64,000 nucleotides of DNA from Cupriavidus basilensis. Its GTDB lineage: Bacteria; Pseudomonadota; Gammaproteobacteria; Burkholderiales; Burkholderiaceae. The stretch lies in assembly GCF_008801925.2 (NCBI RefSeq), contig NZ_CP062804.1, forward strand, positions 558,001 to 622,000, given 5' to 3'. Position 1 is the stretch's first letter. The number at the start of each line of letters is the position of its first letter. This document shows positions 1 through 64,000 of this stretch, in pieces. The notes beneath the pieces are model-generated. The model was given only the letters and a program-made list of their open reading frames with translations, was not told where the DNA came from and made no database searches. Both the position numbers and the translations under genes were made by a program.

Positions 1-1257
1 GTCGATGTGGCAGGTGTCGCCGACGAAGATCTCGCGCTCGGCCCATTCCGCCACCGGCGGCATGGCCGCAAAGGTGGGTTCGCCCACGCCGAAGCGCACA
101 TCGGCGTGGCGCAGCGTGCGCGCCGCCGCGCCGAGGTCGGGCAGGCGTGGCGCGCGGCCGCCGACCGTGCCCGGCAGGATGTCGAGCGAGGCGTGTTCGC
201 CGATCTGGCGCGCGCGCGCGGCGAGGTAGCCGGGATCGAGCAGGCCTGCCAGCGGCGCATCGCCAAAATCGGGGTCGCCGTACCACGCCAGGCGGTCGGC
301 CATGGCCAGCTTGGCTGCCTCGGCAATGCGGTGCACGAATTCGGGCGAGGTGGGGGCGTGCGCGGCGAGATCGGCGTGGCGCAGCATGCCGAGTTGCTGC
401 AGGAACGCCGGGCCCTGGCTCCAGATGCCGCACTTGGCCACCGTATAGCGGCCAAAATCCAGCGTGGCGGGCGCCTCCACGGTGGGCGTCCAGTGCGCCA
501 TGTCTTCAAGGCGCAGCAGTCCTTTATGCCGCTCGCCAGTGGTGTCGCGCACCGCCTGGGTACGGCAGAAGCTGTCGATTTCCTTGGCGACAAAGCCCCG
601 GTACCAGCCATCCAGCGCGGCGTCGATCTGCTGCTCGCGCGTGCCGCCGGCGGCTTCGGCCGTCTCGACGATGCGGGTATAGGTGCGTGCCACGCCGGGC
701 ACCGTATGCAGGCTGCCCGGGCGGGGCACGCGGCCATCAGGCAGCCAGACGGCCGCCGAGCTGTGCCATTCGTTCTGGAACAGTTCGCGCACCGCCAGGA
801 TCGCTTGCGAGATGCGCGGCACCAGCGGGAAGCCGTCGCGCGCATAGCCGATGGCGGGGGCCAGCACATCCGCCAGCGTCCAGGTGCCATGGTCGCGCAG
901 CATGGTCAGCCACGCGCCGAAGGCGCCGGGCACCGTGGCGGGCAGCAGGCCGATGCCGGGCACCAGGTCCAGTCCCATGGCGCGCATCGCGGCCGGGTCG
1001 GCCAGCGCGGGCGCCGGGCCTTGCCCGCAGATGGCGCGCACCGCGCGCTCGCGCTCGCTCCACAGCAGGATGGGCACCTCTCCGCCCGGTCCGTTCAGGT
1101 GCGGCTCCACCACCTGCAGCACAAAGCCGCCGGCAACGGCCGCGTCGAACGCGTTGCCGCCGCGCTCCAGCACGCTCATGGCGGTTTGCGAGGCCAGCCA
1201 GTGGGTGGACGAGGCCACGCCAAAGGTACCGACGATTTCCGGGCGGGTGGTGAACAT
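1..1257 (-). CDS. gamma-glutamyltransferase-family protein, truncated by window edge
   Basis: The reading frame is open from an ATG at 1257 through base 1, giving 419 codons with the C-terminal part outside the window. The start is preceded by a GGAG Shine-Dalgarno eight bases upstream. Residues about 10-60 carry the Ntn-hydrolase gamma-glutamyltransferase pattern (ASSTHWLAS, GGNAFDAAVA, PHLNGPGGE). At the edge, the motif GDTCH aligns with the conserved GDTTH of the family, so Thr415 is the expected nucleophile and autocleavage site. The large subunit is therefore complete and the small subunit is missing from view. Members of this family cleave gamma-glutamyl or related amide bonds, often in the periplasm. 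No clear signal peptide is seen at this start. Substrate is unknown; family assignment is secure. Confidence 0.85.
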   Translation of the reverse strand, partial: MFTTRPEIVGTFGVASSTHWLASQTAMSVLERGGNAFDAAVAGGFVLQVVEPHLNGPGGEVPILLWSERERAVRAICGQGPAPALADPAAMRAMGLDLVPGIGLLPATVPGAFGAWLTMLRDHGTWTLADVLAPAIGYARDGFPLVPRISQAILAVRELFQNEWHSSAAVWLPDGRVPRPGSLHTVPGVARTYTRIVETAEAAGGTREQQIDAALDGWYRGFVAKEIDSFCRTQAVRDTTGERHKGLLRLEDMAHWTPTVEAPATLDFGRYTVAKCGIWSQGPAFLQQLGMLRHADLAAHAPTSPEFVHRIAEAAKLAMADRLAWYGDPDFGDAPLAGLLDPGYLAARARQIGEHASLDILPGTVGGRAPRLPDLGAAARTLRHADVRFGVGEPTFAAMPPVAEWAEREIFVGDTCHID

Positions 1258-1388
1258 GGAGACTCCGTGGCGGATCGGGCAGGGTGGCGAAACGCGCTGG
1301 CGCCAAAGCACGCAACGCAAGCCGAATGGGGTTGGTGCCTGGGAGTATAAGGTCACCGGATAACTGTTTTTGGTCAAAAAATTATTGT

Positions 1389-1410
1389 TGCATAACGGAT
1401 TGGTTATGCA
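1389..1410. promoter_or_regulatory. inverted repeat, possible operator
   Basis: TGCATAAC and GTTATGCA form a perfect 8-bp inverted repeat with a 6-base spacer. It lies about 130 bases upstream of the leftward gamma-glutamyltransferase-like gene and just downstream of the stop of the LprI-like gene, in an AT-rich patch of an otherwise GC-rich region. This fits an operator of a dimeric regulator; the regulator is unknown. Confidence 0.4.
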
Positions 1411-1436
1411 TTGCGCGGGTCATGGTCGCACTCAGA

Positions 1437-2255
1437 CTAGCCCTTTGCCAACGCGAAGAGCAGAAGCAGGACATTCACAACAATCAACGCGTACAACACC
1501 AGCATGGGCGCCGGCGTGCTCCGGCACTGCGCAACCACTTTGCGCAAGCGCCCGTCCCGTCCGCGGTTGAGCAGGTAGGCCAGGCCCATGCCGAACGCGC
1601 CAAACCAGGCCAGGTTGCCAAGCGTGCCCCTGGGGCCGGGAGCCGGCCTATTGGCGAGTGGGGGCGCAGCGGCGACCGCAGGCGAAGCAAGGAACGATGC
1701 GTGCGTGGTGGTGGCGGCCATGGCCGGTGGCGCGTTGTGCAGAGCGGCCATCGGTTGCGCCGGTGCTGGCGGATTCTGTCTGAGCGGCATTGGCCTGGCT
1801 GCTTCGCCGCGTCGTGGGCTGTTATGCGCTTCCAGCTTCTCGTGCTGCGTGCCGGAGCGATTGGCGTCCCGGGCTGACTTCGGCCTGGCATCATGCTGCG
1901 GCCATTGCGCGAAGACACCGTCAAGACAGTGCACGGAGTCGCAAGCGTCCCGCTTCCTGCGCCAGGCGACGATGTCCGCTTTGCGAATTGCACCCGCGCG
2001 TAGCAGCCGTTGCTGCTCGGCATAGATGCGCTCATAGCCAATCGACAGAAGGGCGTAATCGCAGATGAGCCGCGCCGCGCGTGGGCGTTTGCCTGTTTGC
2101 CGCGCGCATGCCTGGTGGCTTGCTGCCGGGCCTTGGCAGCCGGCAGGGGCCGCACGGGGCGCTGTTTGACAGACGATGTCGGACGCCTGCGCACCAGGAA
2201 TGACAAACAGGCTCAATGCGAGGAGGACGGCCAGGTGGCCTGTGACCCTGTTCAT
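1437..2255 (-). CDS. LprI-like secreted/membrane protein of unknown function
   Basis: A 272-residue protein with an N-terminal signal sequence (ending near AQAS, residue 25). A cysteine-containing segment around residues 50-115 includes the pattern RLICDYALLSIGYERIY, resembling the lysozyme-inhibitor LprI N-terminal (DUF1311) fold. A low-complexity Ala/Pro/Arg linker follows. At the C-terminus one weak and one strong hydrophobic segment (about 205-225 and 250-270) would anchor it in the inner membrane with the LprI-like part in the periplasm. The start ATG at 2255 has GAGAAG upstream. A second LprI-like protein lies at 36984-37961. Function is not established. Confidence 0.6.
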   Translation of the reverse strand: MNRVTGHLAVLLALSLFVIPGAQASDIVCQTAPRAAPAGCQGPAASHQACARQTGKRPRAARLICDYALLSIGYERIYAEQQRLLRAGAIRKADIVAWRRKRDACDSVHCLDGVFAQWPQHDARPKSARDANRSGTQHEKLEAHNSPRRGEAARPMPLRQNPPAPAQPMAALHNAPPAMAATTTHASFLASPAVAAAPPLANRPAPGPRGTLGNLAWFGAFGMGLAYLLNRGRDGRLRKVVAQCRSTPAPMLVLYALIVVNVLLLLFALAKG

Positions 2256-2437
2256 CGTGTCTTCTCATAGAAGTGACGATTTTGGCGCTTAAGGCCCAGC
2301 CGGGATCCGCCAGACATTGTGCTACAACGTCACGACCGCGGTCCGCGCGTTACCGCACGTATGCTGCTAGCGCCGGTGGTTCAAATGTGCCCTAGTAGAA
2401 TCAAAGGCTTGCAACGCGCACAGGCACAGGACTTTCA

Positions 2438-3388
2438 TTGCCCTCACCAGTCGACAAACTCCAGCACAACCTTATCTCGCGCCTGCGCCTGAAGCACCTC
2501 GCGCTGCTCCTGGCGCTGGACCGCCAGCGCTCGGTCTCGCGCGTGGCGGCCGAGATGGACCTGACCCAGCCCGCCGTGACCAAGGCGCTGCGGGAGATCG
2601 AGGAGATCTTCATGGTGCCGCTGTTCGTGCGTTCGCGCCGGGGGCTGGAGCCAACGGGCACCGGCGCGGCGGTATTGGCGCATGCGCGGCTGGCCATGGC
2701 GGATACGGAGGCGCTGGGGCGGGAGCTGGCGGTGATCGGCGCCGGACTGCATGGGCGGCTGCGTATCGGTGTGATTCCCTATGTGGCGCCGGTGGTGCTG
2801 GACGCGGCCTGCTCGCACGGCCTGCAGCAGCAGCCGCGCGTGGCGGTGCTGGTGCGCGAGGGCACCACGGATGAACTGGTGGCGGCGCTGCGCGCGCACG
2901 AGCTCGATTGCGTGATCGCGCGGTCCTTTTACGCGCCGGGCGACGACATCGCGCAGACGCCGCTCTACCGCGAGGAACCGGCGCTGGTGGTACCTGTGGA
3001 CGCCGCTGCGCGGCTAGCGCGCGGCAAGCTGGACTGGCAGCGCCTGGCGGCGCTGGACTGGGTCTTGCCGCCCGCGCACACGCCGATCCGGCGCACCATC
3101 AACACGCTGTTCGCCACCGCCGGCGCGGTGCCGCCCACGCCAATGGTGGAAACCTATTCGATCAAGACCATCGCCACGCTGATGCGCAACCAGCCACGCG
3201 CCATCACCATCGTGCCGCGCGCGGTGGCGGCCGAACTCGCGGCCACCGGCAGCGCAGCTGTGTTGCCGCATACGCTCACGTGGGACCTGCCCGCGGTGGG
3301 CGCGATGTGGTTGCGGCGCACGGAGCATAGCGAGCCGCTGCAGGCGCTGGTGCGGGCGTTGCTGGGGGCAATGTCAGCTGAGGGATGA
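2438..3388 (+). CDS. LysR-family transcriptional regulator
   Basis: A 316-residue LysR-type regulator. The winged helix-turn-helix is at residues about 15-75 (ARG/VSRVAAEMDLTQPAVTKAL pattern) and a periplasmic-binding-like effector domain follows, including IGVIPYVAPVVLD. The DNA-binding sequence RLRLKHLALLLALD resembles the GbpR/CbsR subgroup. The start is TTG, because no ATG occurs before the HTH; an AGG lies seven bases upstream. It is monocistronic and convergent with the next LysR gene. Its target is unclear: it has no divergent partner except the LprI-like gene. Confidence 0.85.
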   Translation: MPSPVDKLQHNLISRLRLKHLALLLALDRQRSVSRVAAEMDLTQPAVTKALREIEEIFMVPLFVRSRRGLEPTGTGAAVLAHARLAMADTEALGRELAVIGAGLHGRLRIGVIPYVAPVVLDAACSHGLQQQPRVAVLVREGTTDELVAALRAHELDCVIARSFYAPGDDIAQTPLYREEPALVVPVDAAARLARGKLDWQRLAALDWVLPPAHTPIRRTINTLFATAGAVPPTPMVETYSIKTIATLMRNQPRAITIVPRAVAAELAATGSAAVLPHTLTWDLPAVGAMWLRRTEHSEPLQALVRALLGAMSAEG

Positions 3389-3390
3389 GC

Positions 3391-3419
3391 CGGCGGGCCA
3401 TCGTATGGATGGCCTGCCG
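3391..3419. terminator. hairpin between convergent LysR genes
   Basis: CGGCGGGCCAT (3391-3401) and ATGGCCTGCCG (3409-3419) pair with one mismatch around a 7-base loop. The hairpin fills the 33-base gap between two convergent stop codons, so it could terminate both genes. No long T-tract follows on either side. Confidence 0.45.
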
Positions 3420-3421
3420 CC

Positions 3422-4327
3422 CTATAGCGCTCGCCTGGCGGTTTGCTGCACCATGTCGCGAAACACCTTGGCCGTGGGCGAGAGCGGTACGCTGTGCCGG
3501 GTGATCAGGCCCAGGGTCCGCGATACCTCGGGCTCGACCAGCGGGATGCCGCGCAATGTGGCATGCGCCTTCACGGGCAGGGCCAGGCGCGGCACCGCGG
3601 CGACGCCCAGCCCGGCTTCGACCAGCCCGAGCAGCGTCGACACATGCGCCACCTCGAAAAAGCTTGTCGGCCTGCGTTCGCAGTTTGCCAAGGCAGAGTC
3701 AATCAGTACGCGATTGCCGCTGGAGCGATCGACAGTCATGAACCGCTCGTCGGCCAGCTCCGACCACCTTACGCTTTTGCGGCGCGCAAGCGGATGCGTA
3801 TGGCAAACAGCCAGCACAAACTTCTCGCTGAAGATCCCTTCGAAGGCGACGTCCGGCTCCTGCGTTCCGATGAAGTTGATGCCGAAGTCCGCGCGCCCGG
3901 TGATGACGGCATTCAGCACGGTGTTGGCGCTCTCATCCAGTACACGGACCCGGATGCGCGGGTAGCGCTGCGCGAATCGCAGGATGACCGATGGCAGGAA
4001 GTAGTAGGCGGCGGACGGCACGCAGGCCACCGTCACCAGGCCGCTGCGCTGCGCGGCAAGGTCCGTGATGTTCAGCACCCCTCCCTCAAGCTCCTCGAGT
4101 GCCGCCCGTGCGTGATCCAGGAACAGGCGTCCGACGTTCGTCAATGCAACGTGACGCGTGCTGCGTTCGAATAGCTTGACCCCCAGGATGCCTTCGAGCT
4201 TTTCAATGCGCCGGCTCAGTGCCGGCGGCGAAAGGTGGAGGTCGTCCGCAGCCGCACGGAATGACAGCCGGTCCGCTACGGCCACGAATGCCTGCAGTTC
4301 CTGCAAATCGAAATTGATGCGTGCCAT
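3422..4327 (-). CDS. LysR-family transcriptional regulator, divergent from PrpF-like gene
   Basis: A 301-residue LysR regulator. The HTH occupies residues about 7-65 (FRAAADDLHLSPPALSRRI), followed by an effector-binding domain with VACVPSAAYYFLPSV at the start of its first subdomain. The gene is divergent from the PrpF-like isomerase, with only 60 bases between the two starts, the usual layout for a LysR regulator and its target. The inferred role is control of the isomerase/Bug receptor/porin operon in response to a small organic acid. The ligand cannot be read from sequence. Confidence 0.88.
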   Translation of the reverse strand: MARINFDLQELQAFVAVADRLSFRAAADDLHLSPPALSRRIEKLEGILGVKLFERSTRHVALTNVGRLFLDHARAALEELEGGVLNITDLAAQRSGLVTVACVPSAAYYFLPSVILRFAQRYPRIRVRVLDESANTVLNAVITGRADFGINFIGTQEPDVAFEGIFSEKFVLAVCHTHPLARRKSVRWSELADERFMTVDRSSGNRVLIDSALANCERRPTSFFEVAHVSTLLGLVEAGLGVAAVPRLALPVKAHATLRGIPLVEPEVSRTLGLITRHSVPLSPTAKVFRDMVQQTARRAL

Positions 4328-4346
4328 GCAACGATGTCTCCCGGGA

Positions 4347-4359
4347 TTGCAATATACAA
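4347..4359. promoter_or_regulatory. LysR-type T-N11-A box
   Basis: TTGCAATATACAA is a near-palindrome with TTG/CAA ends and T-N11-A spacing. It lies in the middle of the 60-base divergent promoter region between the LysR gene and the PrpF-like gene. The position and shape fit a LysR binding site; this is inference. Confidence 0.45.
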
Positions 4360-4387
4360 ATTATTACCTGGGGGACATCATAAATGC

Positions 4388-5467
4388 ATGAGCAAAGACA
4401 TTCCCTGTGTATTGATGCGTGGCGGTACTTCCCGCGGACCCTTGTTCCGTGCGGACTGGCTGCCCGATGACCCGGCCAGGCGGGATCAGGTATTGCTATC
4501 GGCGATGGGCTCCCCCCATGCGTTGCAGGTCGATGGGCTTGGGGGTGGCAGTTCGCTGACCAGCAAGGCGGCGATCGTGTCGCGCTCGCATCGGCCAGGA
4601 TGCGACATAGATTATCTGTTTGCGCAGGTTGCGGTCGACAGGAATCGGGTCGACACCCGTCCCAACTGTGGAAACATGCTAGCCGCCGTGGCGCCATTCG
4701 CCATCGAGGAAGGCTTGGTGCAGGCTGGCCAGCGCGCGACCACCATCCGCATCTTCAACGTCAATACCGCGTCAGTCGTCGAAGCCGTGGTCCAGACCCC
4801 GGGCGGCCAGGTGACCTATGCCGGCGATACGCGGATCGACGGGGTTGCCGGGACCGCGGCCCCGATCATGCTGAACTTCCTGGATGCATGGGGGCGCGTG
4901 ACCGGCGCCATGTTCCCCACCGGGAACACGATCGACGTGATCGACGAGGTCCTGGTTACCTGCATCGATGCCGCCATGCCTCTCGTTGTCGTTCATGCGG
5001 CCTCGCTCGGCGTGCGTGGAGACGAAACACCCATGGCGCTCGATGCCAACAAGGCGATGCTCGCGCGGCTGGAGTCGCTGCGCAGGGAGGCGGGTCGCCG
5101 CATGGGCTTGGGCGACGTCAGCAACAGCGTCATTCCGAAGCCCGTTCTCGTTAGCCGCCACGGCAGGGCGAATGAGATCACGTCGCGCTATTTCACCCCT
5201 TTGCATTGCCACGCGGCACACGCCGTGACAGGTGCCGTCGGCATTGCGGCGGCCTATTGCGTGCCAGGGACCGTAGCCAACGGGCTCGCTTCGACGCCCT
5301 CGCCGGAAGGCCGCATCGTGGTGCATCACCCTGCCGGCTGCATCGAAGTCCACGTCGAGCTGGAGCGTGATGGCGGCCCGCCGCGCTTCCGGCGCATCGG
5401 GCTCGTGCGCACCGCCAGACGCATCATGAAAGGCATGCTGTCCGTTCCCGACGAAGTGCTGGGCTGA
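4388..5467 (+). CDS. PrpF/GalD-type isomerase (4-oxalomesaconate tautomerase or 2-methylaconitate isomerase family)
   Basis: A 359-residue PrpF-family (DUF453) protein with the diaminopimelate-epimerase fold. Visible signatures are MRGGTSRG at residues 10-17, GGGSSLTSK with Lys60, and RPNCGN with Cys94; the Lys and Cys match the acid-base pair used by PrpF. Start ATG 4388 has GGGGA about twelve bases upstream. An in-frame upstream ATG at 4334 lies in the promoter region and lacks a ribosome site. The stop overlaps an upstream in-frame ATG of the Bug gene by one base, and the Bug receptor and porin follow, so the substrate is probably an imported unsaturated di- or tricarboxylate. GalD (gallate pathway) and PrpF roles cannot be separated by sequence alone. 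Confidence 0.85.
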   Translation: MSKDIPCVLMRGGTSRGPLFRADWLPDDPARRDQVLLSAMGSPHALQVDGLGGGSSLTSKAAIVSRSHRPGCDIDYLFAQVAVDRNRVDTRPNCGNMLAAVAPFAIEEGLVQAGQRATTIRIFNVNTASVVEAVVQTPGGQVTYAGDTRIDGVAGTAAPIMLNFLDAWGRVTGAMFPTGNTIDVIDEVLVTCIDAAMPLVVVHAASLGVRGDETPMALDANKAMLARLESLRREAGRRMGLGDVSNSVIPKPVLVSRHGRANEITSRYFTPLHCHAAHAVTGAVGIAAAYCVPGTVANGLASTPSPEGRIVVHHPAGCIEVHVELERDGGPPRFRRIGLVRTARRIMKGMLSVPDEVLG

Positions 5468-5523
5468 TGTCCAGGGCGCTTCGACCTGCTTCGCATCACG
5501 ACAAAAAACACCAGGAGACCATC

Positions 5524-6480
5524 ATGATTTGTACCTTCAGGCATGCCTGTGCCATCGCGCTGGCCCTCACCGTCGGCGTGGCGCACGCGTTCCCCGACAA
5601 GAACTTGACGATTGTCGTTCCAACCTCGGCGGGTGGCGGCAACGATGCCATGGCGCGCGTGATCGCCCAGCGCATGAGCGTGTCGCTCGGCAAGCCGGTG
5701 GTGGTGGAAAACCGTGCCGGCGCCAACGGCGCGATCGCATCCGAGTATGTTGCGCGGGCCAAGCCGGACGGGCATACCATCCTGTTCGGATACATCGCGA
5801 CGCATGGGATCAACCCGGCTCTTCAGAAGCTGCGATACGACCCCGTCAAGGATTTCGCGCCGATCGGCATGGTCGCCAATTCCCCCACCTTGGTTGTCGT
5901 CAACCCCATGGTGAAAGCCGGCGATATGCAGCAACTGATCGACCTGGCGCGCACCAAGGATGCCAACCTGAACTATGCCTCCGCGGGCAGCGGCACCGCG
6001 CCCCATGCCGCCGCGGAACTATTCAGGCTCGCCACGCAGACGCAGATGGTGCACGTGCCTTACAAGGGCTCGGCGCCTGCGCTGGTCGACACGATCGCCG
6101 GCAATACGCAGATCATGTTCCCGAGCTTGTTCACCGCCTACCCACAGATCCGCAACGGCAAGGTACGCGTTCTCGCCGTGGCCAGCAGCAAGCGCACGCC
6201 GCTGCTGAGGGACACGCCGACACTGAACGAACTGGGGATCGATGTTGCCGTCGATCAATGGTATGCCATGTTCTCCCCCGCTGGCACGCCCCCGGAAATC
6301 GTCGCCCGGCTGAATGCCGAGCTCAATGCGGCGCTGCGCGACCAGGCGGTCGCGGACAAGATCGCGGAGCAGGGCGCCTACGTGCAGACCAGCACGCCAC
6401 AGGAACTCGGCGCGCTCGTGAGCGCCGAGGTCGCCAAATGGAAGCGGGTGGTCCAGGCGGCCGGCATGACGACGGACTGA
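5524..6480 (+). CDS. Bug/TctC-family periplasmic solute receptor
   Basis: A 318-residue tripartite-tricarboxylate-type binding protein. A signal peptide covers residues 1-22 (cleavage after AHA). The family motifs are present: VPTSAGGGNDAMAR, VVVENRAGANG, YASAGSGT, HVPYKGSAPAL. The start at 5524 is chosen because AGGAG sits directly upstream and the signal peptide begins there; an ATG at 5467 would put 19 charged residues before it. The receptor probably binds the carboxylate processed by the PrpF-like enzyme just upstream. No TctA or TctB membrane subunits are nearby, which is usual for orphan Bug receptors in Burkholderiales. Confidence 0.92.
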   Translation: MICTFRHACAIALALTVGVAHAFPDKNLTIVVPTSAGGGNDAMARVIAQRMSVSLGKPVVVENRAGANGAIASEYVARAKPDGHTILFGYIATHGINPALQKLRYDPVKDFAPIGMVANSPTLVVVNPMVKAGDMQQLIDLARTKDANLNYASAGSGTAPHAAAELFRLATQTQMVHVPYKGSAPALVDTIAGNTQIMFPSLFTAYPQIRNGKVRVLAVASSKRTPLLRDTPTLNELGIDVAVDQWYAMFSPAGTPPEIVARLNAELNAALRDQAVADKIAEQGAYVQTSTPQELGALVSAEVAKWKRVVQAAGMTTD

Positions 6481-6605
6481 ATCCGGCAATTCCCGGTGTG
6501 CGGCGCCAGCCCTGTCAAGCTCGGTGCATCGCGCGTTCGCGCACCTCCTTGCCTCACGGCATGGCCTTGCAACATGGCCTCACAGAACCTGACCACGGGG
6601 GACAA

Positions 6606-7664
6606 ATGAACCAATACCGGCTCGCCATGCGCGTCGCAAAACACACGTCGTTCGGCGCGATCTCGACACTGCTGGCGTGCGCCGCGCATGCCCAATCCAG
6701 CGCGACGCTGTACGGCGTCGTCGACGCCGGCATCCGGTATGCGACCAACGCCAATACCGCCAGGGACGGCAAGCTCGAACTATCGGAGGGCGCGCTGAAC
6801 GGGTCGCGCTTCGGACTGCGGGGTAGAGAGGATCTCGGCGCAGGGACTGCAGTGGTCTATGTGCTGGAAGGGGGCTTTGACCTCGGCACGGGAACTGCCC
6901 TGCAGTCATCCGTCGCGGGCTATGGTCAAGCGTCATCTGGTGGCACGGGCCGCTTGTTCGGCCGGCAGGCGTTTGTCGGCATGCAAAGCCGTTTTGGTGC
7001 GATCACCCTGGGCCGTCAGTACGGCGTGGCTTATCAGGCGATGGCCGGCGCGCAGATCTTCGGCAACCCTAACCTGGACACGCTGGCGATCGCTCGCGTC
7101 TATACCGGTAGCCGGCAAGACAATGCGCTCAAATACGAAGGAAAGGCCGGCAGCTGGAAGCTGGCCGCGCACCACGCCTTTGGTGAAGTGCCCGGCAACA
7201 CGCGCGCCAATGCCAGTACCGGGATCAGCCTCGGCTACGATGACAAGAAATTCCAGGCGAGTGCGTCTTACCAGCAGGCCCGAAGTGCCAATGGCGCGCA
7301 GGCAAGAAAGACCGTGGGCGCGACGGCCGGATACGCGAGCGGCCGCCTGAAAGCGACTGCCGGATACCTCTCCAACCGCTACAGCGCCACTGGCACGCGA
7401 AACGAAGTCATCATCGGCGGCGTCAGCTATCAGTGGTCACCCGCGTGGCTGGTCGGCCTGGGCGCATTCCATGATGAGCAGAAGGACCCGGGCGGCCGGC
7501 GCTCGGCCGTCTATCTTCTCGCCGGCTACCGCTTCTCCAAGCGCACGGATGTCTATATCGAGGCCGACTACAACCGCATCACTGGCGGATACGCGCTGAT
7601 CAAGTCGCAAGGAACGGTGGGTGGCAAGGTGGGTGCGATGGTCGGGCTTCGGCATGTCTTCTGA
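6606..7664 (+). CDS. outer-membrane porin (Gram-negative trimeric type)
   Basis: A 352-residue porin of the beta-proteobacterial OmpC-like family. It has a signal peptide ending near CAAHAQS (residue 30), then SSATLYGVVDAGI as the first strand, the GSRFGLRGREDLG motif, and a C-terminal aromatic-ending strand (GLRHVF) needed for outer-membrane insertion. Start ATG 6606 has GGGGGA five bases upstream. It is the third gene after the isomerase and Bug receptor, separated by 125 bases, and probably gives the same substrate passage across the outer membrane. Confidence 0.9.
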   Translation: MNQYRLAMRVAKHTSFGAISTLLACAAHAQSSATLYGVVDAGIRYATNANTARDGKLELSEGALNGSRFGLRGREDLGAGTAVVYVLEGGFDLGTGTALQSSVAGYGQASSGGTGRLFGRQAFVGMQSRFGAITLGRQYGVAYQAMAGAQIFGNPNLDTLAIARVYTGSRQDNALKYEGKAGSWKLAAHHAFGEVPGNTRANASTGISLGYDDKKFQASASYQQARSANGAQARKTVGATAGYASGRLKATAGYLSNRYSATGTRNEVIIGGVSYQWSPAWLVGLGAFHDEQKDPGGRRSAVYLLAGYRFSKRTDVYIEADYNRITGGYALIKSQGTVGGKVGAMVGLRHVF

Positions 7665-7681
7665 CGCATCGTTGGCAACAG

Positions 7682-7705
7682 CGGCTTGCCGGAGCGCGCA
7701 AGCCG
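7682..7705. terminator. hairpin after porin gene
   Basis: CGGCTTGC (7682-7689) and GCAAGCCG (7698-7705) form a perfect 8-bp stem with an 8-base loop, followed by TTTGT. It lies in the 82-base gap between the convergent porin and dehydratase genes and is a reasonable terminator for the porin operon. Confidence 0.5.
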
Positions 7706-7746
7706 TTTGTCCGATGCGATCAGGCGCCGTTCAGACGGCTTCGTCC

Positions 7747-8922
7747 TCACTCAATAATCTCGAACTCCCCGAAATACTCCTCGTTCAACGTCAGCCCCAA
7801 CCCCGGCAAGTTATCGTCCAGTTGCAGATACCCCCTGTCCGGCGCCGGCTCGCCCTTGAAGATGTAATAGAACAGCTCATTGCCCACTTCCACGTCGTGC
7901 ACCGGGAAGAACTCGGACATCGGCGATGCGGTCGAGGCCATGGTGAGGTGGTAGTTGTGCATCTGGCCCGCGTGCGGGATGACCGGCACGGACCAGGCCT
8001 CGGCCATGGCGTTGATCTTCTGCGCGGCGGTGATGCCGCCAACCCGGTTGGTGTCGTACTGGATCACGTCCACCGCGCGGCGCTCCAGCAGGTCCTTGAA
8101 GCCGTAGGAGGTGAACTCGTGCTCGCCGCCGGAGATGGGGAAGGGGCTCATCTTCTTGAGTTCGGCGTAGCCTTCGATGTCGTCGGCGATCACCGGTTCT
8201 TCCAGCCAGCGCGGGTTGAACTCGGCCAGGCGCGGAATCATGCGGCGGGCGTACTCCAGCGTCCAGCCCATATAGCACTCCAGCATGATGTCGATGCTGT
8301 CGCCCACCAGCTCGCGCAGCAGGCGCACTTGCTCGATGTTCTTCTGCATGCCGGCGGGGCCATCCTTCGGGCCGTAGCCGAAGCGCATCTTCATCGCGGT
8401 GAAGCCCTGGTCAAGATAGCTCTGCGCCTCGGCCAGGAAGGCGTCGCGGTCATCGTTGTTGTAGAGCTTGGAGGCGTAGCACCAGATCTTTTCCTTGGTG
8501 CGCCCGCCCAGCAGCTTGAACACCGGCTTGCCCACGGCCTTGCCCATCAGGTCCCACAGCGCGATGTCCACCGCCGAGATCGCTGCCATGCCGATGCCCT
8601 TGCGGCCCCAGGCGTGGGTGCGGCGATACATTTTCTGCCACAGGTATTCATTGTCGAAGGGGTCCTGGCCGATCACGATCGGGGCCAGGTACTGGTCGAT
8701 GATTTCCTTGGCCACGCGCGGCGCCAGCGCGCAGTTGCCAATGCCGACGTGGCCCGTGTCGGTCTCGACTTCCACCACCAGCCAGCCGTGGAAGCGGAAG
8801 GAGCCCATGGCGTCGCCGCGCTCGAACAGGATGTCGGTGGCGTTGGTGCAGAAGTGGGCCTGCGGGGGCACGGTCTTGCCCTTCCATTCAAAGACGCGGG
8901 TGCGGATGTTGGTGATTTTCAA
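7747..8922 (-). CDS. L-rhamnonate dehydratase-type enolase-superfamily sugar-acid dehydratase
   Basis: A 391-residue mandelate-racemase/enolase-superfamily protein, close in layout to L-rhamnonate dehydratase (RhmD). The N-terminal capping domain includes [12 protein letters not shown]. Barrel metal-ligand candidates are Glu215 (MLECYMGW), Glu241/242 (WLEEP) and Glu267 (GGEHE). The acid-base dyad is His317 (IPHAGQ) with Asp290 (IQYD). I place the start at TTG 8922 because GGAG lies six bases upstream and homologues begin with KITNIRTR; a longer start would add a Pro/Lys/Thr-rich tail. RhmD-type enzymes also act on L-lyxonate and L-mannonate. The neighbouring pentonate-type enzymes make L-lyxonate or a related C5/C6 aldonate the likely substrate. 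Confidence 0.85.
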
Positions 8923-8986
8923 GAGAGTCTCCGTGGGTTTGGTTGCCAGTGGCGAATGGGCGGCGGGCTTGGTGGGCTTGGTTGGC

Positions 8987-10018
8987 TTAGGCGGCTCTGC
9001 GGGCTGCGCGGCTGCTGCCCATCTGGCAGGCAATGCGGAAAGCCTGCAGCGTGGCGCCGAGGTCGGCGCGGCCTTGCTGCGTGATATCGAAGGCGGTGCC
9101 GTGGGCCGGCGTGGTGATCGGCACCGGCAGGCCGCCCTGCACGGTGACCCCGCGCGAGAAGCCCATCAGCTTGATGCCGATCTGGCCCTGGTCGTGATAC
9201 ATCGTGACGATGGCGTCGAACTGCCGCTGCGCCGGGCCGCCCTGCACCTTGAGGAAGATGGTGTCGGCGGGGAACGGGCCATCGGCCGCCACGCCGCGCG
9301 CCTGTGCGTCGGCCACGGCCGGCGCGATGATGTCGATCTCCTCGCGTCCGAAGGCGCCGTTGTCGCCGTTGTGCGGGTTCAGGCCACACACGGCAATGCG
9401 CGGGCGGGCCATGCCGGCGCCGCGCAGGGCCTGGTCGATCAGGTCGATGGCGTCGCCAACGCTGGCGCGGCTGATCATGGCGGGCACGTCCTTGAGCGCC
9501 ACGTGCGACGTCACGCGGGAGGTCCACAGGCCATCGAGCACATTGAACTCGCAGAACGCGCCGTGGTAGCCGAGCTTCTCGGCGAACCAGTGCAGCTCGT
9601 CGTTATGCCCCATGCCGGCGGCGTGCAGCGCGCTCTTGTTGAGCGGGCCGAACAGGATGGCATCGGCCTTGCCGGCGTCGGCCAGTTCCAGCGCCAGTGC
9701 CAGCGTGCCGAGGCTGTAGCGCCCGCCTTCGGCGCTGGCCACGCCGCGCTGGTAGGCGGGCTTGCCGTCGAGTTGCCAGTGGAACAGGCGCGCCGCGTTG
9801 TCGCTGTCATTGCCGGCGAACACCAGCGAATCGGTTTCGCGCAGCGCGATGTCAACACCGGCCACCTGCATGCCGTGACGCCATTCGTCGCGATCGGCAA
9901 TCAGCAGGATATCGGCGCGCGCCGCGGTATCGGGGTCCGCAAGCAGCTTGGCGATCAGTTCGGGGCCGATGCCGGCGGGGTCGCCGAGCACCATGGCGAT
10001 TCTGGGTCGTTGGGTCAT
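8987..10018 (-). CDS. PdxA-family dehydrogenase (PdxA2-like)
   Basis: A 343-residue protein of the 4-hydroxythreonine-4-phosphate dehydrogenase family. Metal-ligand histidines are visible at about 172 (SHVAL), 216 (NPHNG) and 275 (YHDQG); GDPAGIGPE at 12-20 is the N-terminal signature. It lies 64 bases upstream of the dehydratase and 31 downstream of a Bug receptor in the same direction, so it belongs to a sugar-acid operon rather than to vitamin B6 synthesis. PdxA2-type proteins oxidise phosphorylated tetronates (D-threonate or D-erythronate 4-phosphate), but no tetronate kinase is seen here, so its substrate in this operon is open. Confidence 0.82.
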
Positions 10019-10049
10019 GGGGTTCTCAGAGTGATCGGGAGATGTTGGT

Positions 10050-11015
10050 TCAGTCCAGCTTGACGCCGAGCTCGGCGATCATCTTGCCGTAGCGCGCATA
10101 TTCGGCGCGCGAGAAGGCATCGAACTGGGCAGCATTGAGCGTGCCCGGCAGCGCGCCTACGTCGTTGAGGCGGCGCACGGTGTCGGGGTCCTTGAGTACG
10201 GTGGCCAGCGCGGCACCCAGCTTTTGCAGCGTGGCGGGTGGCGTGCCGGCGGGGGCGTAGACGCCGTACCAGGCATTGGTCTGGATGCCCGGCACGCCGG
10301 CTTCGGCCAGCGTGGGCACGCTCTGCAACAGCGCCGAGCGCTGGTCGGCGGTGACCGCCAGCGCGCGCAGCTTGCCGGCCTTGATATGGTTGATGACGGA
10401 CGGCATGGTCTCGAAGCTCATGTCGACCTGCCCGCCCATCAGGTCCACCAGCGCGCTGCTGCTGCTCTTGTAGGGCACGTGCAGCAGCTTGCCGTGGATC
10501 TGGTGCGCAAACGCCGCGCCGGCCAGGTGCTGGGTGCTGCCGACGCCGGAGGAGCTATAGCGGAATTTGTCGGGATTGGCCTGGATCTGCGCCACCAGCG
10601 ACTTGACGTCGCGCGCCGTCACCTGGTTGTTGACCACCAGTACATTGGGCACCGACGACACCAGCGCCACCGGCACCAGGTCCTTGAGCGGATTGAATTG
10701 CAGCTTGAGCAGGTGCGGCGCGATAGCTTGCGAGGTGACCACACCCATCAGCAGCGTGTTGCCATCGGGCGCGGACTTGGCCGTGATGTCGGCGGCAATG
10801 GTGTTGGAAGCGCCGGGCCGGTTGTCCACCACCACGGGTTGCTTGAGGATGGCGGCGAGCTTGTCGGAGACGATGCGGGCCATGACGTCGGTGCCGCCGC
10901 CGGGCGCGGCACCCACCATCAACCGTACCGGGCGGGTGTCTTGCGCGTAGGCGCCGGTCATGGCGGTGGCAATTCCCAGCAAGCCGGCGAGGGCGCCGGA
11001 CATCCATCGTTTCAT
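10050..11015 (-). CDS. Bug/TctC-family periplasmic solute receptor
   Basis: A 321-residue receptor with signal peptide (MKRWMSGALAGLLGI... cleaved after GAYA). It carries the family motifs VGAAPGGGTDVMAR, VVVDNRPGAS and HVPYKSSSSALVD. The start at 11015 is supported by GGAG six bases upstream; the in-frame ATG at 11027 contains that ribosome site and is unlikely. It is the first gene of the leftward operon with the PdxA-like and rhamnonate-dehydratase-type genes, so the ligand is probably the aldonic acid these genes degrade. Confidence 0.9.
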   Translation of the reverse strand: MKRWMSGALAGLLGIATAMTGAYAQDTRPVRLMVGAAPGGGTDVMARIVSDKLAAILKQPVVVDNRPGASNTIAADITAKSAPDGNTLLMGVVTSQAIAPHLLKLQFNPLKDLVPVALVSSVPNVLVVNNQVTARDVKSLVAQIQANPDKFRYSSSGVGSTQHLAGAAFAHQIHGKLLHVPYKSSSSALVDLMGGQVDMSFETMPSVINHIKAGKLRALAVTADQRSALLQSVPTLAEAGVPGIQTNAWYGVYAPAGTPPATLQKLGAALATVLKDPDTVRRLNDVGALPGTLNAAQFDAFSRAEYARYGKMIAELGVKLD

Positions 11016-11195
11016 CGTTGTCTCCATCCTTGTTATGGGCCTGCGCTGATGTGCAGATGCGCGGATAGCCAGACTATAAGGATCGGAGTGATATCTGACT
11101 AATGATGTTTATTGAATGGGTGATTACCTGTGGGAATACATCGGGACGCCCTCTGGCGTGTCTTGCAAGCCCTGCGGCCGGGCCGGAACGCCCTT

Positions 11196-12131
11196 TCAGG
11201 CTGGCGAACACCCGGCACGCAGCAGCTTGATCAACTGGCCGGCCGCGGCGGACAGCGTGCCCCCGCGCCGGGTCACGATGCCGAAGGTCTGTTGCCGGGA
11301 CTGCATCCGCACCGGCAGGATCCGCAGCAGCTTTTGCCGGGCAAACAGCTCCGCCACGCTGGTCGGCAACAGCGATACCAGCTTGGCCCTGCGCTGCAGC
11401 ATGGTCACCGTGACAAAGGTGGATGAGGTAGAGATCGCATTGGGCGGCATGCCCAGTCCCGCCATGTCCAGCTCCCGCTGCAGCAGGGCATGCATGGGCA
11501 TCTGGCCGGGATAAACGATCCAGCGGTAGCCGGCAAGGTCGGCAAAGTCCAGTTCCCGGCCGCGCGGCGCCGCGTGGGCATAGCCCACCACCACGGAGAT
11601 CGGCTCGTCGCCCAGCGGCTCGTAGTGATAACTGGCGGGCTGCTCGCTGACCAGCGCGCGACCGATGACAAGGTCCAGCCGGCCATCGTCGAGCAGCGTC
11701 AGCATGCGCAGGCTGGTGTCCTCGACGATCTCGATGGACAGGTTCGGCTGGTCGGCCTGCATGGCATCGAGCGCCGGCACCAGCACCTGCGGCACCGCGC
11801 CCATGATGGTGCCCACGGCCAGGTGCCCGCCGCGGCCCGAGCGGATCTCGGCCATGTCCTGGCACAGCGACGTCAGGTCCGTTGCCAGCAGGCGGGCATA
11901 GCGGATCACGCAGTGGCCGAACTGGTTCGGCCGCATGCCGGTCTTGGAACGCTCGAACAGCGGCGCATCGAGCATGCCTTCCAGTTCCTGCAAGGCCTTG
12001 CTGGCCGCGGACTGCGTCATGGACATGGCCGACGCGGCCTGGTGCAGCGATTTGTGGTCGTCCAGCGCGATCAGCAATTGCAGCTGCTTCATGCGCAGGC
12101 GGGACATCAGCACGTCCAGCGTGGCTTTCAT
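11196..12131 (-). CDS. LysR-family transcriptional regulator of the sugar-acid cluster
   Basis: A 311-residue LysR protein. The N-terminus MSRLRMKQLQLLIALD and HTH (HQAASAMSMTQSAASKAL) place it near the GbpR-like subgroup, like the regulator at 2438. It is divergent from the DapA-type dehydratase/aldehyde dehydrogenase pair, with 159 bases between starts, and upstream of the leftward receptor/PdxA/dehydratase operon. It probably responds to the sugar acid or its 2-keto-3-deoxy product. The ribosome site before ATG 12131 is weak. Confidence 0.87.
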   Translation of the reverse strand: MKATLDVLMSRLRMKQLQLLIALDDHKSLHQAASAMSMTQSAASKALQELEGMLDAPLFERSKTGMRPNQFGHCVIRYARLLATDLTSLCQDMAEIRSGRGGHLAVGTIMGAVPQVLVPALDAMQADQPNLSIEIVEDTSLRMLTLLDDGRLDLVIGRALVSEQPASYHYEPLGDEPISVVVGYAHAAPRGRELDFADLAGYRWIVYPGQMPMHALLQRELDMAGLGMPPNAISTSSTFVTVTMLQRRAKLVSLLPTSVAELFARQKLLRILPVRMQSRQQTFGIVTRRGGTLSAAAGQLIKLLRAGCSPA

Positions 12132-12210
12132 GTGCGTTCGGGTTCCGGAAGGATGACGGTCATGTGAGCGGCCATGTGAGTCGTAAAAGCGATCACGAGA
12201 TGGAAAGGTT

Positions 12211-12246
12211 TCAATATACAGCGTGGCATGGCGCGCCGTATATTCA
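12211..12246. promoter_or_regulatory. inverted repeat in divergent promoter region
   Basis: TCAATATAC (12211-12219) and GTATATTCA (12238-12246) match as an inverted repeat at eight of nine positions with an 18-base spacer. The site lies between the LysR gene and the DapA-type gene, ending 44 bases before the latter. The CAATATACA core also occurs in the LysR-linked site at 4347-4359. Possible LysR operator. Confidence 0.4.
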
Positions 12247-12290
12247 TTCCCTGCCGCAAGTCGCCCAGCCATAACAAGGAGAGAGACACC

Positions 12291-13217
12291 ATGCCCGATA
12301 TCCATCCCGCCTACCGTGGCGTATTCCCGGTGGCCCCCACCATCTTCGACGAGCAAGGTGGCCTTGACCTCGACGGCCAGCGCCGCTGCATCGATTTCAT
12401 GATCGACGCCGGCTCCAACGGCATCTGCATCCTGGCGAACTTCTCCGAGCAGTTCGTCCTCACCGACGATGAGCGCAGCCTGCTGATGACCACGGTGCTT
12501 GAGCACGTGGCCGGCCGCGTTCCGGTGATCGTCACCACCACGCATTTCAGCTCGCGCATCTGCGCCGAGCGCAGCCGTGCCGCGCAGGATGCCGGCGCCG
12601 CCATGGTGATGGTGATGCCGCCATACCACGGCGCCACCATCCGCGTGCCCGAGCACGCCATCTACGACTTCTTCGCGACCGTCTCGGCGGCGATCGATAT
12701 CCCCATCATGATCCAGGACGCGCCTGTCAGCGGCACCACGCTGTCGGCGCCGTTCCTGGCGCGCATGGCCAAGGAGATTGCCAACGTCTCTTACTTCAAG
12801 ATCGAGGTGCCGCAAGCCGCGGTAAAGCTGCGCGAGCTGATCGCGCTTGGCGGCGACGCCATCGTCGGCCCGTGGGATGGTGAGGAAGCCATCACGTTGA
12901 TGGCCGACCTGGATGCCGGCGCCACCGGCGCGATGACCGGCGCGGGCTTCCCCGATGGCATCCGCAAGATCGTCGATGCCTACCAGGCCGGCGACACGGA
13001 GCTGGCCGCGCAGCATTACCAGCAATGGCTGCCGCTGATCAACTATGAGAACCGGCAAGGCTGGCTGGCAACCGCCAAGGCGCTGATGAAGGAGGGCGGC
13101 GTGATTGCCTGCGACGCGCTGCGCCATCCCTTGCAGCCCATGCACCCGGCCACGCGTGCCGGCTTACTGCAGATCGCGCGCCGGCTGGATCCGATAGTGC
13201 TGCGCTGGGGCAAGTGA
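12291..13217 (+). CDS. DapA-family 2-keto-3-deoxy sugar acid dehydratase/aldolase
   Basis: A 308-residue class I aldolase of the dihydrodipicolinate-synthase family. Lys170 (SYFKIEV) is the Schiff-base lysine and Tyr112 (MPPYHG) the conserved tyrosine. The start at 12291 has AGGAGAG upstream; an in-frame ATG at 12228 lies in the regulatory region. The next gene, 32 bases on, is an alpha-ketoglutarate semialdehyde dehydrogenase. That pairing is typical of L-2-keto-3-deoxyarabonate (or 5-keto-4-deoxyglucarate) dehydratases, which make alpha-ketoglutarate semialdehyde. A true lysine-pathway DapA role is unlikely in this context. Confidence 0.82.
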
Positions 13218-13249
13218 GGCGCGCCGCCTTTTCATTTCAAGGACCCAAG

Positions 13250-14830
13250 ATGAAACTCACAGGCGAACTGCTTATTGGCCGCCAGTCCGTGCGCGGCACC
13301 CATGGCGAGATCCGGGCCATCGATCCCGCATCCGGCGAGACCCTGGCGCCGGCTTTTGGCGGCGCCACGCGCTCGCAGCTGGACCAGGCTTGCGCGCTGG
13401 CCGCGCAGGCGTTCGATGCGTATCGCGAAACGCCGCTCGAGCAACGCGCCGCGTTCCTCGAGAAGATCGCCGCCAATATCCTGGAGCTCGGCGACGCGCT
13501 GATCGCGCGCTGCGTCAGCGAGAGCGGACTGCCGCGCGCCCGCATCGAAGGCGAACGGGGGCGCACCGTGGGCCAGTTGCGGCTGTTTGCCGGCGTGGTG
13601 CGCAAGGGCGACTTCCTCGGTCTGCGCATCGATCCCGCGCAGCCGGAGCGCATGCCGCTGCCGCGCGTGGACCTGCGCCTGCGCCACATCGCGCTGGGCC
13701 CGGTGGCCGTGTTCGGCGCCAGCAATTTCCCGCTGGCGTTCTCGGTGGCGGGAGGCGACACGGCGTCGGCGCTCGCCGCCGGCTGCCCGGTCGTCGTCAA
13801 GGCGCATCCGGCGCATCCCGGTACCTCGGAGCTGGTCGGCCGTGCGATCCAGAGGGCGGTGGAAGAACTTGGCTTGCCTGAGGGCACGTTCTCGCTGCTG
13901 TTCGACTCCGGGCTGGAGATCGCGCAGGGGCTGGTCAGCGATCATCGCATCAAGGCGGTCGGCTTCACCGGCTCGCGCGCCGGCGGCACCGCGCTGATGC
14001 AGCTCGCCGCGGCCCGCAGCGAGCCGATTCCCGTCTACGCGGAAATGAGCAGCATCAACCCGGTCCTGCTGTTCCCCAACGCGCTGGGCAACCGCGCTGA
14101 TGCCATCGGCAAGGCGTTCGCTGCCTCGCTGACGCTGGGCGCCGGCCAGTTCTGCACCAATCCCGGCCTGATCCTTGCCGTGGACGGCCCGGATCTGGAG
14201 CGCTTCCTGGCAGCGGCCGAAGCGGCGATCGCGCAGATCCCGGCTTCAACCATGCTCACTCCCGGCATTCACCGCGCTTACGGCGCGGGGGTGGAAACCA
14301 TCGGCCGCCATCCGCAGGTGAGCACGGTGGCGCGTGGCCAGGCGGGTGTGCAATACCAGGGGCAGGCCGCATTGTTCTCCACCACCGCGCAAGCGTTCCT
14401 CGAACACGAGGCCCTGCGCGCGGAGATATTCGGCGCGGCGTCGCTGGTGGTGCGTTGCCCGGACCTGGCCAGCATGCAGTGCGTGGTGGAATCCCTCGAA
14501 GGGCAACTGACCGCCGCCATCCACATCGATGAAGCCGACTACGAGACTGCGCGCAGCTTCCTGCCAGCCTTGGAGCGGCGCGTGGGCCGGATCTTGGTGA
14601 ACGGTTTCGCCACGGGTGTGGAAGTCAGCCACGCCATGGTGCACGGCGGCCCATATCCGTCCACGTCGGACGGGCGTTCAACCTCCGTTGGCTCGCTGGC
14701 GATCGCGCGCTTCCTGCGTCCGGTCTGCTACCAGGACATGCCCGCGGCTTTACTGCCGCAAGCGTTGCGCGCGGGCAATCCGCTGGGTCTTGCGGTGCGG
14801 GTGGACGGCGAAATGCAATCTATCCATTAG
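13250..14830 (+). CDS. alpha-ketoglutarate semialdehyde dehydrogenase (NADP-type ALDH)
   Basis: A 526-residue aldehyde dehydrogenase of the KGSADH group. Catalytic Cys302 is in [10 protein letters not shown], Glu265 in AEMSSINPV and Asn159 in FGASNFP; GFTGSR is at 238-243. Length matches the roughly 525-residue KGSADH enzymes. ATG 13250 has GGA seven bases upstream. The preceding DapA-type enzyme supplies alpha-ketoglutarate semialdehyde, and this enzyme oxidises it to 2-oxoglutarate, linking the sugar-acid route to the TCA cycle. Confidence 0.9.
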
Positions 14831-14874
14831 CCGTTAGCTGTTAGCTCACATGTTCCATCTCGCTTCAAAGCAAA

Positions 14875-14910
14875 GCGCGCGGCGCGGCTGTCAGCCGGCA
14901 CCGCGCGCGG
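14875..14910. terminator. GC-rich hairpin between convergent genes
   Basis: An imperfect GC-rich stem (GCGCGCGG... pairing with ...CCGCGCGC) around TCA lies between the aldehyde dehydrogenase stop and the stop of the repeat protein on the other strand. It probably serves as a bidirectional terminator. Confidence 0.4.
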
Positions 14911-14934
14911 TGAAACCTCTTGCTAACGGATGCA

Positions 14935-15393
14935 TCAGGCGTTGGCGCCTTCGGTGAAGACATCGACCTTGCCGCTGCGAGCGCCATCGGTGTAGGCATC
15001 GAAGCTGCGGGCCGGCGTAGCCGATACGCCGGTGCGATCCAGGCCGGCAACCAGCGCGCCATCGGTGTACGGGTCAAACTTGCCGGCACGTGCACCGTCG
15101 GTGTAGGCATCGAAGCTGCGGGCCGGTGTAGCCGAAACCCCGGAGCGGTCCAGGCCGGCGATGCGGGCGCCTTCGGTGAAGGTATCCAGCTTGCCGCTGC
15201 GTGCGCCGTCGGTGAAGGTGTCGGTGGAGCGGAAGTCGTAGCCGTACTTGTCGGCGGGGACCGAGGTGCGGAATTCATAGCCGTACTTGTCGCCGGCGAG
15301 GGTGTCCCTGGCGGAAGCGGCCTGGGCGGCGCCGATGGCGGCGAGCGACAGCACGAGGGTGGAAGCGAGCTTGAGGGCGAAGGTCTTGGTCAT
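14935..15393 (-). CDS. small secreted protein with 37-residue TDGAR repeats
   Basis: A 152-residue protein with a signal peptide (cleavage near AAQA, residue 25). After a duplicated DKYGYEFR/DKYGYDFR segment, a 37-residue unit repeats about two and a half times. Each unit holds two T(D/E)GAR-like motifs and ends AGLDR-GVSATPAR. The two most similar copies are 111 bases apart and nearly identical at DNA level, so the duplication is recent or under conversion. GGAG lies directly upstream of ATG 15393. No cysteine or catalytic motif is seen. It is probably periplasmic or exported; function is unknown. Confidence 0.75.
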   Translation of the reverse strand: MTKTFALKLASTLVLSLAAIGAAQAASARDTLAGDKYGYEFRTSVPADKYGYDFRSTDTFTDGARSGKLDTFTEGARIAGLDRSGVSATPARSFDAYTDGARAGKFDPYTDGALVAGLDRTGVSATPARSFDAYTDGARSGKVDVFTEGANA

Positions 15394-15513
15394 GATGTTC
15401 TCCAGTATCTTAAAATTCGTTGAATTTCGTTGATTGTTCGCTGCGACTGCCAGAACGTTGCTTTGTTTGTGCGCGCCGTCCATGTAACGAACTATAGGAG
15501 AATCATCGGTGCG

Positions 15514-15535
15514 TAAGACCAGTCTTATCCGGATA
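15514..15535. promoter_or_regulatory. two adjacent palindromes upstream of the repeat protein
   Basis: TAAGAC-CA-GTCTTA (15514-15527) and TATCCGGATA (15526-15535) overlap end to end, about 120 bases upstream of the start of the secreted repeat protein and in an AT-rich stretch. The layout suggests a regulated promoter or two operator sites. Regulator unknown. Confidence 0.35.
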
Positions 15536-15590
15536 GGTTATTCAGAATTTTTGAATATGTAGGCAGGCGGCACGGGCGCACCGCTGCCCA

Positions 15591-16121
15591 CTACTTCACA
15601 AAGCCAAGCACCTCCCGGAACCGTTCATGCTGGCTCGTACGCATCCATTCAAAGGCAACCATCTCGACCGTGGCCGCGATTGCCCCGCCGTTGCGCATCC
15701 TGTCGATTGCCGCCTCCCGGCTGGAGGCTTGCCGCGAGCCAATGGCATCCAGCACCACGGTGACTTTCAAGCCGTGCCCGAGCAGCCCGGCAACGGTCTG
15801 GAGCACGCAGACGTGGGCTTCGCAGCCGGCTACCACCACGTTCCTCCGGCCTTCAGGAAGCATGTCGAGCAAACCGTCCCGGCAGCCGTCGAAGTAATCC
15901 TTGGCCAGGGTCCGATCGCACAGGCGCTTGATGTCATCGATATTCCCGCCCAGGCTGCCAGGGCTTTGTTCGGTGCCAATCACAGGCACGCCCAGCACGC
16001 GCGCGATGTTGGCGAGACGGACGGCCTCCTTTGCCACGCGATCGCCTTCGTGGATCGCCGGCATCAGGCGCCCCTGGAAATCCACCAGCACTAGAACGGA
16101 TTCGGCGGCGTTGTGCAGCAT
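15591..16121 (-). CDS. isochorismatase-family cysteine hydrolase
   Basis: A 176-residue isochorismatase-like hydrolase. The catalytic triad is visible as Asp14 (LVDFQ), Lys74 (LAKDYF) and Cys105 (GCEAHVCV). Members include nicotinamidases, YcaC-like and ISOC-type hydrolases; this one is short and most like the YcaC/ISOC2 branch, substrate not known. I use ATG 16121 because AAGGA lies eight bases upstream; ATG 16127 would leave only two bases of spacing. It stands alone, 197 bases upstream of the repeat protein. Confidence 0.85.
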   Translation of the reverse strand: MLHNAAESVLVLVDFQGRLMPAIHEGDRVAKEAVRLANIARVLGVPVIGTEQSPGSLGGNIDDIKRLCDRTLAKDYFDGCRDGLLDMLPEGRRNVVVAGCEAHVCVLQTVAGLLGHGLKVTVVLDAIGSRQASSREAAIDRMRNGGAIAATVEMVAFEWMRTSQHERFREVLGFVK

Positions 16122-16382
16122 GTTCATTTCCTTTGGCGAGTTGGTGTCCCCATCGTTTTCCGCATGCGATTCCCGGTGGGAGCGGTTGAAGTCTCAAGCC
16201 GCATTGTCCCGCTTTGAGGCCGGCTCAGGCAGGTCGATCATGACCTGGGTACACGAAACGCATCAAGATGCTCCTGGAGGAACCCGGCCCGCCCGATGCA
16301 ACCCATGCCGCGATCCGCATTTCGCCCAAGCACCTGGCGCAACTGGCCAAGGCGGCAGTGGGTCGATGTGGCGCAGGGCTGG

Positions 16383-16502
16383 TCAGCTGTCACGCTTCTC
16401 ATCCGTGGCGCCAAAGCGTGGCGGATAGAGCGGGTAGCGCAGCGCCGCGTACACCAGCGCGACGGTGGCGATGGCGGTGATCCAGTCGATCAGGTCTTTC
16501 AT
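16383..16502 (-). CDS. 39-residue membrane peptide in flavoprotein operon
   Basis: A short open frame begins at ATG 16502 behind an AGGGA site, 26 bases after the ferredoxin stop. The peptide has one membrane-spanning segment (DWITAIATVALVYAAL, residues 6-21) and a charged C-terminal tail (ATDEKRDS). Its position and ribosome site argue that it is a real third gene, perhaps anchoring the flavoprotein/ferredoxin pair to the membrane. No known family recognised. Confidence 0.55.
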   Translation of the reverse strand: MKDLIDWITAIATVALVYAALRYPLYPPRFGATDEKRDS

Positions 16503-16528
16503 GGATTCCCTGTTACATCCCTGGTTTG

Positions 16529-16861
16529 CTAGCGCCGGACCAGTCCAAGCAGCGCGTGGCTGCCGTCCTGCGCGGCGGTGGATGTGCGGCCGCTGCCCCA
16601 GCCTACTGCCGCGCGGTAGCTCCCGGCGTGGCGGGGCTGCATGGAGGCTGCGCCGTCCGCCGGCTGGCAGGCGTCGGCCAGCGGCGCCACGAAGAGCGCG
16701 TCTTCGGGGCAGTACAGCTCGCACATGAAGCAGGTTTGGCAGTCCTGCTGGCGCGCGATCGCCGGCGGCTGTCCGGGCACGATGGCGAAGACATTGGTGG
16801 GGCATACGCGCACGCAAATATTGCAGCCGGTGCAGCGCGCGCTGTTGAGCAGTTCGATCAT
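16529..16861 (-). CDS. 2[4Fe-4S] ferredoxin-type electron-transfer subunit
   Basis: A 110-residue protein with two complete four-cysteine clusters: Cys10, 13, 16, 20 (CTGCNICVRVC) and Cys41, 44, 47, 51 (CQTCFMCELYC). The C-terminal 50 residues are a low-complexity tail. Its ATG overlaps the stop of the flavoprotein gene by four bases (ATGA), so the two are translationally coupled. It probably carries electrons to or from the flavoprotein, similar to AprB with AprA. Confidence 0.88.
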   Translation of the reverse strand: MIELLNSARCTGCNICVRVCPTNVFAIVPGQPPAIARQQDCQTCFMCELYCPEDALFVAPLADACQPADGAASMQPRHAGSYRAAVGWGSGRTSTAAQDGSHALLGLVRR

Positions 16862-18483
16862 GCGGCTGCCTTCCAGGTGGTGCCGGCGATGTTCTCGCGT
16901 GCGGTCCAGACTTCGTCCAGCCCGCCGCTGATCACCCGGTGGCGCTGGCTTGTGTCCTGGGCCGGATGATCGATGCGCCGGTGCATGCCGCGCGTCTCGG
17001 TGCGCGCCAGCGCGCTGCGGTACATCCAGCGCGCGGTGGCGAGCATGGCGGTGGCCTCGCGTGTGCGCAAGGCATGCGCTGCGCCGGGTGGCGCAGCGGC
17101 GTCGCCCCATTGCCGCCAAAGCGCATCGAGCCGCGCCAGTGAATCGGTGAGCGCCTCGCCATGGCGGAACCAGTTGCGCGCGTAGGGAAACACTTCGGCT
17201 TGCACGGCGCTGACGAGTGCCGATACGTCAGGCTCATCCGGGGTCGCCTGCGCTGGGTTTCCGTAGCCGGCGCTGTACAGGGTTTGCCCGGTCGTGAGGC
17301 GCGCATCCTGCGCGAAGGCGGCCGCGCCCTGGCCGGCCCACCAGCCGGACGACATCGCCCATGCGGCGTTGTGGCTGCCGCCGCCGGTAAAGCCGCCGCA
17401 GATCAGTTCGCGCGTGGCGGCGTCGCCGGCTGCGTACAGGCCGGGCACGCTGGTGGCGCATTGCGCGTCCAGGATGCGCAGGCCGCCGGTGCCGCGCACC
17501 GTGCCTTCCAGCCGCAAGGTCACCGGGAAGCGTTGCGTGAAGGGATCGATGCCAAGGCGGTCGAAGGGCAGGAAATAGTTTGGCTGGGCGCTGCGCATCC
17601 ACGCACGCACCTTGGCGTCCGCGCGGTCCAGCCGTGCGTACACCGCTTGCGTTTGCAGCGCGCGGGCAATCACGCTGCGGCCCTGCGCGGAACCCGCGCC
17701 TTCCAGCACCTGGCCCCGCGCGTCATAGAAGGTTGCCCATTGGTAGAACAGCGATTTGGTGACCGACGAGAACGCGGGCCCAAGGCCATACGCATTGGAG
17801 AACTCCATGCCGGACAGGTCGGCGCCGGCCTGGGCCGCCATCAGGTAACCGTCGCCGGTCAGCACGTTGCAGCCCAGTGCGCGGCTGAGGAAGGCGCAGC
17901 CCCCGGTGGCGATCACCACCGCGCTTGCGCGCAGCGTCCACTCGCCCGGCTGGCCCGCGCGGGGCTGGCGGTGCAGGCCCCGTGCGCCGCGCACCGCACC
18001 GCCGGCATCCACCAGCAGGGCCAGCGCCGGGCTGTGGTCGAGAATGCGGACGCCCGCCGCCTTGGCGCGCCGGCGCATCAGCCGCATGTACTCCGGCCCT
18101 TGCAGGGAGATGCGCTGCGCCTGGCCGGAGGCGTCCTGCGGAAAAGGGTAGCCCCATTGCGCAAGCTGTTCGAGCCCCGCGTAGGTGCGGTCCAGCACCC
18201 GGTCCATCCAGGCCGGCTCGGCCAGTTCGCCGCCAAGTGTGTAGCGGCTGGCCTTGGCCGCCGCGCGCGCGGCAGGGTCGGGTGCAACGTGCCAGATAGC
18301 GGTGCCGGCTGCCGCCGTTGCGCCCGAGGTGCCGCAGTAACCTTTGTCGGCCAGCACGACGCGCGCGCCGCTTTCGGCAGCGGCAATGGCTGCCCAGGTG
18401 CCGGCAGGGCCGCCGCCGATGACCAGCACATCGGTCTGTGGCGCGGGCGTCCTGGCGTGGTACTCGGTCCCGATGGATGGCAT
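16858..18483 (-). CDS. fumarate reductase/AprA-like FAD-binding flavoprotein
   Basis: A 541-residue FAD protein of the succinate dehydrogenase/fumarate reductase flavoprotein family. The dinucleotide fold GGGPAG is at 23-28; GTSGATAAAGTA follows as the flavin contact. LYAAGDAATRE and GGGSHNAAWAM are in the C-terminal FAD region, and ETRGMHRRIDHP in the helical tail is typical of fumarate reductase and adenylylsulfate reductase A subunits. GGGAGGAA eight bases upstream fixes ATG 18483. The coupled ferredoxin indicates an electron-transferring oxidoreductase. Substrate unknown; a sulfur or organic-acid role is possible but not shown. Confidence 0.82.
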   Translation of the reverse strand: MPSIGTEYHARTPAPQTDVLVIGGGPAGTWAAIAAAESGARVVLADKGYCGTSGATAAAGTAIWHVAPDPAARAAAKASRYTLGGELAEPAWMDRVLDRTYAGLEQLAQWGYPFPQDASGQAQRISLQGPEYMRLMRRRAKAAGVRILDHSPALALLVDAGGAVRGARGLHRQPRAGQPGEWTLRASAVVIATGGCAFLSRALGCNVLTGDGYLMAAQAGADLSGMEFSNAYGLGPAFSSVTKSLFYQWATFYDARGQVLEGAGSAQGRSVIARALQTQAVYARLDRADAKVRAWMRSAQPNYFLPFDRLGIDPFTQRFPVTLRLEGTVRGTGGLRILDAQCATSVPGLYAAGDAATRELICGGFTGGGSHNAAWAMSSGWWAGQGAAAFAQDARLTTGQTLYSAGYGNPAQATPDEPDVSALVSAVQAEVFPYARNWFRHGEALTDSLARLDALWRQWGDAAAPPGAAHALRTREATAMLATARWMYRSALARTETRGMHRRIDHPAQDTSQRHRVISGGLDEVWTARENIAGTTWKAAA

Positions 18484-18654
18484 GCGGCGATTCCTCCCGG
18501 CAGTGGCGATTGGCAGATCGAATGATCGAATGACAGTAGCCAACTGGCGCGGGCCGCGCAACGAAGCTTTGGTGCAATCCATATGCGCTCGCCGCAGCGG
18601 GCCTTTGTCTTGCCGCTGCGTCTGCGCCAGGCCCGCGTTATCGCCTGGACTGTT

Positions 18655-20364
18655 TTACGCTGACATAGCCTGCCGCAGTGCCAGGAAGGTGCCATCCGGC
18701 TGGTAGAAGATGACCGCGTCCACGATGTCTGGGGAGGGACGGCGAAACGCGACCCGATACCCCTGGAGGCCTTCGAGGTCAAAGGTCCGACCGTCAAATG
18801 GCCGCAGTGGCCAACTTTGCTGCCCGCCGATGCGCAGCGATAGCTGGCCCGCCGCGTCGAGCGTGACGCTGATCTCCTGCGCGCCGTGCAGGAAGCTGCC
18901 AGCGCAGAGGGCGCGGAATGCCGGGTCGAGCACGTCGCCGCCCGCCGCGCGGCGAAACACGATATCCGCCACCATCGGCTCCAAAGGCGCGCAGATCCGG
19001 TCGATGTTGCCTTCCCGGTCATAGCCGAAGCTCAGTGGAAGGTTATCGGGATGGATCTCAGCTGGCTTGTCGGGGGTAGTGAACACATCGTAGTGGCGGT
19101 GTTCGAGCTGGCCCGACATGCCGCGCCAGCGCCATGCCAGAGCGTTGTTCTCTTTGGTGATGCCGATCCGCCCGTAAGCCGGGTGTTCGTACTCGCCCGC
19201 ATAGTCGTCAAGCGGATGGCTCGGCGTGGTGCCGGTCCGGCGCCATTCGCTGCGCGCCTGTTGGTCGATCTTCTGCTGAGCAAGCGCCTGGCGGCGCATG
19301 GCGAGGAACCGGTCGAACCAGTCGATCGGCTTGTGGCCGCAAAGCTGATCGAGCGCGGTGTAGGTCAGCAGTTCGGTGACGGCACTTGGGGCGCGATTGG
19401 TCAGCACCGCGACGCCGATCCGGCGTTCCGGCAGCATCGCCATCGAGTGGGCCCAGCCGACCCAGCTGCCGGTGTGGGAGACCTTCCGTTCGCCGCGATA
19501 GTGTTCCAGCGACAGGCCGAGCCCGTAGTGGAACTCACCCACTTCTTTGAACACGGAGCGGCCCACGTGCACGCGCGGGGTCATCATTTGCCGGATGATA
19601 GCTTCCGACACCAGCGGCTTGCCGTCCACGGAGCCTTCATCGATCAGCAAGCGCATCCATTTCGCCAGGTCCGACACGCAGGCATTGAGCCCGCCGGCGG
19701 GCAGAGCACGGATAGGCGTCAGCATCGCACGCTGGCTTTCGTCGCCCTGCATGATGTGCGGATGCGCATGGTTCGGCGCGGCGGCGAGCGCTTCGATGGA
19801 TAGCCCGAAGTGCGCGAAGCCCAGCGGACGGAGCAGGCGCTCGGTGGTGAAATCCTCCCAGCGCTGCCCGCTGATGCGCTCCGCGATATGCCCGGCCACG
19901 AGATACCCCAGGTTCTGGTACTGGTAGGCCTCGCGCACGTCCCGGCTCGGCTCCAGATGGCGCAAGGCCGCCAGGATCTGCACCATGGACAGGTCTCCCG
20001 GCGAGTGGATCCAGTCGTGGCGCGGCATGCCGCTGTGATGGCAAAGCAAGTCCCGCACGGTCACGCGCTCGGTCGCAACCGCATCGTGCAGCCGAAACTC
20101 CGGTATGTAATCGCGCACGGGCCGGGTCCAGTCGAGCTTGCGCTCGTCCACCAGCAGGCCAAGCCCGGCGGCGGTGAAGGACTTGGTGAGCGAGCACAGC
20201 AGGAACTGGGTGTCCGCCGTCACGGGCGCCGGCGCTTCGGTGTCGCGCACGCCATAGCCTTTTACCAGCACCGTTTCGCCATCCCGGATCATAGCGATCG
20301 CAAGGCCCGGCACCTTCCATTCTTGCATCGACGCCTGAACGAGATCATCGAAATCACTGAGCAT
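18655..20364 (-). CDS. serine hydrolase, class C beta-lactamase/esterase fold, with C-terminal domain
   Basis: A 569-residue protein. The N-terminal 345 residues form a beta-lactamase-related domain with Ser58-x-x-Lys61 (CSLTKSF), Tyr149-x-Asn151 (YQN) and a KTG-equivalent HTG (SHTGSW, about 315). The C-terminal 200 residues resemble the DUF3471-type beta-barrel domain found in many such hydrolases. There is no signal peptide, so it is probably cytoplasmic. The start at 20364 has AGGA upstream; an ATG at 20394 has no ribosome site. Likely a D-amino-peptide, ester or amide hydrolase; substrate unknown. Confidence 0.85.
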   Translation of the reverse strand: MLSDFDDLVQASMQEWKVPGLAIAMIRDGETVLVKGYGVRDTEAPAPVTADTQFLLCSLTKSFTAAGLGLLVDERKLDWTRPVRDYIPEFRLHDAVATERVTVRDLLCHHSGMPRHDWIHSPGDLSMVQILAALRHLEPSRDVREAYQYQNLGYLVAGHIAERISGQRWEDFTTERLLRPLGFAHFGLSIEALAAAPNHAHPHIMQGDESQRAMLTPIRALPAGGLNACVSDLAKWMRLLIDEGSVDGKPLVSEAIIRQMMTPRVHVGRSVFKEVGEFHYGLGLSLEHYRGERKVSHTGSWVGWAHSMAMLPERRIGVAVLTNRAPSAVTELLTYTALDQLCGHKPIDWFDRFLAMRRQALAQQKIDQQARSEWRRTGTTPSHPLDDYAGEYEHPAYGRIGITKENNALAWRWRGMSGQLEHRHYDVFTTPDKPAEIHPDNLPLSFGYDREGNIDRICAPLEPMVADIVFRRAAGGDVLDPAFRALCAGSFLHGAQEISVTLDAAGQLSLRIGGQQSWPLRPFDGRTFDLEGLQGYRVAFRRPSPDIVDAVIFYQPDGTFLALRQAMSA

Positions 20365-20699
20365 GGTGCGGGGTCCTTGTCTGTGCAACGGCATGGCTTA
20401 TCGGACGTCGGCGCGGTTTGCGTTGTGCGTTGCGCGCCGGCTTGCCCGCGGGAATCCCAGCGTGCGCCAGACGTTAGCACCGCCCCGGCAAACTGCTATC
20501 GCCACCAAGGAGGGTGTGTTGTGGCGGCGCGACGGCCAGGTATCGGGGTTTTTCCGTGTCTGCCAATTTCCGGATCGCTGGCGGGCACGACTAGAATGGA
20601 TTGTCCGGACCGAGGCGCTTCGCACTGAAGTGCCCGCCACGCCCCACATCGCTCGCGTTGCTCGCATTGCCCATACCGTTCACACCAGAGGAGCCGCCC
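20365..20699. other. 335-base divergent spacer
   Basis: The stretch separates the leftward serine hydrolase from the rightward cupin. Apart from the candidate short ORF at 20521-20628 I see no gene, repeat or clear palindrome. Both promoters must lie here. Confidence 0.5.
20521..20628 (+). CDS. possible 35-residue small ORF
   Basis: GTG 20521 stands six bases after an almost perfect ribosome site (AAGGAGGG, 20507-20514) and opens a 36-codon frame ending TGA 20626-20628. The peptide has no recognised family; its middle (IGVFPCLPISGSLAG) is mildly hydrophobic. The strong ribosome site is the only evidence. It ends 71 bases before the cupin gene and could be a leader or an unannotated small protein. 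Confidence 0.25.
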   Translation: MAARRPGIGVFPCLPISGSLAGTTRMDCPDRGASH

Positions 20700-21026
20700 A
20701 TGTCCCTGCCTCATCTAGCTTCCGGCCAGGTGGCCAGCGTGCTGCCGCTAGGCGAGCGTCTCGCGAAGACCCCCACTACCGCCTTCTTCAAGGAAAGCCG
20801 CCTGGAGGTCATGCGCCTGGTGCTGACCGCAGGCAAGCATATGCCGGCCCATGCGGTAGCCGGGCCAATCACGGTGCAGTGCCTGGAAGGGGAGGTCGAT
20901 ATCGGCGTGGAGGGCGCGCACCGGCTGTTGCGCCAGGGCGACCTGATCTATCTGGAGTCCAACGTGATGCACGATGTGACGGCGATCAGCAACGCATCGC
21001 TGCTGGTGACACTGGTGCTGCTGTAG
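20700..21026 (+). CDS. small cupin-domain protein
   Basis: A 108-residue single-domain cupin. The beta-barrel pattern is visible as HMPAHAVAGPITVQCLEGEVDI and RQGDLIYLESNVMHDVTA; His residues near 46, 50 and 92 could bind metal. The ribosome site GAGGAG seven bases before ATG 20700 fixes the start. Such stand-alone cupins are often stress- or sensor-related; no partner is evident. The gene is convergent with the DUF6881 gene. Confidence 0.75.
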   Translation: MSLPHLASGQVASVLPLGERLAKTPTTAFFKESRLEVMRLVLTAGKHMPAHAVAGPITVQCLEGEVDIGVEGAHRLLRQGDLIYLESNVMHDVTAISNASLLVTLVLL

Positions 21027-21058
21027 CACGTGCCGTAGCTGGCGCCGCCAGGAACGGC

Positions 21059-21346
21059 TCAGTGCTTTGCCGGGCGCGCGTGCAATAGCCAGAGGACTTC
21101 AAATTCCTCCGGTGTCATCGCCGTGCCGTCGAACTCCGGGTCGGCGTTGATCTCGGCAAGGCCGGGAACCGGCACCAGCCCGAGATTGGTGCTGCCCGTT
21201 GCCGCGCCGGTGCTCGCAAAGCCTACGGTTCCATCCCGGAAGAACTCCAGCTTCCTGGTCTCGAAGCGTGCGCCGTCAAGCTCCGACACGAGCCGAACCG
21301 GCTCAGAGGGTAGCTCGTGCCGCCAGATGACGTCGATGTATTCCAT
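21059..21346 (-). CDS. DUF6881-type small protein
   Basis: A 95-residue soluble protein. The patterns YIDVIWRHELPSEPVRLVSE, RKLEFFRDG and INADPEFDG...MTPEEFEVLW match a small conserved family (DUF6881) of unknown function that is sometimes linked to toxin-immunity loci. Here it sits with FabV, a glyoxalase-like protein and FKBP on the same strand, with a 38-base gap to the next gene upstream. No toxin partner is seen. Confidence 0.65.
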   Translation of the reverse strand: MEYIDVIWRHELPSEPVRLVSELDGARFETRKLEFFRDGTVGFASTGAATGSTNLGLVPVPGLAEINADPEFDGTAMTPEEFEVLWLLHARPAKH

Positions 21347-21384
21347 CGGGGTCTCCCTTCAAGCCGCGTGTCGCCAAACAAAAC

Positions 21385-21750
21385 CTAGTCCTTGGATAGC
21401 TCGCAGAACCGCAGGCGGTTGCCAAACGGATCCGCGACTTGCAACTGCCGTCCCCAGCCCACCACGTCGATGCCCGGTTTTGCATAGCGATACTGTCTGG
21501 CATCCAGTTCGCGATGCAGGGCATCGATGTCCTCCACGGGGACGAACACCGTCGAACCCGGCGTGGCGTCGCCATGGTGCTCGCTCAGGTGCAGCGTCAG
21601 GCCGGATCGCCTCACCTGGGCGTAGAGCGGAAATTCCTCACCGAAACGATGCTCCCAATCGAGGGAAAAGCCAAGATAGTCCAGATAGAATTCCTTGGCC
21701 TTCTCGACCGAGAAGATCCGGAAGATGGGGATGGCGGGGGACAGGTTCAT
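21385..21750 (-). CDS. glyoxalase/bleomycin-resistance superfamily protein
   Basis: A 121-residue VOC-fold protein. FRIFSVEKAKEFYLDYLGF is the first beta-alpha unit, LHLSEHHGD supplies a metal-type histidine pair, and VADPFGNRLRFCE is the characteristic C-terminal strand. The start ATG 21750 lies 17 bases after the FabV stop, so the two are probably cotranscribed. This subgroup is annotated as glyoxalase-superfamily; resistance or lyase function is not proven. Confidence 0.82.
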   Translation of the reverse strand: MNLSPAIPIFRIFSVEKAKEFYLDYLGFSLDWEHRFGEEFPLYAQVRRSGLTLHLSEHHGDATPGSTVFVPVEDIDALHRELDARQYRYAKPGIDVVGWGRQLQVADPFGNRLRFCELSKD

Positions 21751-21767
21751 GGCGTTATGCCTGCGGC

Positions 21768-22964
21768 TTACGCTTCGACCAGGTTGGGAATCTCCACGGC
21801 AGGATTGACGTCGGCCGCATAGTCCACGCCGTCGATGCCGAACCCGAACAGGCGCAGGAACTCCGCCTTGTAGCCTGCAAAATCGGTGAGCGCGTAGATA
21901 TTGTCGTCGGTGACCTGGTCCCACAACTGCGTCACGCGGGCCTGGACATCCGGGCTGAGTTCCTTCTCGTCCGTGCGCAGGCGGCCTTCGGTATCCTGGC
22001 GTGGCGACTGGCTGTACAGGCAGTCCTGGTAGAGTGAGTAGACCTGCTCGATGCAGCCTTCGTGGGTGCCGGTTTCCTTCATGACCTTGAACAGCAGCGA
22101 CAGGTACAGGGGCATCACCGGGATGGCGGAGCTGGCCTGGGTCACCACGGCCTTGAGCACCGCGACGCGGGCGTCGCCGCCGGTGGCGGCCAGCTTGGCG
22201 CGCAGGTCCAGCACCTTCTGGTCCAGGTCTTTCTTGGCGGCGCCGATGGAGCCGTTCCAGTAGATGTCGTGGGTGACCTTCTCGCCCAGGTAGGTGAATG
22301 CGGTGGTCTTTGCATTATCGGCGAGCACGCCGGCCGCGAGCAGGGCGTCGATCCACATTTGCCAGTCTTCGCCGCCCATCACGGCGACCGTGTGATCGAT
22401 CTCTTCCTGCGTTGCTGGCTGCAGGTTGATTTCCTTGATGACCTCTTTGTCGGTGTCCAGGCCGCGCTGCCGGATTTCCTTGCCAATGGGCTTGAGCGTG
22501 GAATTGAAGATTTCCCCCGTCTTAGGGTGCTTTCGCCGCGGCGCAGCAAGGCTGTAGACGACCAGGTCGACCTGGCCAAGATCGCGCTTGATGATGTCAA
22601 TGGTGTGCTGCTTGATCTCGTCGGAGAAGCCGTCGCCATTGATGCTCATGGCATAGCGGCCCGCGGCCATTGCCGCCTTGTGAAACGCCGCCGTGTTGTA
22701 CCAGCCCGCGGTGCCAGGCTTGCTCTCGGTGCCGGCGCGCTCGAAGAACACGCCGAGCGTGTCGGCGTCGCAGCCGAACGTCGCCGTGATGCGAGCGGCA
22801 AGCCCATAGCCCGTGGAGGCGCCGATGACCAGGACCTTCTTGGGTCCGTTGGCGACCGGGCCATTTGCCTTCACGTAGGCGATCTGCTGGTTGACGTTGG
22901 CTTCGCAGCCGGCGGGGTGGGCGGTGACACACATAAAGCCGCGCACGCGGGGTCCGATGATCAT
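21768..22964 (-). CDS. fabV: enoyl-[acyl-carrier-protein] reductase FabV
   Basis: A 398-residue Fab[21 protein letters not shown] gives the Rossmann NAD(H) site at 41-60. The active site is Tyr235-x8-Lys244 ([10 protein letters not shown]), the spacing that distinguishes FabV from FabI. Length equals that of known FabV proteins. AAGGAA five bases upstream supports ATG 22964. FabV reduces the enoyl-ACP double bond in fatty-acid elongation and is naturally insensitive to triclosan. It heads a short leftward group with the glyoxalase-like gene. Confidence 0.96.
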
Positions 22965-23052
22965 GGTGGTTCCTTGCAATTTTGGTGGATTGTAATGGAA
23001 CCCCGGTGGAACCCCGGCCTTCGGCATGCGCCAGCTTGTATGGGCGTCAGTA

Positions 23053-23394
23053 TCAATCGTCTCGCGTCAGCACTTCCAGCAGCTCGATCTCGAAGACCAG
23101 GTTCGAGTTTGGCTTGATATGGGCGCCGACCTGCCGCTCGCCATAGGCAAGGTGGGCGGGGACATGGAGCTTGCGCTTGCCGCCGACTTTCATGCCCATC
23201 AGCCCCAGGTCCCAGCCTTTGATCACGCGCCCGGTGCCGATCACGCACTGGAAGGGCTTGCCGCGATCGTAGGAGGAGTCGAACCTGGTGCCGTCCTCCA
23301 GGTAGCCGCTGTACTGGGTGGTGATCAAGGCGCCTTTGACCACGGCCTTGCCGTCGCCGAGTTGCATGTCCTCAACCTGTAGTTCGTTGCTCAT
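23053..23394 (-). CDS. FKBP-type peptidyl-prolyl cis-trans isomerase
   Basis: A 113-residue single-domain FKBP. The core residues are visible: [41 protein letters not shown] and PAHLAYGER, with the ligand-pocket Tyr, Phe, Asp, Val-Ile and Trp. No signal peptide, so cytoplasmic. The start at 23394 follows AAAGAG; two in-frame ATGs further upstream (23412, 23418) lack ribosome sites. Folding catalyst or chaperone. Confidence 0.93.
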
Positions 23395-23502
23395 CCGCTG
23401 CTCTTTTTTCATGGTCATGGGTGCATTGACCGAGGAGGCAGAGTTTACATCCCGTGGCAGTGCCACCAGAAGGGTGCGGACGGATTTTTGCAATCGGGCC
23501 GA

Positions 23503-23811
23503 CTATCGTTGCTCGGGAGGAAGCCCGCGAATGGCGGCTGAGAACTGCGCATGCGTGGCCGGGTCCACTGGCCGGTGCTTGGTTTTCGTGCTCGCCGGAT
23601 CGTTGCCCAGGAAGTTGTTGTCCTTCCAGTCGCGCGACGGCCGGATCGGCCTTGGCATGAAGCCGCCCCCACAATTTGGGCAGACATTGCCCAGGACATC
23701 GTCCACGCATGACGCACAGAATGTGCATTCATAGCTACAGATGCGCGCTTCCAGCGACGCTGGCGGGAGCGCCTTGTTGCAGTGCTCGCAGCTTGGCCTG
23801 AGTTCCAGCAT
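23503..23811 (-). CDS. DUF1272-domain zinc-ribbon-like protein
   Basis: A 102-residue protein whose first 55 residues are the DUF1272 domain: LELRPSCEHCNKALPP, CSYECTFCASCVD and CPNCGGGF hold eight cysteines in paired CxxC form, a likely zinc ribbon. The C-terminal part is charged and unstructured. GGAGGAG before ATG 23811 fixes the start. Function unknown; it neighbours the FKBP gene. Confidence 0.82.
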   Translation of the reverse strand: MLELRPSCEHCNKALPPASLEARICSYECTFCASCVDDVLGNVCPNCGGGFMPRPIRPSRDWKDNNFLGNDPASTKTKHRPVDPATHAQFSAAIRGLPPEQR

Positions 23812-23950
23812 GTTCAGTCTCCTCCGCTCTGGCATGTCATATCAGTAAATTCCCTGCCATACTAATTACAAGGGAATATCGCAGCAATTCGAAAATATGA
23901 CAGGTATGGTAAAAATCGTGCCATCCGAAGAGAAACGATCGGGGGCAACG

Positions 23951-24910
23951 ATGAAGCGCATCTTCCTTGTGCTGCCGCCGCAGGTGCACATGCTGGATCT
24001 TGGCGGGCCGATGCAGGTGCTGGGCGCCGTGGCCGCGCTCGGGATCTCGCCACTGGCGCTTCACTGTGTCGGGCCGCTGCAGGCGCTGACAAGCTTTCAA
24101 GGCCTGGCCTTGAGCGGGATACAGGCCTTGCCGGCACGGCTGGCGCCCGGCGATGTGGTGATCGTGGTTGGTTTCAAGCTCGTGCTCAGCGCGCTGTCCA
24201 CGCCGGAGCACCGGAAGATCGTTGACTGGCTCCAGGCCGTGGTGCAGCCCCGCCTTGGCGAGGTGACGCTGGCCAGCGTCTGCACCGGGGCATTCCTGCT
24301 TGGCGCGGCCGGCCTGCTCGATGGGCGCAGCTGCACGACCCACCATGAGCACCTGGCGCGGTTGCAGCAACGCCATCCGCACGCCCGGGTGCTGGCCGGC
24401 CGGGTGCTGGTCGAAGATGGCGCGCTGATCACCTCGGCCGGTGTGTCGGCGGGCATCGACCTCGCGCTGCACCTCATCCGGCACGCGTTCGGTGCCCCGG
24501 CCGCGATCCAGGTCGCGCGCGAGAACGTCGTGCCGTTCCGCAGGCTGGGCCAGGATCCGGCGCTCGGTGCGCAGCTGCGCTACCGCGATCATCATCATCC
24601 GGTCATCCACGCCGTGCAGGATTTCCTGACCAGGCAGCCAGCCTGCGAATTGTCGTACAGCGAGCTGGCCGGCCGCTTCGCGCTGAGCTATCGGCATCTG
24701 GCGCGGCTGTTCCAGCAGGAGTGCGGCGTCACGCTCAAGCAGTACCAGCAGCAATTGCGGCTGGATCTGGCACGCAGGTTGCTGAAGGACAGCGACTGGG
24801 CAGTCGAGATGGTTGCGCAGCGCTGCGGCTTTGCCAGCCCGCAGGCGTTGCGCGCCGCGTGGCGGCAGGAAGAGGCCGTGCCGCCGTCGCGCTGGCGGTC
24901 ACAGGCTTGA
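23951..24910 (+). CDS. GlxA-family AraC-type transcriptional regulator with DJ-1/PfpI domain
   Basis: A 319-residue regulator. Residues 1-175 form a DJ-1/PfpI (GATase1-like) domain with the nucleophile-elbow SVCTGAFLLGAAGLL. Residues about 215-310 contain two AraC helix-turn-helix units (YSELAGRFALSYRHLARLF and VEMVAQRCGFASPQALRAAW). The start at 23951 (MKRIFLVLPP) has a GGGGG-rich site upstream. Related regulators sense amino-acid-like or quaternary ammonium ligands. Its target is not evident: the flanking genes are a DUF1272 gene and a convergent serine hydrolase. Confidence 0.88.
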   Translation: MKRIFLVLPPQVHMLDLGGPMQVLGAVAALGISPLALHCVGPLQALTSFQGLALSGIQALPARLAPGDVVIVVGFKLVLSALSTPEHRKIVDWLQAVVQPRLGEVTLASVCTGAFLLGAAGLLDGRSCTTHHEHLARLQQRHPHARVLAGRVLVEDGALITSAGVSAGIDLALHLIRHAFGAPAAIQVARENVVPFRRLGQDPALGAQLRYRDHHHPVIHAVQDFLTRQPACELSYSELAGRFALSYRHLARLFQQECGVTLKQYQQQLRLDLARRLLKDSDWAVEMVAQRCGFASPQALRAAWRQEEAVPPSRWRSQA

Positions 24911-24925
24911 ACGCTTCAGCGGCGC

Positions 24926-26287
24926 CTAATGCGGGATCGCCGCATAGAGTGCCTTGACGGCGTTGGCGAATGCCGCCGGAGATTCGGCCGGCCGGCGCTG
25001 GGTCGAGCCGGCAGACGCGGCGTTGGCGCTGGTGGGCCGCGGCGCGGTGTCGGGGCTCGACGAGAACTTGACGATGGTCAGCGCCTTCTTCGGGTTGATG
25101 TAGATCTTCTGGCCAAAGCGCCCGCTTGCCTCGATCGATCCGTCGCCATCGTTGACCTGGTACCAGTAGTCGCGGTAGGCGTAGTTGGCTCTGCCGGCTG
25201 CCAGGTTCCCGGTGGCAAACAGCGCCTGGTTGTCATTGGGCTTCAGCGCGAGGCGAACGGCTTTGCCGGCGATGGCGCCCGGGTTCTCGCCTGAGCTGGC
25301 CTTGCGAATCGCTTCGGCAAAGCGGGCGGCATCGCGCAGCGTGCTGTTCATGCCGCCACTGGCCATTTCCGTGCCGAGCTGGTCGACCTGGATATAGGCA
25401 TCGTCCTCGGCAAAGCGGGACCAGATGCGCTGCGCAACCAGCTCGCTCCACGATTGGCCGGTGATCCTGCGCAGCGCCCAGGCAAGTGCCTCCGGGGAAC
25501 CGTTCTGGTAGTACCAGACATTGGTCCCGGCAGCTGGCTGCGGGACCTGGGCGGCCTTCAGGAAGTCGTAGATATTGTCGGGCGCGCCGTCGCGGCGCGC
25601 AATCAGGCCAACGGCGCCAAACAGGCCCAGATCGGGCGGCAGGCTTGCCGGGTAGCTGACGGCTACCTCCATGTCCAGGTTCTTCTGGATCGTGGCTTCG
25701 CCGAACGGGTTGCCGGCCAGCTCCGGCACGTAGCTGGCCAGTTTCGCATCGGGATCCAGCTTGCCTTCGTCGATCAGCATGGCGGCAAGCAAGCCGGTGA
25801 TCGACTTGGTCATCGAAGCCCAGATATGAGGCTGCCGGGGACCAAAGGAATCGAAGTAGCGCTCGTAGATGACTTGTCCCTTGTGCAGGACGATAAAGCC
25901 GTCGGTGTACGTATCGTGCAGGTAGCTCGACAATTTGACCTGTTGCCCCTCGAGGTCGAACGTCACATCGTCAAGGCGCGCAACCGGCGCAGCCGGCAAC
26001 GCGTGCGGCGACGCGGCGCGCGTGATGCCGGCGGTGGGCGAGGTCTCCCGCGCATGGCGGAACGCCCATCGCAGGTTGGGGAGCTGGAACGCGTTCGCCT
26101 TGGTCACGCGCTTGTCCGGCGCGGGTGGAAAGCCCTGCATGATGCCAAGCCTGACCGGGTCGGTGGTCTCGGCCGGGTTTGGCGTTTGCGCGCCAGCCAG
26201 GGGGGATGCGGATGCGAGTATCGCGGCGATGGCGATCGATGCGCCGTAACGCGCCGCGCTGGCGCCATGCCTGCTTCCAGGATGCAT
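24926..26287 (-). CDS. exported serine hydrolase (beta-lactamase/6-aminohexanoate-dimer-hydrolase type)
   Basis: A 453-residue beta-lactamase-fold serine hydrolase with a signal peptide (cleavage near LAGAQ, residue 34). The active-site SMTK motif is in IWASMTKSITGLLAAML and the YQN motif in WYYQNGSPEAL. This arrangement is that of the NylB-type/DUF esterase group. ATG 26287 has GGAG six bases upstream. It starts 43 bases after the CoA-transferase stop in the same direction, so it may be the last gene of the leftward acyl-CoA operon; an exported amidase or esterase could release the acid that the operon activates. Confidence 0.85.
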   Translation of the reverse strand: MHPGSRHGASAARYGASIAIAAILASASPLAGAQTPNPAETTDPVRLGIMQGFPPAPDKRVTKANAFQLPNLRWAFRHARETSPTAGITRAASPHALPAAPVARLDDVTFDLEGQQVKLSSYLHDTYTDGFIVLHKGQVIYERYFDSFGPRQPHIWASMTKSITGLLAAMLIDEGKLDPDAKLASYVPELAGNPFGEATIQKNLDMEVAVSYPASLPPDLGLFGAVGLIARRDGAPDNIYDFLKAAQVPQPAAGTNVWYYQNGSPEALAWALRRITGQSWSELVAQRIWSRFAEDDAYIQVDQLGTEMASGGMNSTLRDAARFAEAIRKASSGENPGAIAGKAVRLALKPNDNQALFATGNLAAGRANYAYRDYWYQVNDGDGSIEASGRFGQKIYINPKKALTIVKFSSSPDTAPRPTSANAASAGSTQRRPAESPAAFANAVKALYAAIPH

Positions 26288-26330
26288 GCCTGTCTCCATG
26301 TTCTATCGTTTTATCGTTTGGCCTGAAGTG

Positions 26331-27428
26331 CTACCCGTTGTGTTCGCCAAGCGCGGGAACGTGATCGTCGCTTGCGGGTAGCCCGAGCGAAAACCTGACC
26401 GGGAAGTTCAGCGCGATGGCGTTCTCCGCGGGCACTTCGCGCACCATGTTTCGCGCCTTGACGTGCGGGTCAGCGAAAAGCTCCCGCGCGCTGAGCGCGG
26501 GAGAGAATGGCAGGTCGAAGGGCGCGAAGACTTCCGCCCATTGCGCGAGGGACCGCGACCGGAAGATCCCCTTGAGCAGGCCGTTTACTTCCGGCTTGTG
26601 CTGCTGGCGGCCGGGCCGCGACGTGAACCGGGCATCGCGCAGCGCTGGATAATCCGCACCGATTGCCTCGCACAGGTTGAGCCAGAACTTGTTTTCCAGG
26701 ATGCCCATGGCGAGATGGCGGCCATCGCTGGTCTCGAAGAGATCGTTGTCCGGCATGACGGTTGGCGATTCGTGCGGGCGATCCTCGTACCCGCGCGCGG
26801 CCCAGGCGCCATGCGCGGTCCACGACAGGATGGCGTCATGGATCGACACATCCAGATGCTGGCCGCGTCCATGCTGCCGCGCGCTCATGACCGCCACGGC
26901 CAGCGCCAGCGCCGCATAGCCCGAGGCCGCGTAGTCGGAAACGCGCACGCGCGGCCGGGACACCTTGTCGTCCACCTGCACCGGCACGGACCAGTAACCT
27001 GCCAGCGCGAGATAGTTCAGGTCATGGCCGGCATGGTCTGCATACGGGCCGGTCTGGCCGAACCCGGACACGGAACACAGCACGATGGCCGGGTTCACTT
27101 GCGCAAGGGCGTCATAGCCCAGGCCGAGGCGCTGCATCACGCCGGGCCGGAAGCCTTCGACCACGGCGTCCGCCTCGGTCACCAGGTGCAGGAATGCCGC
27201 GCGGCCCTCGCCGGATTTCAGGTCGAGAGCGACGGATTGCTTGCCGCGATTGAACTGCGCGAACACGGCAGGCCCGAGCTGGCGGGCGGTGTCGCCCGTG
27301 CCGGGCTGTTCCACCTTGATCACCTCCGCGCCCAGCTGCATGAGCAGGGTCGTGGCGTGCGGGCCGGGCAGGAGCTGGCTGAGATCAATGATCTTGACGT
27401 CCTTCAGGCAGGACCACTCTGGCTTCAT
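26331..27428 (-). CDS. CaiB/BaiF family (class III) CoA-transferase
   Basis: A 365-residue family III CoA-transferase. The signatures are DLSQLLPGPHATTLLMQLGA at the N-terminus, VIKVEQP, LDLKSGEGRAAF and the catalytic-Asp segment GHDLNYLALAG (Asp136). It moves CoA between carboxylic acids without free acyl-anhydride. It is shorter than the roughly 400-residue CaiB but contains the core domain. The neighbours (Bug receptor 17 bases upstream, acyl-CoA dehydrogenase and ligase) place it in an acyl-CoA degradation operon. Confidence 0.9.
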   Translation of the reverse strand: MKPEWSCLKDVKIIDLSQLLPGPHATTLLMQLGAEVIKVEQPGTGDTARQLGPAVFAQFNRGKQSVALDLKSGEGRAAFLHLVTEADAVVEGFRPGVMQRLGLGYDALAQVNPAIVLCSVSGFGQTGPYADHAGHDLNYLALAGYWSVPVQVDDKVSRPRVRVSDYAASGYAALALAVAVMSARQHGRGQHLDVSIHDAILSWTAHGAWAARGYEDRPHESPTVMPDNDLFETSDGRHLAMGILENKFWLNLCEAIGADYPALRDARFTSRPGRQQHKPEVNGLLKGIFRSRSLAQWAEVFAPFDLPFSPALSARELFADPHVKARNMVREVPAENAIALNFPVRFSLGLPASDDHVPALGEHNG

Positions 27429-27445
27429 TGCCGGCTCCCGGTGCT

Positions 27446-28429
27446 TTAGCTGAAGTCGCCGTTCATGCCGATCGACTGGATCAGCTTGCCGTATCGGGCG
27501 GTATCCGCGGCCACCATGCCGTTGAACTGCGACGGCGAAGCACTGCGGCGCAATTCCCCCGCGTTGGCCTTCAACTGCGCATCCAGGCGCCCGCTGGCCT
27601 GCAACTCCGTGACCGCGGCAAAGAGCCGCTGGGTGAGTTCGGCGGGCAGGTGCGCGGGCGCGAACAGGCCGCTCCAGTTGTCCAGCACCAGGCCGGGGGG
27701 CAGGACCTCGGCAAGCGTTGGCACCTCAGGGAAATAGACGGAGCGTGTGGATGACGACACTGCCAGTGCCCGCACCTGGCCATTGCGCAGGTACTGGGTC
27801 GCGGTGCCCAGCACAGGCATGCCGAACTGGGTCTGGCCGCTGAGCATGGAGGTGATGATTTCCGTCGCGCCCTTGTAGGGGATGTGCACGGCATCGGTGC
27901 CCGTCTGATGCAGCAAGGCCTCCACCGCCAGATGCGCGATGCTGCCTTTGCCGCCCGAGCCGTAGTTGAGCTTGCCGGGCGCGCGCTTGAGCGCGGCGAT
28001 CAGGTCACCGGCGGTCTTGTATGGCGCATCGGCAGGCACGATGAGCGCGGTGGGGCCGCCGGAAATCGCCGCGATGGCGGTGAAATCGTGCGCGGGATCG
28101 TACGGCATGTTCCGGTACAGATGCACGTTGATCACATGCGTGTTCGCGAGAATGCCCAGCGTGTAGCCGTCAGCGGCGGCGCGCTTCAAGGCGCTCGCGC
28201 CGATCACGCCGCCCGCGCCGGGCATGTTCTCCACCACCAGTGGCTGGCCAAGCTTGCGGCCCAGTTCGGCTGACAGCGTGCGTGCGATGTTATCCGGCGC
28301 GCTGCCCGCCAGGAACGGGACGATCAGGCGCACGGGACGATTGGGATAGGGCGCGGCGGCGCGCACCGGCGTGAGCATGCTGCTAAGTGCGGCAGCGCCC
28401 GCGGTGGCGAGCCAGGTTCGGCGTTTCAT
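27446..28429 (-). CDS. Bug/TctC-family periplasmic solute receptor
   Basis: A 327-residue receptor. The N-terminus MKRRTWLATAGAAALS is a twin-arginine-like or Sec signal, cleaved after PVRA. The family pattern is PVRLIVPFLAGSAPDNIAR, VVENMPGAGG, YGSGGKGSIAHL and HIPYKGATE. It lies between the acyl-CoA dehydrogenase and CoA-transferase genes, which suggests that it captures the carboxylic acid activated by this operon. Confidence 0.9.
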   Translation of the reverse strand: MKRRTWLATAGAAALSSMLTPVRAAAPYPNRPVRLIVPFLAGSAPDNIARTLSAELGRKLGQPLVVENMPGAGGVIGASALKRAAADGYTLGILANTHVINVHLYRNMPYDPAHDFTAIAAISGGPTALIVPADAPYKTAGDLIAALKRAPGKLNYGSGGKGSIAHLAVEALLHQTGTDAVHIPYKGATEIITSMLSGQTQFGMPVLGTATQYLRNGQVRALAVSSSTRSVYFPEVPTLAEVLPPGLVLDNWSGLFAPAHLPAELTQRLFAAVTELQASGRLDAQLKANAGELRRSASPSQFNGMVAADTARYGKLIQSIGMNGDFS

Positions 28430-28493
28430 AGGGGTGTCTCCAGTTCTTGTTCTGCGCAGTTTGCCTGCGTCAGTCTGACCAGCCGCTGCCGGC

Positions 28494-29675
28494 TCAGGCT
28501 TTCGCCTGCATGGGTTCGAGAATCGCGCGGGCGATGGTATTGCGCTGGATCTCGCTGGTGCCGGTGAAAATCCGGAACATGCGCAGCTTGCGGAAAGCCT
28601 GCTCGACCGGATGTCCTCGCGTCACGCCCACATTGCCGTGGATCTGTACGGCTTTATCGGCTACCTCGAAACAGCGCTCGGAGATGAACAGCTTGCATGC
28701 CGCGGCCTTCACCCGAAGATCCGCGCCACTGTCCGCCAGCGCGGCGGTTTGCGCGATCATGCTCTCGCAAGCCCACAGCGCGGCGGCCATGTCCGCCAGC
28801 ATGTGCTGGATAGCCTGGAAGCGCGCAATGGGCCCGCCGAACTGGCGGCGCTGGCCGGCGTACTCCAGCGAGGACGCGTAGGCCTTGGTAGCCAGGCCCA
28901 GCATGGTGGGGCAGTGCAGCAGCCGGTTGACGTTGATGCGCGACATGCCGAGCTTGAAGCCGTTGCCTAAGCCGCCAAAGATATTGGCGCGCGGCACCCG
29001 CACATTGACGAACTCGATGTCCCCATCGATATGCTGGCCCGACATCGGCACGTACTCGGTGCTGACCTTGACGCCGGGCAGGTCCAGGTCGATCAGCACG
29101 GCCGTGATGGCCGGCGGCGAAGCGGTGGCATCGGTGACGCACATGACGATGCCAAAGTCGGCAAACGGCGCGCCGCTGATGTAGTGCTTGCGGCCGTTGA
29201 TGACGAGGTCATCGCCGTCCACCACGGCCGTGGTGGAGATGCTCTGGGCATCCGAGCCGGAATGCGGCTCGGTCAGGGCGAAGCACGTGGATTTCTCGCC
29301 CCGGATGACCGGCTGGAAGTAGCGCGCAAGCTGGTCCGGCGTGGCGTACTTGAGCATGTTGCCCACACGCGGCGGGCCGCCCAGGTCGCCCAGCACGTGC
29401 GGCGCCAGCACCGCGCCGCTGGCGGCAAGGTCCGCCTTCAGCGCGCATTGCTCGGCGATGTTCAGCCCCTTGCCGCCGAGCTCCACGGGCAGGCAGGCGG
29501 CATAGAGCCCCAGCTCGCTGGAGCGGCGCCACACGCCGCGCAGCACATCGCGCGGCCAGGCATCTTCGGACCCCAGGCCGAGCTCGCGCTCCAGCGGCAG
29601 CAGTTCCTCATGGATGTAGCGCTGAATGCTGTCGCGGGTCTCGACCAGCACGGGATTGGTCAGGTTGTCGAACAT
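28494..29675 (-). CDS. acyl-CoA dehydrogenase-family flavoprotein with atypical active site
   Basis: A 393-residue acyl-CoA dehydrogenase. FALTEPHSGSDAQ is the FAD/substrate loop and QIHGNVGVTRGHPVEQ the C-terminal FAD-binding motif. The conserved IYEGTSEIQR motif reads IFTGTSEIQR, so the usual catalytic glutamate is a threonine. The alternative glutamate position on helix G also appears changed (SRINVNRLL). Other family members relocate the base, so activity cannot be excluded. The start is 11 bases after the acyl-CoA synthetase stop. It oxidises or otherwise processes the acyl-CoA formed by its neighbour. Confidence 0.87.
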   Translation of the reverse strand: MFDNLTNPVLVETRDSIQRYIHEELLPLERELGLGSEDAWPRDVLRGVWRRSSELGLYAACLPVELGGKGLNIAEQCALKADLAASGAVLAPHVLGDLGGPPRVGNMLKYATPDQLARYFQPVIRGEKSTCFALTEPHSGSDAQSISTTAVVDGDDLVINGRKHYISGAPFADFGIVMCVTDATASPPAITAVLIDLDLPGVKVSTEYVPMSGQHIDGDIEFVNVRVPRANIFGGLGNGFKLGMSRINVNRLLHCPTMLGLATKAYASSLEYAGQRRQFGGPIARFQAIQHMLADMAAALWACESMIAQTAALADSGADLRVKAAACKLFISERCFEVADKAVQIHGNVGVTRGHPVEQAFRKLRMFRIFTGTSEIQRNTIARAILEPMQAKA

Positions 29676-29686
29676 GGTGGTTCTCC

Positions 29687-31240
29687 TTAATTCACGCGAC
29701 GGGATACGCCTTGCCAGTAAGGCTCGCGCACCAGTTTGCGAGCGAGCTTCCCGCTCGCGTTCTTAGGCAGCTCGGTGACGAAGTCGATGGTTCGCGGCGA
29801 CTTGTAATCGGCAATGCGCGCGCGGCAGTGCGCGATGAGGTCTTCCGCGGTGCCTTGCCGGCCGGGCCGCAGGGCAACGACGGCCTTGACGCTTTCGCCC
29901 CAGGTGTCGTCGGGCACGCTGATCACGCAGGCTTCCATCACGTCTGGATGCTGGTAAAGCGCGGCCTCGACCTCGGTCGGATACACATTGAAGCCGCCGG
30001 AGATGATCATGTCTTTCTTGCGGTCGACCAGGTAGATGTAGCCTTCTTCATCCACCCGGGCCAGGTCGCCGGTGCGCAGCCATCCGTCCACCAGCACTTC
30101 ACGCGTCAGTTCCGGCTCGCCCCAGTACCCGTGGAAGACATCCTCGCCGCGGATCACCAGTTCGCCGATGTCGTCGCCGGCCACTTCGCGGCCCTGCTCG
30201 TCGACCACGCGCACCTCCGTTTCGCCAAGCGCCCGTCCGCACGACGCCAGCCGCTCGGGCCGGTGCGCCAATGCGTGGGCATGATCGGCGGTGGACAGGC
30301 GGGTCACGCCCGAGGTGGACTCGCTCGCGCCATAGCCTTGCGACAGGATGGGGCCGATGCGCTCCCACGCCTCGCGGATGCGCGCGGGCGCCATCGGCGC
30401 GGCGCCGTAGGCCAGGGTCTTGAGGCTGCTCAGGTCCGCGCTGGCCAGGCTTGGCTCGGTCAGCAGCATATTGATCATGGCCGGCACCATGAACACATGG
30501 GTGAGCCGCAGCCTGGCCACCTCCGCCAGGAAATGCGCGGGCTCGAACTTGTCGAACAGCACCAGCGTTGCGCCGGTGTACAGATACGGCTGCATCAGCA
30601 TGCCGGAGGCGTGGGTGATGGGCCCGATCAGCGCCAGGCGGTCACCGGGCCGTGCCGGGTTGTCCATGCTCAGCAGCATCTTGCGCAGCGCAGCCAGGCG
30701 GTTGCCGTAGCTCTGCATGGCGGCCTTGATCTTGCCCGTGGAACCCGAGGAAAAATGCAGGACGGCGAGGTCGTCGGGCTGCGGCGTGATGTCGAGCGGC
30801 GCCGGACTCGCGCCTGCGAGCAGGGCCTCGTAGTCGCCGTAGCCGTCGGCGGGTTTGCCGATCGCGATGAACGTTTCCACTGAGGCAAAGCCAGCGGTTT
30901 GCGGCGAGTAGCTGCTATAGCCCGGTCCGGCAAACAGGATGCGCGGCGTGCAGTTCTCGGCCACATCCGATGCCTCCGCCGCCGTGAAGCGCGGATTGAG
31001 CGCGGCCTTGACCAGCCCGGCCTTGTACAGGGCGCACTCGATCTCGACCAGCTCGGGTCGGTTGCGCGACTGAATCGCCACGCGATCGCCCCGGGTGAGG
31101 CCCAGGGCCAGCAGCGCATTGGCGAGGCGGTTCGAGCGCTCGTCCAGTTCGCGATAGGTCAGCACGCGGTCGTTGTAAAGCACGGCGGCGTGATCCCCCC
31201 AATAGCGCGCCGCGCGGCGCAGGAAGAAAGCGAATCCCAT
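29687..31240 (-). CDS. AMP-forming acyl-CoA synthetase/ligase
   Basis: A 517-residue ANL-superfamily ligase. The P-loop FSSGSTGKI is at 163-171, the adenine motif is GYGASE, and the hinge is GDLARVDEEGYIYLVDRKKD. The catalytic C-terminal lysine is in PKNASGKLARK. It activates a carboxylic acid to its CoA thioester. It is the first gene of the leftward operon with the dehydrogenase, receptor and CoA-transferase, and is divergent from a LysR regulator across 100 bases. Substrate cannot be named: FadD3, feruloyl or other aromatic-acid types all share this outline. Confidence 0.9.
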   Translation of the reverse strand: MGFAFFLRRAARYWGDHAAVLYNDRVLTYRELDERSNRLANALLALGLTRGDRVAIQSRNRPELVEIECALYKAGLVKAALNPRFTAAEASDVAENCTPRILFAGPGYSSYSPQTAGFASVETFIAIGKPADGYGDYEALLAGASPAPLDITPQPDDLAVLHFSSGSTGKIKAAMQSYGNRLAALRKMLLSMDNPARPGDRLALIGPITHASGMLMQPYLYTGATLVLFDKFEPAHFLAEVARLRLTHVFMVPAMINMLLTEPSLASADLSSLKTLAYGAAPMAPARIREAWERIGPILSQGYGASESTSGVTRLSTADHAHALAHRPERLASCGRALGETEVRVVDEQGREVAGDDIGELVIRGEDVFHGYWGEPELTREVLVDGWLRTGDLARVDEEGYIYLVDRKKDMIISGGFNVYPTEVEAALYQHPDVMEACVISVPDDTWGESVKAVVALRPGRQGTAEDLIAHCRARIADYKSPRTIDFVTELPKNASGKLARKLVREPYWQGVSRRVN

Positions 31241-31340
31241 GGGTTGTCTCCTTGATGGTTCTTCGCCGTAGTCTGTAAGATGCAGGGCATCACTACAATG
31301 CTGTACCGGCTATAAAGACATAACCAACGGGAATGTCGCG

Positions 31341-32231
31341 ATGGAGACGAGAGATCTTGAATACGTGCTGGCCGTGGATGCGCACGGCGGCATCGGCCGC
31401 GCCGCGGAGTCGCTGGGCATCAGCCAGCCGGCCCTGACCAAGGCGGTGCAGCGCGTGGAAGCGCAGATCGGCCTGCCCTTGTTCGAACGCACGGCCCACG
31501 GCATGACCCCGACGCAGGCGGGCATGCAATTCATGGTGCGGGCGCGCCGCATGCGGCTGGAGTTCGACGACGCGCTCAAGGAGATGCAAGGCATCCGCAC
31601 GGGCGAGCAGGGCATGTTGCGCCTGGGCTATTCGCCTTCGATCCCCAATGCCCTGGTGCTGGACGCCTGCCGTCAGTTGCTGCGGGAGCGGCCCGTTGCC
31701 CGCTTGCGGCTGCGCCGGCTGCTGGCGCGGGACCTCATGGAGTTGCTGCTGGCGGGCGAGCTGGACCTTGCCATTGCCCCCACGCCGAGGGAGCGCGCCA
31801 GCGAGTTCGCGGTGGAAGAACTGTTCGACGACCGGCTGGTGGTGGTGGCCGATGAAGCGCACCCGCTGCAGCGCCGCCGCAAGCTGACCCTTGCGGATCT
31901 GGTGGGCCAGGACTGGCTGCTGCCCGGGCCGCATATCATCTTGCGCCAGCAGGTTGACGCGGCGTTCCGCAAGCAGGGGCTGGCCGCCCCGAACCTGCGC
32001 ATCGAGACCGATTTTGGCAGCGCCTCGCTCTTCGACCTGATGCGCGGCACGCGGATGCTGAGCATATCGGGCACGAACTCCAATGCGATGATGACCGGGC
32101 TGCGCCCGCTTGACCTGGGGCTTGAAGAGCTGGACCTGCGCCGCCGCGTGGGCGTGATCACCCGGGCCGGCGCTTATCTCTCGCCGCTCGCGCAGCGCAT
32201 GACGGCGCTGGTGCGCGAGCAAGGCGCCTGA
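31341..32231 (+). CDS. LysR-family regulator, divergent from acyl-CoA operon
   Basis: A 296-residue LysR protein with HTH (GRAAESLGISQPALTKAV) and effector domain (RLGYSPSIPNALV). Its start is 100 bases from that of the leftward acyl-CoA synthetase, so it is the likely regulator of that operon. It is convergent with the next LysR gene, leaving only nine bases between stops. Confidence 0.88.
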   Translation: METRDLEYVLAVDAHGGIGRAAESLGISQPALTKAVQRVEAQIGLPLFERTAHGMTPTQAGMQFMVRARRMRLEFDDALKEMQGIRTGEQGMLRLGYSPSIPNALVLDACRQLLRERPVARLRLRRLLARDLMELLLAGELDLAIAPTPRERASEFAVEELFDDRLVVVADEAHPLQRRRKLTLADLVGQDWLLPGPHIILRQQVDAAFRKQGLAAPNLRIETDFGSASLFDLMRGTRMLSISGTNSNAMMTGLRPLDLGLEELDLRRRVGVITRAGAYLSPLAQRMTALVREQGA

Positions 32232-32240
32232 CCTGCCCGG

Positions 32241-33176
32241 CTATGCGCCACTGTCTGGGGCCAGCGGGGCCACCGGCGTGAAAGGGGCGCGGAAATGATC
32301 GACCAGGAAATCGATGAACGCGCGCGCCCGCGCGGTCTGGTCGCGCTGGCCCGGATAGTAGACGAACAGGTCGGCCGGAGGCAGGGCGGCGCCGGGCAGC
32401 ACCAGCCGCAAGCGCCCGCTCTCCAGGTACTTGGCCAGATCCCACTCGGAGCGCATCAGGATCCCATGCCCGTCCAGCGCCCAGCCCAGGACGATGTCGC
32501 CATCGTTGCTCGACAGCGTGCCATGTACCCTGACCATCTCGCCTTGGCTTCCTGCTATGAAGCGCCATATGCCATGTGCGTCGTCGTTCTGGCGATGGAT
32601 GATGCAGCGGTGATTGGCCAACTCGGCCAGGCTCGCCGGGGTGCCATGCCGCTCAAGGTAGGCGGGTGACGCGCACAGGAAGCGCCGGTTCGACATGATG
32701 CGGCGCGCGTTGAGGCGGCCATCCGGCAGGGCGCCGAAGCGTATTGCCAGGTCGAAGCCGCTCTCCACGAGATCGATTGCCTTGTCGGTGACTTCGAACT
32801 GCACCTCCACGAACGGGTAGCGCCTGGCAAATTCGGAGACGAGCGGGGCGATGGTCGTCCGGCCGAAGCCGAGCGTGGCGTTGATGCGAAGCAGCCCGCG
32901 CGGCTCGGCACGGCTGCTGGAAATGGCATCCTCCATCTCGCGCAGATGGGCAAGGATCTGCGTGGCATGCGCAAGGTAAATCTCGCCCTCGCGCGTCAGG
33001 CTGGTGCTGCGGGTGGTGCGGTTCACCAGCCGCGCGCCAAGCCGTTCTTCCATTAGCGCGAGCCGCTTGGTGGCTGCCGGTGGCGTCAGGTTCAGCGCCC
33101 GCGCGGCGGCCGAGAGATTGCCGTGTCTCGCAATCAGCACAAAGAACTCCAGGTCCGAGGTGATATCGGTTTTCAC
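32241..33176 (-). CDS. LysR-family regulator, divergent from D-tartrate dehydratase
   Basis: A 311-residue LysR of the DsdC/CrgA-like group (HTH SAAARALNLTPPAATKRL, effector RINATLGFGRTTIAPL). The start is uncertain: GTG 33176 gives the expected N-terminus (M)KTDITSDLEFFVLIA but has no clear ribosome site. An ATG at 33293 with a GAGG site would add 39 residues and would cross the divergent promoter region. It faces the D-tartrate dehydratase gene and probably controls it. Confidence 0.83.
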   Translation of the reverse strand: MKTDITSDLEFFVLIARHGNLSAAARALNLTPPAATKRLALMEERLGARLVNRTTRSTSLTREGEIYLAHATQILAHLREMEDAISSSRAEPRGLLRINATLGFGRTTIAPLVSEFARRYPFVEVQFEVTDKAIDLVESGFDLAIRFGALPDGRLNARRIMSNRRFLCASPAYLERHGTPASLAELANHRCIIHRQNDDAHGIWRFIAGSQGEMVRVHGTLSSNDGDIVLGWALDGHGILMRSEWDLAKYLESGRLRLVLPGAALPPADLFVYYPGQRDQTARARAFIDFLVDHFRAPFTPVAPLAPDSGA

Positions 33177-33368
33177 TGATGGAGAAGAGTGATGGGTATC
33201 CCGGTGGATTCTAAGCCGGTTTTTGCCGCCAGGAGCCGCACCAGTATTAACCATAAGTGAATAGTGAAATGCGTTCTGGCGAAACTCAGCCATGCGCCGC
33301 CTCGCTACGCTGGAGCCTTCCTACCACTCAGCGCACGCACCGCGTGCCACGCTCCAGGAGACGCTCCA

Positions 33369-34535
33369 ATGAACATCGTGGAAATTCGCGAGAAGACGGT
33401 GCCCATCAGCTCGCCGATCCGCAACGCCTATATCGACTTCAGCAAGATGACGCTGAGCCTCGTCGCCGTGGTGACCGACGTCATCCGCGATGGCAAGCCC
33501 GTCATCGGCTATGGCTTCAATTCCAATGGCCGTTATGGGCAGGGGCTGCTGATGCGCGAGCGGTTCATCCCGCGCGTGCTCGAGGCGGACCCCGCAACCC
33601 TCATCGACGACAACGGCACCAACCTCGATCCCCACAAGATCTGGGCGGCAATGTTTACCAACGAGAAACCGGGCGGCCACGGCGAGCGCTCGGTGGCGAT
33701 CGGCACCATCGACATGGCGGTGTGGGATGCGGTGGCAAAGATCGAGGGCAAGCCGCTGTTCCAGTTGCTGGCCGAGCGCTACGGCGACGGCAAGCCGCAG
33801 CGCAAGATCTTCGTCTACGCGGCGGGCGGCTACTATTACCCGGGCCAGGACCACGGCAAGCTCAAGGATGAGATGCGCAGCTATATTGATCGCGGCTATA
33901 CGGTGGTCAAGAAGAAGATCGGCGGCGCCTCGCTCGACGAGGACCTGCGCCGCATCGACTCGATTCTCAGCGTGCTGCAGGATGGCCAGAAACTCGCCGT
34001 GGATGCCAACGGGCGCTTCGACCTGGACACCGCGATACGGTATGCGAAAGCCCTCTCGCAATACGATCTGTTCTGGTACGAGGAGCCGGGCGATCCGCTC
34101 GATTTCGAGCTGCAGGCCACGCTGCGCAACTACTACGACAAGCCGATGGCAACGGGCGAGGACCTGTTCTCCATGCAGGACGCGCGCAACCTGATCCGCT
34201 ATGGCGGCATGCGTCCCGACCGGGACTGGCTGCAGTTCGACTGCGCGCTGAGCTACGGCCTGGTGGAGTACCTGCGCACGCTGGACATGTTGTCTGGGCA
34301 CGGCTGGTCGCGCACGCGCTGCATTCCGCATGGCGGCCACCAGATGTCGCTCAATATCGCGGCCGGGCTTGGCCTTGGCGGCAACGAGTCCTATCCGGAC
34401 CTGTTCCAGCCCTACGGCGGCTTTCCCGATGGCGTGAAGGTCGATAACGGCTACATCACCATGCCGGACTTGCCGGGCATCGGCTTCGAAGGCAAGGCCG
34501 ACCTGTATCGCGCCATGCAGGCACTGGCGGGCTGA
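33369..34535 (+). CDS. tarD: D(-)-tartrate dehydratase (enolase superfamily)
   Basis: A 388-residue enolase-superfamily dehydratase matching D-tartrate dehydratase in length and motif layout. VVKKKIGG puts the base Lys183 in the K-x-K position; metal ligands are at Asp212 (VDANGR), Glu238/239 (YEEPG) and Glu264 (TGEDLF). The general acid-base His321 lies in IPHGGHQ with Asp291 (FDCAL). These positions are one residue short of those in the Bradyrhizobium enzyme. It converts D-tartrate to oxaloacetate. ATG 33369 has AGGAG eight bases upstream. It is a stand-alone gene with a divergent LysR regulator. Confidence 0.92.
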   Translation: MNIVEIREKTVPISSPIRNAYIDFSKMTLSLVAVVTDVIRDGKPVIGYGFNSNGRYGQGLLMRERFIPRVLEADPATLIDDNGTNLDPHKIWAAMFTNEKPGGHGERSVAIGTIDMAVWDAVAKIEGKPLFQLLAERYGDGKPQRKIFVYAAGGYYYPGQDHGKLKDEMRSYIDRGYTVVKKKIGGASLDEDLRRIDSILSVLQDGQKLAVDANGRFDLDTAIRYAKALSQYDLFWYEEPGDPLDFELQATLRNYYDKPMATGEDLFSMQDARNLIRYGGMRPDRDWLQFDCALSYGLVEYLRTLDMLSGHGWSRTRCIPHGGHQMSLNIAAGLGLGGNESYPDLFQPYGGFPDGVKVDNGYITMPDLPGIGFEGKADLYRAMQALAG

Positions 34536-34543
34536 TGACAGTC

Positions 34544-34567
34544 CATAGGCCGGCTTGCCGGCCTATG
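34544..34567. terminator. strong perfect hairpin after tartrate dehydratase gene
   Basis: CATAGGCCGGC-TT-GCCGGCCTATG is a perfect 11-bp stem with a 2-base spacer, starting nine bases after the stop codon. This is the strongest single hairpin of this type in the window. It should end transcription of the dehydratase gene, although no T-tract follows. Confidence 0.6.
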
Positions 34568-34641
34568 TTGCGTACAGAGTACAAATCCTTGGGAAATTTC
34601 TGACTGTCGTTGAGTTGGCATCCTGCTTTGTGATAAAAAGC

Positions 34642-34668
34642 GAATCATTCTCATTTTCATTAGCATTA
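34642..34668. promoter_or_regulatory. Fur-box-like site upstream of TonB-dependent receptor
   Basis: On the reverse strand the stretch reads AATGAAAATGAGAATGATTC, an array of NAT/AATGA hexamers typical of Fur boxes. It lies about 85 bases before the receptor start in a locally AT-rich region, close to a possible -10 (TGATAA, 34631-34636). Iron repression of the receptor is the expected outcome. Confidence 0.65.
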
Positions 34669-34752
34669 TTATTTGAGAATGACTTGGCGCTTCGCACCAC
34701 ACTGCAGCCCAGGTTTCCGCCAGACCCAACCTTCCCAAGGACGTTTCCGCCG

Positions 34753-36939
34753 ATGTTCAATCACCGCCGCTTGCCGCTGCGCGCCGCCGCATGCCAGGCA
34801 ATGCCCCGCCTTTCGCCCACTGCCAGCGCTGTCTTTGGCCTGACCGTCGCGTTCGCCACGCTGCCGGCCGCCAGCCTCGCGCAGACCGCCACGCCGGCGG
34901 CCACGCAAGCCGATACCACCTTGCCCGTGGCCACCGTCATGGCCGAGCGGCTGACCGAGCCGGCCAAGGTGGAGAGGATTGGTGGTGGAGCGCTGGGCGA
35001 GCGCAAGCCTGTCGACACGCCGTTCTCGGTGGTGGCGGCAAGCAGCGAAGAGATCCAGGACCGCATGGCGCAGACCGCCAGTGACGTGTTCAAGTACGAT
35101 CCCGCGGTGTCCATCCTGGGCGAGAACGGCCGTACCGAAAACTCCTATTTCGCCGTGCGTGGCATGGCCATCGACCTGCTCAACGGCACCAAGGTGGACG
35201 GCCAGAACTTCGTTTCCTGGAACACCGACCTGCCGCTGGAACCGTTCGAGCAGGTAGAACTGCTCAAGGGCTTGTCGGGCTTCATGTACGGCTTTGGCAG
35301 CCCCGGCGGCATCATCAACTATGTGGTCAAGCGCCCCACCGACGAGCCATTGCGCCAGTTCACCGTGGGCTACCAGGCCAACAACGTGTGGAGCGAGAAG
35401 ATCGACCTGGGCGGGCGCTTCGGGCCGGACCAGCGCTTTGGCTATCGCCTCAACGCGGCCCATGAAGAAGGCCGCACGGCCGATCCGGGCGTGCAGCTGC
35501 GTCGCGAGGTGGTATCGCTGGCCACGGATTTCCGCGTTACGCCGGACCTGACATGGAGCGCCGACGTGATGTACTGGAAGCGCAAGACCAACGGCACCCT
35601 GTTTGGCCTGGGGTTCGACGCCAGCCTGCCGGTCGCCGATGCCAGCAAGGTCTCGCGCCGCTTCGTCCAGCCCTACAGTTTCCACGAGACCGAGACCACC
35701 ACGGTGGGCACCGGCGTGGACTACCGCATCAACGACAAGTGGAAGGCCAGCTTCAAGTACCGCTTCGCGCGCGAGAGCCGCTTCAGCGGGGACAGCTACA
35801 TCTTTGTCAACGATGCCGCCGGCAACTTCTCCGACACCCAGTACAACTGGAAGTCGGCGTTTTACTACCAGGCCTATGACGGCATGGTGCAGGGCAGGTT
35901 TTCCACCGGCAGCATCCAGCACGACGTGGTGTTCGGCGTGGGCTACCAGTCCCAGGTGCGCGTCAACGATGCAGGCGTTGGCGCCAACGATGGCATCTTC
36001 CTGGGCGAGAACAATCTCTACAATCCCACGCTGCTGGCCAACCAGGCTTCCGGCCTGGTGTACCAGCCGTACCGCGACTACAAGATCACGCAGAAAGCCG
36101 TCTACGCCAGCGACACCATCCAGCTCACCCAGCGCTTCTCGGTCTTGGCCGGCCTGCGCTACACCGATTTCAGCCAGGACAATTTCGACAGTTCGGCCAA
36201 TGTCACGGCGAGCTACGGCGCCAAGCCGGTCACTCCCACCGTGGCCCTGATGTTCAAGACCGACAATGATTCCACCGCTTACGTCAGCTATGTGGAGTCG
36301 CTTGAGCAAGGCGGCTCGGCCAGCAACACCAACGCCAACTTCCCGCAGACCTATGGCCCGCTCAAGAGCAAGCAGTATGAGGTTGGCTACAAGACCGAGC
36401 GCCGCGACTGGGGTGCCAACGTAGCGCTGTTCCGCGTCGACCGCGGCTACGAGTACACCAACACGGCCAACGTCTTCGTGCAGGACGGCACCCAGCGCTA
36501 CACCGGCCTGGACACCAGCGGCTGGCTGCGCGTGGCGCGCGACTGGCGGGTGATGGGCGGCGTGCTGTGGCTCGACACCAAGGCCACCGGCATCGACGAT
36601 CCCGCGGTCAACGGCAAGCGCATCTATGCCACCCCCAGCTACATCGTCAGCGGCCGCGTGGAGTACGACGCGCCCTTCCTGCGCGGCCTGACGCTGGCGG
36701 CCGGCGCCAAGGTCACCGGCGCCATGTGGGTGAATGCGGCCAATACCCAGTACGTGCCGTCGTACACCACCGCGGACTTGAGCGCCAGGTACACCACGCG
36801 CTATGCCGGCAAGACGGTGACGTTGCGGGCCGCGGTCAACAATGTGTTCGATCGTCGCTACTGGACTACCACCTACGGCGGCTTTGTGTTGCCGAGTGCG
36901 GCGCGCACATTCCTGGCGAATGCCACCGTGCAGTTCTAA
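34753..36939 (+). CDS. TonB-dependent siderophore receptor
   Basis: A 728-residue outer-membrane receptor. A signal peptide of about 42 residues ends LPAASLAQ. The plug domain follows (VDTPFSVVAASSEEI, YFAVRGMAIDLL, FMYGFGSPGGIINYVVKRPT), then a 22-strand barrel ending ARTFLANATVQF with the terminal aromatic. Length and motifs place it in the ferrichrome/hydroxamate-type (TIGR01783-like) family. The true start is ATG 34753; the frame extends upstream through the Fur-like box. No siderophore synthesis gene or FecR/sigma pair is close, so the ligand is probably an exogenous siderophore. Confidence 0.9.
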   Translation: MFNHRRLPLRAAACQAMPRLSPTASAVFGLTVAFATLPAASLAQTATPAATQADTTLPVATVMAERLTEPAKVERIGGGALGERKPVDTPFSVVAASSEEIQDRMAQTASDVFKYDPAVSILGENGRTENSYFAVRGMAIDLLNGTKVDGQNFVSWNTDLPLEPFEQVELLKGLSGFMYGFGSPGGIINYVVKRPTDEPLRQFTVGYQANNVWSEKIDLGGRFGPDQRFGYRLNAAHEEGRTADPGVQLRREVVSLATDFRVTPDLTWSADVMYWKRKTNGTLFGLGFDASLPVADASKVSRRFVQPYSFHETETTTVGTGVDYRINDKWKASFKYRFARESRFSGDSYIFVNDAAGNFSDTQYNWKSAFYYQAYDGMVQGRFSTGSIQHDVVFGVGYQSQVRVNDAGVGANDGIFLGENNLYNPTLLANQASGLVYQPYRDYKITQKAVYASDTIQLTQRFSVLAGLRYTDFSQDNFDSSANVTASYGAKPVTPTVALMFKTDNDSTAYVSYVESLEQGGSASNTNANFPQTYGPLKSKQYEVGYKTERRDWGANVALFRVDRGYEYTNTANVFVQDGTQRYTGLDTSGWLRVARDWRVMGGVLWLDTKATGIDDPAVNGKRIYATPSYIVSGRVEYDAPFLRGLTLAAGAKVTGAMWVNAANTQYVPSYTTADLSARYTTRYAGKTVTLRAAVNNVFDRRYWTTTYGGFVLPSAARTFLANATVQF

Positions 36940-36983
36940 GGGGATGGGGGCGCGGCGCATGCCGTGCGACGTCGCCCTTGCCT

Positions 36984-37961
36984 CTACCGCCCGCTTGCCC
37001 TGTCAGGCTCGCCGCGCGCCTGCTGGATGCGCTTCAGCTTGCCCTGCAGCTGCACGATGCGGGTCTCCCACAGGCCGATGGCGCAGTTCATGTCGACCTG
37101 CCCGCCTCGCGCGCAATCCGTTGCCAGGCGGTCATCCCGCCAGCGGATCCAGCGCCGCTCGTCGTCCCTCACCTGGATGAATTCGGCGCTGTTCAGGAAG
37201 AAACGCAGATTTTCGTAGATGATCCCCAGCCGTCCATCCGCGTCGCCAAGCCGGCGGTCATTGCAGATCAGTTTCTCCGGCCCGGTCCTGGCGTTGCCGC
37301 AATTGAAGCTCGGCGGCAGCATCGCCGCTCCGGCGTTGTACGTCCCCGCCCCCGCGTTGTACGGCGCCGCCGCGCGCGGGGGCGCCGTATCGATCTGCGC
37401 CACGCGCGTCTTCAAGGCGTTCAGGTCGCGCTCCAGGGCGTCCAGCCTGCGCTCGTGTTCGTTGATCACGGTCAGGATCCGCTGCATGCTGTCCTCGACC
37501 TGGTCGCGCAATTGCTTCGTGTCGGCCGCGCTCAGGCGCTGGGTCTGCAATTGGCGCAGCGCCGCCAGCTGTACGTCGGCGGCATGGAGTTGCTCGCGCA
37601 GCTCCGCCTGCTTTGCCGCGCTGTTCTCGGCGCTGGCGGCCAGGCTGGCCTCCAGCTGCTTTTCGAGTGTCTTCAGTTCTTGCTCATTGGCCTTGGCTTC
37701 GGTGATGCCGAGCGCGTCGAGCCCGAAGCCGATGGCTTCGTGGACCGCGTATTCCCGCAACTGATGCACCAGCCATTCGCCGGTGCGCAGCAGCGTGCCC
37801 ACGACCCGCCCCGAGGGCGCGGCATGTGCCACCGGTGCCACGGCGCACAGGGCAAGCAAGGCGATGACTGTCGCCCGTGCGGCATGCCGCGCAAGTTGCG
37901 AGCGCCGGCCGGGCGGTCGTGTTCGTGCGCCGCCGCCCGGCGCCATCAGGGAGGTAGGCAT
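36984..37961 (-). CDS. LprI-like coiled-coil exported protein
   Basis: A 325-residue protein with an N-terminal signal/membrane segment (residues 30-48, ending VAHAAP). A long coiled coil spans about 88-195, rich in Glu/Gln/Leu. The C-terminal LprI-like (DUF1311) domain begins at about 215 with SFNCGNARTGPEKLICND, with further cysteines in ATDCARGGQVDMNCAIG. Its start overlaps the end of the amidase gene by 16 bases, so the two are translationally coupled. Together with the amidase this suggests a role at the cell wall, perhaps lysozyme inhibition or amidase control. Confidence 0.72.
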   Translation of the reverse strand: MPTSLMAPGGGARTRPPGRRSQLARHAARATVIALLALCAVAPVAHAAPSGRVVGTLLRTGEWLVHQLREYAVHEAIGFGLDALGITEAKANEQELKTLEKQLEASLAASAENSAAKQAELREQLHAADVQLAALRQLQTQRLSAADTKQLRDQVEDSMQRILTVINEHERRLDALERDLNALKTRVAQIDTAPPRAAAPYNAGAGTYNAGAAMLPPSFNCGNARTGPEKLICNDRRLGDADGRLGIIYENLRFFLNSAEFIQVRDDERRWIRWRDDRLATDCARGGQVDMNCAIGLWETRIVQLQGKLKRIQQARGEPDRASGR

Positions 37962-38758
37962 GATTGAGCACTCGCTGTTGCCGCACCGTTGTCGCCGGCA
38001 CAGAACCGGGCGACCGCCGCGCCGATCGACTCGGCCATCATCTGCCGGTACGCCGGATCGCCAAGCCGGGTTTCCTCGGCGCGGTTGACGATCACCCCGG
38101 CTTCGAACAGCACCGCCGGCATCTTCGTGGTAGCCAGGACCTTGAGTGCATCGAACCTGTAGATGCCCAGGTCCGGGTCGACCAGTTCCCTGTTCTCGCC
38201 TTCAATCTGTTCGGCATGGTGCAGGGTGGGACGCAGGCACCGCTTGTGCAGCTCGGACCCCAGCACGCGCGCGAACCGCAGGCTTTCGTCTGGCTGCTGG
38301 TTTTGGCCGGAGTAAAAGATCGAGTAGCCGCTGAAGTCGTCGCTGTAACGCTGCGGCTTGGCCTCATGGGTCCATGCGGATAGATAACGCGGCTGGACCG
38401 AGTCGTGATGGAGCGACAGGAACAGATCCGCCCCGCGGCGATTCGCCAGCTCGGAGCGGTCTGTCAGCGAGATATCCGCGCCGCGCTCGTTGGTCAGGAT
38501 GACGTTGGTGAACCCCATGCCCGCCAGCACCGGCACCAGCGCTGCCGCGAGGCGCGTGTTGAACTCGAACTCGGGCACGCCGCGCGCGCTCGTTGCGCCC
38601 GGGTGGCTGGCTGTATGTCCCGCATCAATGGCAATCACGAAGCGGCTCCTGTCGCACTGTTGCGATGCCGGGCTTGCCGGGAGCGACAACGCCAACGCCA
38701 GGCCGGCGAACACCAGCCGGGCCAATCGCACCGGAGTCAGAGACTGCATAGCTTGCAT
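37946..38758 (-). CDS. N-acetylmuramoyl-L-alanine amidase (Amidase_3)
   Basis: A 270-residue exported amidase. The signal peptide ends near SLPASPASQQ. Zinc ligands are visible as His48 (IDAGHTA), Glu63 or Glu65 (PEFEFN) and His117/118 (SLHHDS); the catalytic glutamate is in VLFEAGVI. It cleaves the amide between muramic acid and the stem peptide. No AMIN domain is present, so targeting differs from AmiC. An ATG at 38749 is an alternative start. The LprI-like gene downstream overlaps it. Confidence 0.88.
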   Translation of the reverse strand: MQAMQSLTPVRLARLVFAGLALALSLPASPASQQCDRSRFVIAIDAGHTASHPGATSARGVPEFEFNTRLAAALVPVLAGMGFTNVILTNERGADISLTDRSELANRRGADLFLSLHHDSVQPRYLSAWTHEAKPQRYSDDFSGYSIFYSGQNQQPDESLRFARVLGSELHKRCLRPTLHHAEQIEGENRELVDPDLGIYRFDALKVLATTKMPAVLFEAGVIVNRAEETRLGDPAYRQMMAESIGAAVARFCAGDNGAATASAQSCLPP

Positions 38759-38760
38759 AG

Positions 38761-38796
38761 GCGCTAAAACCCGCGCTAAAACCTGCGCTAAATCGA
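38761..38796. repeat. three 12-bp tandem repeats
   Basis: GCGCTAAAACCC, GCGCTAAAACCT and GCGCTAAATCGA follow each other directly upstream of the amidase start. The third copy has diverged at its end. The tract may be regulatory or only a slippage product. Confidence 0.6.
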
Positions 38797-38828
38797 TAGG
38801 CCCACGATTCTATCGGGTTGCCGTCGGC

Positions 38829-39512
38829 CTACGCCATCAACAGCAATGCCGCGCCACAGCCCACCAGCGCCACCGCCCACACCCGGTCCAGGTTGATCCA
38901 GCCGGTGCGCAGGAAACCCACGCCGATGCGGTCGTACACCAGCAGCGCCACGGTGCCGATGGCAAGCAGCATGGCCAGCGTGTGCAGCCCGAGCGCCAGC
39001 AGCGCCGGCATGAGCGGTCCGCCTGCCGCCGGTGCGCCGGCGGCGCGGCACAACGGCAGCAGCACCGGCACCAGCATCAGCCCCGCGCCGTGCGTGCCCG
39101 CCATCAGGAACGACCATAGCGCCAGCCCGGCCATGCCGGCCTGCATGCCGACGCGGGGGCGCTGGCGATGGCCGCGCAGCGCATGCCAGGCAGCCCAGCC
39201 GATCAGCACCGCGCCGCCGGCGCGCGCCAGCCATTGGGGATCTAGCAGGCTGCCAAGCGTGAGCGTGGCGGCCAGCACCAGGGCCACCGCAATGGCGTGG
39301 CCGAGCGCGATCGGCAGCAGTGCTAGCAGCACCACCTTGCGCCGCCCGCGATGCAGCCCTAGCGCCACGGCAAACAGCCAGCCCATGGCAGGATTGATGC
39401 CGTGGAACAGGCCCAGCGCGGCAATGGCCAGCCACGGCCACCAGAGCGGCCACAGGGCGGACCACTGCGTGGCGAACTGCGTGCCCAGCGGCACGCCTGT
39501 GGTGGCGAACAT
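38829..39512 (-). CDS. polytopic inner-membrane protein (HGxNP motif)
   Basis: A 227-residue hydrophobic protein with about six membrane segments. LFHGINPAMGWLFAVALG, LPIALGHAIAVAL and MAGTHGAGLMLVP carry histidines inside membrane helices, like NicO/UreH/TauE-type metal or anion exporters. I cannot name the family with certainty. The start is 26 bases after the stop of the selenium-binding-protein homologue, so the two form an operon; a metal or sulfur-compound transport role would fit. Confidence 0.6.
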   Translation of the reverse strand: MFATTGVPLGTQFATQWSALWPLWWPWLAIAALGLFHGINPAMGWLFAVALGLHRGRRKVVLLALLPIALGHAIAVALVLAATLTLGSLLDPQWLARAGGAVLIGWAAWHALRGHRQRPRVGMQAGMAGLALWSFLMAGTHGAGLMLVPVLLPLCRAAGAPAAGGPLMPALLALGLHTLAMLLAIGTVALLVYDRIGVGFLRTGWINLDRVWAVALVGCGAALLLMA

Positions 39513-39538
39513 GGCAGGGGCGCAATGGCGTTATGCGG

Positions 39539-40933
39539 CTATGGGAAGCAATACGAATCCGACGAGCAATCCCCGCCTTCCAGCCTGACCTGGTGCGGGC
39601 GATGGCCCGCCGGCCAGCGCAGGAAGAACCGTGGGTCGAAGCGGATGCCGCCTTCGGGTGCGGCGTCGAGCTTGACCATCCAGCCCTCGATGCCCTCCGG
39701 GTAGAACTGCGCATCGACCGCGCCATAAAGCGAGTTGGTGAAGTAGATGCGCCGCCCGTCGCGGCTGACCTCCACCATTTGCGGGCCGCCGTTGAGCGCG
39801 GCGCCACCTGCGCCCGGATGCGTGGCGTGCGAGACGATGCCGCCGATGCGCACGCAGCCGGTCTGCCTGGGCGCGAACGGGTCGGAGACGTCGTACTGCA
39901 GCAGGTCGCCGGTGCCCCAGCAGGACACGTAGAGGAAGCGGTCGTCCATCGACAGGTCGATATCGCTGACCAGCGGCGGCACCGCCTTGAAGCCCTTGAG
40001 GATGGGTGGCAGCAGGTCGGGGTCCGCAGCCTCGGCTGGAATATCGATGATCTTGCGGATCGCCCATTTGCCTTCGTCCCGATACCAGACCCAGATGGAT
40101 GAGGACAGGTCCTTCAGGCTGATCACGCAGTTGACGAAACCGTACGCCTTGGTGGGGTCGTGCGCGGGACGCAGCTCGAACACGAGCTGGTATTCCTCGC
40201 CGAAGTCGATCTCCTGCAGGTGCTTGCGCTTGGTCATGTCCCAGAAATGCAGCCGCCTGCCGTAGCGCGAGCCGAGCAGGATCTCCGGCACCAGGCCATC
40301 CTCGATCATGTCCGGCGTGCCCCATTCGCTGGTCACCAGGGTGTCAAAGCCAAGGTGCCACCAGCCGTCATAGGCAAAATGCTGCGGGCCGCGCTCCACT
40401 TCCCATTGCCCGAGCGGGTCGAAGCCCTGCTGGTCCAGCAGCATGATGCCGCCCGGCCCCTTGCCCTCTGCGTTACCCAGTGCGGTCACGTAGATGCCGC
40501 CGGGGCCGCAATGCACGGTATGCGGGCGCGAGTAACCGGTGCGCTCGGCCAGCTCGCCCGGCTCGATGATCTTGGTAATGGCAGGCCGCAGCGGATCGGG
40601 CTTGGTGTCGATGATGTAGATGCGCGACGAGCGCAGGCCCGGCACCACCAGGTAGCGCCGCTCCATATGCGGGTGCGGGGCGTTCGGGCACAGGCAGGAC
40701 GAGCAGGCGTTCCAGCCGAAGTGATGCAGTTCGTCGCCCGCGTTGGGCACCATGACCTGGCCGACGATGGTGCCGTAGGCCTTGGAGGCGGGATCGACGT
40801 CGACTACGGCAATGCCGTCAGGCTGGGTACGCGTGGGATCGAACATCGCCACATAGGCGAGTGCTTCGGGCGGCGCCTTTGCTGCCAGGCGCGGGGAGGG
40901 GTAAAAGCTCGGATCGGGCTTCCAGGTCGCCAT
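39539..40933 (-). CDS. SBP56/selenium-binding protein homologue (methanethiol oxidase family)
   Basis: A 464-residue beta-propeller protein of the SELENBP1/SBP56 family. The signature HFGWNACSSCLC includes the CxxC pair Cys77/Cys80. Further conserved blocks are RYLVVPGLRSSRIYIIDT, YSRPHTVHCGPGGIY and LSMDDRFLYVSCWGTGD. Characterised bacterial members (MtoX) are copper-dependent methanethiol oxidases giving formaldehyde, hydrogen peroxide and sulfide. This copy shows no signal peptide, unlike periplasmic MtoX, and no SCO1 or MauG-like gene is near. Methanethiol oxidase activity is therefore only a family-based possibility. Confidence 0.85.
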   Translation of the reverse strand: MATWKPDPSFYPSPRLAAKAPPEALAYVAMFDPTRTQPDGIAVVDVDPASKAYGTIVGQVMVPNAGDELHHFGWNACSSCLCPNAPHPHMERRYLVVPGLRSSRIYIIDTKPDPLRPAITKIIEPGELAERTGYSRPHTVHCGPGGIYVTALGNAEGKGPGGIMLLDQQGFDPLGQWEVERGPQHFAYDGWWHLGFDTLVTSEWGTPDMIEDGLVPEILLGSRYGRRLHFWDMTKRKHLQEIDFGEEYQLVFELRPAHDPTKAYGFVNCVISLKDLSSSIWVWYRDEGKWAIRKIIDIPAEAADPDLLPPILKGFKAVPPLVSDIDLSMDDRFLYVSCWGTGDLLQYDVSDPFAPRQTGCVRIGGIVSHATHPGAGGAALNGGPQMVEVSRDGRRIYFTNSLYGAVDAQFYPEGIEGWMVKLDAAPEGGIRFDPRFFLRWPAGHRPHQVRLEGGDCSSDSYCFP

Positions 40934-41040
40934 GGTGCATCTCCTTGCGCCGCCACTGGCTTTGAACTATAGGACACATGGCGGCGGACGTCGGATGTCT
41001 GGCGCCGGCTCAGGCACGCATCCATGGTTGCACCCGGGCA

Positions 41041-41820
41041 CTACGCCTGTCTGCCGGCCAGGGACGCGGCGGGGCCGGCCCGGTAGCTATACGCCAGCGC
41101 CAGCAGGATGAGGATCGGCACGGCAAGGCACCAGTACGACGCCTGCACATAGGCATACGCGCCCGACACGGCGCCGGCCGCGAATGCGGCGATGGCGGGG
41201 ACCATCTTGCGCAGCCGGTTCTTCGCCGCGGCCACCTTGTCGGCCGAGGCGCTGCGCAGCTCGACCAGGTCGATGATGACCTGCGTGCTGTTGCCCGTCA
41301 TGATGGTGGTCGGCACATGGTCGGTCAGCACGATCCGGGATTGCGCGTTCTGGATCGCCATGGCGGCTACCCCCAGCATCCCGGTTGCAATGGCCGATGG
41401 CATGTCGGGCGAGGCCATGGGCGAGGCCAAGCAGCCCGCCAGCATGAAGGCGGCAAGCAACAAGCCTTGCGTGACCAGCAGCGGCGGCAGCGGTGGCCTG
41501 CCGCGCGCCTGCATGGCATCGACGGCGATCTTCGTCGCCGCCACCGATAGCGCGAACACCGGCAGCGCCAGCAGCTTGGCCAGCACGCCACCGGTCGCGT
41601 GCGCGAGCGCCACCCCGAGCATGACAAAGTTGCCGGTGACGTGCGCGGTGAACAGGCCGAACAAGGCGATAAAGCCGACCACATCGACGTAGCCCGCAAC
41701 CAGGCTGAGCATGGCCCCCTTGAACACCTGGCTGGCGATTGCCTGCGGTTGCGTGGGCGGCGAGGACTGTGCCGAGGACTGTGGCGAGGACTGTGGCGTG
41801 GTCGGCATGGCGGGGTTCAT
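41041..41820 (-). CDS. DUF1275 (YoaK-like) membrane protein
   Basis: A 259-residue inner-membrane protein with about six helices. GAMLSLVAGYVDVVGFIALF, FTAHVTGNFVMLG and HVPTTIMTGNSTQ are characteristic of DUF1275. The N-terminal 30 residues are a Ser/Pro/Gln-rich cytoplasmic tail encoded partly by three 12-bp repeats. The start is ATG 41820 or 41808; no ribosome site is clear for either. The gene is divergent from the dioxygenase operon and shares its control region. Transport function is suspected for this family but unproven. Confidence 0.8.
   Translation of the reverse strand: MNPAMPTTPQSSPQSSAQSSPPTQPQAIASQVFKGAMLSLVAGYVDVVGFIALFGLFTAHVTGNFVMLGVALAHATGGVLAKLLALPVFALSVAATKIAVDAMQARGRPPLPPLLVTQGLLLAAFMLAGCLASPMASPDMPSAIATGMLGVAAMAIQNAQSRIVLTDHVPTTIMTGNSTQVIIDLVELRSASADKVAAAKNRLRKMVPAIAAFAAGAVSGAYAYVQASYWCLAVPILILLALAYSYRAGPAASLAGRQA
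41761..41796 (-). repeat. three in-frame 12-bp repeats in the DUF1275 gene
   Basis: On the plus strand CGAGGACTGTG(C/G) occurs three times in tandem, encoding a SPQS-type repeat in the N-terminal tail of the DUF1275 protein. Copy-number changes would keep the frame. Confidence 0.7.
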
Positions 41821-41891
41821 GTTTGTGAAGAGGAGGGCGCTCGCCCGTAGTACAGCATAGGACGTGCGTGCCCGTCCAATTGCAAATTTTC

Positions 41892-41919
41892 TTGATTTTT
41901 CCTGAACCCGGCCCATAAT
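41892..41919 (+). promoter_or_regulatory. sigma-70-like promoter of the dioxygenase operon
   Basis: TTGATT (41892-41897) and CATAAT (41914-41919) are 16 bases apart. The last base of the -10 hexamer is the first base of the LacI-type palindrome, so a bound repressor would block the start site. The same layout occurs at 49604-49631. Confidence 0.55.
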
Positions 41920-41932
41920 GCAAACGTTTGCA
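41919..41932. promoter_or_regulatory. LacI-type operator TGCAAACGTTTGCA
   Basis: A perfect 14-bp palindrome with the central CG and TGnAAnCGnTTnCA layout typical of LacI/GalR-family operators. It lies 18 bases before the dioxygenase start. Identical copies lie at 46001 and 49631, and a LacI-family gene is at 48413. Confidence 0.8.
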
Positions 41933-41949
41933 AAAAACGGAAACCAGAG

Positions 41950-42885
41950 ATGAATATGGAGACGACACTTGCCCCGAGGCTCGGCCGTGGCCTGGCCGTG
42001 GTGGACGACGAACACACGCTGAGCCAACTGGTCAAGGAGGCGATGCGCGATACCACCAACCCGCGCCTGCGGGAGATCGTCGACGCGCTGGTCGATCATC
42101 TGCACGCATTCCTGCGGCAGGTGCGGCCCAGTGACGAGGAGTTCGAGTTCGGGCTGCGCTTTGTCGCGGCGCTGGGCCATGCGACCAACGCAACCAACAA
42201 CGAGGTCGTGCTGGCGGCCGATGTACTCGGCTTGTCAACGCTGGTGACGCTGATGAACAACGGCATCACCGATGGCCGCACGCCGGGCGCCCTGCTGGGC
42301 CCGTTCTATCGCGGCGGCGCGCCGTCTTACGCGTGCGGGGATTGCGTGGTGCAAGGCGAGACGCCGGGGCTGCCATTGTTTGTGAGGGGGCAAGTGCGCA
42401 ACACCGCCGGCGAGCCCCTGGCCGGCGCGCTGGTGGAAGCGTGGCAGGCTTCGCCGGTTGGCCTCTACGACAACCAGGACCCCTCGCAACCGGACAAGAA
42501 CCTGCGCGGCGCCTTTCGGGCCGATGCGCAAGGCCGCTTCCATTTCCGCACGGTGCGCCCGGCGGGCTATCCCGTGCCGACGGGCGGCCCCGTCGGCCAG
42601 CTGCTGGCCGAACAGAACCGCCATCCGTACCGCCCGGCGCACATTCATTTCATCGCCGCGGCACCGGGTTATCGCACGCTTGTCACGCAGGTGTTCGCCG
42701 ACGATTCCGAGCATCTGGAGTCGGACGTGACCTTTGGCGTGCACCGCGAACTGGTGGGCCATTTCCGGCGTGTGGACGAAGGCACCAGCCCTTGGGGCGG
42801 CTTCCCGGCGCCGTTCTACACGCTGGATTTCAATTTTGTGCTGGAGCCGGGCGAGCAGACCTTCCCGACGCCGCCGATCGACTGA
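41950..42885 (+). CDS. intradiol ring-cleavage dioxygenase (hydroxyquinol/catechol 1,2-dioxygenase type)
   Basis: A 311-residue non-haem Fe(III) intradiol dioxygenase. The N-terminal helical linker domain contains ATNNEVVLAADVLGLSTLV. The catalytic domain has all four iron ligands: Tyr173 (GLYDNQD), Tyr207 (PAGYPVP), His231 and His233 (RPAHIHF), with the spacing seen in catechol 1,2-dioxygenases. The N-domain and GPFYRGGAP resemble hydroxyquinol 1,2-dioxygenases. With the maleylacetate reductase at 54796 the favoured reaction is hydroxyquinol to maleylacetate; catechol to muconate is the alternative. First gene of a LacI-controlled operon. No clear ribosome site other than AGAG upstream. Confidence 0.87.
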   Translation: MNMETTLAPRLGRGLAVVDDEHTLSQLVKEAMRDTTNPRLREIVDALVDHLHAFLRQVRPSDEEFEFGLRFVAALGHATNATNNEVVLAADVLGLSTLVTLMNNGITDGRTPGALLGPFYRGGAPSYACGDCVVQGETPGLPLFVRGQVRNTAGEPLAGALVEAWQASPVGLYDNQDPSQPDKNLRGAFRADAQGRFHFRTVRPAGYPVPTGGPVGQLLAEQNRHPYRPAHIHFIAAAPGYRTLVTQVFADDSEHLESDVTFGVHRELVGHFRRVDEGTSPWGGFPAPFYTLDFNFVLEPGEQTFPTPPID

Positions 42886-42909
42886 TTACCGAACACGGAC
42901 GAACTGACG

Positions 42910-43677
42910 ATGACCATTCAACAACAAGGCTCGACCCCGCAACTTGCCGGCAAGGTTGCCGTGATCCTCGGCGGCACCGGCGGCATCGGCATGGCGACGG
43001 CGCGCAAGCTCGCCGCCCTGGGGGCCAGCGTGGTGCTGGTCAGCCGCGACGCGCAGACTGCCGCGCGGGCGGTGGCTGAATTGCCGCCGGGCAACCACCA
43101 TGCGGCCGTGGCACAGATCAGCGACACCGCCTCGCTCGTGCGCCTGGCCGATGACGTGCAGCGCAAGTACGGCCGCATCGACATGCTGGTCAACAGCGCG
43201 GGCTTCACCAAGGCGATAGCGCATGCCGACCTCGACGCGCTGGACGATGCGCTGATCGATGAGATGTTCGCCGTGAACTGGCGCGGCCAGTTCGCCGCGA
43301 TCCGCGCCATGGCGCCGCACCTGAAGGCAACGGGCGAGGGGCTGGTGGTCAACGTGGGGTCCATCGCGGGGCGCACCGGCATGGGCAGCAACGTGGCGTA
43401 CTGCGCGGTGAAGGCAGGGCTCGACATGATGGCCGTATCGCTGGGCCGGGCGCTGGCGCCGGAGATCCGCGTGCTCAACGTATCGCCCGGCGTGGTTGAC
43501 ACCGATTTCGTGCCCGGGCGCGACAGCGCCTTCAACGAGCGCGCGGCCAGGACCACGCCGCTCAAGCGCATCGGCAAGCCGGATGACGTCGCCGATGCCA
43601 TCGTGGCCTGTGCCACGTCGCTGCGCTTTTCCACCGGCACCACCATCGTGGTCGACGGCGGGCGCCAGCTTGGCTGA
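42910..43677 (+). CDS. short-chain dehydrogenase/reductase
   Basis: A 255-residue classical SDR. The cofactor motif GGTGGIG is at 21-27, NSAG follows in the fourth strand, the catalytic serine is in NVGSIAGR, and YCAVK supplies Tyr and Lys. VDGGRQLG is the usual C-terminus. It starts 24 bases after the dioxygenase. The substrate is probably an alcohol or ketone feeding the ring-cleavage route; a preference for NAD or NADP cannot be told. Confidence 0.9.
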   Translation: MTIQQQGSTPQLAGKVAVILGGTGGIGMATARKLAALGASVVLVSRDAQTAARAVAELPPGNHHAAVAQISDTASLVRLADDVQRKYGRIDMLVNSAGFTKAIAHADLDALDDALIDEMFAVNWRGQFAAIRAMAPHLKATGEGLVVNVGSIAGRTGMGSNVAYCAVKAGLDMMAVSLGRALAPEIRVLNVSPGVVDTDFVPGRDSAFNERAARTTPLKRIGKPDDVADAIVACATSLRFSTGTTIVVDGGRQLG

Positions 43678-43727
43678 TCCCGCCTCCCACACATTGTTCC
43701 AGGCAGCAAGACACCAACACGTTCACC

Positions 43728-44612
43728 ATGCATAGCAGAAAGACCATCATTACCTGCGCCGTCACCGGCAATATCGTTACCCCGGCGCAACATCCCGGCC
43801 TGCCGGTGACGCCGGCGCAGATCGCCACGGCGGCGCTGGAGGCGGCCGAGGCGGGCGCGGCCGCAGCCCACATCCATGTGCGCGACCCCGAGACCGGGCG
43901 CCCATCGATGGCGCTCGAGTACTACGCCGAGGTGATCGAGCTGATCCGCAAGCGCAACAAGGCACTCATCATCAACCTGACCACCGGCCCGGGCGGGCGC
44001 TTCGTGCCGGGCGAGGACGAACCCCGCAACGCCGGCCCGGGCACCACGCTGGTCCGCCCGGAAGTGCGCGTCGCGCATATCGCCGCGCTGCGCCCCGATG
44101 TGTGTTCACTGGACCTCAACACCATGAATTCCGGTGCGGACGTGGTCATCAACACGCCCCGGAACGTGCGCAAGATGGCGGCCATCATCCGCGAGGCGGG
44201 CGTCATGCCGGAGCTTGAAATCTTCGACTCCGGCGACCTCCACATGGCGCGCGACTTCATCCAGGAAGGCGTGCTGGACGGCCCCGGCCTGTGGACCTTC
44301 GTGCTCGGCGTGAAATACGGTTTCGCGGCCACGCCGGAGACCTTGTTCTACGCGCGCAATATGCTGCCGCCGGGCGCGCACTGGTCCGCCTTCGGCGTTG
44401 GCCGGGCGGAGTTCCCGATCGTGGCGCAGGCGTGGCTGGCGGGCGGGCATGTCCGGGTTGGCCTGGAGGACAACATCTACTTGGAAAAGGGCGTGCTCGC
44501 GCCGGATAACGCAGCGCTGGTCGCCAAGGCGCGCGACATCATCAAATCGCTGGGCGGCGCGCTGGCGTCGCCACACGAGGCCCGGGCCACGCTCGGCCTG
44601 CGGGCGGCATGA
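43728..44612 (+). CDS. BKACE-family beta-keto acid cleavage enzyme (DUF849)
   Basis: A 294-residue DUF849 protein, the family of 3-keto-5-aminohexanoate cleavage enzyme. TCAVTGN and AAHIHVRDPETG supply the zinc-binding histidines (HIH) and the N-terminal strand; LDLNTMNSG, LEIFDSGD and VGLEDNIYLEKGVLA form the rest of the TIM-barrel site. BKACEs condense a beta-keto acid with acetyl-CoA and release acetoacetate plus a new CoA ester. In this operon 3-oxoadipate would be a fitting substrate, giving succinyl-CoA and acetoacetate; this is inference. Confidence 0.88.
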   Translation: MHSRKTIITCAVTGNIVTPAQHPGLPVTPAQIATAALEAAEAGAAAAHIHVRDPETGRPSMALEYYAEVIELIRKRNKALIINLTTGPGGRFVPGEDEPRNAGPGTTLVRPEVRVAHIAALRPDVCSLDLNTMNSGADVVINTPRNVRKMAAIIREAGVMPELEIFDSGDLHMARDFIQEGVLDGPGLWTFVLGVKYGFAATPETLFYARNMLPPGAHWSAFGVGRAEFPIVAQAWLAGGHVRVGLEDNIYLEKGVLAPDNAALVAKARDIIKSLGGALASPHEARATLGLRAA

Positions 44613-44625
44613 ACGAACAGGCCAG

Positions 44626-44661
44626 CACATACACAAGCACATACACATACACATACACATA
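44626..44661. repeat. hexanucleotide CACATA microsatellite before the next gene
   Basis: Six CACATA-type units (the second is CACAAG) fill most of the 61-base space between the BKACE stop and the next start, followed by CATCACATCATC and ATG. There is no Shine-Dalgarno for the downstream gene, so this AC-rich, unstructured leader takes its place. Copy-number changes could alter expression. Confidence 0.8.
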
Positions 44662-44673
44662 CATCACATCATC

Positions 44674-45651
44674 ATGAACACTATCCGCGTCTCCCAGAAG
44701 GCAGCGAACATCGACGCGCTGCAACTCGAGTTCGTCGGCATTCCCAAGCCCGTGCCCGGCTCCGGCCAATGCGTCATCGAAGTCGCCAGCGCGGGCGTCA
44801 ACCCGAGCGATGTCAAGGCCACGCTGGGTTTGATGCCGCACGCCGTATGGCCGCGTGTCCCCGGCCGCGACTACGCCGGCGTGGTGGTGGACGGCCCCGC
44901 GCACCTGCTGGGCAAGGAAGTCTGGGGCAGCGGCGGCGAGCTTGGCATTCGCCGCGATGGCACGCACAGCCGCTATCTGACGCTCGACGTTGCCGCGGTG
45001 CGCGAGAAGCCCGCCAATGTGACTTTGCAAGAAGCCGGCGCGGTTGGCGTGCCGTTTGTCACCGCCTATGAGGGCCTGCGCCGCGCTGGCCTGCCGAAGG
45101 CCGGCAGCGTGGTGCTGGTGTGCGGCGGCAACGGCAAGGTTGGCCAGGCTACCATCCAGATTGCCACCGCGCTGGGCGCGCGCGTCTTCGCCGTGGAACG
45201 CGAGGCCGGGCCGTTTCGCGGCCACGCCAGCAGCACCGTGCGCATGCTGGACGCCAGCCGCGACAACATCGCCGAAGTGGTGCGCAACGAGACCGACGGG
45301 CACGGCGCGGATATCGTCTACAACACGGTCGGCAGCCCATACTTCGAGCAAGCCAACAAGGCCATGGCGATCGGTGCCGCGCAGATCTTCATCTCGACCA
45401 TCGACCGCGCCGTGCCGTTCGACATCTTCGCCTTCTACCGCGGGCAGCATACGTATGTGGGCATCGACACACTAGCCATGGACAGCATCGCTTGCGCGGC
45501 GGTCTTCGATCAGCTCGGCCCCATGTTCGCGGCCGGGCAGCTCAGGCCCTTCCCGGTGCACGCGGACTACACCTTCGCGCTGGCGCGCGCCGCCGAGGCT
45601 TACCGCGCGGTGCTGCAAGGCGCCCCGGAACGTGTGGTGCTGATGCCATGA
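44674..45651 (+). CDS. quinone-oxidoreductase-like zinc-free MDR protein
   Basis: A 325-residue medium-chain dehydrogenase/reductase. The GroES-like domain contains VIEVASAGVNPSDVKATLG, and the Rossmann part has VLVCGGNGKVGQATIQIA. No catalytic-zinc cysteine/histidine set or structural four-cysteine lobe is seen, so it belongs to the QOR-type branch and would reduce quinones or activated enones with NADPH. Start ATG 44674 is chosen from alignment of the N-terminus; the leader is a CACATA repeat rather than a ribosome site. The end overlaps the next gene by four bases. Confidence 0.85.
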   Translation: MNTIRVSQKAANIDALQLEFVGIPKPVPGSGQCVIEVASAGVNPSDVKATLGLMPHAVWPRVPGRDYAGVVVDGPAHLLGKEVWGSGGELGIRRDGTHSRYLTLDVAAVREKPANVTLQEAGAVGVPFVTAYEGLRRAGLPKAGSVVLVCGGNGKVGQATIQIATALGARVFAVEREAGPFRGHASSTVRMLDASRDNIAEVVRNETDGHGADIVYNTVGSPYFEQANKAMAIGAAQIFISTIDRAVPFDIFAFYRGQHTYVGIDTLAMDSIACAAVFDQLGPMFAAGQLRPFPVHADYTFALARAAEAYRAVLQGAPERVVLMP

Positions 45652-45986
45652 ACACGACCCGGTTCGCCGCCGCGCCGGCCTATTTCCCGCCCGGCCACGA
45701 GGGCATGGGCTGCCTGCGCCTGCAGGGGTTTGAGGCCGGGCCGTCGGCGTCGCTCTGGCTCGGTGTCTCGGTGATCCTGCCGGGCGGCCATACCGGGCTG
45801 GATGCCTCGCCCATGGAAAAGCACTATGTGGTGCTGGAGGGGGAAGTCACCATCAGCAACGGGGAGCAGGTCGCGCGTCTGTCGCAGTACGACTCGGTCT
45901 GCCTGGCGCCGGGTGAAGCCCGCAAGGTGGAGAATCCCGGCAACCGTCCCGCCATGCTGCTGCTGGCCATGCCGTATCCGCCTTGA
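45648..45986 (+). CDS. cupin-domain protein
   Basis: A 112-residue cupin, coupled to the preceding gene by an ATGA overlap. GGHTGLDASPMEKHYVVLEGE and LAPGEARKVENPGNRPA are the two cupin motifs, with His residues (HTG, KHY) and Glu for a metal. It may be a small isomerase, hydrolase or sensor for the pathway. Last gene of the dioxygenase operon. Confidence 0.8.
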   Translation: MNTTRFAAAPAYFPPGHEGMGCLRLQGFEAGPSASLWLGVSVILPGGHTGLDASPMEKHYVVLEGEVTISNGEQVARLSQYDSVCLAPGEARKVENPGNRPAMLLLAMPYPP

Positions 45987-46000
45987 ACTTTTACTTTGCT

Positions 46001-46014
46001 TGCAAACGTTTGCA
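46001..46014. promoter_or_regulatory. LacI-type operator TGCAAACGTTTGCA, second copy
   Basis: Perfect copy of the palindrome at 41919, placed 14 bases after the cupin stop and 62 before the porin start. It probably controls the porin/Bug receptor pair. Confidence 0.8.
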
Positions 46015-46076
46015 AATGCTTCAAATTGACCAGACGGACGCGCCACGCCGCGAATCCGCAATAGGGGAAGAGAGAT

Positions 46077-47264
46077 ATGGGAAATGCCTGGAGGCATAGG
46101 AGGCACCGGTTGCATGGGTGGCAGGAGACAACAAAGGACAGCGCGGCGAGCCCCGCGCCTCGGCACCGGTGGCCGGGCCTGATGGCTGGCGCCGGGGCGC
46201 TCGCCGTGGTGGCGGTGTGCGGGCCCGCTCATGCGCAATCCACGGTAACGGTCTATGGGCGGCTCAACACCAGCATCGAGTATTCGCGCGCCAGCACCGC
46301 CACCGACGGCGCCGTGCTGGGCGGCACCGGACGGCTGACCAATAACCGGTCGGTCTTCGGCTTGCGGGGCGAAGAGGGCCTTGGCGGCTCTCTCAAGGCA
46401 ATCTGGCAGATCGAGAGCAACCTGTCGATCGATAACGGGGCCGGGCAGATTGCGGGACGAAACTCTCGCATTGGTTTGAGCGGTGACTACGGTACGTTTT
46501 TCATGGGGCACTGGACCACGCCCTACACCGAAGCCACCATGGAATACGACCCCTATTACCCGACCACCGCCGGGTATATGGCGCTGATCAGCAACGGCTC
46601 GGCATCGAGCACCAACAACATCCAGGACACGCACTCCTTCGATCGCCGCGAGCAGAACATCGTGCAATACCGCAGCCCGGAATGGAGAGGCTTGCGCGCG
46701 GGGGTGGGCTGGGGCGTGCCCGAGGAAAAGCTCACCACGCCGCGCAACCCGGCGCTCTACTCGTTCGCCACCACCTATGACCGCGGGCCGCTCAACGTGG
46801 CGCTGGCCTACGAGATACACCAGCACTACCAGACGGCGGGCCGCAACGACGATGCCATCAAGGTGGGCGTGTCCTACCAGTTCGCCAGCACCAAGGTCTC
46901 CGCCCTGTATGAGCGGCTGCACTACCGCACCGCCACGGGTGACCTGACGCGCAACGGGTACTACACCTCGGTGGTGCAAAAGCTCGGGCCCGGCAGCATC
47001 AGGCTGGGTTTCGCGCTAGCCAGCAACGGCGCCGGCAATGCCACCGAGACGGTGGGGTTTTTTCGCAGCGGCGCGCAGACCGGCGCCACCCAGTTCACGG
47101 TCGGCTATGACTACCCGCTGTCAAAGCGCACCGCGCTCTTTACCTACTACAGCCGCATCAACAACAGGAAAAACGCTATCTACGACTTCGCCATCAACAG
47201 CCTCGGCGTTTCGGCAGGCGCCGATCCGCAAACCTTTGCGCTAGGCATGCGCCACAACTTCTAA
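46077..47264 (+). CDS. outer-membrane porin (Gram-negative trimeric type)
   Basis: A 395-residue porin. It has a long N-terminal region before the hydrophobic signal core (GLMAGAGALAVVAVCGPAHAQ, cleavage near residue 53), then STVTVYGRLNTSIEY, SVFGLRGEEGLGG and GRNSRIGLSG. The C-terminus ends GMRHNF, the outer-membrane sorting signal. AGGGGAAGAG before ATG 46077 fixes the start and keeps the 30-residue extension ahead of the signal. It probably admits the aromatic or phenolic substrate. Confidence 0.88.
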   Translation: MGNAWRHRRHRLHGWQETTKDSAASPAPRHRWPGLMAGAGALAVVAVCGPAHAQSTVTVYGRLNTSIEYSRASTATDGAVLGGTGRLTNNRSVFGLRGEEGLGGSLKAIWQIESNLSIDNGAGQIAGRNSRIGLSGDYGTFFMGHWTTPYTEATMEYDPYYPTTAGYMALISNGSASSTNNIQDTHSFDRREQNIVQYRSPEWRGLRAGVGWGVPEEKLTTPRNPALYSFATTYDRGPLNVALAYEIHQHYQTAGRNDDAIKVGVSYQFASTKVSALYERLHYRTATGDLTRNGYYTSVVQKLGPGSIRLGFALASNGAGNATETVGFFRSGAQTGATQFTVGYDYPLSKRTALFTYYSRINNRKNAIYDFAINSLGVSAGADPQTFALGMRHNF

Positions 47265-47344
47265 CCCTCGAACCTGACCATCGCGCCGCCCAGCCCCGGC
47301 CGGACCACGATCCGGCCGGACCCGAGGCGGTGGAGGAGACAACC

Positions 47345-48313
47345 GTGATTCGAAACATCCTGCTGTGCGCCACCCTCGCGGTGAGCGCCGGGGGCGCGCT
47401 CGCCCAGCCGCCCCAGTATCCCGCCAAGCCGATCCGCCTGGTGGTGCCATTCTCATCCGGCAGCGCGACCGACATCCTCGCCCGCATCGTTGGCAACAAG
47501 CTGGGCGAATCCGGCCGCTACCAGATGATCGTGGAGAACCGGCCCGGTGCGGGCGGCACGCTCGGCGCGGGGCTGGTCGCCAAGGCCGCGCCGGATGGCT
47601 ACACCCTGATCCTGGTATCGGTCGGGCATGCCATCAATGCCACGCTTTATCCCAAGCTGTCGTACGACACCGTCAAGGACTTCGCGCCGGTGACGCTGGT
47701 GGCGACGGTGCCCAACGTGCTGGTGGTAAACAGCGCCAGCAAGCTGGGTTCGGTCAAGGACGTGGTGGCAGCGGCCAAGGCCAAGCCTGGCACGATGAAC
47801 TTCGATTCCGCCGGGTCCGGCAGCTCGACGCACCTGAGCGGGGAGTTGTTCAAGATGGAAGCCGGCGTGGATATCGCGCACATTCCTTACAAGGGCACGG
47901 GCGAGGCGCTCACCGATGTCATGGCGGGCCGTGTCGACCTGATGTTTGCGCCCACTGTCTCCGCCATGCCGTTCGTGCGCCAGGGCAAGCTCAAGGCGCT
48001 GGCGGTGACCACACCGAAGCGGGCTACCGCCTTGCCGGACATCCCGACGGTGGCGGAGTCGGGCTTGCCGGGTTACGCCTTCGAGTCATGGTTCGGTGTG
48101 CTGGCGCCCGCGGGCACACCCAAGGAGATCGTGGCCGCGCTCAATGGCGAGATCGCCAAGGCGCTGGCCACGCCCGAGGTGCGCGAGCGGCTGTCGGTGC
48201 AAGGCGCCGAAGCGCGCACGTCCACGCCGCAGGAGTTCGAGCGCTATATCAAGGCGGAGATCGCCAAGCTGGCGCCGGTGGTGCGGCAGTCCGGCGTGCA
48301 GGCCGGGCAGTAG
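47345..48313 (+). CDS. Bug/TctC-family periplasmic solute receptor
   Basis: A 322-residue receptor with signal peptide (IRNILLCATLAVSAGGALAQ). It has the family motifs VVPFSSGSATDILAR, IVENRPGAGGTLG, FDSAGSGSSTHL and HIPYKGTGEAL. The start is GTG 47345, because GGAGGAG lies seven bases upstream; an earlier in-frame GTG contains that ribosome site. It is cotranscribed with the porin upstream and followed by the LacI regulator. Confidence 0.9.
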   Translation: MIRNILLCATLAVSAGGALAQPPQYPAKPIRLVVPFSSGSATDILARIVGNKLGESGRYQMIVENRPGAGGTLGAGLVAKAAPDGYTLILVSVGHAINATLYPKLSYDTVKDFAPVTLVATVPNVLVVNSASKLGSVKDVVAAAKAKPGTMNFDSAGSGSSTHLSGELFKMEAGVDIAHIPYKGTGEALTDVMAGRVDLMFAPTVSAMPFVRQGKLKALAVTTPKRATALPDIPTVAESGLPGYAFESWFGVLAPAGTPKEIVAALNGEIAKALATPEVRERLSVQGAEARTSTPQEFERYIKAEIAKLAPVVRQSGVQAGQ

Positions 48314-48412
48314 GAGGCGCGCGGGAAGGTTGGCAGGCAAGCGGGCCCGGCGCGTGCGTCTTCGCTTAAAATGGCATGTTCTCACTCACCACACACCAGC
48401 CCTCCTGCCCGC

Positions 48413-49441
48413 ATGGACCAGCGCAAGCGCATTACCCTGAAGGACCTGGCGGCGAAGGCGGATGTCCATTACTCCACCGTTTCCCGGGTGATGAACGCCG
48501 CCACGCGGCACCTGGTCGCCGATGAGGTGGCCGAGCGCATCCTGCGCATGGCCGACGAGCTCGGTTTCCGGCCCAACCGCATCGCCGCCGGGCTGCGCAC
48601 CAAGCGCTCCGGGCTCATCGGCGTGGTGCTGCCGGATATCTCCAACCCCGTGTTCCCGCCGATCCTGGCCGGGCTCGAGGGCGTGCTGGCCTCGCATGGC
48701 TATGTGCCCATCGTGGTCAATGTAGGCGCCGACAAGACGCGCCAGCGTTTTGTCATCGACCAGATGATGGGCCGCCAGGTCGACGGCCTGATCCTGGCGA
48801 CCGCCGAGCGCGAGGATGCCGTGCTGGACTACTGCGTCAAGCAGCACATCCCCGTGGTGATGGTCAATCGCGGCGAAGATCTCGGCCGGGTGCCCTGCGT
48901 GGTGAGCGACAACCTGCTCGGGATGCGGCTCGCCGTCGATCATCTGGTGGCGCTCGGGCATCGCCGCATTGGCCATATCGCCGGGCCGGACTCGCTGTCC
49001 ACCGGCCACCAGCGCAAGCAGGGTTTTATCGATGCGGTGCGCCGGCACAAGCTGCGCAAGAACGAATGGGCGATCGTGGAAGCGGCAAGCTACGGCCGCG
49101 AAGCGGGGCGCGAAGCGTGCCGCGCGCTGCTGGCGCAGTTTCCCGCGCTGACCGCGATCGCCGCGGGCAACGACCTGGTGGCGCTGGGATGCTATGACTA
49201 CCTGCGCGAGGCCGGGATTGCATGCCCCGCGCGCGTCTCGGTGATCGGCCACAACGATATGCCCTTTGTCGATGCGCTCACGCCCGCGCTCACCACCATC
49301 CGGATTGCCGTTCACGAGATGGGCGTGCAGGCGGCGACGCTGCTGCTGGCGCGCATCGAGAACGCGAAGGCCGAGGCTGCCAGCGTGGTGCTCCGCCCGG
49401 AGCTGATCGTACGCGGCTCGACGGCGCCGCCGGCGCACTAG
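48413..49441 (+). CDS. LacI-family transcriptional regulator of the aromatic pathway
   Basis: A 342-residue LacI/GalR regulator. The HTH and hinge are ITLKDLAAKADVHYSTVSRV and LGFRPNRIAAGLRTKRSG. The ligand domain shows the usual IGVVLPDISNPVF, GADIGHIAGP-type and GNDLVALGCYDYLREAGI segments. Its operator is likely TGCAAACGTTTGCA, found three times nearby and not elsewhere that I noticed. LacI control of ring cleavage is less common than LysR or IclR control. The start at 48413 fits the family length; an in-frame ATG at 48371 is an alternative. No ribosome site is obvious for either. Confidence 0.88.
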   Translation: MDQRKRITLKDLAAKADVHYSTVSRVMNAATRHLVADEVAERILRMADELGFRPNRIAAGLRTKRSGLIGVVLPDISNPVFPPILAGLEGVLASHGYVPIVVNVGADKTRQRFVIDQMMGRQVDGLILATAEREDAVLDYCVKQHIPVVMVNRGEDLGRVPCVVSDNLLGMRLAVDHLVALGHRRIGHIAGPDSLSTGHQRKQGFIDAVRRHKLRKNEWAIVEAASYGREAGREACRALLAQFPALTAIAAGNDLVALGCYDYLREAGIACPARVSVIGHNDMPFVDALTPALTTIRIAVHEMGVQAATLLLARIENAKAEAASVVLRPELIVRGSTAPPAH

Positions 49442-49603
49442 GCGGCTCGCGCAGGCGAGCAACCCGCATCTTCCGGGAATCGCAACGGTGGTCAACTACA
49501 CATCCTTGTAGTGGGCACGGGTCATCGGCTTCAAAGCCATGCGCAGCAAGGGCTGCAGGTCATTTTTGAGTTGTGCGGATCCGGCGCGCCGATGTTTTCG
49601 GCC

Positions 49604-49631
49604 TTGATCTTTCGGTGTTTTAATCCATAAT
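49604..49631 (+). promoter_or_regulatory. sigma-70-like promoter of the two-component operon
   Basis: TTGATC (49604-49609) and CATAAT (49626-49631) are 16 bases apart and directly abut the LacI-type palindrome, exactly as at 41892-41919. Confidence 0.55.
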
Positions 49632-49644
49632 GCAAACGTTTGCA
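49631..49644. promoter_or_regulatory. LacI-type operator TGCAAACGTTTGCA, third copy
   Basis: Identical to the palindromes at 41919 and 46001. It lies about 277 bases before the response regulator start, overlapping the promoter's -10 end. Confidence 0.8.
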
Positions 49645-49860
49645 GAATCGACGCGAGGCACCCGGCATCAACCGGAATTGTGAGGCTGGCGAGGTGTCCT
49701 TTGCATGGGCTCACGCCCCGGCTACACCCAGGGACGGCCGTGTACACCCCTGGACAATGGCCGGCCTCATGCGGATAGGGAAGAATCGCGCTGCCCGCCA
49801 GGCAGGTTGGCGCATCTCGCGTTGCCGTTTTTTCCCGGAGTTTGAGAATAGAGGATTCAA

Positions 49861-49899
49861 ATGATCGTCGCATGCCTTTTTCCCAGGTGCCGGGCATAG
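49861..49899 (+). CDS. possible 12-residue leader peptide
   Basis: ATG 49861 with GAGGA five bases upstream opens a 13-codon frame (MIVACLFPRCRA) ending TAG 49899, nine bases before the response-regulator start. Two Cys and two Arg codons occur near its end. Translation of this short ORF could set up translation of the next gene. Only the ribosome site and position support it. Confidence 0.3.
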   Translation: MIVACLFPRCRA

Positions 49900-49907
49900 G
49901 ACGCGGC

Positions 49908-50579
49908 ATGACGATATCCGGCAGCTATCCCAGTCCCGGCGGCGCCTGGCTCGTCGACGACGGCGTGGTGCTGGTCGTTGACGATGACGCGGCCTTGCGC
50001 GATGGCATTGCCAGCCTGTTCCGCTCGATGGACATCCAGGTCAGGACCTTTGCCTCGGCGGCCGAGTTCCTGTGCTTTCCGATTCCCGATGTGCCGTGCT
50101 GCCTGGTGCTGGATGTACGCCTCAGGGGGGCCAGCGGGCTGGAGCTGCAGGCCATGCTGGCCGAGGTGGGCTGCCCGGTGCCGGTGGTGTTTATCTCTGG
50201 CCACGCGGACGTTGCCATGTCGGTCATGGCGATGCGGGCCGGCGCAACGCACTTCCTGACCAAGCCGTTCCGCGACCAGGACCTGCTCGATGCGGTGACG
50301 GAAGCCATTGGCAGGGACGTGCAGCGGCGCGCTTGCGAGCGGCGCGGGCGCGAACTGAAGGCTGCGTTCGAGACGCTGACATCGCGCGAGCGCGAAGTCA
50401 TGGCACTGGCGGCGGCGGGCCTGATGAACAAGCAGATTGCCGACGATGTGGGCCTGAGCACGGTCACGGTCAAGATCCACCGCGCGCAGGCCATGAAGAA
50501 GATGGGCGCGCGGACCTTTGCCGACCTGGTGGTGATGGCGCACGTGCTTGGCCTGACCAACGCGGCGGCGCAGGCGTGA
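49908..50579 (+). CDS. FixJ/NarL-type response regulator
   Basis: A 223-residue response regulator. The receiver domain has the acidic cluster VVDDDAAL at 24-31, the phospho-acceptor Asp69 (CLVLDVRLRG), the Ser switch (FISGHAD) and conserved Lys (FLTKPF). The LuxR-type HTH is LTSREREVMALAAAGLMNKQ to VTVKIHRAQAMKKMGA. I use ATG 49908 (AGGA eight bases upstream); ATG 49872 and TTG 49842 are in frame but overlap the leader peptide. Its kinase follows with an overlapping GTG. Confidence 0.88.
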   Translation: MTISGSYPSPGGAWLVDDGVVLVVDDDAALRDGIASLFRSMDIQVRTFASAAEFLCFPIPDVPCCLVLDVRLRGASGLELQAMLAEVGCPVPVVFISGHADVAMSVMAMRAGATHFLTKPFRDQDLLDAVTEAIGRDVQRRACERRGRELKAAFETLTSREREVMALAAAGLMNKQIADDVGLSTVTVKIHRAQAMKKMGARTFADLVVMAHVLGLTNAAAQA

Positions 50580-50584
50580 TCACG

Positions 50585-51775
50585 ATGCGCAGACCCTATC
50601 ATCCGCGTCATTCGCTGCGCAAAGGCAGCTTGGGCAACGCCCGTGCGAGGCGGCGCGGCCTGCATGAAAGCGAGGCCTCCCTGGCCGAGGGCCAGCGCAT
50701 CAGCAAGACCGGCAGCTGGCAATGGTGGCCGGCGCGGCGCGAGATGCGCTGGTCGGCGGAGATGTACCGGCTCTTCGGGCTCGACCCCGCGCCTGGCGCA
50801 CCCGGCATGCACACCTTGGTAGCGATGATCCATGCCGGCGAGCGTGCCCGCGTGCTCGCCGGCATGGCTCGCGCCTGCAAGGAGGGCACGCCGTTCCAGC
50901 AGGAGTTCCGCATTCTGTGCCACAACGGCGAAGAAAAGCACCTCATCTGCGTGGGACAGCCGCGCCGGGGCAGCGAGCACAGCCTGGGCTTTGTCGGCAC
51001 CGTGGTCGATATCACGGAGCGCCGCCGCGCCGAGGAAGTGCTGCGCGTGGCGCAGGCGGAACTGGCGCATGTGTCGCGCGTCGCCGTGCTGGGCGAACTG
51101 ACGGCATCCATCGCGCACGAAGTCAGCCAGCCGCTGGCGGGCATCATCACGAATGGGGAAGCCTGCCTGCGCTGGCTGGACCGGGCGCAACCCAACCTGG
51201 AGGAGGCGCGCAGCGCGGTGCAGCGCATGATCAGTGAAGGCCGGCGCGCCAGCGCCGTCATCGGCCGCACGCGCGCGCTGGCGGCCAAGGGCGTACCGCA
51301 GCGCGCACCCGTGGACCTGGGCGCCGCCCTCGCTGAATCCCTGGCGCTGCTGATGCCCGAAATGGGCAACCAGGGCGTGGCGGTGTCCGCCCATGTGGTG
51401 CCGGGCTTGCCGGCGGTGCTGGGCGATCGCATCCAGCTGCAGCAGGTGCTGATCAACCTCCTGCTCAATGCCATGCAGGCCTGCGCGGCGGTGCCAGCCG
51501 GGCTGCGTTCGATCCTGGTGCGGTGCGAACGGCTCTGCGCCGCGCCGCCGCGGGTGCTCTGCACGGTGCAGGACACGGGCCCGGGCATCGCGCCGGCGAA
51601 CATCCCGAACCTGTTCGACGCCTTCTTTACCACCCGGCCGGAGGGTCTGGGCATGGGCTTGTCGATCTGCCGCTCGGTGGTGGAGTCGCACGGCGGGCGC
51701 ATCTGGGTCGACGAGCAGCCGGGTCCGGGCGCCACATTCCGTTTTACGCTGCCCGTGCGGGAAACGCGCTTATGA
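50585..51775 (+). CDS. soluble PAS-domain sensor histidine kinase
   Basis: A 396-residue kinase without membrane segments. A PAS_3-type domain spans about 30-145 (SWQWWPARREMRWSAEMYRL, EFRILCHNGEEKH, GTVVDITERRRAEE). The H-box is SIAHEVSQPLAGI, the N-box LINLLLNAMQA, and the ATP-lid motifs DTGPGI and GLGMGLSIC. GTG 50576, overlapping the response-regulator stop, is an alternative start. The FixL-like layout suggests sensing of a cytoplasmic signal such as a redox state or pathway intermediate. Confidence 0.88.
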   Translation: MRRPYHPRHSLRKGSLGNARARRRGLHESEASLAEGQRISKTGSWQWWPARREMRWSAEMYRLFGLDPAPGAPGMHTLVAMIHAGERARVLAGMARACKEGTPFQQEFRILCHNGEEKHLICVGQPRRGSEHSLGFVGTVVDITERRRAEEVLRVAQAELAHVSRVAVLGELTASIAHEVSQPLAGIITNGEACLRWLDRAQPNLEEARSAVQRMISEGRRASAVIGRTRALAAKGVPQRAPVDLGAALAESLALLMPEMGNQGVAVSAHVVPGLPAVLGDRIQLQQVLINLLLNAMQACAAVPAGLRSILVRCERLCAAPPRVLCTVQDTGPGIAPANIPNLFDAFFTTRPEGLGMGLSICRSVVESHGGRIWVDEQPGPGATFRFTLPVRETRL

Positions 51776-51824
51776 TTGGCGTCTGACAGATGCCATCCCG
51801 CGGCAGGAGCGGCGGTTTTCACAT

Positions 51825-52598
51825 ATGCGTTCTCCCGATATTTCGCTTGGCGCCGCGATTCCCGCGGATGCGCCTCCCGCCCTGGCCGTGCTGCTTGGCG
51901 ACATCGACCGTGCCCAGGATATCGAGGGGCTGGCGGGCGCCGTCTGCACCGCCGCCAGGCTGCTCGGGTTCAATCATTTCTATTTGCGCTACAAGGGGCT
52001 GCCGGGTTCCGGCGCGGCCCATGCCGGTTCGCTGACCAGCCTGCCGGGCGGCGCGAGCCTGCCGCTGCAAGCCCACGGCGAAGCCCTGGCGGCGCTGGTG
52101 GTCAAGGCGCGCGATTCCCTGGGGCCGGTGGTGTGCAGCAGCGCGGAACCCCTGGTGCGGACCCCTGATGACGCGACGCTGGCACGGGCCGAGCTGGACC
52201 GCCGGCTGACCGCGGCCATTGCCTTTTCCGCCAGCATGCCAAGCCACGAGATGGGCACGCTGGCGCTGCTGTCGCTCGATGGCAACGCGGGCGACGACGA
52301 GGCCGCCGTCTGCCGCGCGCGCCTGTTCGGCCCGGCCATCACGCAGGCCGTGCTCGATCGTTTCTGCGCGATCGCGCGCGGGCGTGCCGAGCCGGCGGTG
52401 TCGCTGACGGCGCGGGAGCTGGAGGTGCTGCGTTGGGTGGCGCTGGGCAAGACTTCCTGGGAGGCCGGGCAGATCCTCGGCATCTCCGAGCATGGCATTT
52501 CCCACCACATGCGCAACGTGATGCGCAAGCTGGATGTGGGAAACCGCTTGCAGGCGGTGCGCACGGCAATTGCGCTGGGGCTGCTGCCAGGCGAATAG
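51825..52598 (+). CDS. LuxR-type transcriptional regulator with autoinducer-binding-like domain
   Basis: A 257-residue regulator. The N-terminal 175 residues resemble the autoinducer-binding fold (GLAGAVCTAARLLGFNHFYLRY, EMGTLALLSLDG). The C-terminal HTH is SLTARELEVLRWVALGKTSW to ISHHMRNVMRKLDVGNRLQA. No LuxI-type synthase is near, so it is a LuxR solo or responds to another ligand. It starts 49 bases after the kinase; the nearest AGGAG is unusually far (about 15 bases) from ATG 51825. Confidence 0.82.
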   Translation: MRSPDISLGAAIPADAPPALAVLLGDIDRAQDIEGLAGAVCTAARLLGFNHFYLRYKGLPGSGAAHAGSLTSLPGGASLPLQAHGEALAALVVKARDSLGPVVCSSAEPLVRTPDDATLARAELDRRLTAAIAFSASMPSHEMGTLALLSLDGNAGDDEAAVCRARLFGPAITQAVLDRFCAIARGRAEPAVSLTARELEVLRWVALGKTSWEAGQILGISEHGISHHMRNVMRKLDVGNRLQAVRTAIALGLLPGE

Positions 52599-52652
52599 CG
52601 CGGACAACGCGGCCGGGGGCGCCTGCGCGATGCTGTGTCATCCAGCCCGGCG

Positions 52653-53585
52653 CTATTCGCCCACCGGCGCCATGGCCACCTGCCAGCGCGGCGGGCTGCC
52701 GATGCTGGCGCTCAGGTGCTCGCAGAACGCCCGCACCTTGGCGCTGGCGCGCGGCAGCGCGCGCAGCAGGTAGATGCCGGTCTCCGGTTGCGTGGCCAGC
52801 CCATCCATCTCCAGCTCGATCAGGCGGCCATCGCCGATATCGCCGCCGATCGACCAGTCCGGCATCAGGGCAATGCCCAGCCCTTGCAGCACCGATAGCC
52901 GTCGCGCATCGCAGTCGTCGCACTCGAAGGCGAACATGGCCTGTTGCGCGACGTCGCTGTCCAGCAGCTCCCGCCAGCCGCGCATGCTGGTGCTGTGGCG
53001 GCGGTCGATCAGCCGGTGGCTGCCCAGTTCGCTGGCATGCCGCGGCTTGCCATGGCGCGCCAGGTAAGCCGGAGAGGCGCAGATCACGTAGCGTTGGCTG
53101 GCCACGCGCTGGGCGATCAGGCTGCTGTCCGCCTGCTGGCCCACGCGGATCACCAGGTCGATGCGCTCCACCACGGGGTCGACGATGCGCTCGGTCAGGT
53201 CCAGCTCGATGGCCAGGCGCGGGTACTTGTCATAGAGGGCGGCCAGGTGCGGCACCACGTGGCGCCGGCCAAAGGCGGGCAGGCAGCTTACGCGAAGCAG
53301 GCCGCCCACGCCCTGCTCCAGCGAGGTGACCTCGCTGCGCGCGTCGGTCATGTCGTGCAGGATCTTGACCGCGCGCTCGAACAGCAGGTTGCCGGCGTCG
53401 GTGCGGACCAGCGCGCGGGTGGAACGGGTAAACAGCGCCACCTGCAGCTCGTTCTCCAGGGAGTCGATCTGGCGGGCCACCGACGAGGCCACCATGCCCT
53501 TGCGGCGGGCCACGGCGGAAAAGCTGCGCGCCTGCGCCACCTCGACAAAGATCGAAAGATTCTCCGCAAATTTTGCCGATTCCAT
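52653..53585 (-). CDS. LysR-family regulator, divergent from Bug receptor/maleylacetate reductase
   Basis: A 310-residue LysR of the CrgA/AaeR-like group (HTH SFSAVARRKGMVASSVARQI, effector RVSCLPAFGRRHVVPHL). ATG 53585 has AGGA eight bases upstream. It faces the Bug receptor and maleylacetate reductase genes across 183 bases, which contain a perfect 11-bp inverted repeat. It is therefore their likely regulator, separate from the LacI system. Confidence 0.88.
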   Translation of the reverse strand: MESAKFAENLSIFVEVAQARSFSAVARRKGMVASSVARQIDSLENELQVALFTRSTRALVRTDAGNLLFERAVKILHDMTDARSEVTSLEQGVGGLLRVSCLPAFGRRHVVPHLAALYDKYPRLAIELDLTERIVDPVVERIDLVIRVGQQADSSLIAQRVASQRYVICASPAYLARHGKPRHASELGSHRLIDRRHSTSMRGWRELLDSDVAQQAMFAFECDDCDARRLSVLQGLGIALMPDWSIGGDIGDGRLIELEMDGLATQPETGIYLLRALPRASAKVRAFCEHLSASIGSPPRWQVAMAPVGE

Positions 53586-53705
53586 TTGTGCGTCCTGTGC
53601 AAAGGCGTTTCGCGGCCGGACCGGATTGCCCCGGCCGATGTGACAGGTTAGCATCGAATCCACGCCTTTCTCTCGGGCTATCTTCGCAATTTTGGCAAAA
53701 GCACG

Positions 53706-53737
53706 CCATCGTGCACTTGCCTCGGCGTGCACGATGG
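53706..53737. promoter_or_regulatory. perfect 11-bp inverted repeat in divergent promoter
   Basis: CCATCGTGCAC (53706-53716) and GTGCACGATGG (53727-53737) are exact inverse copies with a 10-base spacer, so the half-site centres are 21 bases apart, two DNA turns. The site ends 31 bases before the Bug start. This geometry suits an operator for a dimer or tetramer and could also form an RNA hairpin. Confidence 0.6.
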
Positions 53738-53768
53738 TGAGGCGCCGTCACCGCAACAGGAAGACAAA

Positions 53769-54785
53769 ATGACAACAAGACTGGAGACAAGCCATTCCGA
53801 TCAACCCCACGCCGCACGCGGCCAAGCGCTGCTGCGGCACCTGGCGGCCACCGCTGCGCTGGCGCTCGGCCTTGTTGGCGGCGCCAGCGCGCAAACCTAC
53901 CCGGCCAAGCCGGTCACGCTGATCATCCCGTTTGCGGCCGGCGGCACGGTCGACAAGGTAGGCCGCTTGGTCCAGGAGGATTTCCGTGGCCGCCTTGGCC
54001 AGACAGTGGTCATCGAGAACCGCGCTGGCGCGGGCGGCACCATCGGCACTGGCGCCATCGCCCGCAGCACGCCGGACGGCTACACGGTGGGGATGATCTT
54101 CGACTCGTTCGCCACGGAATCGTCGATGTACCCCAAGCTGCCATACGCGCCAGAGCGTGACCTGACCGGCGTGTCATACATGGTGCGCTCGCCCATGGTG
54201 CTGGTGGTGCCGGTCAGCTCGCGGTTCCAGACGCTGCAGGATTACGTGGCCGCCGCGAAGAAGCCGGCCACCGTTTCCTATGCATCGGTGGGTGCCGGCA
54301 GCTCCAACCAGCTGGCGGCCGAGTTGTTCCACGAGACCGCGGGCACCAGCGGCATCCACACCCCTTACAAGGGCGGCGGCCCGGCCATTTCGGATCTGCT
54401 TGGCGGCCACGTCGATTCGATGATCGCCAGCCTGCCGCTGGTGCTGCCGCATATCCAGGGCGGCAAGCTGCGCGCGCTGGCGGTGACCTCGCCCAAGCGC
54501 GATGCGCACCTGCCCGCAGTGCCGGCGATTGCCGAGACCTACAAGGGCTTCGAAGTCTATTCGTGGGTAGGCATGATCGCACCGGCCAAGACGCCGGAGG
54601 CCATCCTGAACCGGCTGGCAGCGGACATGAGCGCCACCCTGCGTGACCCCAAGGTGGCGCAGCGCCTGGCCGACGGCGGCTTCGAGGTGGTGGCGGGCGG
54701 CCGGCAGGAGATGAATGCGCTGGTCAAGAGCGAGTCGCAGCGCTGGTCCCGCGTGATCAAGAGCCGCAATATCGTGGCCGACTGA
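53769..54785 (+). CDS. Bug/TctC-family periplasmic solute receptor
   Basis: A 338-residue receptor. The signal peptide is preceded by about 20 polar residues (MTTRLETSHSDQ...) and ends GGASAQ. Its family motifs are LIIPFAAGGTVDKVGR, VVIENRAGAGGTIG, YASVGAGSSNQL and HTPYKGGGPAI. AGGAAG before ATG 53769 supports the start. Maleylacetate reductase follows ten bases later. Confidence 0.9.
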   Translation: MTTRLETSHSDQPHAARGQALLRHLAATAALALGLVGGASAQTYPAKPVTLIIPFAAGGTVDKVGRLVQEDFRGRLGQTVVIENRAGAGGTIGTGAIARSTPDGYTVGMIFDSFATESSMYPKLPYAPERDLTGVSYMVRSPMVLVVPVSSRFQTLQDYVAAAKKPATVSYASVGAGSSNQLAAELFHETAGTSGIHTPYKGGGPAISDLLGGHVDSMIASLPLVLPHIQGGKLRALAVTSPKRDAHLPAVPAIAETYKGFEVYSWVGMIAPAKTPEAILNRLAADMSATLRDPKVAQRLADGGFEVVAGGRQEMNALVKSESQRWSRVIKSRNIVAD

Positions 54786-54795
54786 GCATCGCATC

Positions 54796-55875
54796 ATGAA
54801 ATCCTTTGTCTACCAAAGTCATCCGCAGCGCGTGGTGTTTGGCGCCGGCGCCCTGGACCGGCTCGGCGCCGAGATCGACGCGCTGGGCGCGCGCCGCGTC
54901 CTGGTGCTGTCCACGCCCGGCCAGCGCGGCCAGGCCGAGCATGTGGCGGACCTGCTGGGCGAGCGTGCCGCGGGCGTCTTCGACGGTGCCGTGATGCACG
55001 TGCCGATCGAATCCGCGCGCGCCGCCCGCGAGCAGGCCGCGCGCCTGGGCGCGGATGGCGCGGTGGCGATCGGCGGCGGCTCCACCATCGGGCTGGGCAA
55101 GGCCATCGCGCTGGAGTCGGGCCTGCCGATCGTGGCGGTGCCAACCACCTACTCTGGATCCGAGATGACGCCGATCTTCGGCCTGACCGAAGGCGGCATC
55201 AAGCGCACCGGCCGCGACGCGCGCGTGCTGCCGCGCACCGTGGTGTACGACCCCGAGCTCACACTTGGTCTGCCGCTGATGCTGAGCGTGACCAGCGGCA
55301 TCAACGCCATTGCGCACGCCGCCGAAGGGCTCTACGCGAGCGATGCCAATCCCGTCGCCAGCCTCATGGCGCGCGAAGGCATCGCCGCGCTGGGCCGTGC
55401 GCTTCCCGCCATCCGCCAGGCGCACGCCAGCGGCAGCGCACCGGACATGCTGGCCGCACGCAGCGATGCGCTGTATGGCGCGTGGCTGTGCGGCAGCGTG
55501 CTGGCCAACGTGGGCATGTCGCTGCATCACAAGCTGTGCCATACGCTGGGCGGCAGCTTCAACCTGCCGCACGCCGAGGTGCACACCATCGTGCTGCCGC
55601 ATGCGCTGGCCTATAACGCGAGCGCCGCGCCGGAGGCGATCGCCACGGTAGCATCGGCGCTTGGCGCGGCGAGCGCGCCACAAGCGCTGTTCGATCTGGC
55701 CCGCGACAATGGCGCACCGGTTGCGCTGCGCGATATCGGCATGCGGGACCGCGACCTGGATCGTGCTTGCGAGCTTGCCTTGCTGAACCAGTACCCGAAT
55801 CCGCGCCCGCTTGAGAGGGCGGCGATCCGGCAGTTGCTGCAGGATGCGTTTGAAGGGGCGCGGCCTGCGGCATGA
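54796..55875 (+). CDS. maleylacetate reductase (iron-type alcohol dehydrogenase family)
   Basis: A 359-residue group III alcohol dehydrogenase of the maleylacetate reductase type. It has FGAGALDRLG at the N-terminus, the NAD motif GGGSTIGLGKAIA, VPTTYSGSEMTPIFG, and the C-terminal HHKLCHTLGG and LPHAEVHTIVLPHAL histidine segments. It reduces maleylacetate to 3-oxoadipate with NAD(P)H. It completes the hydroxyquinol route begun by the dioxygenase at 41950, although it lies 12 kb away in a separate transcription unit. Confidence 0.9.
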   Translation: MKSFVYQSHPQRVVFGAGALDRLGAEIDALGARRVLVLSTPGQRGQAEHVADLLGERAAGVFDGAVMHVPIESARAAREQAARLGADGAVAIGGGSTIGLGKAIALESGLPIVAVPTTYSGSEMTPIFGLTEGGIKRTGRDARVLPRTVVYDPELTLGLPLMLSVTSGINAIAHAAEGLYASDANPVASLMAREGIAALGRALPAIRQAHASGSAPDMLAARSDALYGAWLCGSVLANVGMSLHHKLCHTLGGSFNLPHAEVHTIVLPHALAYNASAAPEAIATVASALGAASAPQALFDLARDNGAPVALRDIGMRDRDLDRACELALLNQYPNPRPLERAAIRQLLQDAFEGARPAA

Positions 55876-55884
55876 GGGCCGCAG
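55865..55884. terminator. hairpin overlapping the maleylacetate reductase stop
   Basis: CTGCGGC (55865-55871) and GCCGCAG (55878-55884) pair around a 6-base loop that contains the stop codon. It sits exactly between two convergent genes whose stops are nine bases apart, so it may terminate both. Confidence 0.4.
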
Positions 55885-57009
55885 TCAGTGCGCCAGCGCC
55901 GCCACCCGCTCAAGCACGTATTCACCCATCGCCAGCGATGCCGTCAGCCCGGGCGACTCGATGCCAAACAGGTTGATCAGGCCGGGAATCCCGTGCTCGC
56001 TCGCGTCTTGCACGATGAAGTCGGTTGCACTGTTGTGCATCGACGAGCCCGGGCCGGCCAGGCGTGGGCGGATGCCGGTGTAGCCGGGCTGCAGGTCGCC
56101 GTCGCGCAGGGCGGGGTAGTAGCGGCGCACGGCCTGGTAGAACACAGCTTCGCGCGATGCGTCGAAGCTGTAGTCCACGCCGTCGCGCCAGTCCAGGTCG
56201 GGGCCGAACTTGCACTGCCCGCCCAGGTCCAGCGTAACGTGCGCGCGCAGCGCGCCTTCGCGGCCGGTGGGATAAACCAGGCGACGGAAGGGCGAGGGGC
56301 GAGAGAGCGTGAAGTAGTGGCCGATGGCGTAGTAGAGCGGCGGGATCTTGCCGGCAGGCATACCGGTGATGGCCGCGGCCACGCGTTGCGCGCCGAGGCC
56401 GGCGGCGTTGATCACGGTGCCGCACAGCAACTCCATCGGCTCCGCCCCGCCCACCTTCAGTACGATGCCGTCCGGCGTTGGCCGTCCCGCCAGCACGGGG
56501 CTGTTCAGCGCCAGCGCCGCGCCGTGGCGCTCCGCGTCGCCCAGGTAGGCCAGCATCAGGCCGTGGCTGTCGACGATGCCGGTGGAGGGCGACAGCAGCG
56601 CGCCCGCGCATGCCACCTCGGGCTCCAGGTCGCGGGCCTCGTCGGCGCCGATGAGGCGCAGGTCGGTGACGCCTTGCGCAGCGCCGAGCTGCACGTACTT
56701 GTGCAACTCGGGAATGTCGGCCTCTTGCACCGCCACGATCAGCTTGCCGATGCGTTCATGGCCGATGCCGCGCTCGGCGCAGTAGGCATATAGCGCTTGT
56801 TTGCCGGCGACGCAGAGCCTGCCCTTCAGCGATCCCGGGGCGTACGAGATGCCTGCGTGGATGACTTCCGAGTTGCGGGCGCTGGTGTGGGTGCCGAAGG
56901 CGTTTTCGGCTTCGAGGATGATGACTTCGCGGCCGTTGGCGGAGAGGGTGCGGGCGATGGCGAGGCCGGTTACGCCGGCGCCGATGACGGCGCAGTCAAC
57001 TTGTTCCAT
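55885..57009 (-). CDS. FAD-dependent oxidoreductase, L-2-hydroxyglutarate dehydrogenase (LhgO)-like
   Basis: A 374-residue DAO-superfamily flavoenzyme. DCAVIGAGVTGLAIARTL gives the FAD fold at 5-22, and NSEVIHAGISYAPGSLK is the LhgO/L2HGDH signature. VINAAGLGAQRVA and a C-terminal GIESPGLTASLAMG complete the FAD site. The family oxidises L-2-hydroxyglutarate or similar 2-hydroxy acids with electrons to the membrane quinone pool. The leader upstream of ATG 57009 is A/C-rich and has no Shine-Dalgarno. Operon context with RraA and a 2-hydroxyacid dehydrogenase suggests a 2-hydroxy- or 2-oxo-acid route. Confidence 0.87.
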   Translation of the reverse strand: MEQVDCAVIGAGVTGLAIARTLSANGREVIILEAENAFGTHTSARNSEVIHAGISYAPGSLKGRLCVAGKQALYAYCAERGIGHERIGKLIVAVQEADIPELHKYVQLGAAQGVTDLRLIGADEARDLEPEVACAGALLSPSTGIVDSHGLMLAYLGDAERHGAALALNSPVLAGRPTPDGIVLKVGGAEPMELLCGTVINAAGLGAQRVAAAITGMPAGKIPPLYYAIGHYFTLSRPSPFRRLVYPTGREGALRAHVTLDLGGQCKFGPDLDWRDGVDYSFDASREAVFYQAVRRYYPALRDGDLQPGYTGIRPRLAGPGSSMHNSATDFIVQDASEHGIPGLINLFGIESPGLTASLAMGEYVLERVAALAH

Positions 57010-57117
57010 TTTGGTTTGGTTTGGTTCTGGTTGATGGGGGATTGGGGTTGTTGGTTGTGGATGCAACTGCTTGAAGTCAAAGACAACTGCAGTTTCACCG
57101 CCCCTGCGGGTCGGCGA

Positions 57118-57147
57118 CCTACTTTCTTGTCTTGCCAAGAAAGTAGG
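57118..57147. repeat. palindromic intergenic repeat (CCTACTTTCTTG arms)
   Basis: CCTACTTTCTTG (57118-57129) and CAAGAAAGTAGG (57136-57147) are perfect 12-bp arms with a TCTTGC loop. The following GCAAAGAAGG is part of the same element, which I recall as widespread between genes in related genomes. Confidence 0.7.
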
Positions 57148-57207
57148 CAAAGAAGGCGCCCCATACGGCCTCTGAACACCTCCACGGCTCGCTTCGCATC
57201 GCCGTGG

Positions 57208-57237
57208 GTGATTCCCGCCCCTTCGGGCGGGAATCAC
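57208..57237. repeat. 13-bp-arm hairpin with CTTC loop
   Basis: GTGATTCCCGCCC (57208-57220) and GGGCGGGAATCAC (57225-57237) pair perfectly around CTTC; a UUCG-type loop is possible in a shifted register. Likely part of the same repeat cluster, and able to act as a transcription barrier. Confidence 0.65.
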
Positions 57238-57273
57238 GGCTACCACAGTGGTTGATCTTGCCGCTGGTTGGCT

Positions 57274-57310
57274 CCCCTCTCCCACTTGTGGGAGGGGCCG
57301 GGGGAGAGGG
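57274..57310. repeat. nested C/G-rich inverted repeat
   Basis: CTCCCAC-TT-GTGGGAG forms the inner hairpin, flanked by CCCCTCTCCC-type and GGGGGAGAGGG outer arms. This layout is known to me as a common interspersed repeat in Burkholderia/Xanthomonas-like genomes. Confidence 0.6.
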
Positions 57311-57359
57311 CGGGCGCTCGCGAGAACTCGGTAGTTCGCACACCAGCAGGTTGGGGTTG

Positions 57360-58334
57360 TCAGCTCAGCTTGATCTGCGCCTCGCGGATCAGTGCGCCCC
57401 ATTTGGCGTGTTCGGCGCGGATGTGGGCGGCAAATTGCGGCGAGGTCTGGGGTGTGGGCACGCTGCCTTCCTGCGCCAGCTTTTGCTGCACGTCCGGGCG
57501 CGCCAGCACCTTGATGGTCGCCGCGCTGAGGCGTGCGGTGATGTCGGCCGGCAGGCCGGCGGGGCCGACCAGGCCCAGCCAGGTGGCGGCTTCGAAACCT
57601 GCGAATCCTTGCTCGGCCACGGTTGGCACGGATGGCAGCGCGGAAAGGCGCTTGGCCGAGGTCACCGCCAGCGCGCGGATCTTGCCGGCGGATAGCTGCG
57701 GCATGACGGAGACAGCGTTGCCAAAGTAGGTGTCCACCTGCCCGCCGAGCAGGTCGGTCATGGCCGGGCCGGCGCCTTTGTACGGCACCTACAGCACCCG
57801 CACGCGCGCGCGCCGCGCCAGCATCTCGCCGGCCAGGTGGCCCACGGTGCCGTTGCCGGCCTGCGCGATGCCCATGTCGCCGTTGCGCGCCTTGGCTGCC
57901 TTGATGAAGTCGGCCAGCGTGCGCAGCGGGGAATCCTGGCGCACCACTAGCACCACGGGCTGTTCCGCCACGCCGGCAACGGGCGTGAAATCCTTCAACG
58001 GATCGAACGGCATCTTCGGGTACAGCGCGGGGTTGATCGCCAGGTTGGCGGCCTGGCCCATGCCGATGGTGTAGCCGTCCGGCGTGGACTTGGCTACAGC
58101 GTCCAGGCCAATGTTGCCGCCCGCGCCGGGCTTGTTGTCGATTACCAGCGTCCACTGGTCGCTCAGGGTCAGCTTCTCGGCGATCAGGCGCGAGGTGGTG
58201 TCGGTGCCCCCACCCGGCGGGAAGGGCACGACGAAGCGGATCGGCTTTTGTGGCCACGGGCCTTGTGCGCGGGCAATGCCGCTGGCGACCAGCGTCATGC
58301 CGGCGCTGGCCTGGAGGAAATGGCGTCGTTGCAT
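57360..58334 (-). pseudogene. Bug/TctC solute receptor interrupted by an in-frame amber codon
   Basis: Both halves lie in one frame. Residues 1-181 hold the signal (MQRRHFLQASAGMTLV...), RFVVPFPPGGGTDTTSR and LVIDNKPGAGGNIG; residues 183-324 start VPYKGAGPAM and run to the end. Codon 182 (57791-57789) is TAG, directly before the conserved VPYKG motif. Relatives usually have His or Gln there, so CAG to TAG is a one-base explanation. Without suppression only an incomplete receptor is made. It could also be a sequencing error. It lies between the RraA-like gene and the LhgO-like gene and was probably their transporter receptor. Confidence 0.85.
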
Positions 58335-58397
58335 GTCTTGTCTCCTGTTTTTTTCCAGGTTTTTTCTAGGTGCCCATGCGGGCTTGCCCTGGCGGAT

Positions 58398-59096
58398 TCA
58401 GACCGGCAGTCCCTTGGCACGCAGCGTGGCATCGAAGCGCTCGGGGTCCGAGGTGCCGGCGGCGTTGTCGGCGCGGATCTTTGCTTCCTTCAGCAGGTGG
58501 GCACGGGTGCGCTGCAGGATGTCGGCAGCTTCGGCTGCCGGCACCGCGATCACGCCGTCGGCGTCGCCCACGATCAGGTCGCCTGGCATCACGGCCATGC
58601 CGGCGCATGACACCGGCACGTTGACCTCGCCGGGGCCGTCCTTGCTCGGGCCGCGGTGGGTGTGGCCGCGCGCGAAGATGGGCATGCCGTCTTCGGCCCA
58701 CTCCAGCACGTCGCGCACGGCACCATCGATCACCAGCCCGCCGAGTTGCCTGGCCACGCACGTGGTGCGCATCAGGCCGCCAACCAGCGCCTGCGTGATG
58801 TCGCCACCGCCGTCGATCACCAGCACATCGCCAGGGCGGACCATCATCAGCGCCTTGTGAATCATCAGGTTGTCGCCCGGGCGCACGCGCACGGTCACGG
58901 CCGGCCCGCACAGCACGGTGTCAGGCCGGCTGTGATACGGGCGCAGGCCGATGGTGCCGATGTTGCGGCTCATGGCATCCCCAATGGCGGCCACCGGCAT
59001 CTCCCGGAAGGCCGCGACGATGTCTTTCGCGGGGCCGGCGGCGCAAGGGTTGATCCGGTAGCCCGCGGGCCATGCCTTGGTGGCTTCGTTGCTCAT
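58398..59096 (-). CDS. RraA-like protein (4-hydroxy-4-methyl-2-oxoglutarate aldolase family)
   Basis: A 232-residue RraA/HMG-aldolase-fold protein. PVAAIGDAMSRNIGTIGLRP, CGPAVTVRVRPGDNLM and GDVLVIDGGGDITQALVGGL are conserved. The catalytic Arg-Asp set is in GLVIDGAVRDV, a feature of true aldolases rather than RNase E inhibitors. It may cleave 4-hydroxy-2-oxo acids or decarboxylate oxaloacetate. AGGA nine bases before ATG 59096. Second gene of the leftward operon. Confidence 0.85.
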   Translation of the reverse strand: MSNEATKAWPAGYRINPCAAGPAKDIVAAFREMPVAAIGDAMSRNIGTIGLRPYHSRPDTVLCGPAVTVRVRPGDNLMIHKALMMVRPGDVLVIDGGGDITQALVGGLMRTTCVARQLGGLVIDGAVRDVLEWAEDGMPIFARGHTHRGPSKDGPGEVNVPVSCAGMAVMPGDLIVGDADGVIAVPAAEAADILQRTRAHLLKEAKIRADNAAGTSDPERFDATLRAKGLPV

Positions 59097-59137
59097 GTCA
59101 GTGGTCCTGGTGTCTTGCTGTTGTGTGGGGCGCGGTG

Positions 59138-60133
59138 TTACGCGCCGAGGGCGGCGAGTACCTGCGGATTGACGCAGGCGGTGGCGGCGGGCGGCCTGCC
59201 TTGCAGGAAGCCGAGCACGTTGCGCGCGGCATCGCTTGCCATCGCGGCCAGCGCCGCAGGCGTGGAGCCACCCACATGGGGTGTGAGCACCACGTTGTCC
59301 AGCGCGGCCAGCGGGCTGTTCGCGGGCAGGGGCTCGACGGCCATGGTGTCCAACCCGGCCGCGTAGAGTTGCCCGCTTTGCAGCGCGGCTACCAGCGCGG
59401 CCTCGTCCACGACCTCGCCGCGCGCGGTGTTGATCAGGATGGCGCCGCGCCGCATCCGCGCGAACTGCGGCGCGGCCAGCATATTGCGGGTGTGCTGGTT
59501 CAGGGGCACATGCAGGCTCAGCACGTCGCTGGCTGCAAGCAGCGCGTCGAGGGAATCGGTGAGCGCCACGCCTGCGACAGGGCTGGCGCGTCCGGCCAGC
59601 GCCGGGTCGAACGCCAACACGGGCATGCCGAGCGCCAGGCACACGGTGGCCACGCGCTGGGCGACTTGCCCGAAACCAACCAGCCCCAGCGTGCGGCCAT
59701 GCAGTTCGATGCCATCTTGCGCGCGCGACCACCGGCCGGCATGGAGCTCCCGGTCCATCCACGTCACGCGCCGCGCTGCCGCGAACATCAGGCCAAGCGT
59801 GAGCTCGGCGACCGACTGGGCGTTGGCGCCGGGCGTGACATAGACGGGAATACCGCGCGCGGTGGCGGCTTGCACATCGATATTGCTGACGCCCACGCCG
59901 TGCTTGGAGATGACCTTCAGCGTGGGGCATGCCGCGATGGCGGCGCCGCTCAGTGCGGCCGTGCGCGAGATGACGGCATCGACGGGCTCGGCAGCGAGGA
60001 TGCGGGCCACCTCGCCAGCATCGTTGGCGCCGTTCGCATCGGCAAGGTAGAGAATCCGCGCGCCCGCTGCTTCCAGCAGGCGGACACCGGCCGGAGCCAG
60101 GCGAGGGGCGGTGACGAGTACGGTAGTTGGCAT
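59138..60133 (-). CDS. D-isomer-specific 2-hydroxyacid dehydrogenase
   Basis: A 331-residue dehydrogenase of the phosphoglycerate-dehydrogenase family. The NAD motif is LGLVGFGQVAQRVA, catalytic Arg is in INTARGEVVD, Glu in VEPLP, and His in LTPHVGGST. The N-terminal substrate domain includes LKVISKHGVGVSNID. Start ATG 60133 is in a weak GAG context; an upstream ATG at 60229 overlaps the divergent promoter. It probably interconverts a 2-oxo acid and its D-2-hydroxy acid. First gene of the operon with RraA. Confidence 0.87.
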   Translation of the reverse strand: MPTTVLVTAPRLAPAGVRLLEAAGARILYLADANGANDAGEVARILAAEPVDAVISRTAALSGAAIAACPTLKVISKHGVGVSNIDVQAATARGIPVYVTPGANAQSVAELTLGLMFAAARRVTWMDRELHAGRWSRAQDGIELHGRTLGLVGFGQVAQRVATVCLALGMPVLAFDPALAGRASPVAGVALTDSLDALLAASDVLSLHVPLNQHTRNMLAAPQFARMRRGAILINTARGEVVDEAALVAALQSGQLYAAGLDTMAVEPLPANSPLAALDNVVLTPHVGGSTPAALAAMASDAARNVLGFLQGRPPAATACVNPQVLAALGA

Positions 60134-60277
60134 GGCGCTCAGGCTGATCAAGGCGTTGGGCAAAGGCCCGGTGCGATGCCGAATTCTTGCTCGCTCGATA
60201 GTTTCCGTCCAGCTTATAATTTTTGGCATCTGTTCAAAAAAAGTAATCAGTCAAGACTGCCCCGGCAGCACGCTCCC

Positions 60278-61180
60278 ATGGACCTTCGCGATCTCAAGTA
60301 CTTCCTTGCCGTGGCCAGCGCGGGCAACTTCCGCCGCGCGGCCGAGCTGGTGCACCGTAGCCAGCCCACGCTCACCAAGGCCATCGACAGACTGGAGGCA
60401 TCGCTCGGCGCGGAGTTGTTCGAGCGCGAGGGCCGAGGGCAAAAGCTCAGCACGGCCGGCATCGCCCTGCGTGCGCGCGCCACCTCGCTGCTGCAGGAGG
60501 CCGACTTGCTGCGCGACGAGGTGGGCGCCATCGCGCGCGGCGTGGCTGGCACCGTGCGCCTTGGCAGCGGGCCGCTCGGTGCGGAATACCTGCTTCCGAG
60601 GATCTGCAGCATGCTGCTCGGGCAAGCCGCCAACGTGATGCTGCAGCTCACCATCCGCAACAACTACGAGTTGCGCGACGAGTTGCGGGAGGGGCGGCTT
60701 GACCTGGTGCTGGGCTTCGTGCCCGAGGAGGAGGAGGAGTTTCACTGCGAGACGCTGCTCAAGGACACCGTGGTGGTGGCTGCGGTGGCGGGCCATCCGA
60801 TCCTCAAGACCCGGCGCGTCACGCTGGACAAGCTCGCCGGTTATCAGTGGGCGCTGCCCCACCGCGCGGTGGCCAGCCGGACCTGGCTGGACCATGCCTT
60901 CGAATCGCGGGACCTGCCCCGGCCCGTGGCGCAGATCGAGACCAACTCCATCCCGCTGATCCCGCGCGTGGTCGCCGACACCGAACTACTGACCTTTGTC
61001 TCGCGGCGCACCTTGCGCGCAAGCGGCGGGCAACTGGAGGAGGTGCCGCTGGCGGCGACCACGCTGGTGCGCAATTTTGGTGTGACCTATCGCAAGGATG
61101 TGGCGCTATCGCCGGCGGCTGGCCGGCTGATTGCCCTGCTGCATGACCATGGGAGCAGTTTGTTCAACAAGGTGGATTAG
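60278..61180 (+). CDS. LysR-family regulator, divergent from the hydroxyacid operon
   Basis: A 300-residue LysR. The HTH contains NFRRAAELVHRSQPTLTKAI and the effector domain starts TVRLGSGPLGAEYLLP. It faces the 2-hydroxyacid dehydrogenase gene across 144 bases, so it is the likely regulator of that operon. Convergent with the flavin/ferredoxin fusion gene. Confidence 0.88.
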   Translation: MDLRDLKYFLAVASAGNFRRAAELVHRSQPTLTKAIDRLEASLGAELFEREGRGQKLSTAGIALRARATSLLQEADLLRDEVGAIARGVAGTVRLGSGPLGAEYLLPRICSMLLGQAANVMLQLTIRNNYELRDELREGRLDLVLGFVPEEEEEFHCETLLKDTVVVAAVAGHPILKTRRVTLDKLAGYQWALPHRAVASRTWLDHAFESRDLPRPVAQIETNSIPLIPRVVADTELLTFVSRRTLRASGGQLEEVPLAATTLVRNFGVTYRKDVALSPAAGRLIALLHDHGSSLFNKVD

Positions 61181-61226
61181 CCGGCTTGCCCCGCCACCGG
61201 CGTTCGCGTTCTTCTGGCAAACCGGC

Positions 61227-63329
61227 TCAAAGATCCAGCTGCAGCGGCACGACGGCCTGGTTCCCGTCGCCATCCACCGCCGCCGGCACCGCGCAGCAGA
61301 TCAGCGCTTCGCCTTGCGCCACGTCGAACTCCGGTGCTTTGGCGTAGGCCACCGCGCCCTGCAGCACACGCGTGCTGCACGAGCCGCAACTGCCGCCGCG
61401 GCAACCGAAGGCCGGCGCCAGGCCGCGCTGCTCGGCCAGCTCCAGCAGCGACCCGCCGCCGGGCGTCCAGCGGGCTTCCTTGGCCGATTGCACGAAAGTG
61501 ACTGGCACGGGCTGCAGCGCGGGCCTGGCCGTGGGCGGGGCCGGGCGGCCGGCGTCGCGGCTGCGTACCAGCGACGATGCGCCAAAGGCTTCCGCATGGA
61601 TGCGTGAATCGGCGATGTTGAGCGCGCGCAGGCCATCGTAGAGCGATTGCATGAACGCGGTTGGCCCGCACAGGTAGAAGTCGTAGTCGTCGAGGGGCAG
61701 GCGCGCGCGCAGCAGGTCGATGTCGATGCGCCCGGACACGTCGTAGTCCTTGCCCCGGGTGGCGTCCTTCGGGTCGCTCAGCAGGCGCACCAGTTCCACC
61801 GCGCCGCCGGCGCTCTCGGTGAGCGTCGCCAGCTCCTTGCTGAATGCGCGCTCGGCCGCCGTGCGCGCCGAGTGGAAGAACCACGTCGGGCGGACCCGGC
61901 GCTTGCGCAGGCCTTCATAGACGATCTGGCGGAGCATGGCCAGCATCGGCGTGACGCCGATGCCTGCGGCCAGCAGCACGGCCGGCCTGCGCTCGGCGGT
62001 GTCGATGGTGAAGTGGCCGGACGGCGCGCGGGCTTCGATCAGGTCGCCGACCTTGACGTTGTCGTGCAGGTGGCGCGACACAGTGCCGTCGCGCTTCACG
62101 CTGATGCGGTACACATCGTCCGCCGGCGACACCGATAGCGTGTAGGTGCGCATCACCGGCTGCGCATGACCCGCAAGCGTGACGCGAATCGGCAGGAACT
62201 GGCCTGCCAGATGCGCCACGCGGCCGGCGCCGTCAGCGGGTTCCAGGTGGAAGGACCGGATCACGCTGCTTTCGTCGACGATGCGCGCGACGCGCAAGGG
62301 CCGCCACGCGTTGGCCAGCGCCGCGGCGCGCTGGCGGCTGGCCGCTTCGTCCCAGCTGCCGGTCATCAGCGAGTTTGGCGACGCGCCATCGGCTTGCGGC
62401 TGCCAGCGCAGCGGCAGTGCTTCGTCGCGGCGCACGATCTGTTCGGGCAGGAAGCGCCACAGGCGTTCAGCGCCCTGGAAGGCGGCGATCTCGGGCGAGT
62501 CCAGGATGACCTCGGCCTTGCCGGAGAGCTGGAGCAGCTCGCCGGTGCCGAAGTCGGCAAAGACGAGGCCGGCGATGGGGTTGACCACGAAGTTGCCAAG
62601 CGTGTTGAAAAACAGGTTGCCGGCAAAGTCGGGAATGGTCAGGCCGCCATCCGCATCGATCCGGACAAAGCCGGGCTTGCCGCCGCGATGCGACACATCC
62701 ACCTGGCGCTCCCCCTCGTCGAGGTCCGCGTAGGACGCAACGAAGAACGTGTCTGCGGAGCCAATCAGCGCGCGCGCGCGCGCATCCAGCGCGGTGAAGT
62801 GCCGCGCCGCCGCCGGGGCGGGCGCGCCTGGCGCGCGCGTGAATTCGACCACGCGCTTCTGGATGTACTGCGGGCAGTTGCCGAAGCTCTGCCCCACGTC
62901 GATCCGCAGCACGCCGTCGCTGCCATCGCCGCCACCTGCGCCGCGCCGCGCCGTGCCATTCATGCGGTTGCGCCGGCGGGTCAGCAGATCGATGCCCAGC
63001 AGGCCGATGGCGCTGCCGTCTTCCATGCCGGCGTCAGCCGGGTCGGCGGGCTCGCGGGCCATGGCGATGTTCAGCGTGGTGGCGTCCGGCGAGTTCAGGA
63101 AGCCCGGCTTTCCGGCACGCAGCGTTGCCCACACCCGGCCATCCGGCGCGACCGCGCCCAGCACCACCATGGGCAACTGGGCGAAGAACTCGCGGTGCTG
63201 GTCGGGCATGTAGTCGCGCACCACGCGCAGCCCGACGTCCTCCATGCGCGCGGCAACGCCTGCTCGAGCCTGCAGGCTACGCTCGCCGGCGTGCCAGGGC
63301 TGCGCGGACGGATGGGCTTGGGTGGACAT
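61227..63329 (-). CDS. three-part fusion: PNPOx-like FMN domain, ferredoxin reductase and 2Fe-2S ferredoxin
   Basis: A 700-residue multidomain oxidoreductase. Residues about 30-320 are a pyridoxamine-phosphate-oxidase-like split barrel (FAQLPMVVLGAVAPDGRVWA, FVVNPIAGLVFADF). Residues 350-590 are the ferredoxin-NADP reductase FAD and NAD domains (TYTLSVSPADD, AAGIGVTPMLAML, DFYLCGPTAFM). The C-terminal 95 are a plant-type 2Fe-2S domain (FGCRGGSCGSCSTRVL, ICCAV). AAGGAG nine bases before ATG 63329. It could pass electrons from NAD(P)H through FAD to 2Fe-2S and FMN. Fused reductases of this kind occur in gene clusters for detoxification or demethylation; the substrate here is unknown. A GST gene is next. 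Confidence 0.88.
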   Translation of the reverse strand: MSTQAHPSAQPWHAGERSLQARAGVAARMEDVGLRVVRDYMPDQHREFFAQLPMVVLGAVAPDGRVWATLRAGKPGFLNSPDATTLNIAMAREPADPADAGMEDGSAIGLLGIDLLTRRRNRMNGTARRGAGGGDGSDGVLRIDVGQSFGNCPQYIQKRVVEFTRAPGAPAPAAARHFTALDARARALIGSADTFFVASYADLDEGERQVDVSHRGGKPGFVRIDADGGLTIPDFAGNLFFNTLGNFVVNPIAGLVFADFGTGELLQLSGKAEVILDSPEIAAFQGAERLWRFLPEQIVRRDEALPLRWQPQADGASPNSLMTGSWDEAASRQRAAALANAWRPLRVARIVDESSVIRSFHLEPADGAGRVAHLAGQFLPIRVTLAGHAQPVMRTYTLSVSPADDVYRISVKRDGTVSRHLHDNVKVGDLIEARAPSGHFTIDTAERRPAVLLAAGIGVTPMLAMLRQIVYEGLRKRRVRPTWFFHSARTAAERAFSKELATLTESAGGAVELVRLLSDPKDATRGKDYDVSGRIDIDLLRARLPLDDYDFYLCGPTAFMQSLYDGLRALNIADSRIHAEAFGASSLVRSRDAGRPAPPTARPALQPVPVTFVQSAKEARWTPGGGSLLELAEQRGLAPAFGCRGGSCGSCSTRVLQGAVAYAKAPEFDVAQGEALICCAVPAAVDGDGNQAVVPLQLDL

Positions 63330-63387
63330 GGCGGATGCTCCTTGCTGTGCGGAGATCGATGGGCGGGCTAATGGGCCGGCGTGCCGA

Positions 63388-64000
63388 TCAGGCGGCGGCG
63401 AGGCCGGCCGGCGTCTGCTTGAATGCCACAAAGCCCGGCAGGGCTTCGATGCGCTGCAGCCAGGCCTTGACGTTGGCGTAGTCCGACAGATCGACAAAGC
63501 CCTCGGGCGCCCGGGCGATGTAGCTATACAGCGCCACATCGGCCAGCGTGGGGTGGCCGGCGGCCAGCCACGCGCCTTTGGCCAGCGCGTCGTCAACACG
63601 CTTGAGGATGACGTGCGCGCGGGCAATCACTTCCTTGGCGTTGTAGGGGGCGCCGAACACGGTGACGAGGCGCGCGGCGGCCGGGCCGTAGGCGATCTCG
63701 CCGGCGGCGACCGACAGCCATTTCTGAACCGCGGCGGCACCGGCGGGCGATTCGGGTAGCCAGTCCGTCTTGCCGAACCTTTTGGCCAGGTACACCAGGA
63801 TGGCGTTGGAGTCGGTGATCACGATGTCGTTGTCCACCAGCACGGGCACCTGGCCGAACGGGTTGAGCTTGAGGAATTCGGGGGCCTTGTGCGCGCCGTT
63901 GGCCAGGTCGACCTCGATCGCTTCGGCATGGGCGCCGATCAGCGACAGGAACAGGCGGACGCGGTGCGAATGTCCGGAGAGGGGGTGGCAGTAGATTTGC
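63388..64000 (-). CDS. glutathione S-transferase, truncated by window edge
   Basis: The frame runs from the stop at 63388 to the window edge, about 204 codons. The thioredoxin-like N-domain begins [19 protein letters not shown] and continues [14 protein letters not shown] and [12 protein letters not shown] (SNAIL glutathione motif). The helical C-domain contains [19 protein letters not shown]. The start codon is only a few residues outside. An internal ATG at 63849 would lack half the glutathione site. It probably conjugates or reduces electrophiles and lies 58 bases upstream of the fusion reductase, on the same strand. Confidence 0.88.

Follow-up and report, generated by a model that had tools for sequence, protein, structure and literature searches.

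LacI proteins are textbook sugar switches, and the hydroxyquinol (1,2,4-trihydroxybenzene) pathway pairs hydroxyquinol 1,2-dioxygenase with maleylacetate reductase. The main text of a survey of LacI regulons reports that 176 of 182 pathway-assigned groups (96%) control carbohydrates, with the remaining groups devoted mainly to nucleoside use, purine synthesis and neotrehalosadiamine synthesis, and that the operators are even palindromes with a central CG near start codons (Ravcheev et al., 2014; PMC4052901). These figures agree with a preliminary description of the locus presented here, which had called non-sugar control by a LacI protein unusual. The word "aromatic" has no occurrence in the main text of that survey, and neither "LacI" nor "hydroxyquinol" occurs in the main text of a survey of betaproteobacterial aromatic regulons, in which CatR, BenM, BoxR, AphS and ClcR resemble the present case as local regulators of aromatic operons in the same bacterial class (Suvorova & Gelfand, 2019; PMC6449761). 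Among the matches listed in a search of openly accessible main texts, neither titles nor the openings of abstracts connected LacI with a dioxygenase of hydroxyquinol type or with a beta-keto acid cleavage enzyme (BKACE); four of the papers contain both "LacI" and "hydroxyquinol", with a single mention of LacI in each.

The window, a 64,000-nucleotide stretch of Cupriavidus basilensis DNA, carries such a combination, with all genes described here on the + strand and identified from Pfam profile matches. These include a diverged intradiol dioxygenase of the hydroxyquinol 1,2-dioxygenase type (41950..42885; PF04444 and PF00775), a short-chain dehydrogenase (SDR; 42910..43677), a BKACE (43728..44612; PF05853, E 1e-100), a quinone oxidoreductase/enoyl reductase-like MDR protein (44674..45651), a small cupin (45648..45986; no match in a PADLOC scan), an outer-membrane porin (46077..47264; PF13609) and a TctC-type periplasmic receptor (47345..48313; PF03401). 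The proposed repressor, a 342-aa protein (48413..49441), begins 99 nt past the receptor gene. Its assignment to the LacI family in the preliminary description is confirmed by PF00356 (helix-turn-helix) and PF13377 (periplasmic-binding-protein-like effector domain), both above cut-off. Further along are genes for a LuxR-type response regulator (49872..50579, start codon inferred, with the ORF listed from 49842) and a PAS histidine kinase (50576..51775, start approximate), and after this two-component operon, a LuxR-type regulator (51771..52598, start approximate).

Exact, unstranded copies of the 14-mer TGCAAACGTTTGCA are present at 41919..41932 (operator 1, 17 nt upstream of the dioxygenase ATG), 46001..46014 (operator 2, 14 nt past the cupin stop codon and 62 nt ahead of the porin ATG) and 49631..49644 (operator 3, ahead of the response regulator operon), as the preliminary description had placed them before the dioxygenase operon, the porin/receptor pair and the two-component operon. 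Like the sites of the local LacI-family catabolic repressors described in the main text of Ravcheev et al. (2014; PMC4052901), TGCAAACGTTTGCA is an even palindrome with a central CG near the regulated starts; the regulator adjoins its targets, which include a porin as in some of those groups, and 13-bp overlapping double sites, known there in some members, are present here in seven genomes. Unlike those repressors, the regulator described here has an intradiol ring-cleavage module as its predicted target rather than sugar or nucleoside use and carries a GHND motif, and its operator recurs at a second, unlinked locus.

A scan of the whole 8.94-Mb genome, proposed earlier as a check, found the 14-mer in only four exact places, three of them in the window, rather than commonly and beside unrelated genes; the reversed control gave none. 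At the base composition of the window 0.007 exact copies are expected in 8.94 Mb, and a chance origin is therefore rejected; the probability of three copies inside 7.7 kb is ~7e-9 at the genome's own rate. The fourth copy is 1.8 Mb from the window trio, upstream of an AraC gene. No version with one mismatch exists in the genome, and seven places have two mismatches, giving 11 places at two or fewer mismatches, similar to the 9 of the reversed control. The window has six matches at three or fewer mismatches (shuffle mean 2.58, largest shuffle 5), so the exact copies alone are informative.

Two operators overlap predicted promoters. Promoter 1 (TTGATT-N16-CATAAT; 41892..41919, + strand) and promoter 3 (TTGATC-N16-CATAAT; 49604..49631, + strand) each end on the first base of their operator. 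The TTGATY-N16-CATAAT motif noted in the preliminary description was thus found at both, but that description put the operator after the -10 hexamer, whereas it in fact shares the last base of CATAAT. These are the only two sigma-70-like sites listed in a scan of 41700-50000, and each abuts an operator; their number by itself is not significant, as shuffles have a mean of 0.9 (sd 1.0). The same scan gives operator 2 no such promoter and shows no + strand terminator in the cupin-porin gap, and the 99-nt gap between the receptor and LacI genes contains no exact operator. A motif composed after the sites were seen (TTGA[CT]N-N15-18-[CGT]ATAAT) is found within the ~150 bp that precede the operator at 29 of 38 orthologous loci, compared with 0.013% of base shuffles.

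Comparison of 60 genomes of the genus demonstrated that the 14-mer and an ortholog of the LacI protein (at least 69% identity) are found in the same 40 genomes; the other 20 have neither, and three of these carry solely a 53-54% LacI paralog. The associated Fisher p of 2.4e-16 is uncorrected for descent, and the genomes are related and therefore not independent events. Nearly all exact sites (61/63) stand immediately ahead of a gene for a dioxygenase, a porin/receptor, a response regulator or an AraC regulator; of the 63, 39 are assigned to the dioxygenase, 12 to the porin/receptor, 2 to the response regulator operon, 9 to the second locus and 1 to a different AraC gene, in genome G202. G202 has lost the enzyme operon and retains the LacI gene with its adjoining operator. 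Upstream of the dioxygenase the operator is exact in 38/38 loci (ortholog at least 65% identical), 1-32 nt ahead of the extrapolated starts of these genes; a 39th gene, a paralog, gives -6. The flanks of the dioxygenase-gene operators have a mean pairwise identity of 0.29-0.36, and those of the porin sites 0.36-0.45. A counterpart of operator 2 with at most one mismatch follows the cupin gene in 31 of 39 orthologous loci and is missing from 8. The link between the LacI gene and the palindromes, suggested from the window sequence, is backed by this co-occurrence (40/40 vs 0/20) and conserved placement.

The second locus comprises an AraC regulator gene near genes for an FmdA-like protein, a TctC receptor, a porin and an alpha/beta hydrolase. 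Homologs of this AraC regulator are found in 11 of the 60 genomes, and nine of these loci contain the exact operator, directly before the AraC gene in seven and with an oppositely directed ORF between in two (G224 and G236); the two homologs without an operator are at 62% identity. Only the source genome and its close relatives G201 (exact site) and G203 (site with one mismatch) were found to have the operator-bearing two-component operon. Judged from sequence, the best reading is that the unlinked locus, with its operator in nine genomes, and the lineage-specific two-component branch are both members of the regulon.

Beyond these orthologs, 49 of 80 LacI-relative loci kept have a dioxygenase inside the fetched flank and 31 have no dioxygenase match. 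The more general operator TGCAANCGNTTGCA occurs within 250 bp upstream of the dioxygenase in 42 of the 49 (19/19 in Cupriavidus and 23/30 elsewhere) and is lacking in seven; as a pattern it has 105 places in 1.32 Mb, where the reversed control has 0. In relatives whose half-sites are altered to TGCAATCG and TGCAAGCG, these too adjoin the related LacI gene. A one-residue code in the recognition helix (Tyr with TGCAAACG, small residues with TGCAATCG) was rejected because one relative, L032, has Ser with TGCAAACG.

The best-scoring solved structure for the LacI protein is PurR (147 bits), and Asn 281 is aligned with a PurR Asp that we take to be a ligand-contact residue. The GHND motif is invariant in 15 aligned relatives. 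Eight other LacI-family paralogs are encoded in the genome, at no more than 33% identity, and four of them also lack the pocket Asp. Residues 5-340 align with 2-332 of the 360-residue chain 1lbg. The C-terminal helix of Escherichia coli LacI is a tetramerisation element, and the corresponding tail is absent here; the protein is probably dimeric, and looping between operators 1 and 2 by a LacI tetramer was rejected for lack of this tail.

The dioxygenase has 3n9t (210 bits) and 1tmx (191 bits) as its best solved relatives and, by inspection of alignments with hydroxyquinol dioxygenases, retains Tyr/Tyr/His/His motifs, presumably the ligand residues. This homology suggests an aromatic pathway. 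The likeness to the hydroxyquinol pathway extends to a maleylacetate reductase-like Fe-ADH ~12 kb downstream (54796..55875; 3jzd 500, 3hl0 387 and 3w5s 380 bits), which adjoins TctC and LysR genes, has no exact operator and lies outside the operator-controlled operon; it is a possible lower-pathway partner and at most a candidate member of the regulon. In contrast to that pathway, the module is apparently LacI-controlled and carries BKACE, SDR, MDR and cupin genes, and two dioxygenases of a more canonical kind are encoded elsewhere. Both score higher against 1tmx (294 and 307 bits), so a canonical hydroxyquinol pathway was set aside as unlikely for the module, and none of the whole-genome 14-mer sites is near either. 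The BKACE scores under the cut-off of all four NCBIfam models matched, and 3-oxoadipate specificity was rejected at 182 bits versus a cut-off of 350 (NF053568). The dioxygenase, SDR, BKACE, MDR, cupin, porin and TctC targets do not constitute a carbohydrate-utilisation regulog.

We conclude that the protein encoded at 48413 is very probably a local LacI-family repressor of a peripheral intradiol pathway that acts through TGCAAACGTTTGCA, with the unlinked AraC locus and the two-component branch attached. At operators 1 and 3, which overlap the -10 hexamer, bound repressor would exclude RNA polymerase. Operator 2 would control the porin, the receptor and probably the LacI gene itself, either at an unrecognised promoter or by blocking read-through from operator 1. 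The repressor would be released by an inducer, most likely the substrate for growth or an intermediate, aromatic or ring-cleaved, formed early in its breakdown, and uptake through the porin and TctC receptor, intradiol cleavage and beta-keto acid cleavage would therefore rise together. Acting in trans on the AraC locus, the repressor would bring another island under its control, and in the source lineage it would also govern the two-component/LuxR group.

Alternatively, with the regulator and sites real, the pathway might not be an ordinary aromatic one: the LacI protein could respond to a sugar-like ligand, and the dioxygenase could attack a different ring or a substrate derived from a sugar. 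Sugars are what most LacI proteins sense, according to the main text of the regulon survey (PMC4052901), and C. metallidurans CH34 is reported not to grow on hydroxyquinol (PMC8879955). Ribose-like ABC ATPase and permease genes occur in 8 of 31 related loci examined and a Peripla_BP_4 receptor in 7, and three amidohydrolases at one related locus (L256) would fit a nitrogen-containing ring. We nevertheless consider this unlikely, as the dioxygenase has both domains and the motifs of its presumed ligand residues; Asn 281 and the invariant GHND motif also argue against a sugar ligand, weakly, because half of the paralogs lack the Asp too. That the LacI protein is instead an activator, or like PurR depends on a co-repressor, is quite improbable: its overall likeness to PurR speaks for it, as does the spacing at site 4 and in several relatives, where the operator does not overlap the -10 hexamer but lies ~9-13 nt beyond it on the downstream side, but activators usually bind upstream of -35, and an operator that overlaps the -10 hexamer or follows it is repressor geometry. 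Finally, it is very improbable that another LacI regulator, PurR-like or otherwise paralogous, owns the palindromes and that these only happen to be near 48413, even though they share GCAAACGTTTGC, which we take to be the E. coli PurR operator core, PurR is the top solved structure and paralogs exist, since the few exact places without further sites at one or fewer mismatches (on which a PurR-type purine regulon was rejected), the tracking of sites with this LacI gene over 60 genomes, the altered half-sites beside related LacI genes and the pair kept in G202 all oppose it.

Taking the local repressor as the preferred reading, we lean, with reserve, towards a wider one, in which the GHND LacI subfamily with operator TGCAANCGNTTGCA has left sugar sensing, responds to an aromatic or ring-cleaved ligand and now serves in betaproteobacteria and some alphaproteobacteria as the usual local repressor of an undescribed intradiol/BKACE route for aromatic compounds; in Cupriavidus it would head a small network with unlinked AraC and lineage-specific two-component/LuxR branches. 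The natural half-site variation beside related regulators can be used directly to study the DNA specificity of LacI proteins. If true, an aromatic ring-cleavage LacI subfamily would give biosensor design a new repressor/operator pair that responds to aromatics, would indicate an uncharacterised route of degradation centred on a BKACE, and would show the LacI fold re-aimed at a new ligand class.

Five genes on the forward strand form an enzyme operon encoding an intradiol dioxygenase (start 41950), a short-chain dehydrogenase (SDR; 42910), a beta-keto acid cleavage enzyme (BKACE; 43728), an MDR oxidoreductase (44674) and a cupin (45648). Downstream on the same strand lie the porin gene (46077), the TctC receptor gene (47345) and the gene for a LacI-family regulator (48413); a response regulator, a PAS histidine kinase and a LuxR-type regulator are then encoded at 49872-52598. 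The palindrome TGCAAACGTTTGCA is found ahead of the enzyme operon, the porin and the response regulator (operators 1, 2 and 3, at 41919, 46001 and 49631), and the cupin stop codon lies 14 nt ahead of operator 2. At operators 1 and 3 the last base of CATAAT is the first base of the operator, and 16 nt separate this hexamer from TTGATT or TTGATC, respectively. These two elements account for both sigma-70-like sites that a scan of 41700-50000 reported, and they bear out the TTGATY-N16-CATAAT element described earlier at equal spacing from two operators. The three identical palindromes of the preliminary description, placed before the dioxygenase operon, the porin/receptor pair and the two-component genes, are real: the 8,942,610-base genome contains four exact copies of the 14-mer, three of them here, with 0.007 expected from base composition. 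No copy with one mismatch occurs in the whole genome, and two-mismatch matches are about as frequent as those of the reversed motif, counted in identical sequence as background. The fourth copy (G000:C2:2398207) has TTGACG-N16-CATAAT upstream, as read by eye, and lies 135 bp ahead of an AraC-family gene.

The exact 14-mer is present in 40 of 60 Cupriavidus genomes (reversed control 0 in 60/60), and the very same 40 carry a LacI ortholog (identity 69% or more). One of these, G226, gives a partial match, and record L246 of that contig carries LacI in two pieces. Among the 20 site-free genomes, a LacI search at E 1e-60 found nothing in 17, and the remaining three (G208, G145, G026) have only a 53-54% paralog. 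When assigned to window genes and the second-locus AraC only, within 1,800 bp, the 63 exact copies fall to the dioxygenase (39), porin/receptor (12, five via the receptor, the porin start not being extrapolatable), response regulator operon (2), second locus (9) and a different AraC gene (1, in G202). One dioxygenase-class site (G205) concerns a 53% dioxygenase paralog near a 51% LacI paralog. Of the 63 copies, 61 directly precede the assigned gene (exceptions G224 and G236). The candidate LacI-controlled aromatic regulon proposed earlier holds up in comparative genomics.

Loci picked by gene agree: dioxygenases of at least 65% identity have the exact operator upstream in 38/38 cases. Outside these 38 are G202, where none of these enzyme genes was found, and G236, with only a 56% dioxygenase and, following its cupin, receptor pieces and no operator. 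The stretch behind the cupin carries the operator with at most one mismatch in 31 of 39 loci (12 exact, 19 one mismatch). Mean pairwise identity of the flanks is 0.29-0.36 at dioxygenase sites, 0.36-0.45 at porin sites and 0.30-0.36 at AraC sites, the operator columns themselves being identical by selection.

Seven genomes carry a doublet before the dioxygenase, two operators sharing one base at a 13-bp offset (L046:4670-4696, L142:3211-3237, L144:2983-3009, L177:7250-7276, L180:2836-2862, L185:233-259, L192:8102-8128). All seven belong to the group of eight loci lacking operator 2, and doublets occur in 0/32 other loci. The doublet may stand in for two separate sites; alternatively, the doublet genomes may simply be one clade.

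Because the second locus and the LacI gene are unlinked, the shared operator is good evidence that the LacI protein probably controls the second locus in trans. Its AraC, FmdA-like, TctC, alpha/beta hydrolase, HbpS-like and porin genes were matched in 8/8 other fetched exact-operator loci, the cytochrome c gene in 7/8, and the Ldh2-like gene and adjoining hydrolase in 5/8. AraC homologs occur in 11/60 genomes, two of which (62% identity) have no operator nearby. The AraC gene of G224 and G236 lies 1.56 kb from the operator, with an opposing ORF between (L136:6781-7938, L139:8178-9110), and the operator there may serve another gene.

The two-component branch is recent and changeable. In G201 (exact operator) and G203 (TGCAATCGTTTGCA) a close response regulator ortholog (94-95%) stands behind LacI; elsewhere in the 60 genomes the best match reaches 63%. 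A search of G202 found neither enzyme operon nor two-component genes; LacI and the exact operator are kept (L126:10022-13189), now ahead of an AraC gene and a LuxR gene, as though the regulator had outlived its pathway.

Fifteen aligned LacI relatives served as the query for a search of named genomes, which gave at least 547 relatives; GHNDM is part of one of the two search patterns, which means that its frequency among the results is not independent. The best 80, which were kept, include Cupriavidus, Paraburkholderia, Caballeronia, Pandoraea, Massilia, Janthinobacterium, Herbaspirillum, Bradyrhizobium, Azorhizobium and Sphingomonas. A dioxygenase relative lies in the fetched flank of 49 of these 80, and TGCAANCGNTTGCA occurs within 250 bp upstream of the dioxygenase in 42 of the 49 (Cupriavidus 19/19, others 23/30). 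Among these others, alphaproteobacterial loci have it in 4/7 cases (with, L248, L256, L260, L263; without, L247, L250, L265). In total, TGCAANCGNTTGCA occurs 105 times in 1.32 Mb (reversed control 0). Among 31 loci selected because they contain the dioxygenase, recurrent neighbors are MDR/BKACE (30), SDR (28) and cupin (26), and transporters vary among ribose-like ABC, NMT1-type ABC, Na:dicarboxylate symporter or porin. The fetched flanks of 31 of the best 80 gave no dioxygenase match, particularly in Janthinobacterium with TGCAAGCG half-sites. Janthinobacterium loci L222, L224, L226, L227, L229-L236, L238 and L239 each have one TGCAAGCG-type site, that at L226:7838 just ahead of the LacI gene, and none of them showed a dioxygenase within the fetched flank. 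Pandoraea locus L213 has a gamma-carbonic-anhydrase/PaaY-like gene between the BKACE and MDR genes (11877-12422), and several other relatives have a similar-sized gap. In a Hyphomicrobiales MAG, the operator and dioxygenase directly follow an ABC system and three TRZ/ATZ-like amidohydrolases that are paralogs of one another (L256:9194-17018); the amidohydrolases hint at a substrate with a nitrogen-containing ring.

The dioxygenase groups with hydroxyquinol 1,2-dioxygenases (3n9t, 210 bits; 1tmx, 191 bits), and by inspection of the alignment keeps the motifs that we take to supply the iron ligands. Two other genes of the same genome match 1tmx better (294 and 307 bits), indicating that the enzyme at 41950 is a diverged relative. 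This enzyme probably acts on a substituted polyhydroxy-aromatic. Plausibly, ring cleavage would be followed by reduction by the SDR or MDR protein and then by BKACE splitting a beta-keto acid with acetyl-CoA; a maleylacetate reductase-like gene at 54796 may contribute. The region G000:C7:49797-78761 carries another two intradiol dioxygenase relatives (33-37%), along with two maleylacetate reductase relatives (59-62%); our guess is that these may be chlorocatechol (tfd-like) modules. A passage in PMC8879955 reports no growth of C. metallidurans CH34 on hydroxyquinol, which calls for caution over the substrate.

The aligned LacI relatives have G-H-N-D at 279-282 in place of the G-Y-D-N of PurR; in both PurR and LacI the Asp contacts the ligand. 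Replacement of this Asp fits a non-sugar ligand and suggests one weakly, because four of the eight LacI paralogs in the source genome have Gly there (four keep Asp).

The main text of a survey of 344 genomes assigns carbohydrates to 176 of 182 LacI groups, others being linked to nucleoside use, neotrehalosadiamine, and purine/pyrimidine synthesis, and does not contain the word "aromatic" (Ravcheev et al., 2014; PMC4052901). Neither LacI nor hydroxyquinol appears in the main text on betaproteobacterial aromatic regulons by Suvorova & Gelfand (2019; PMC6449761). We conclude that the predicted regulon is wider than first described, with an unlinked second target and, beyond the genus, related LacI genes tied to the same enzyme module.
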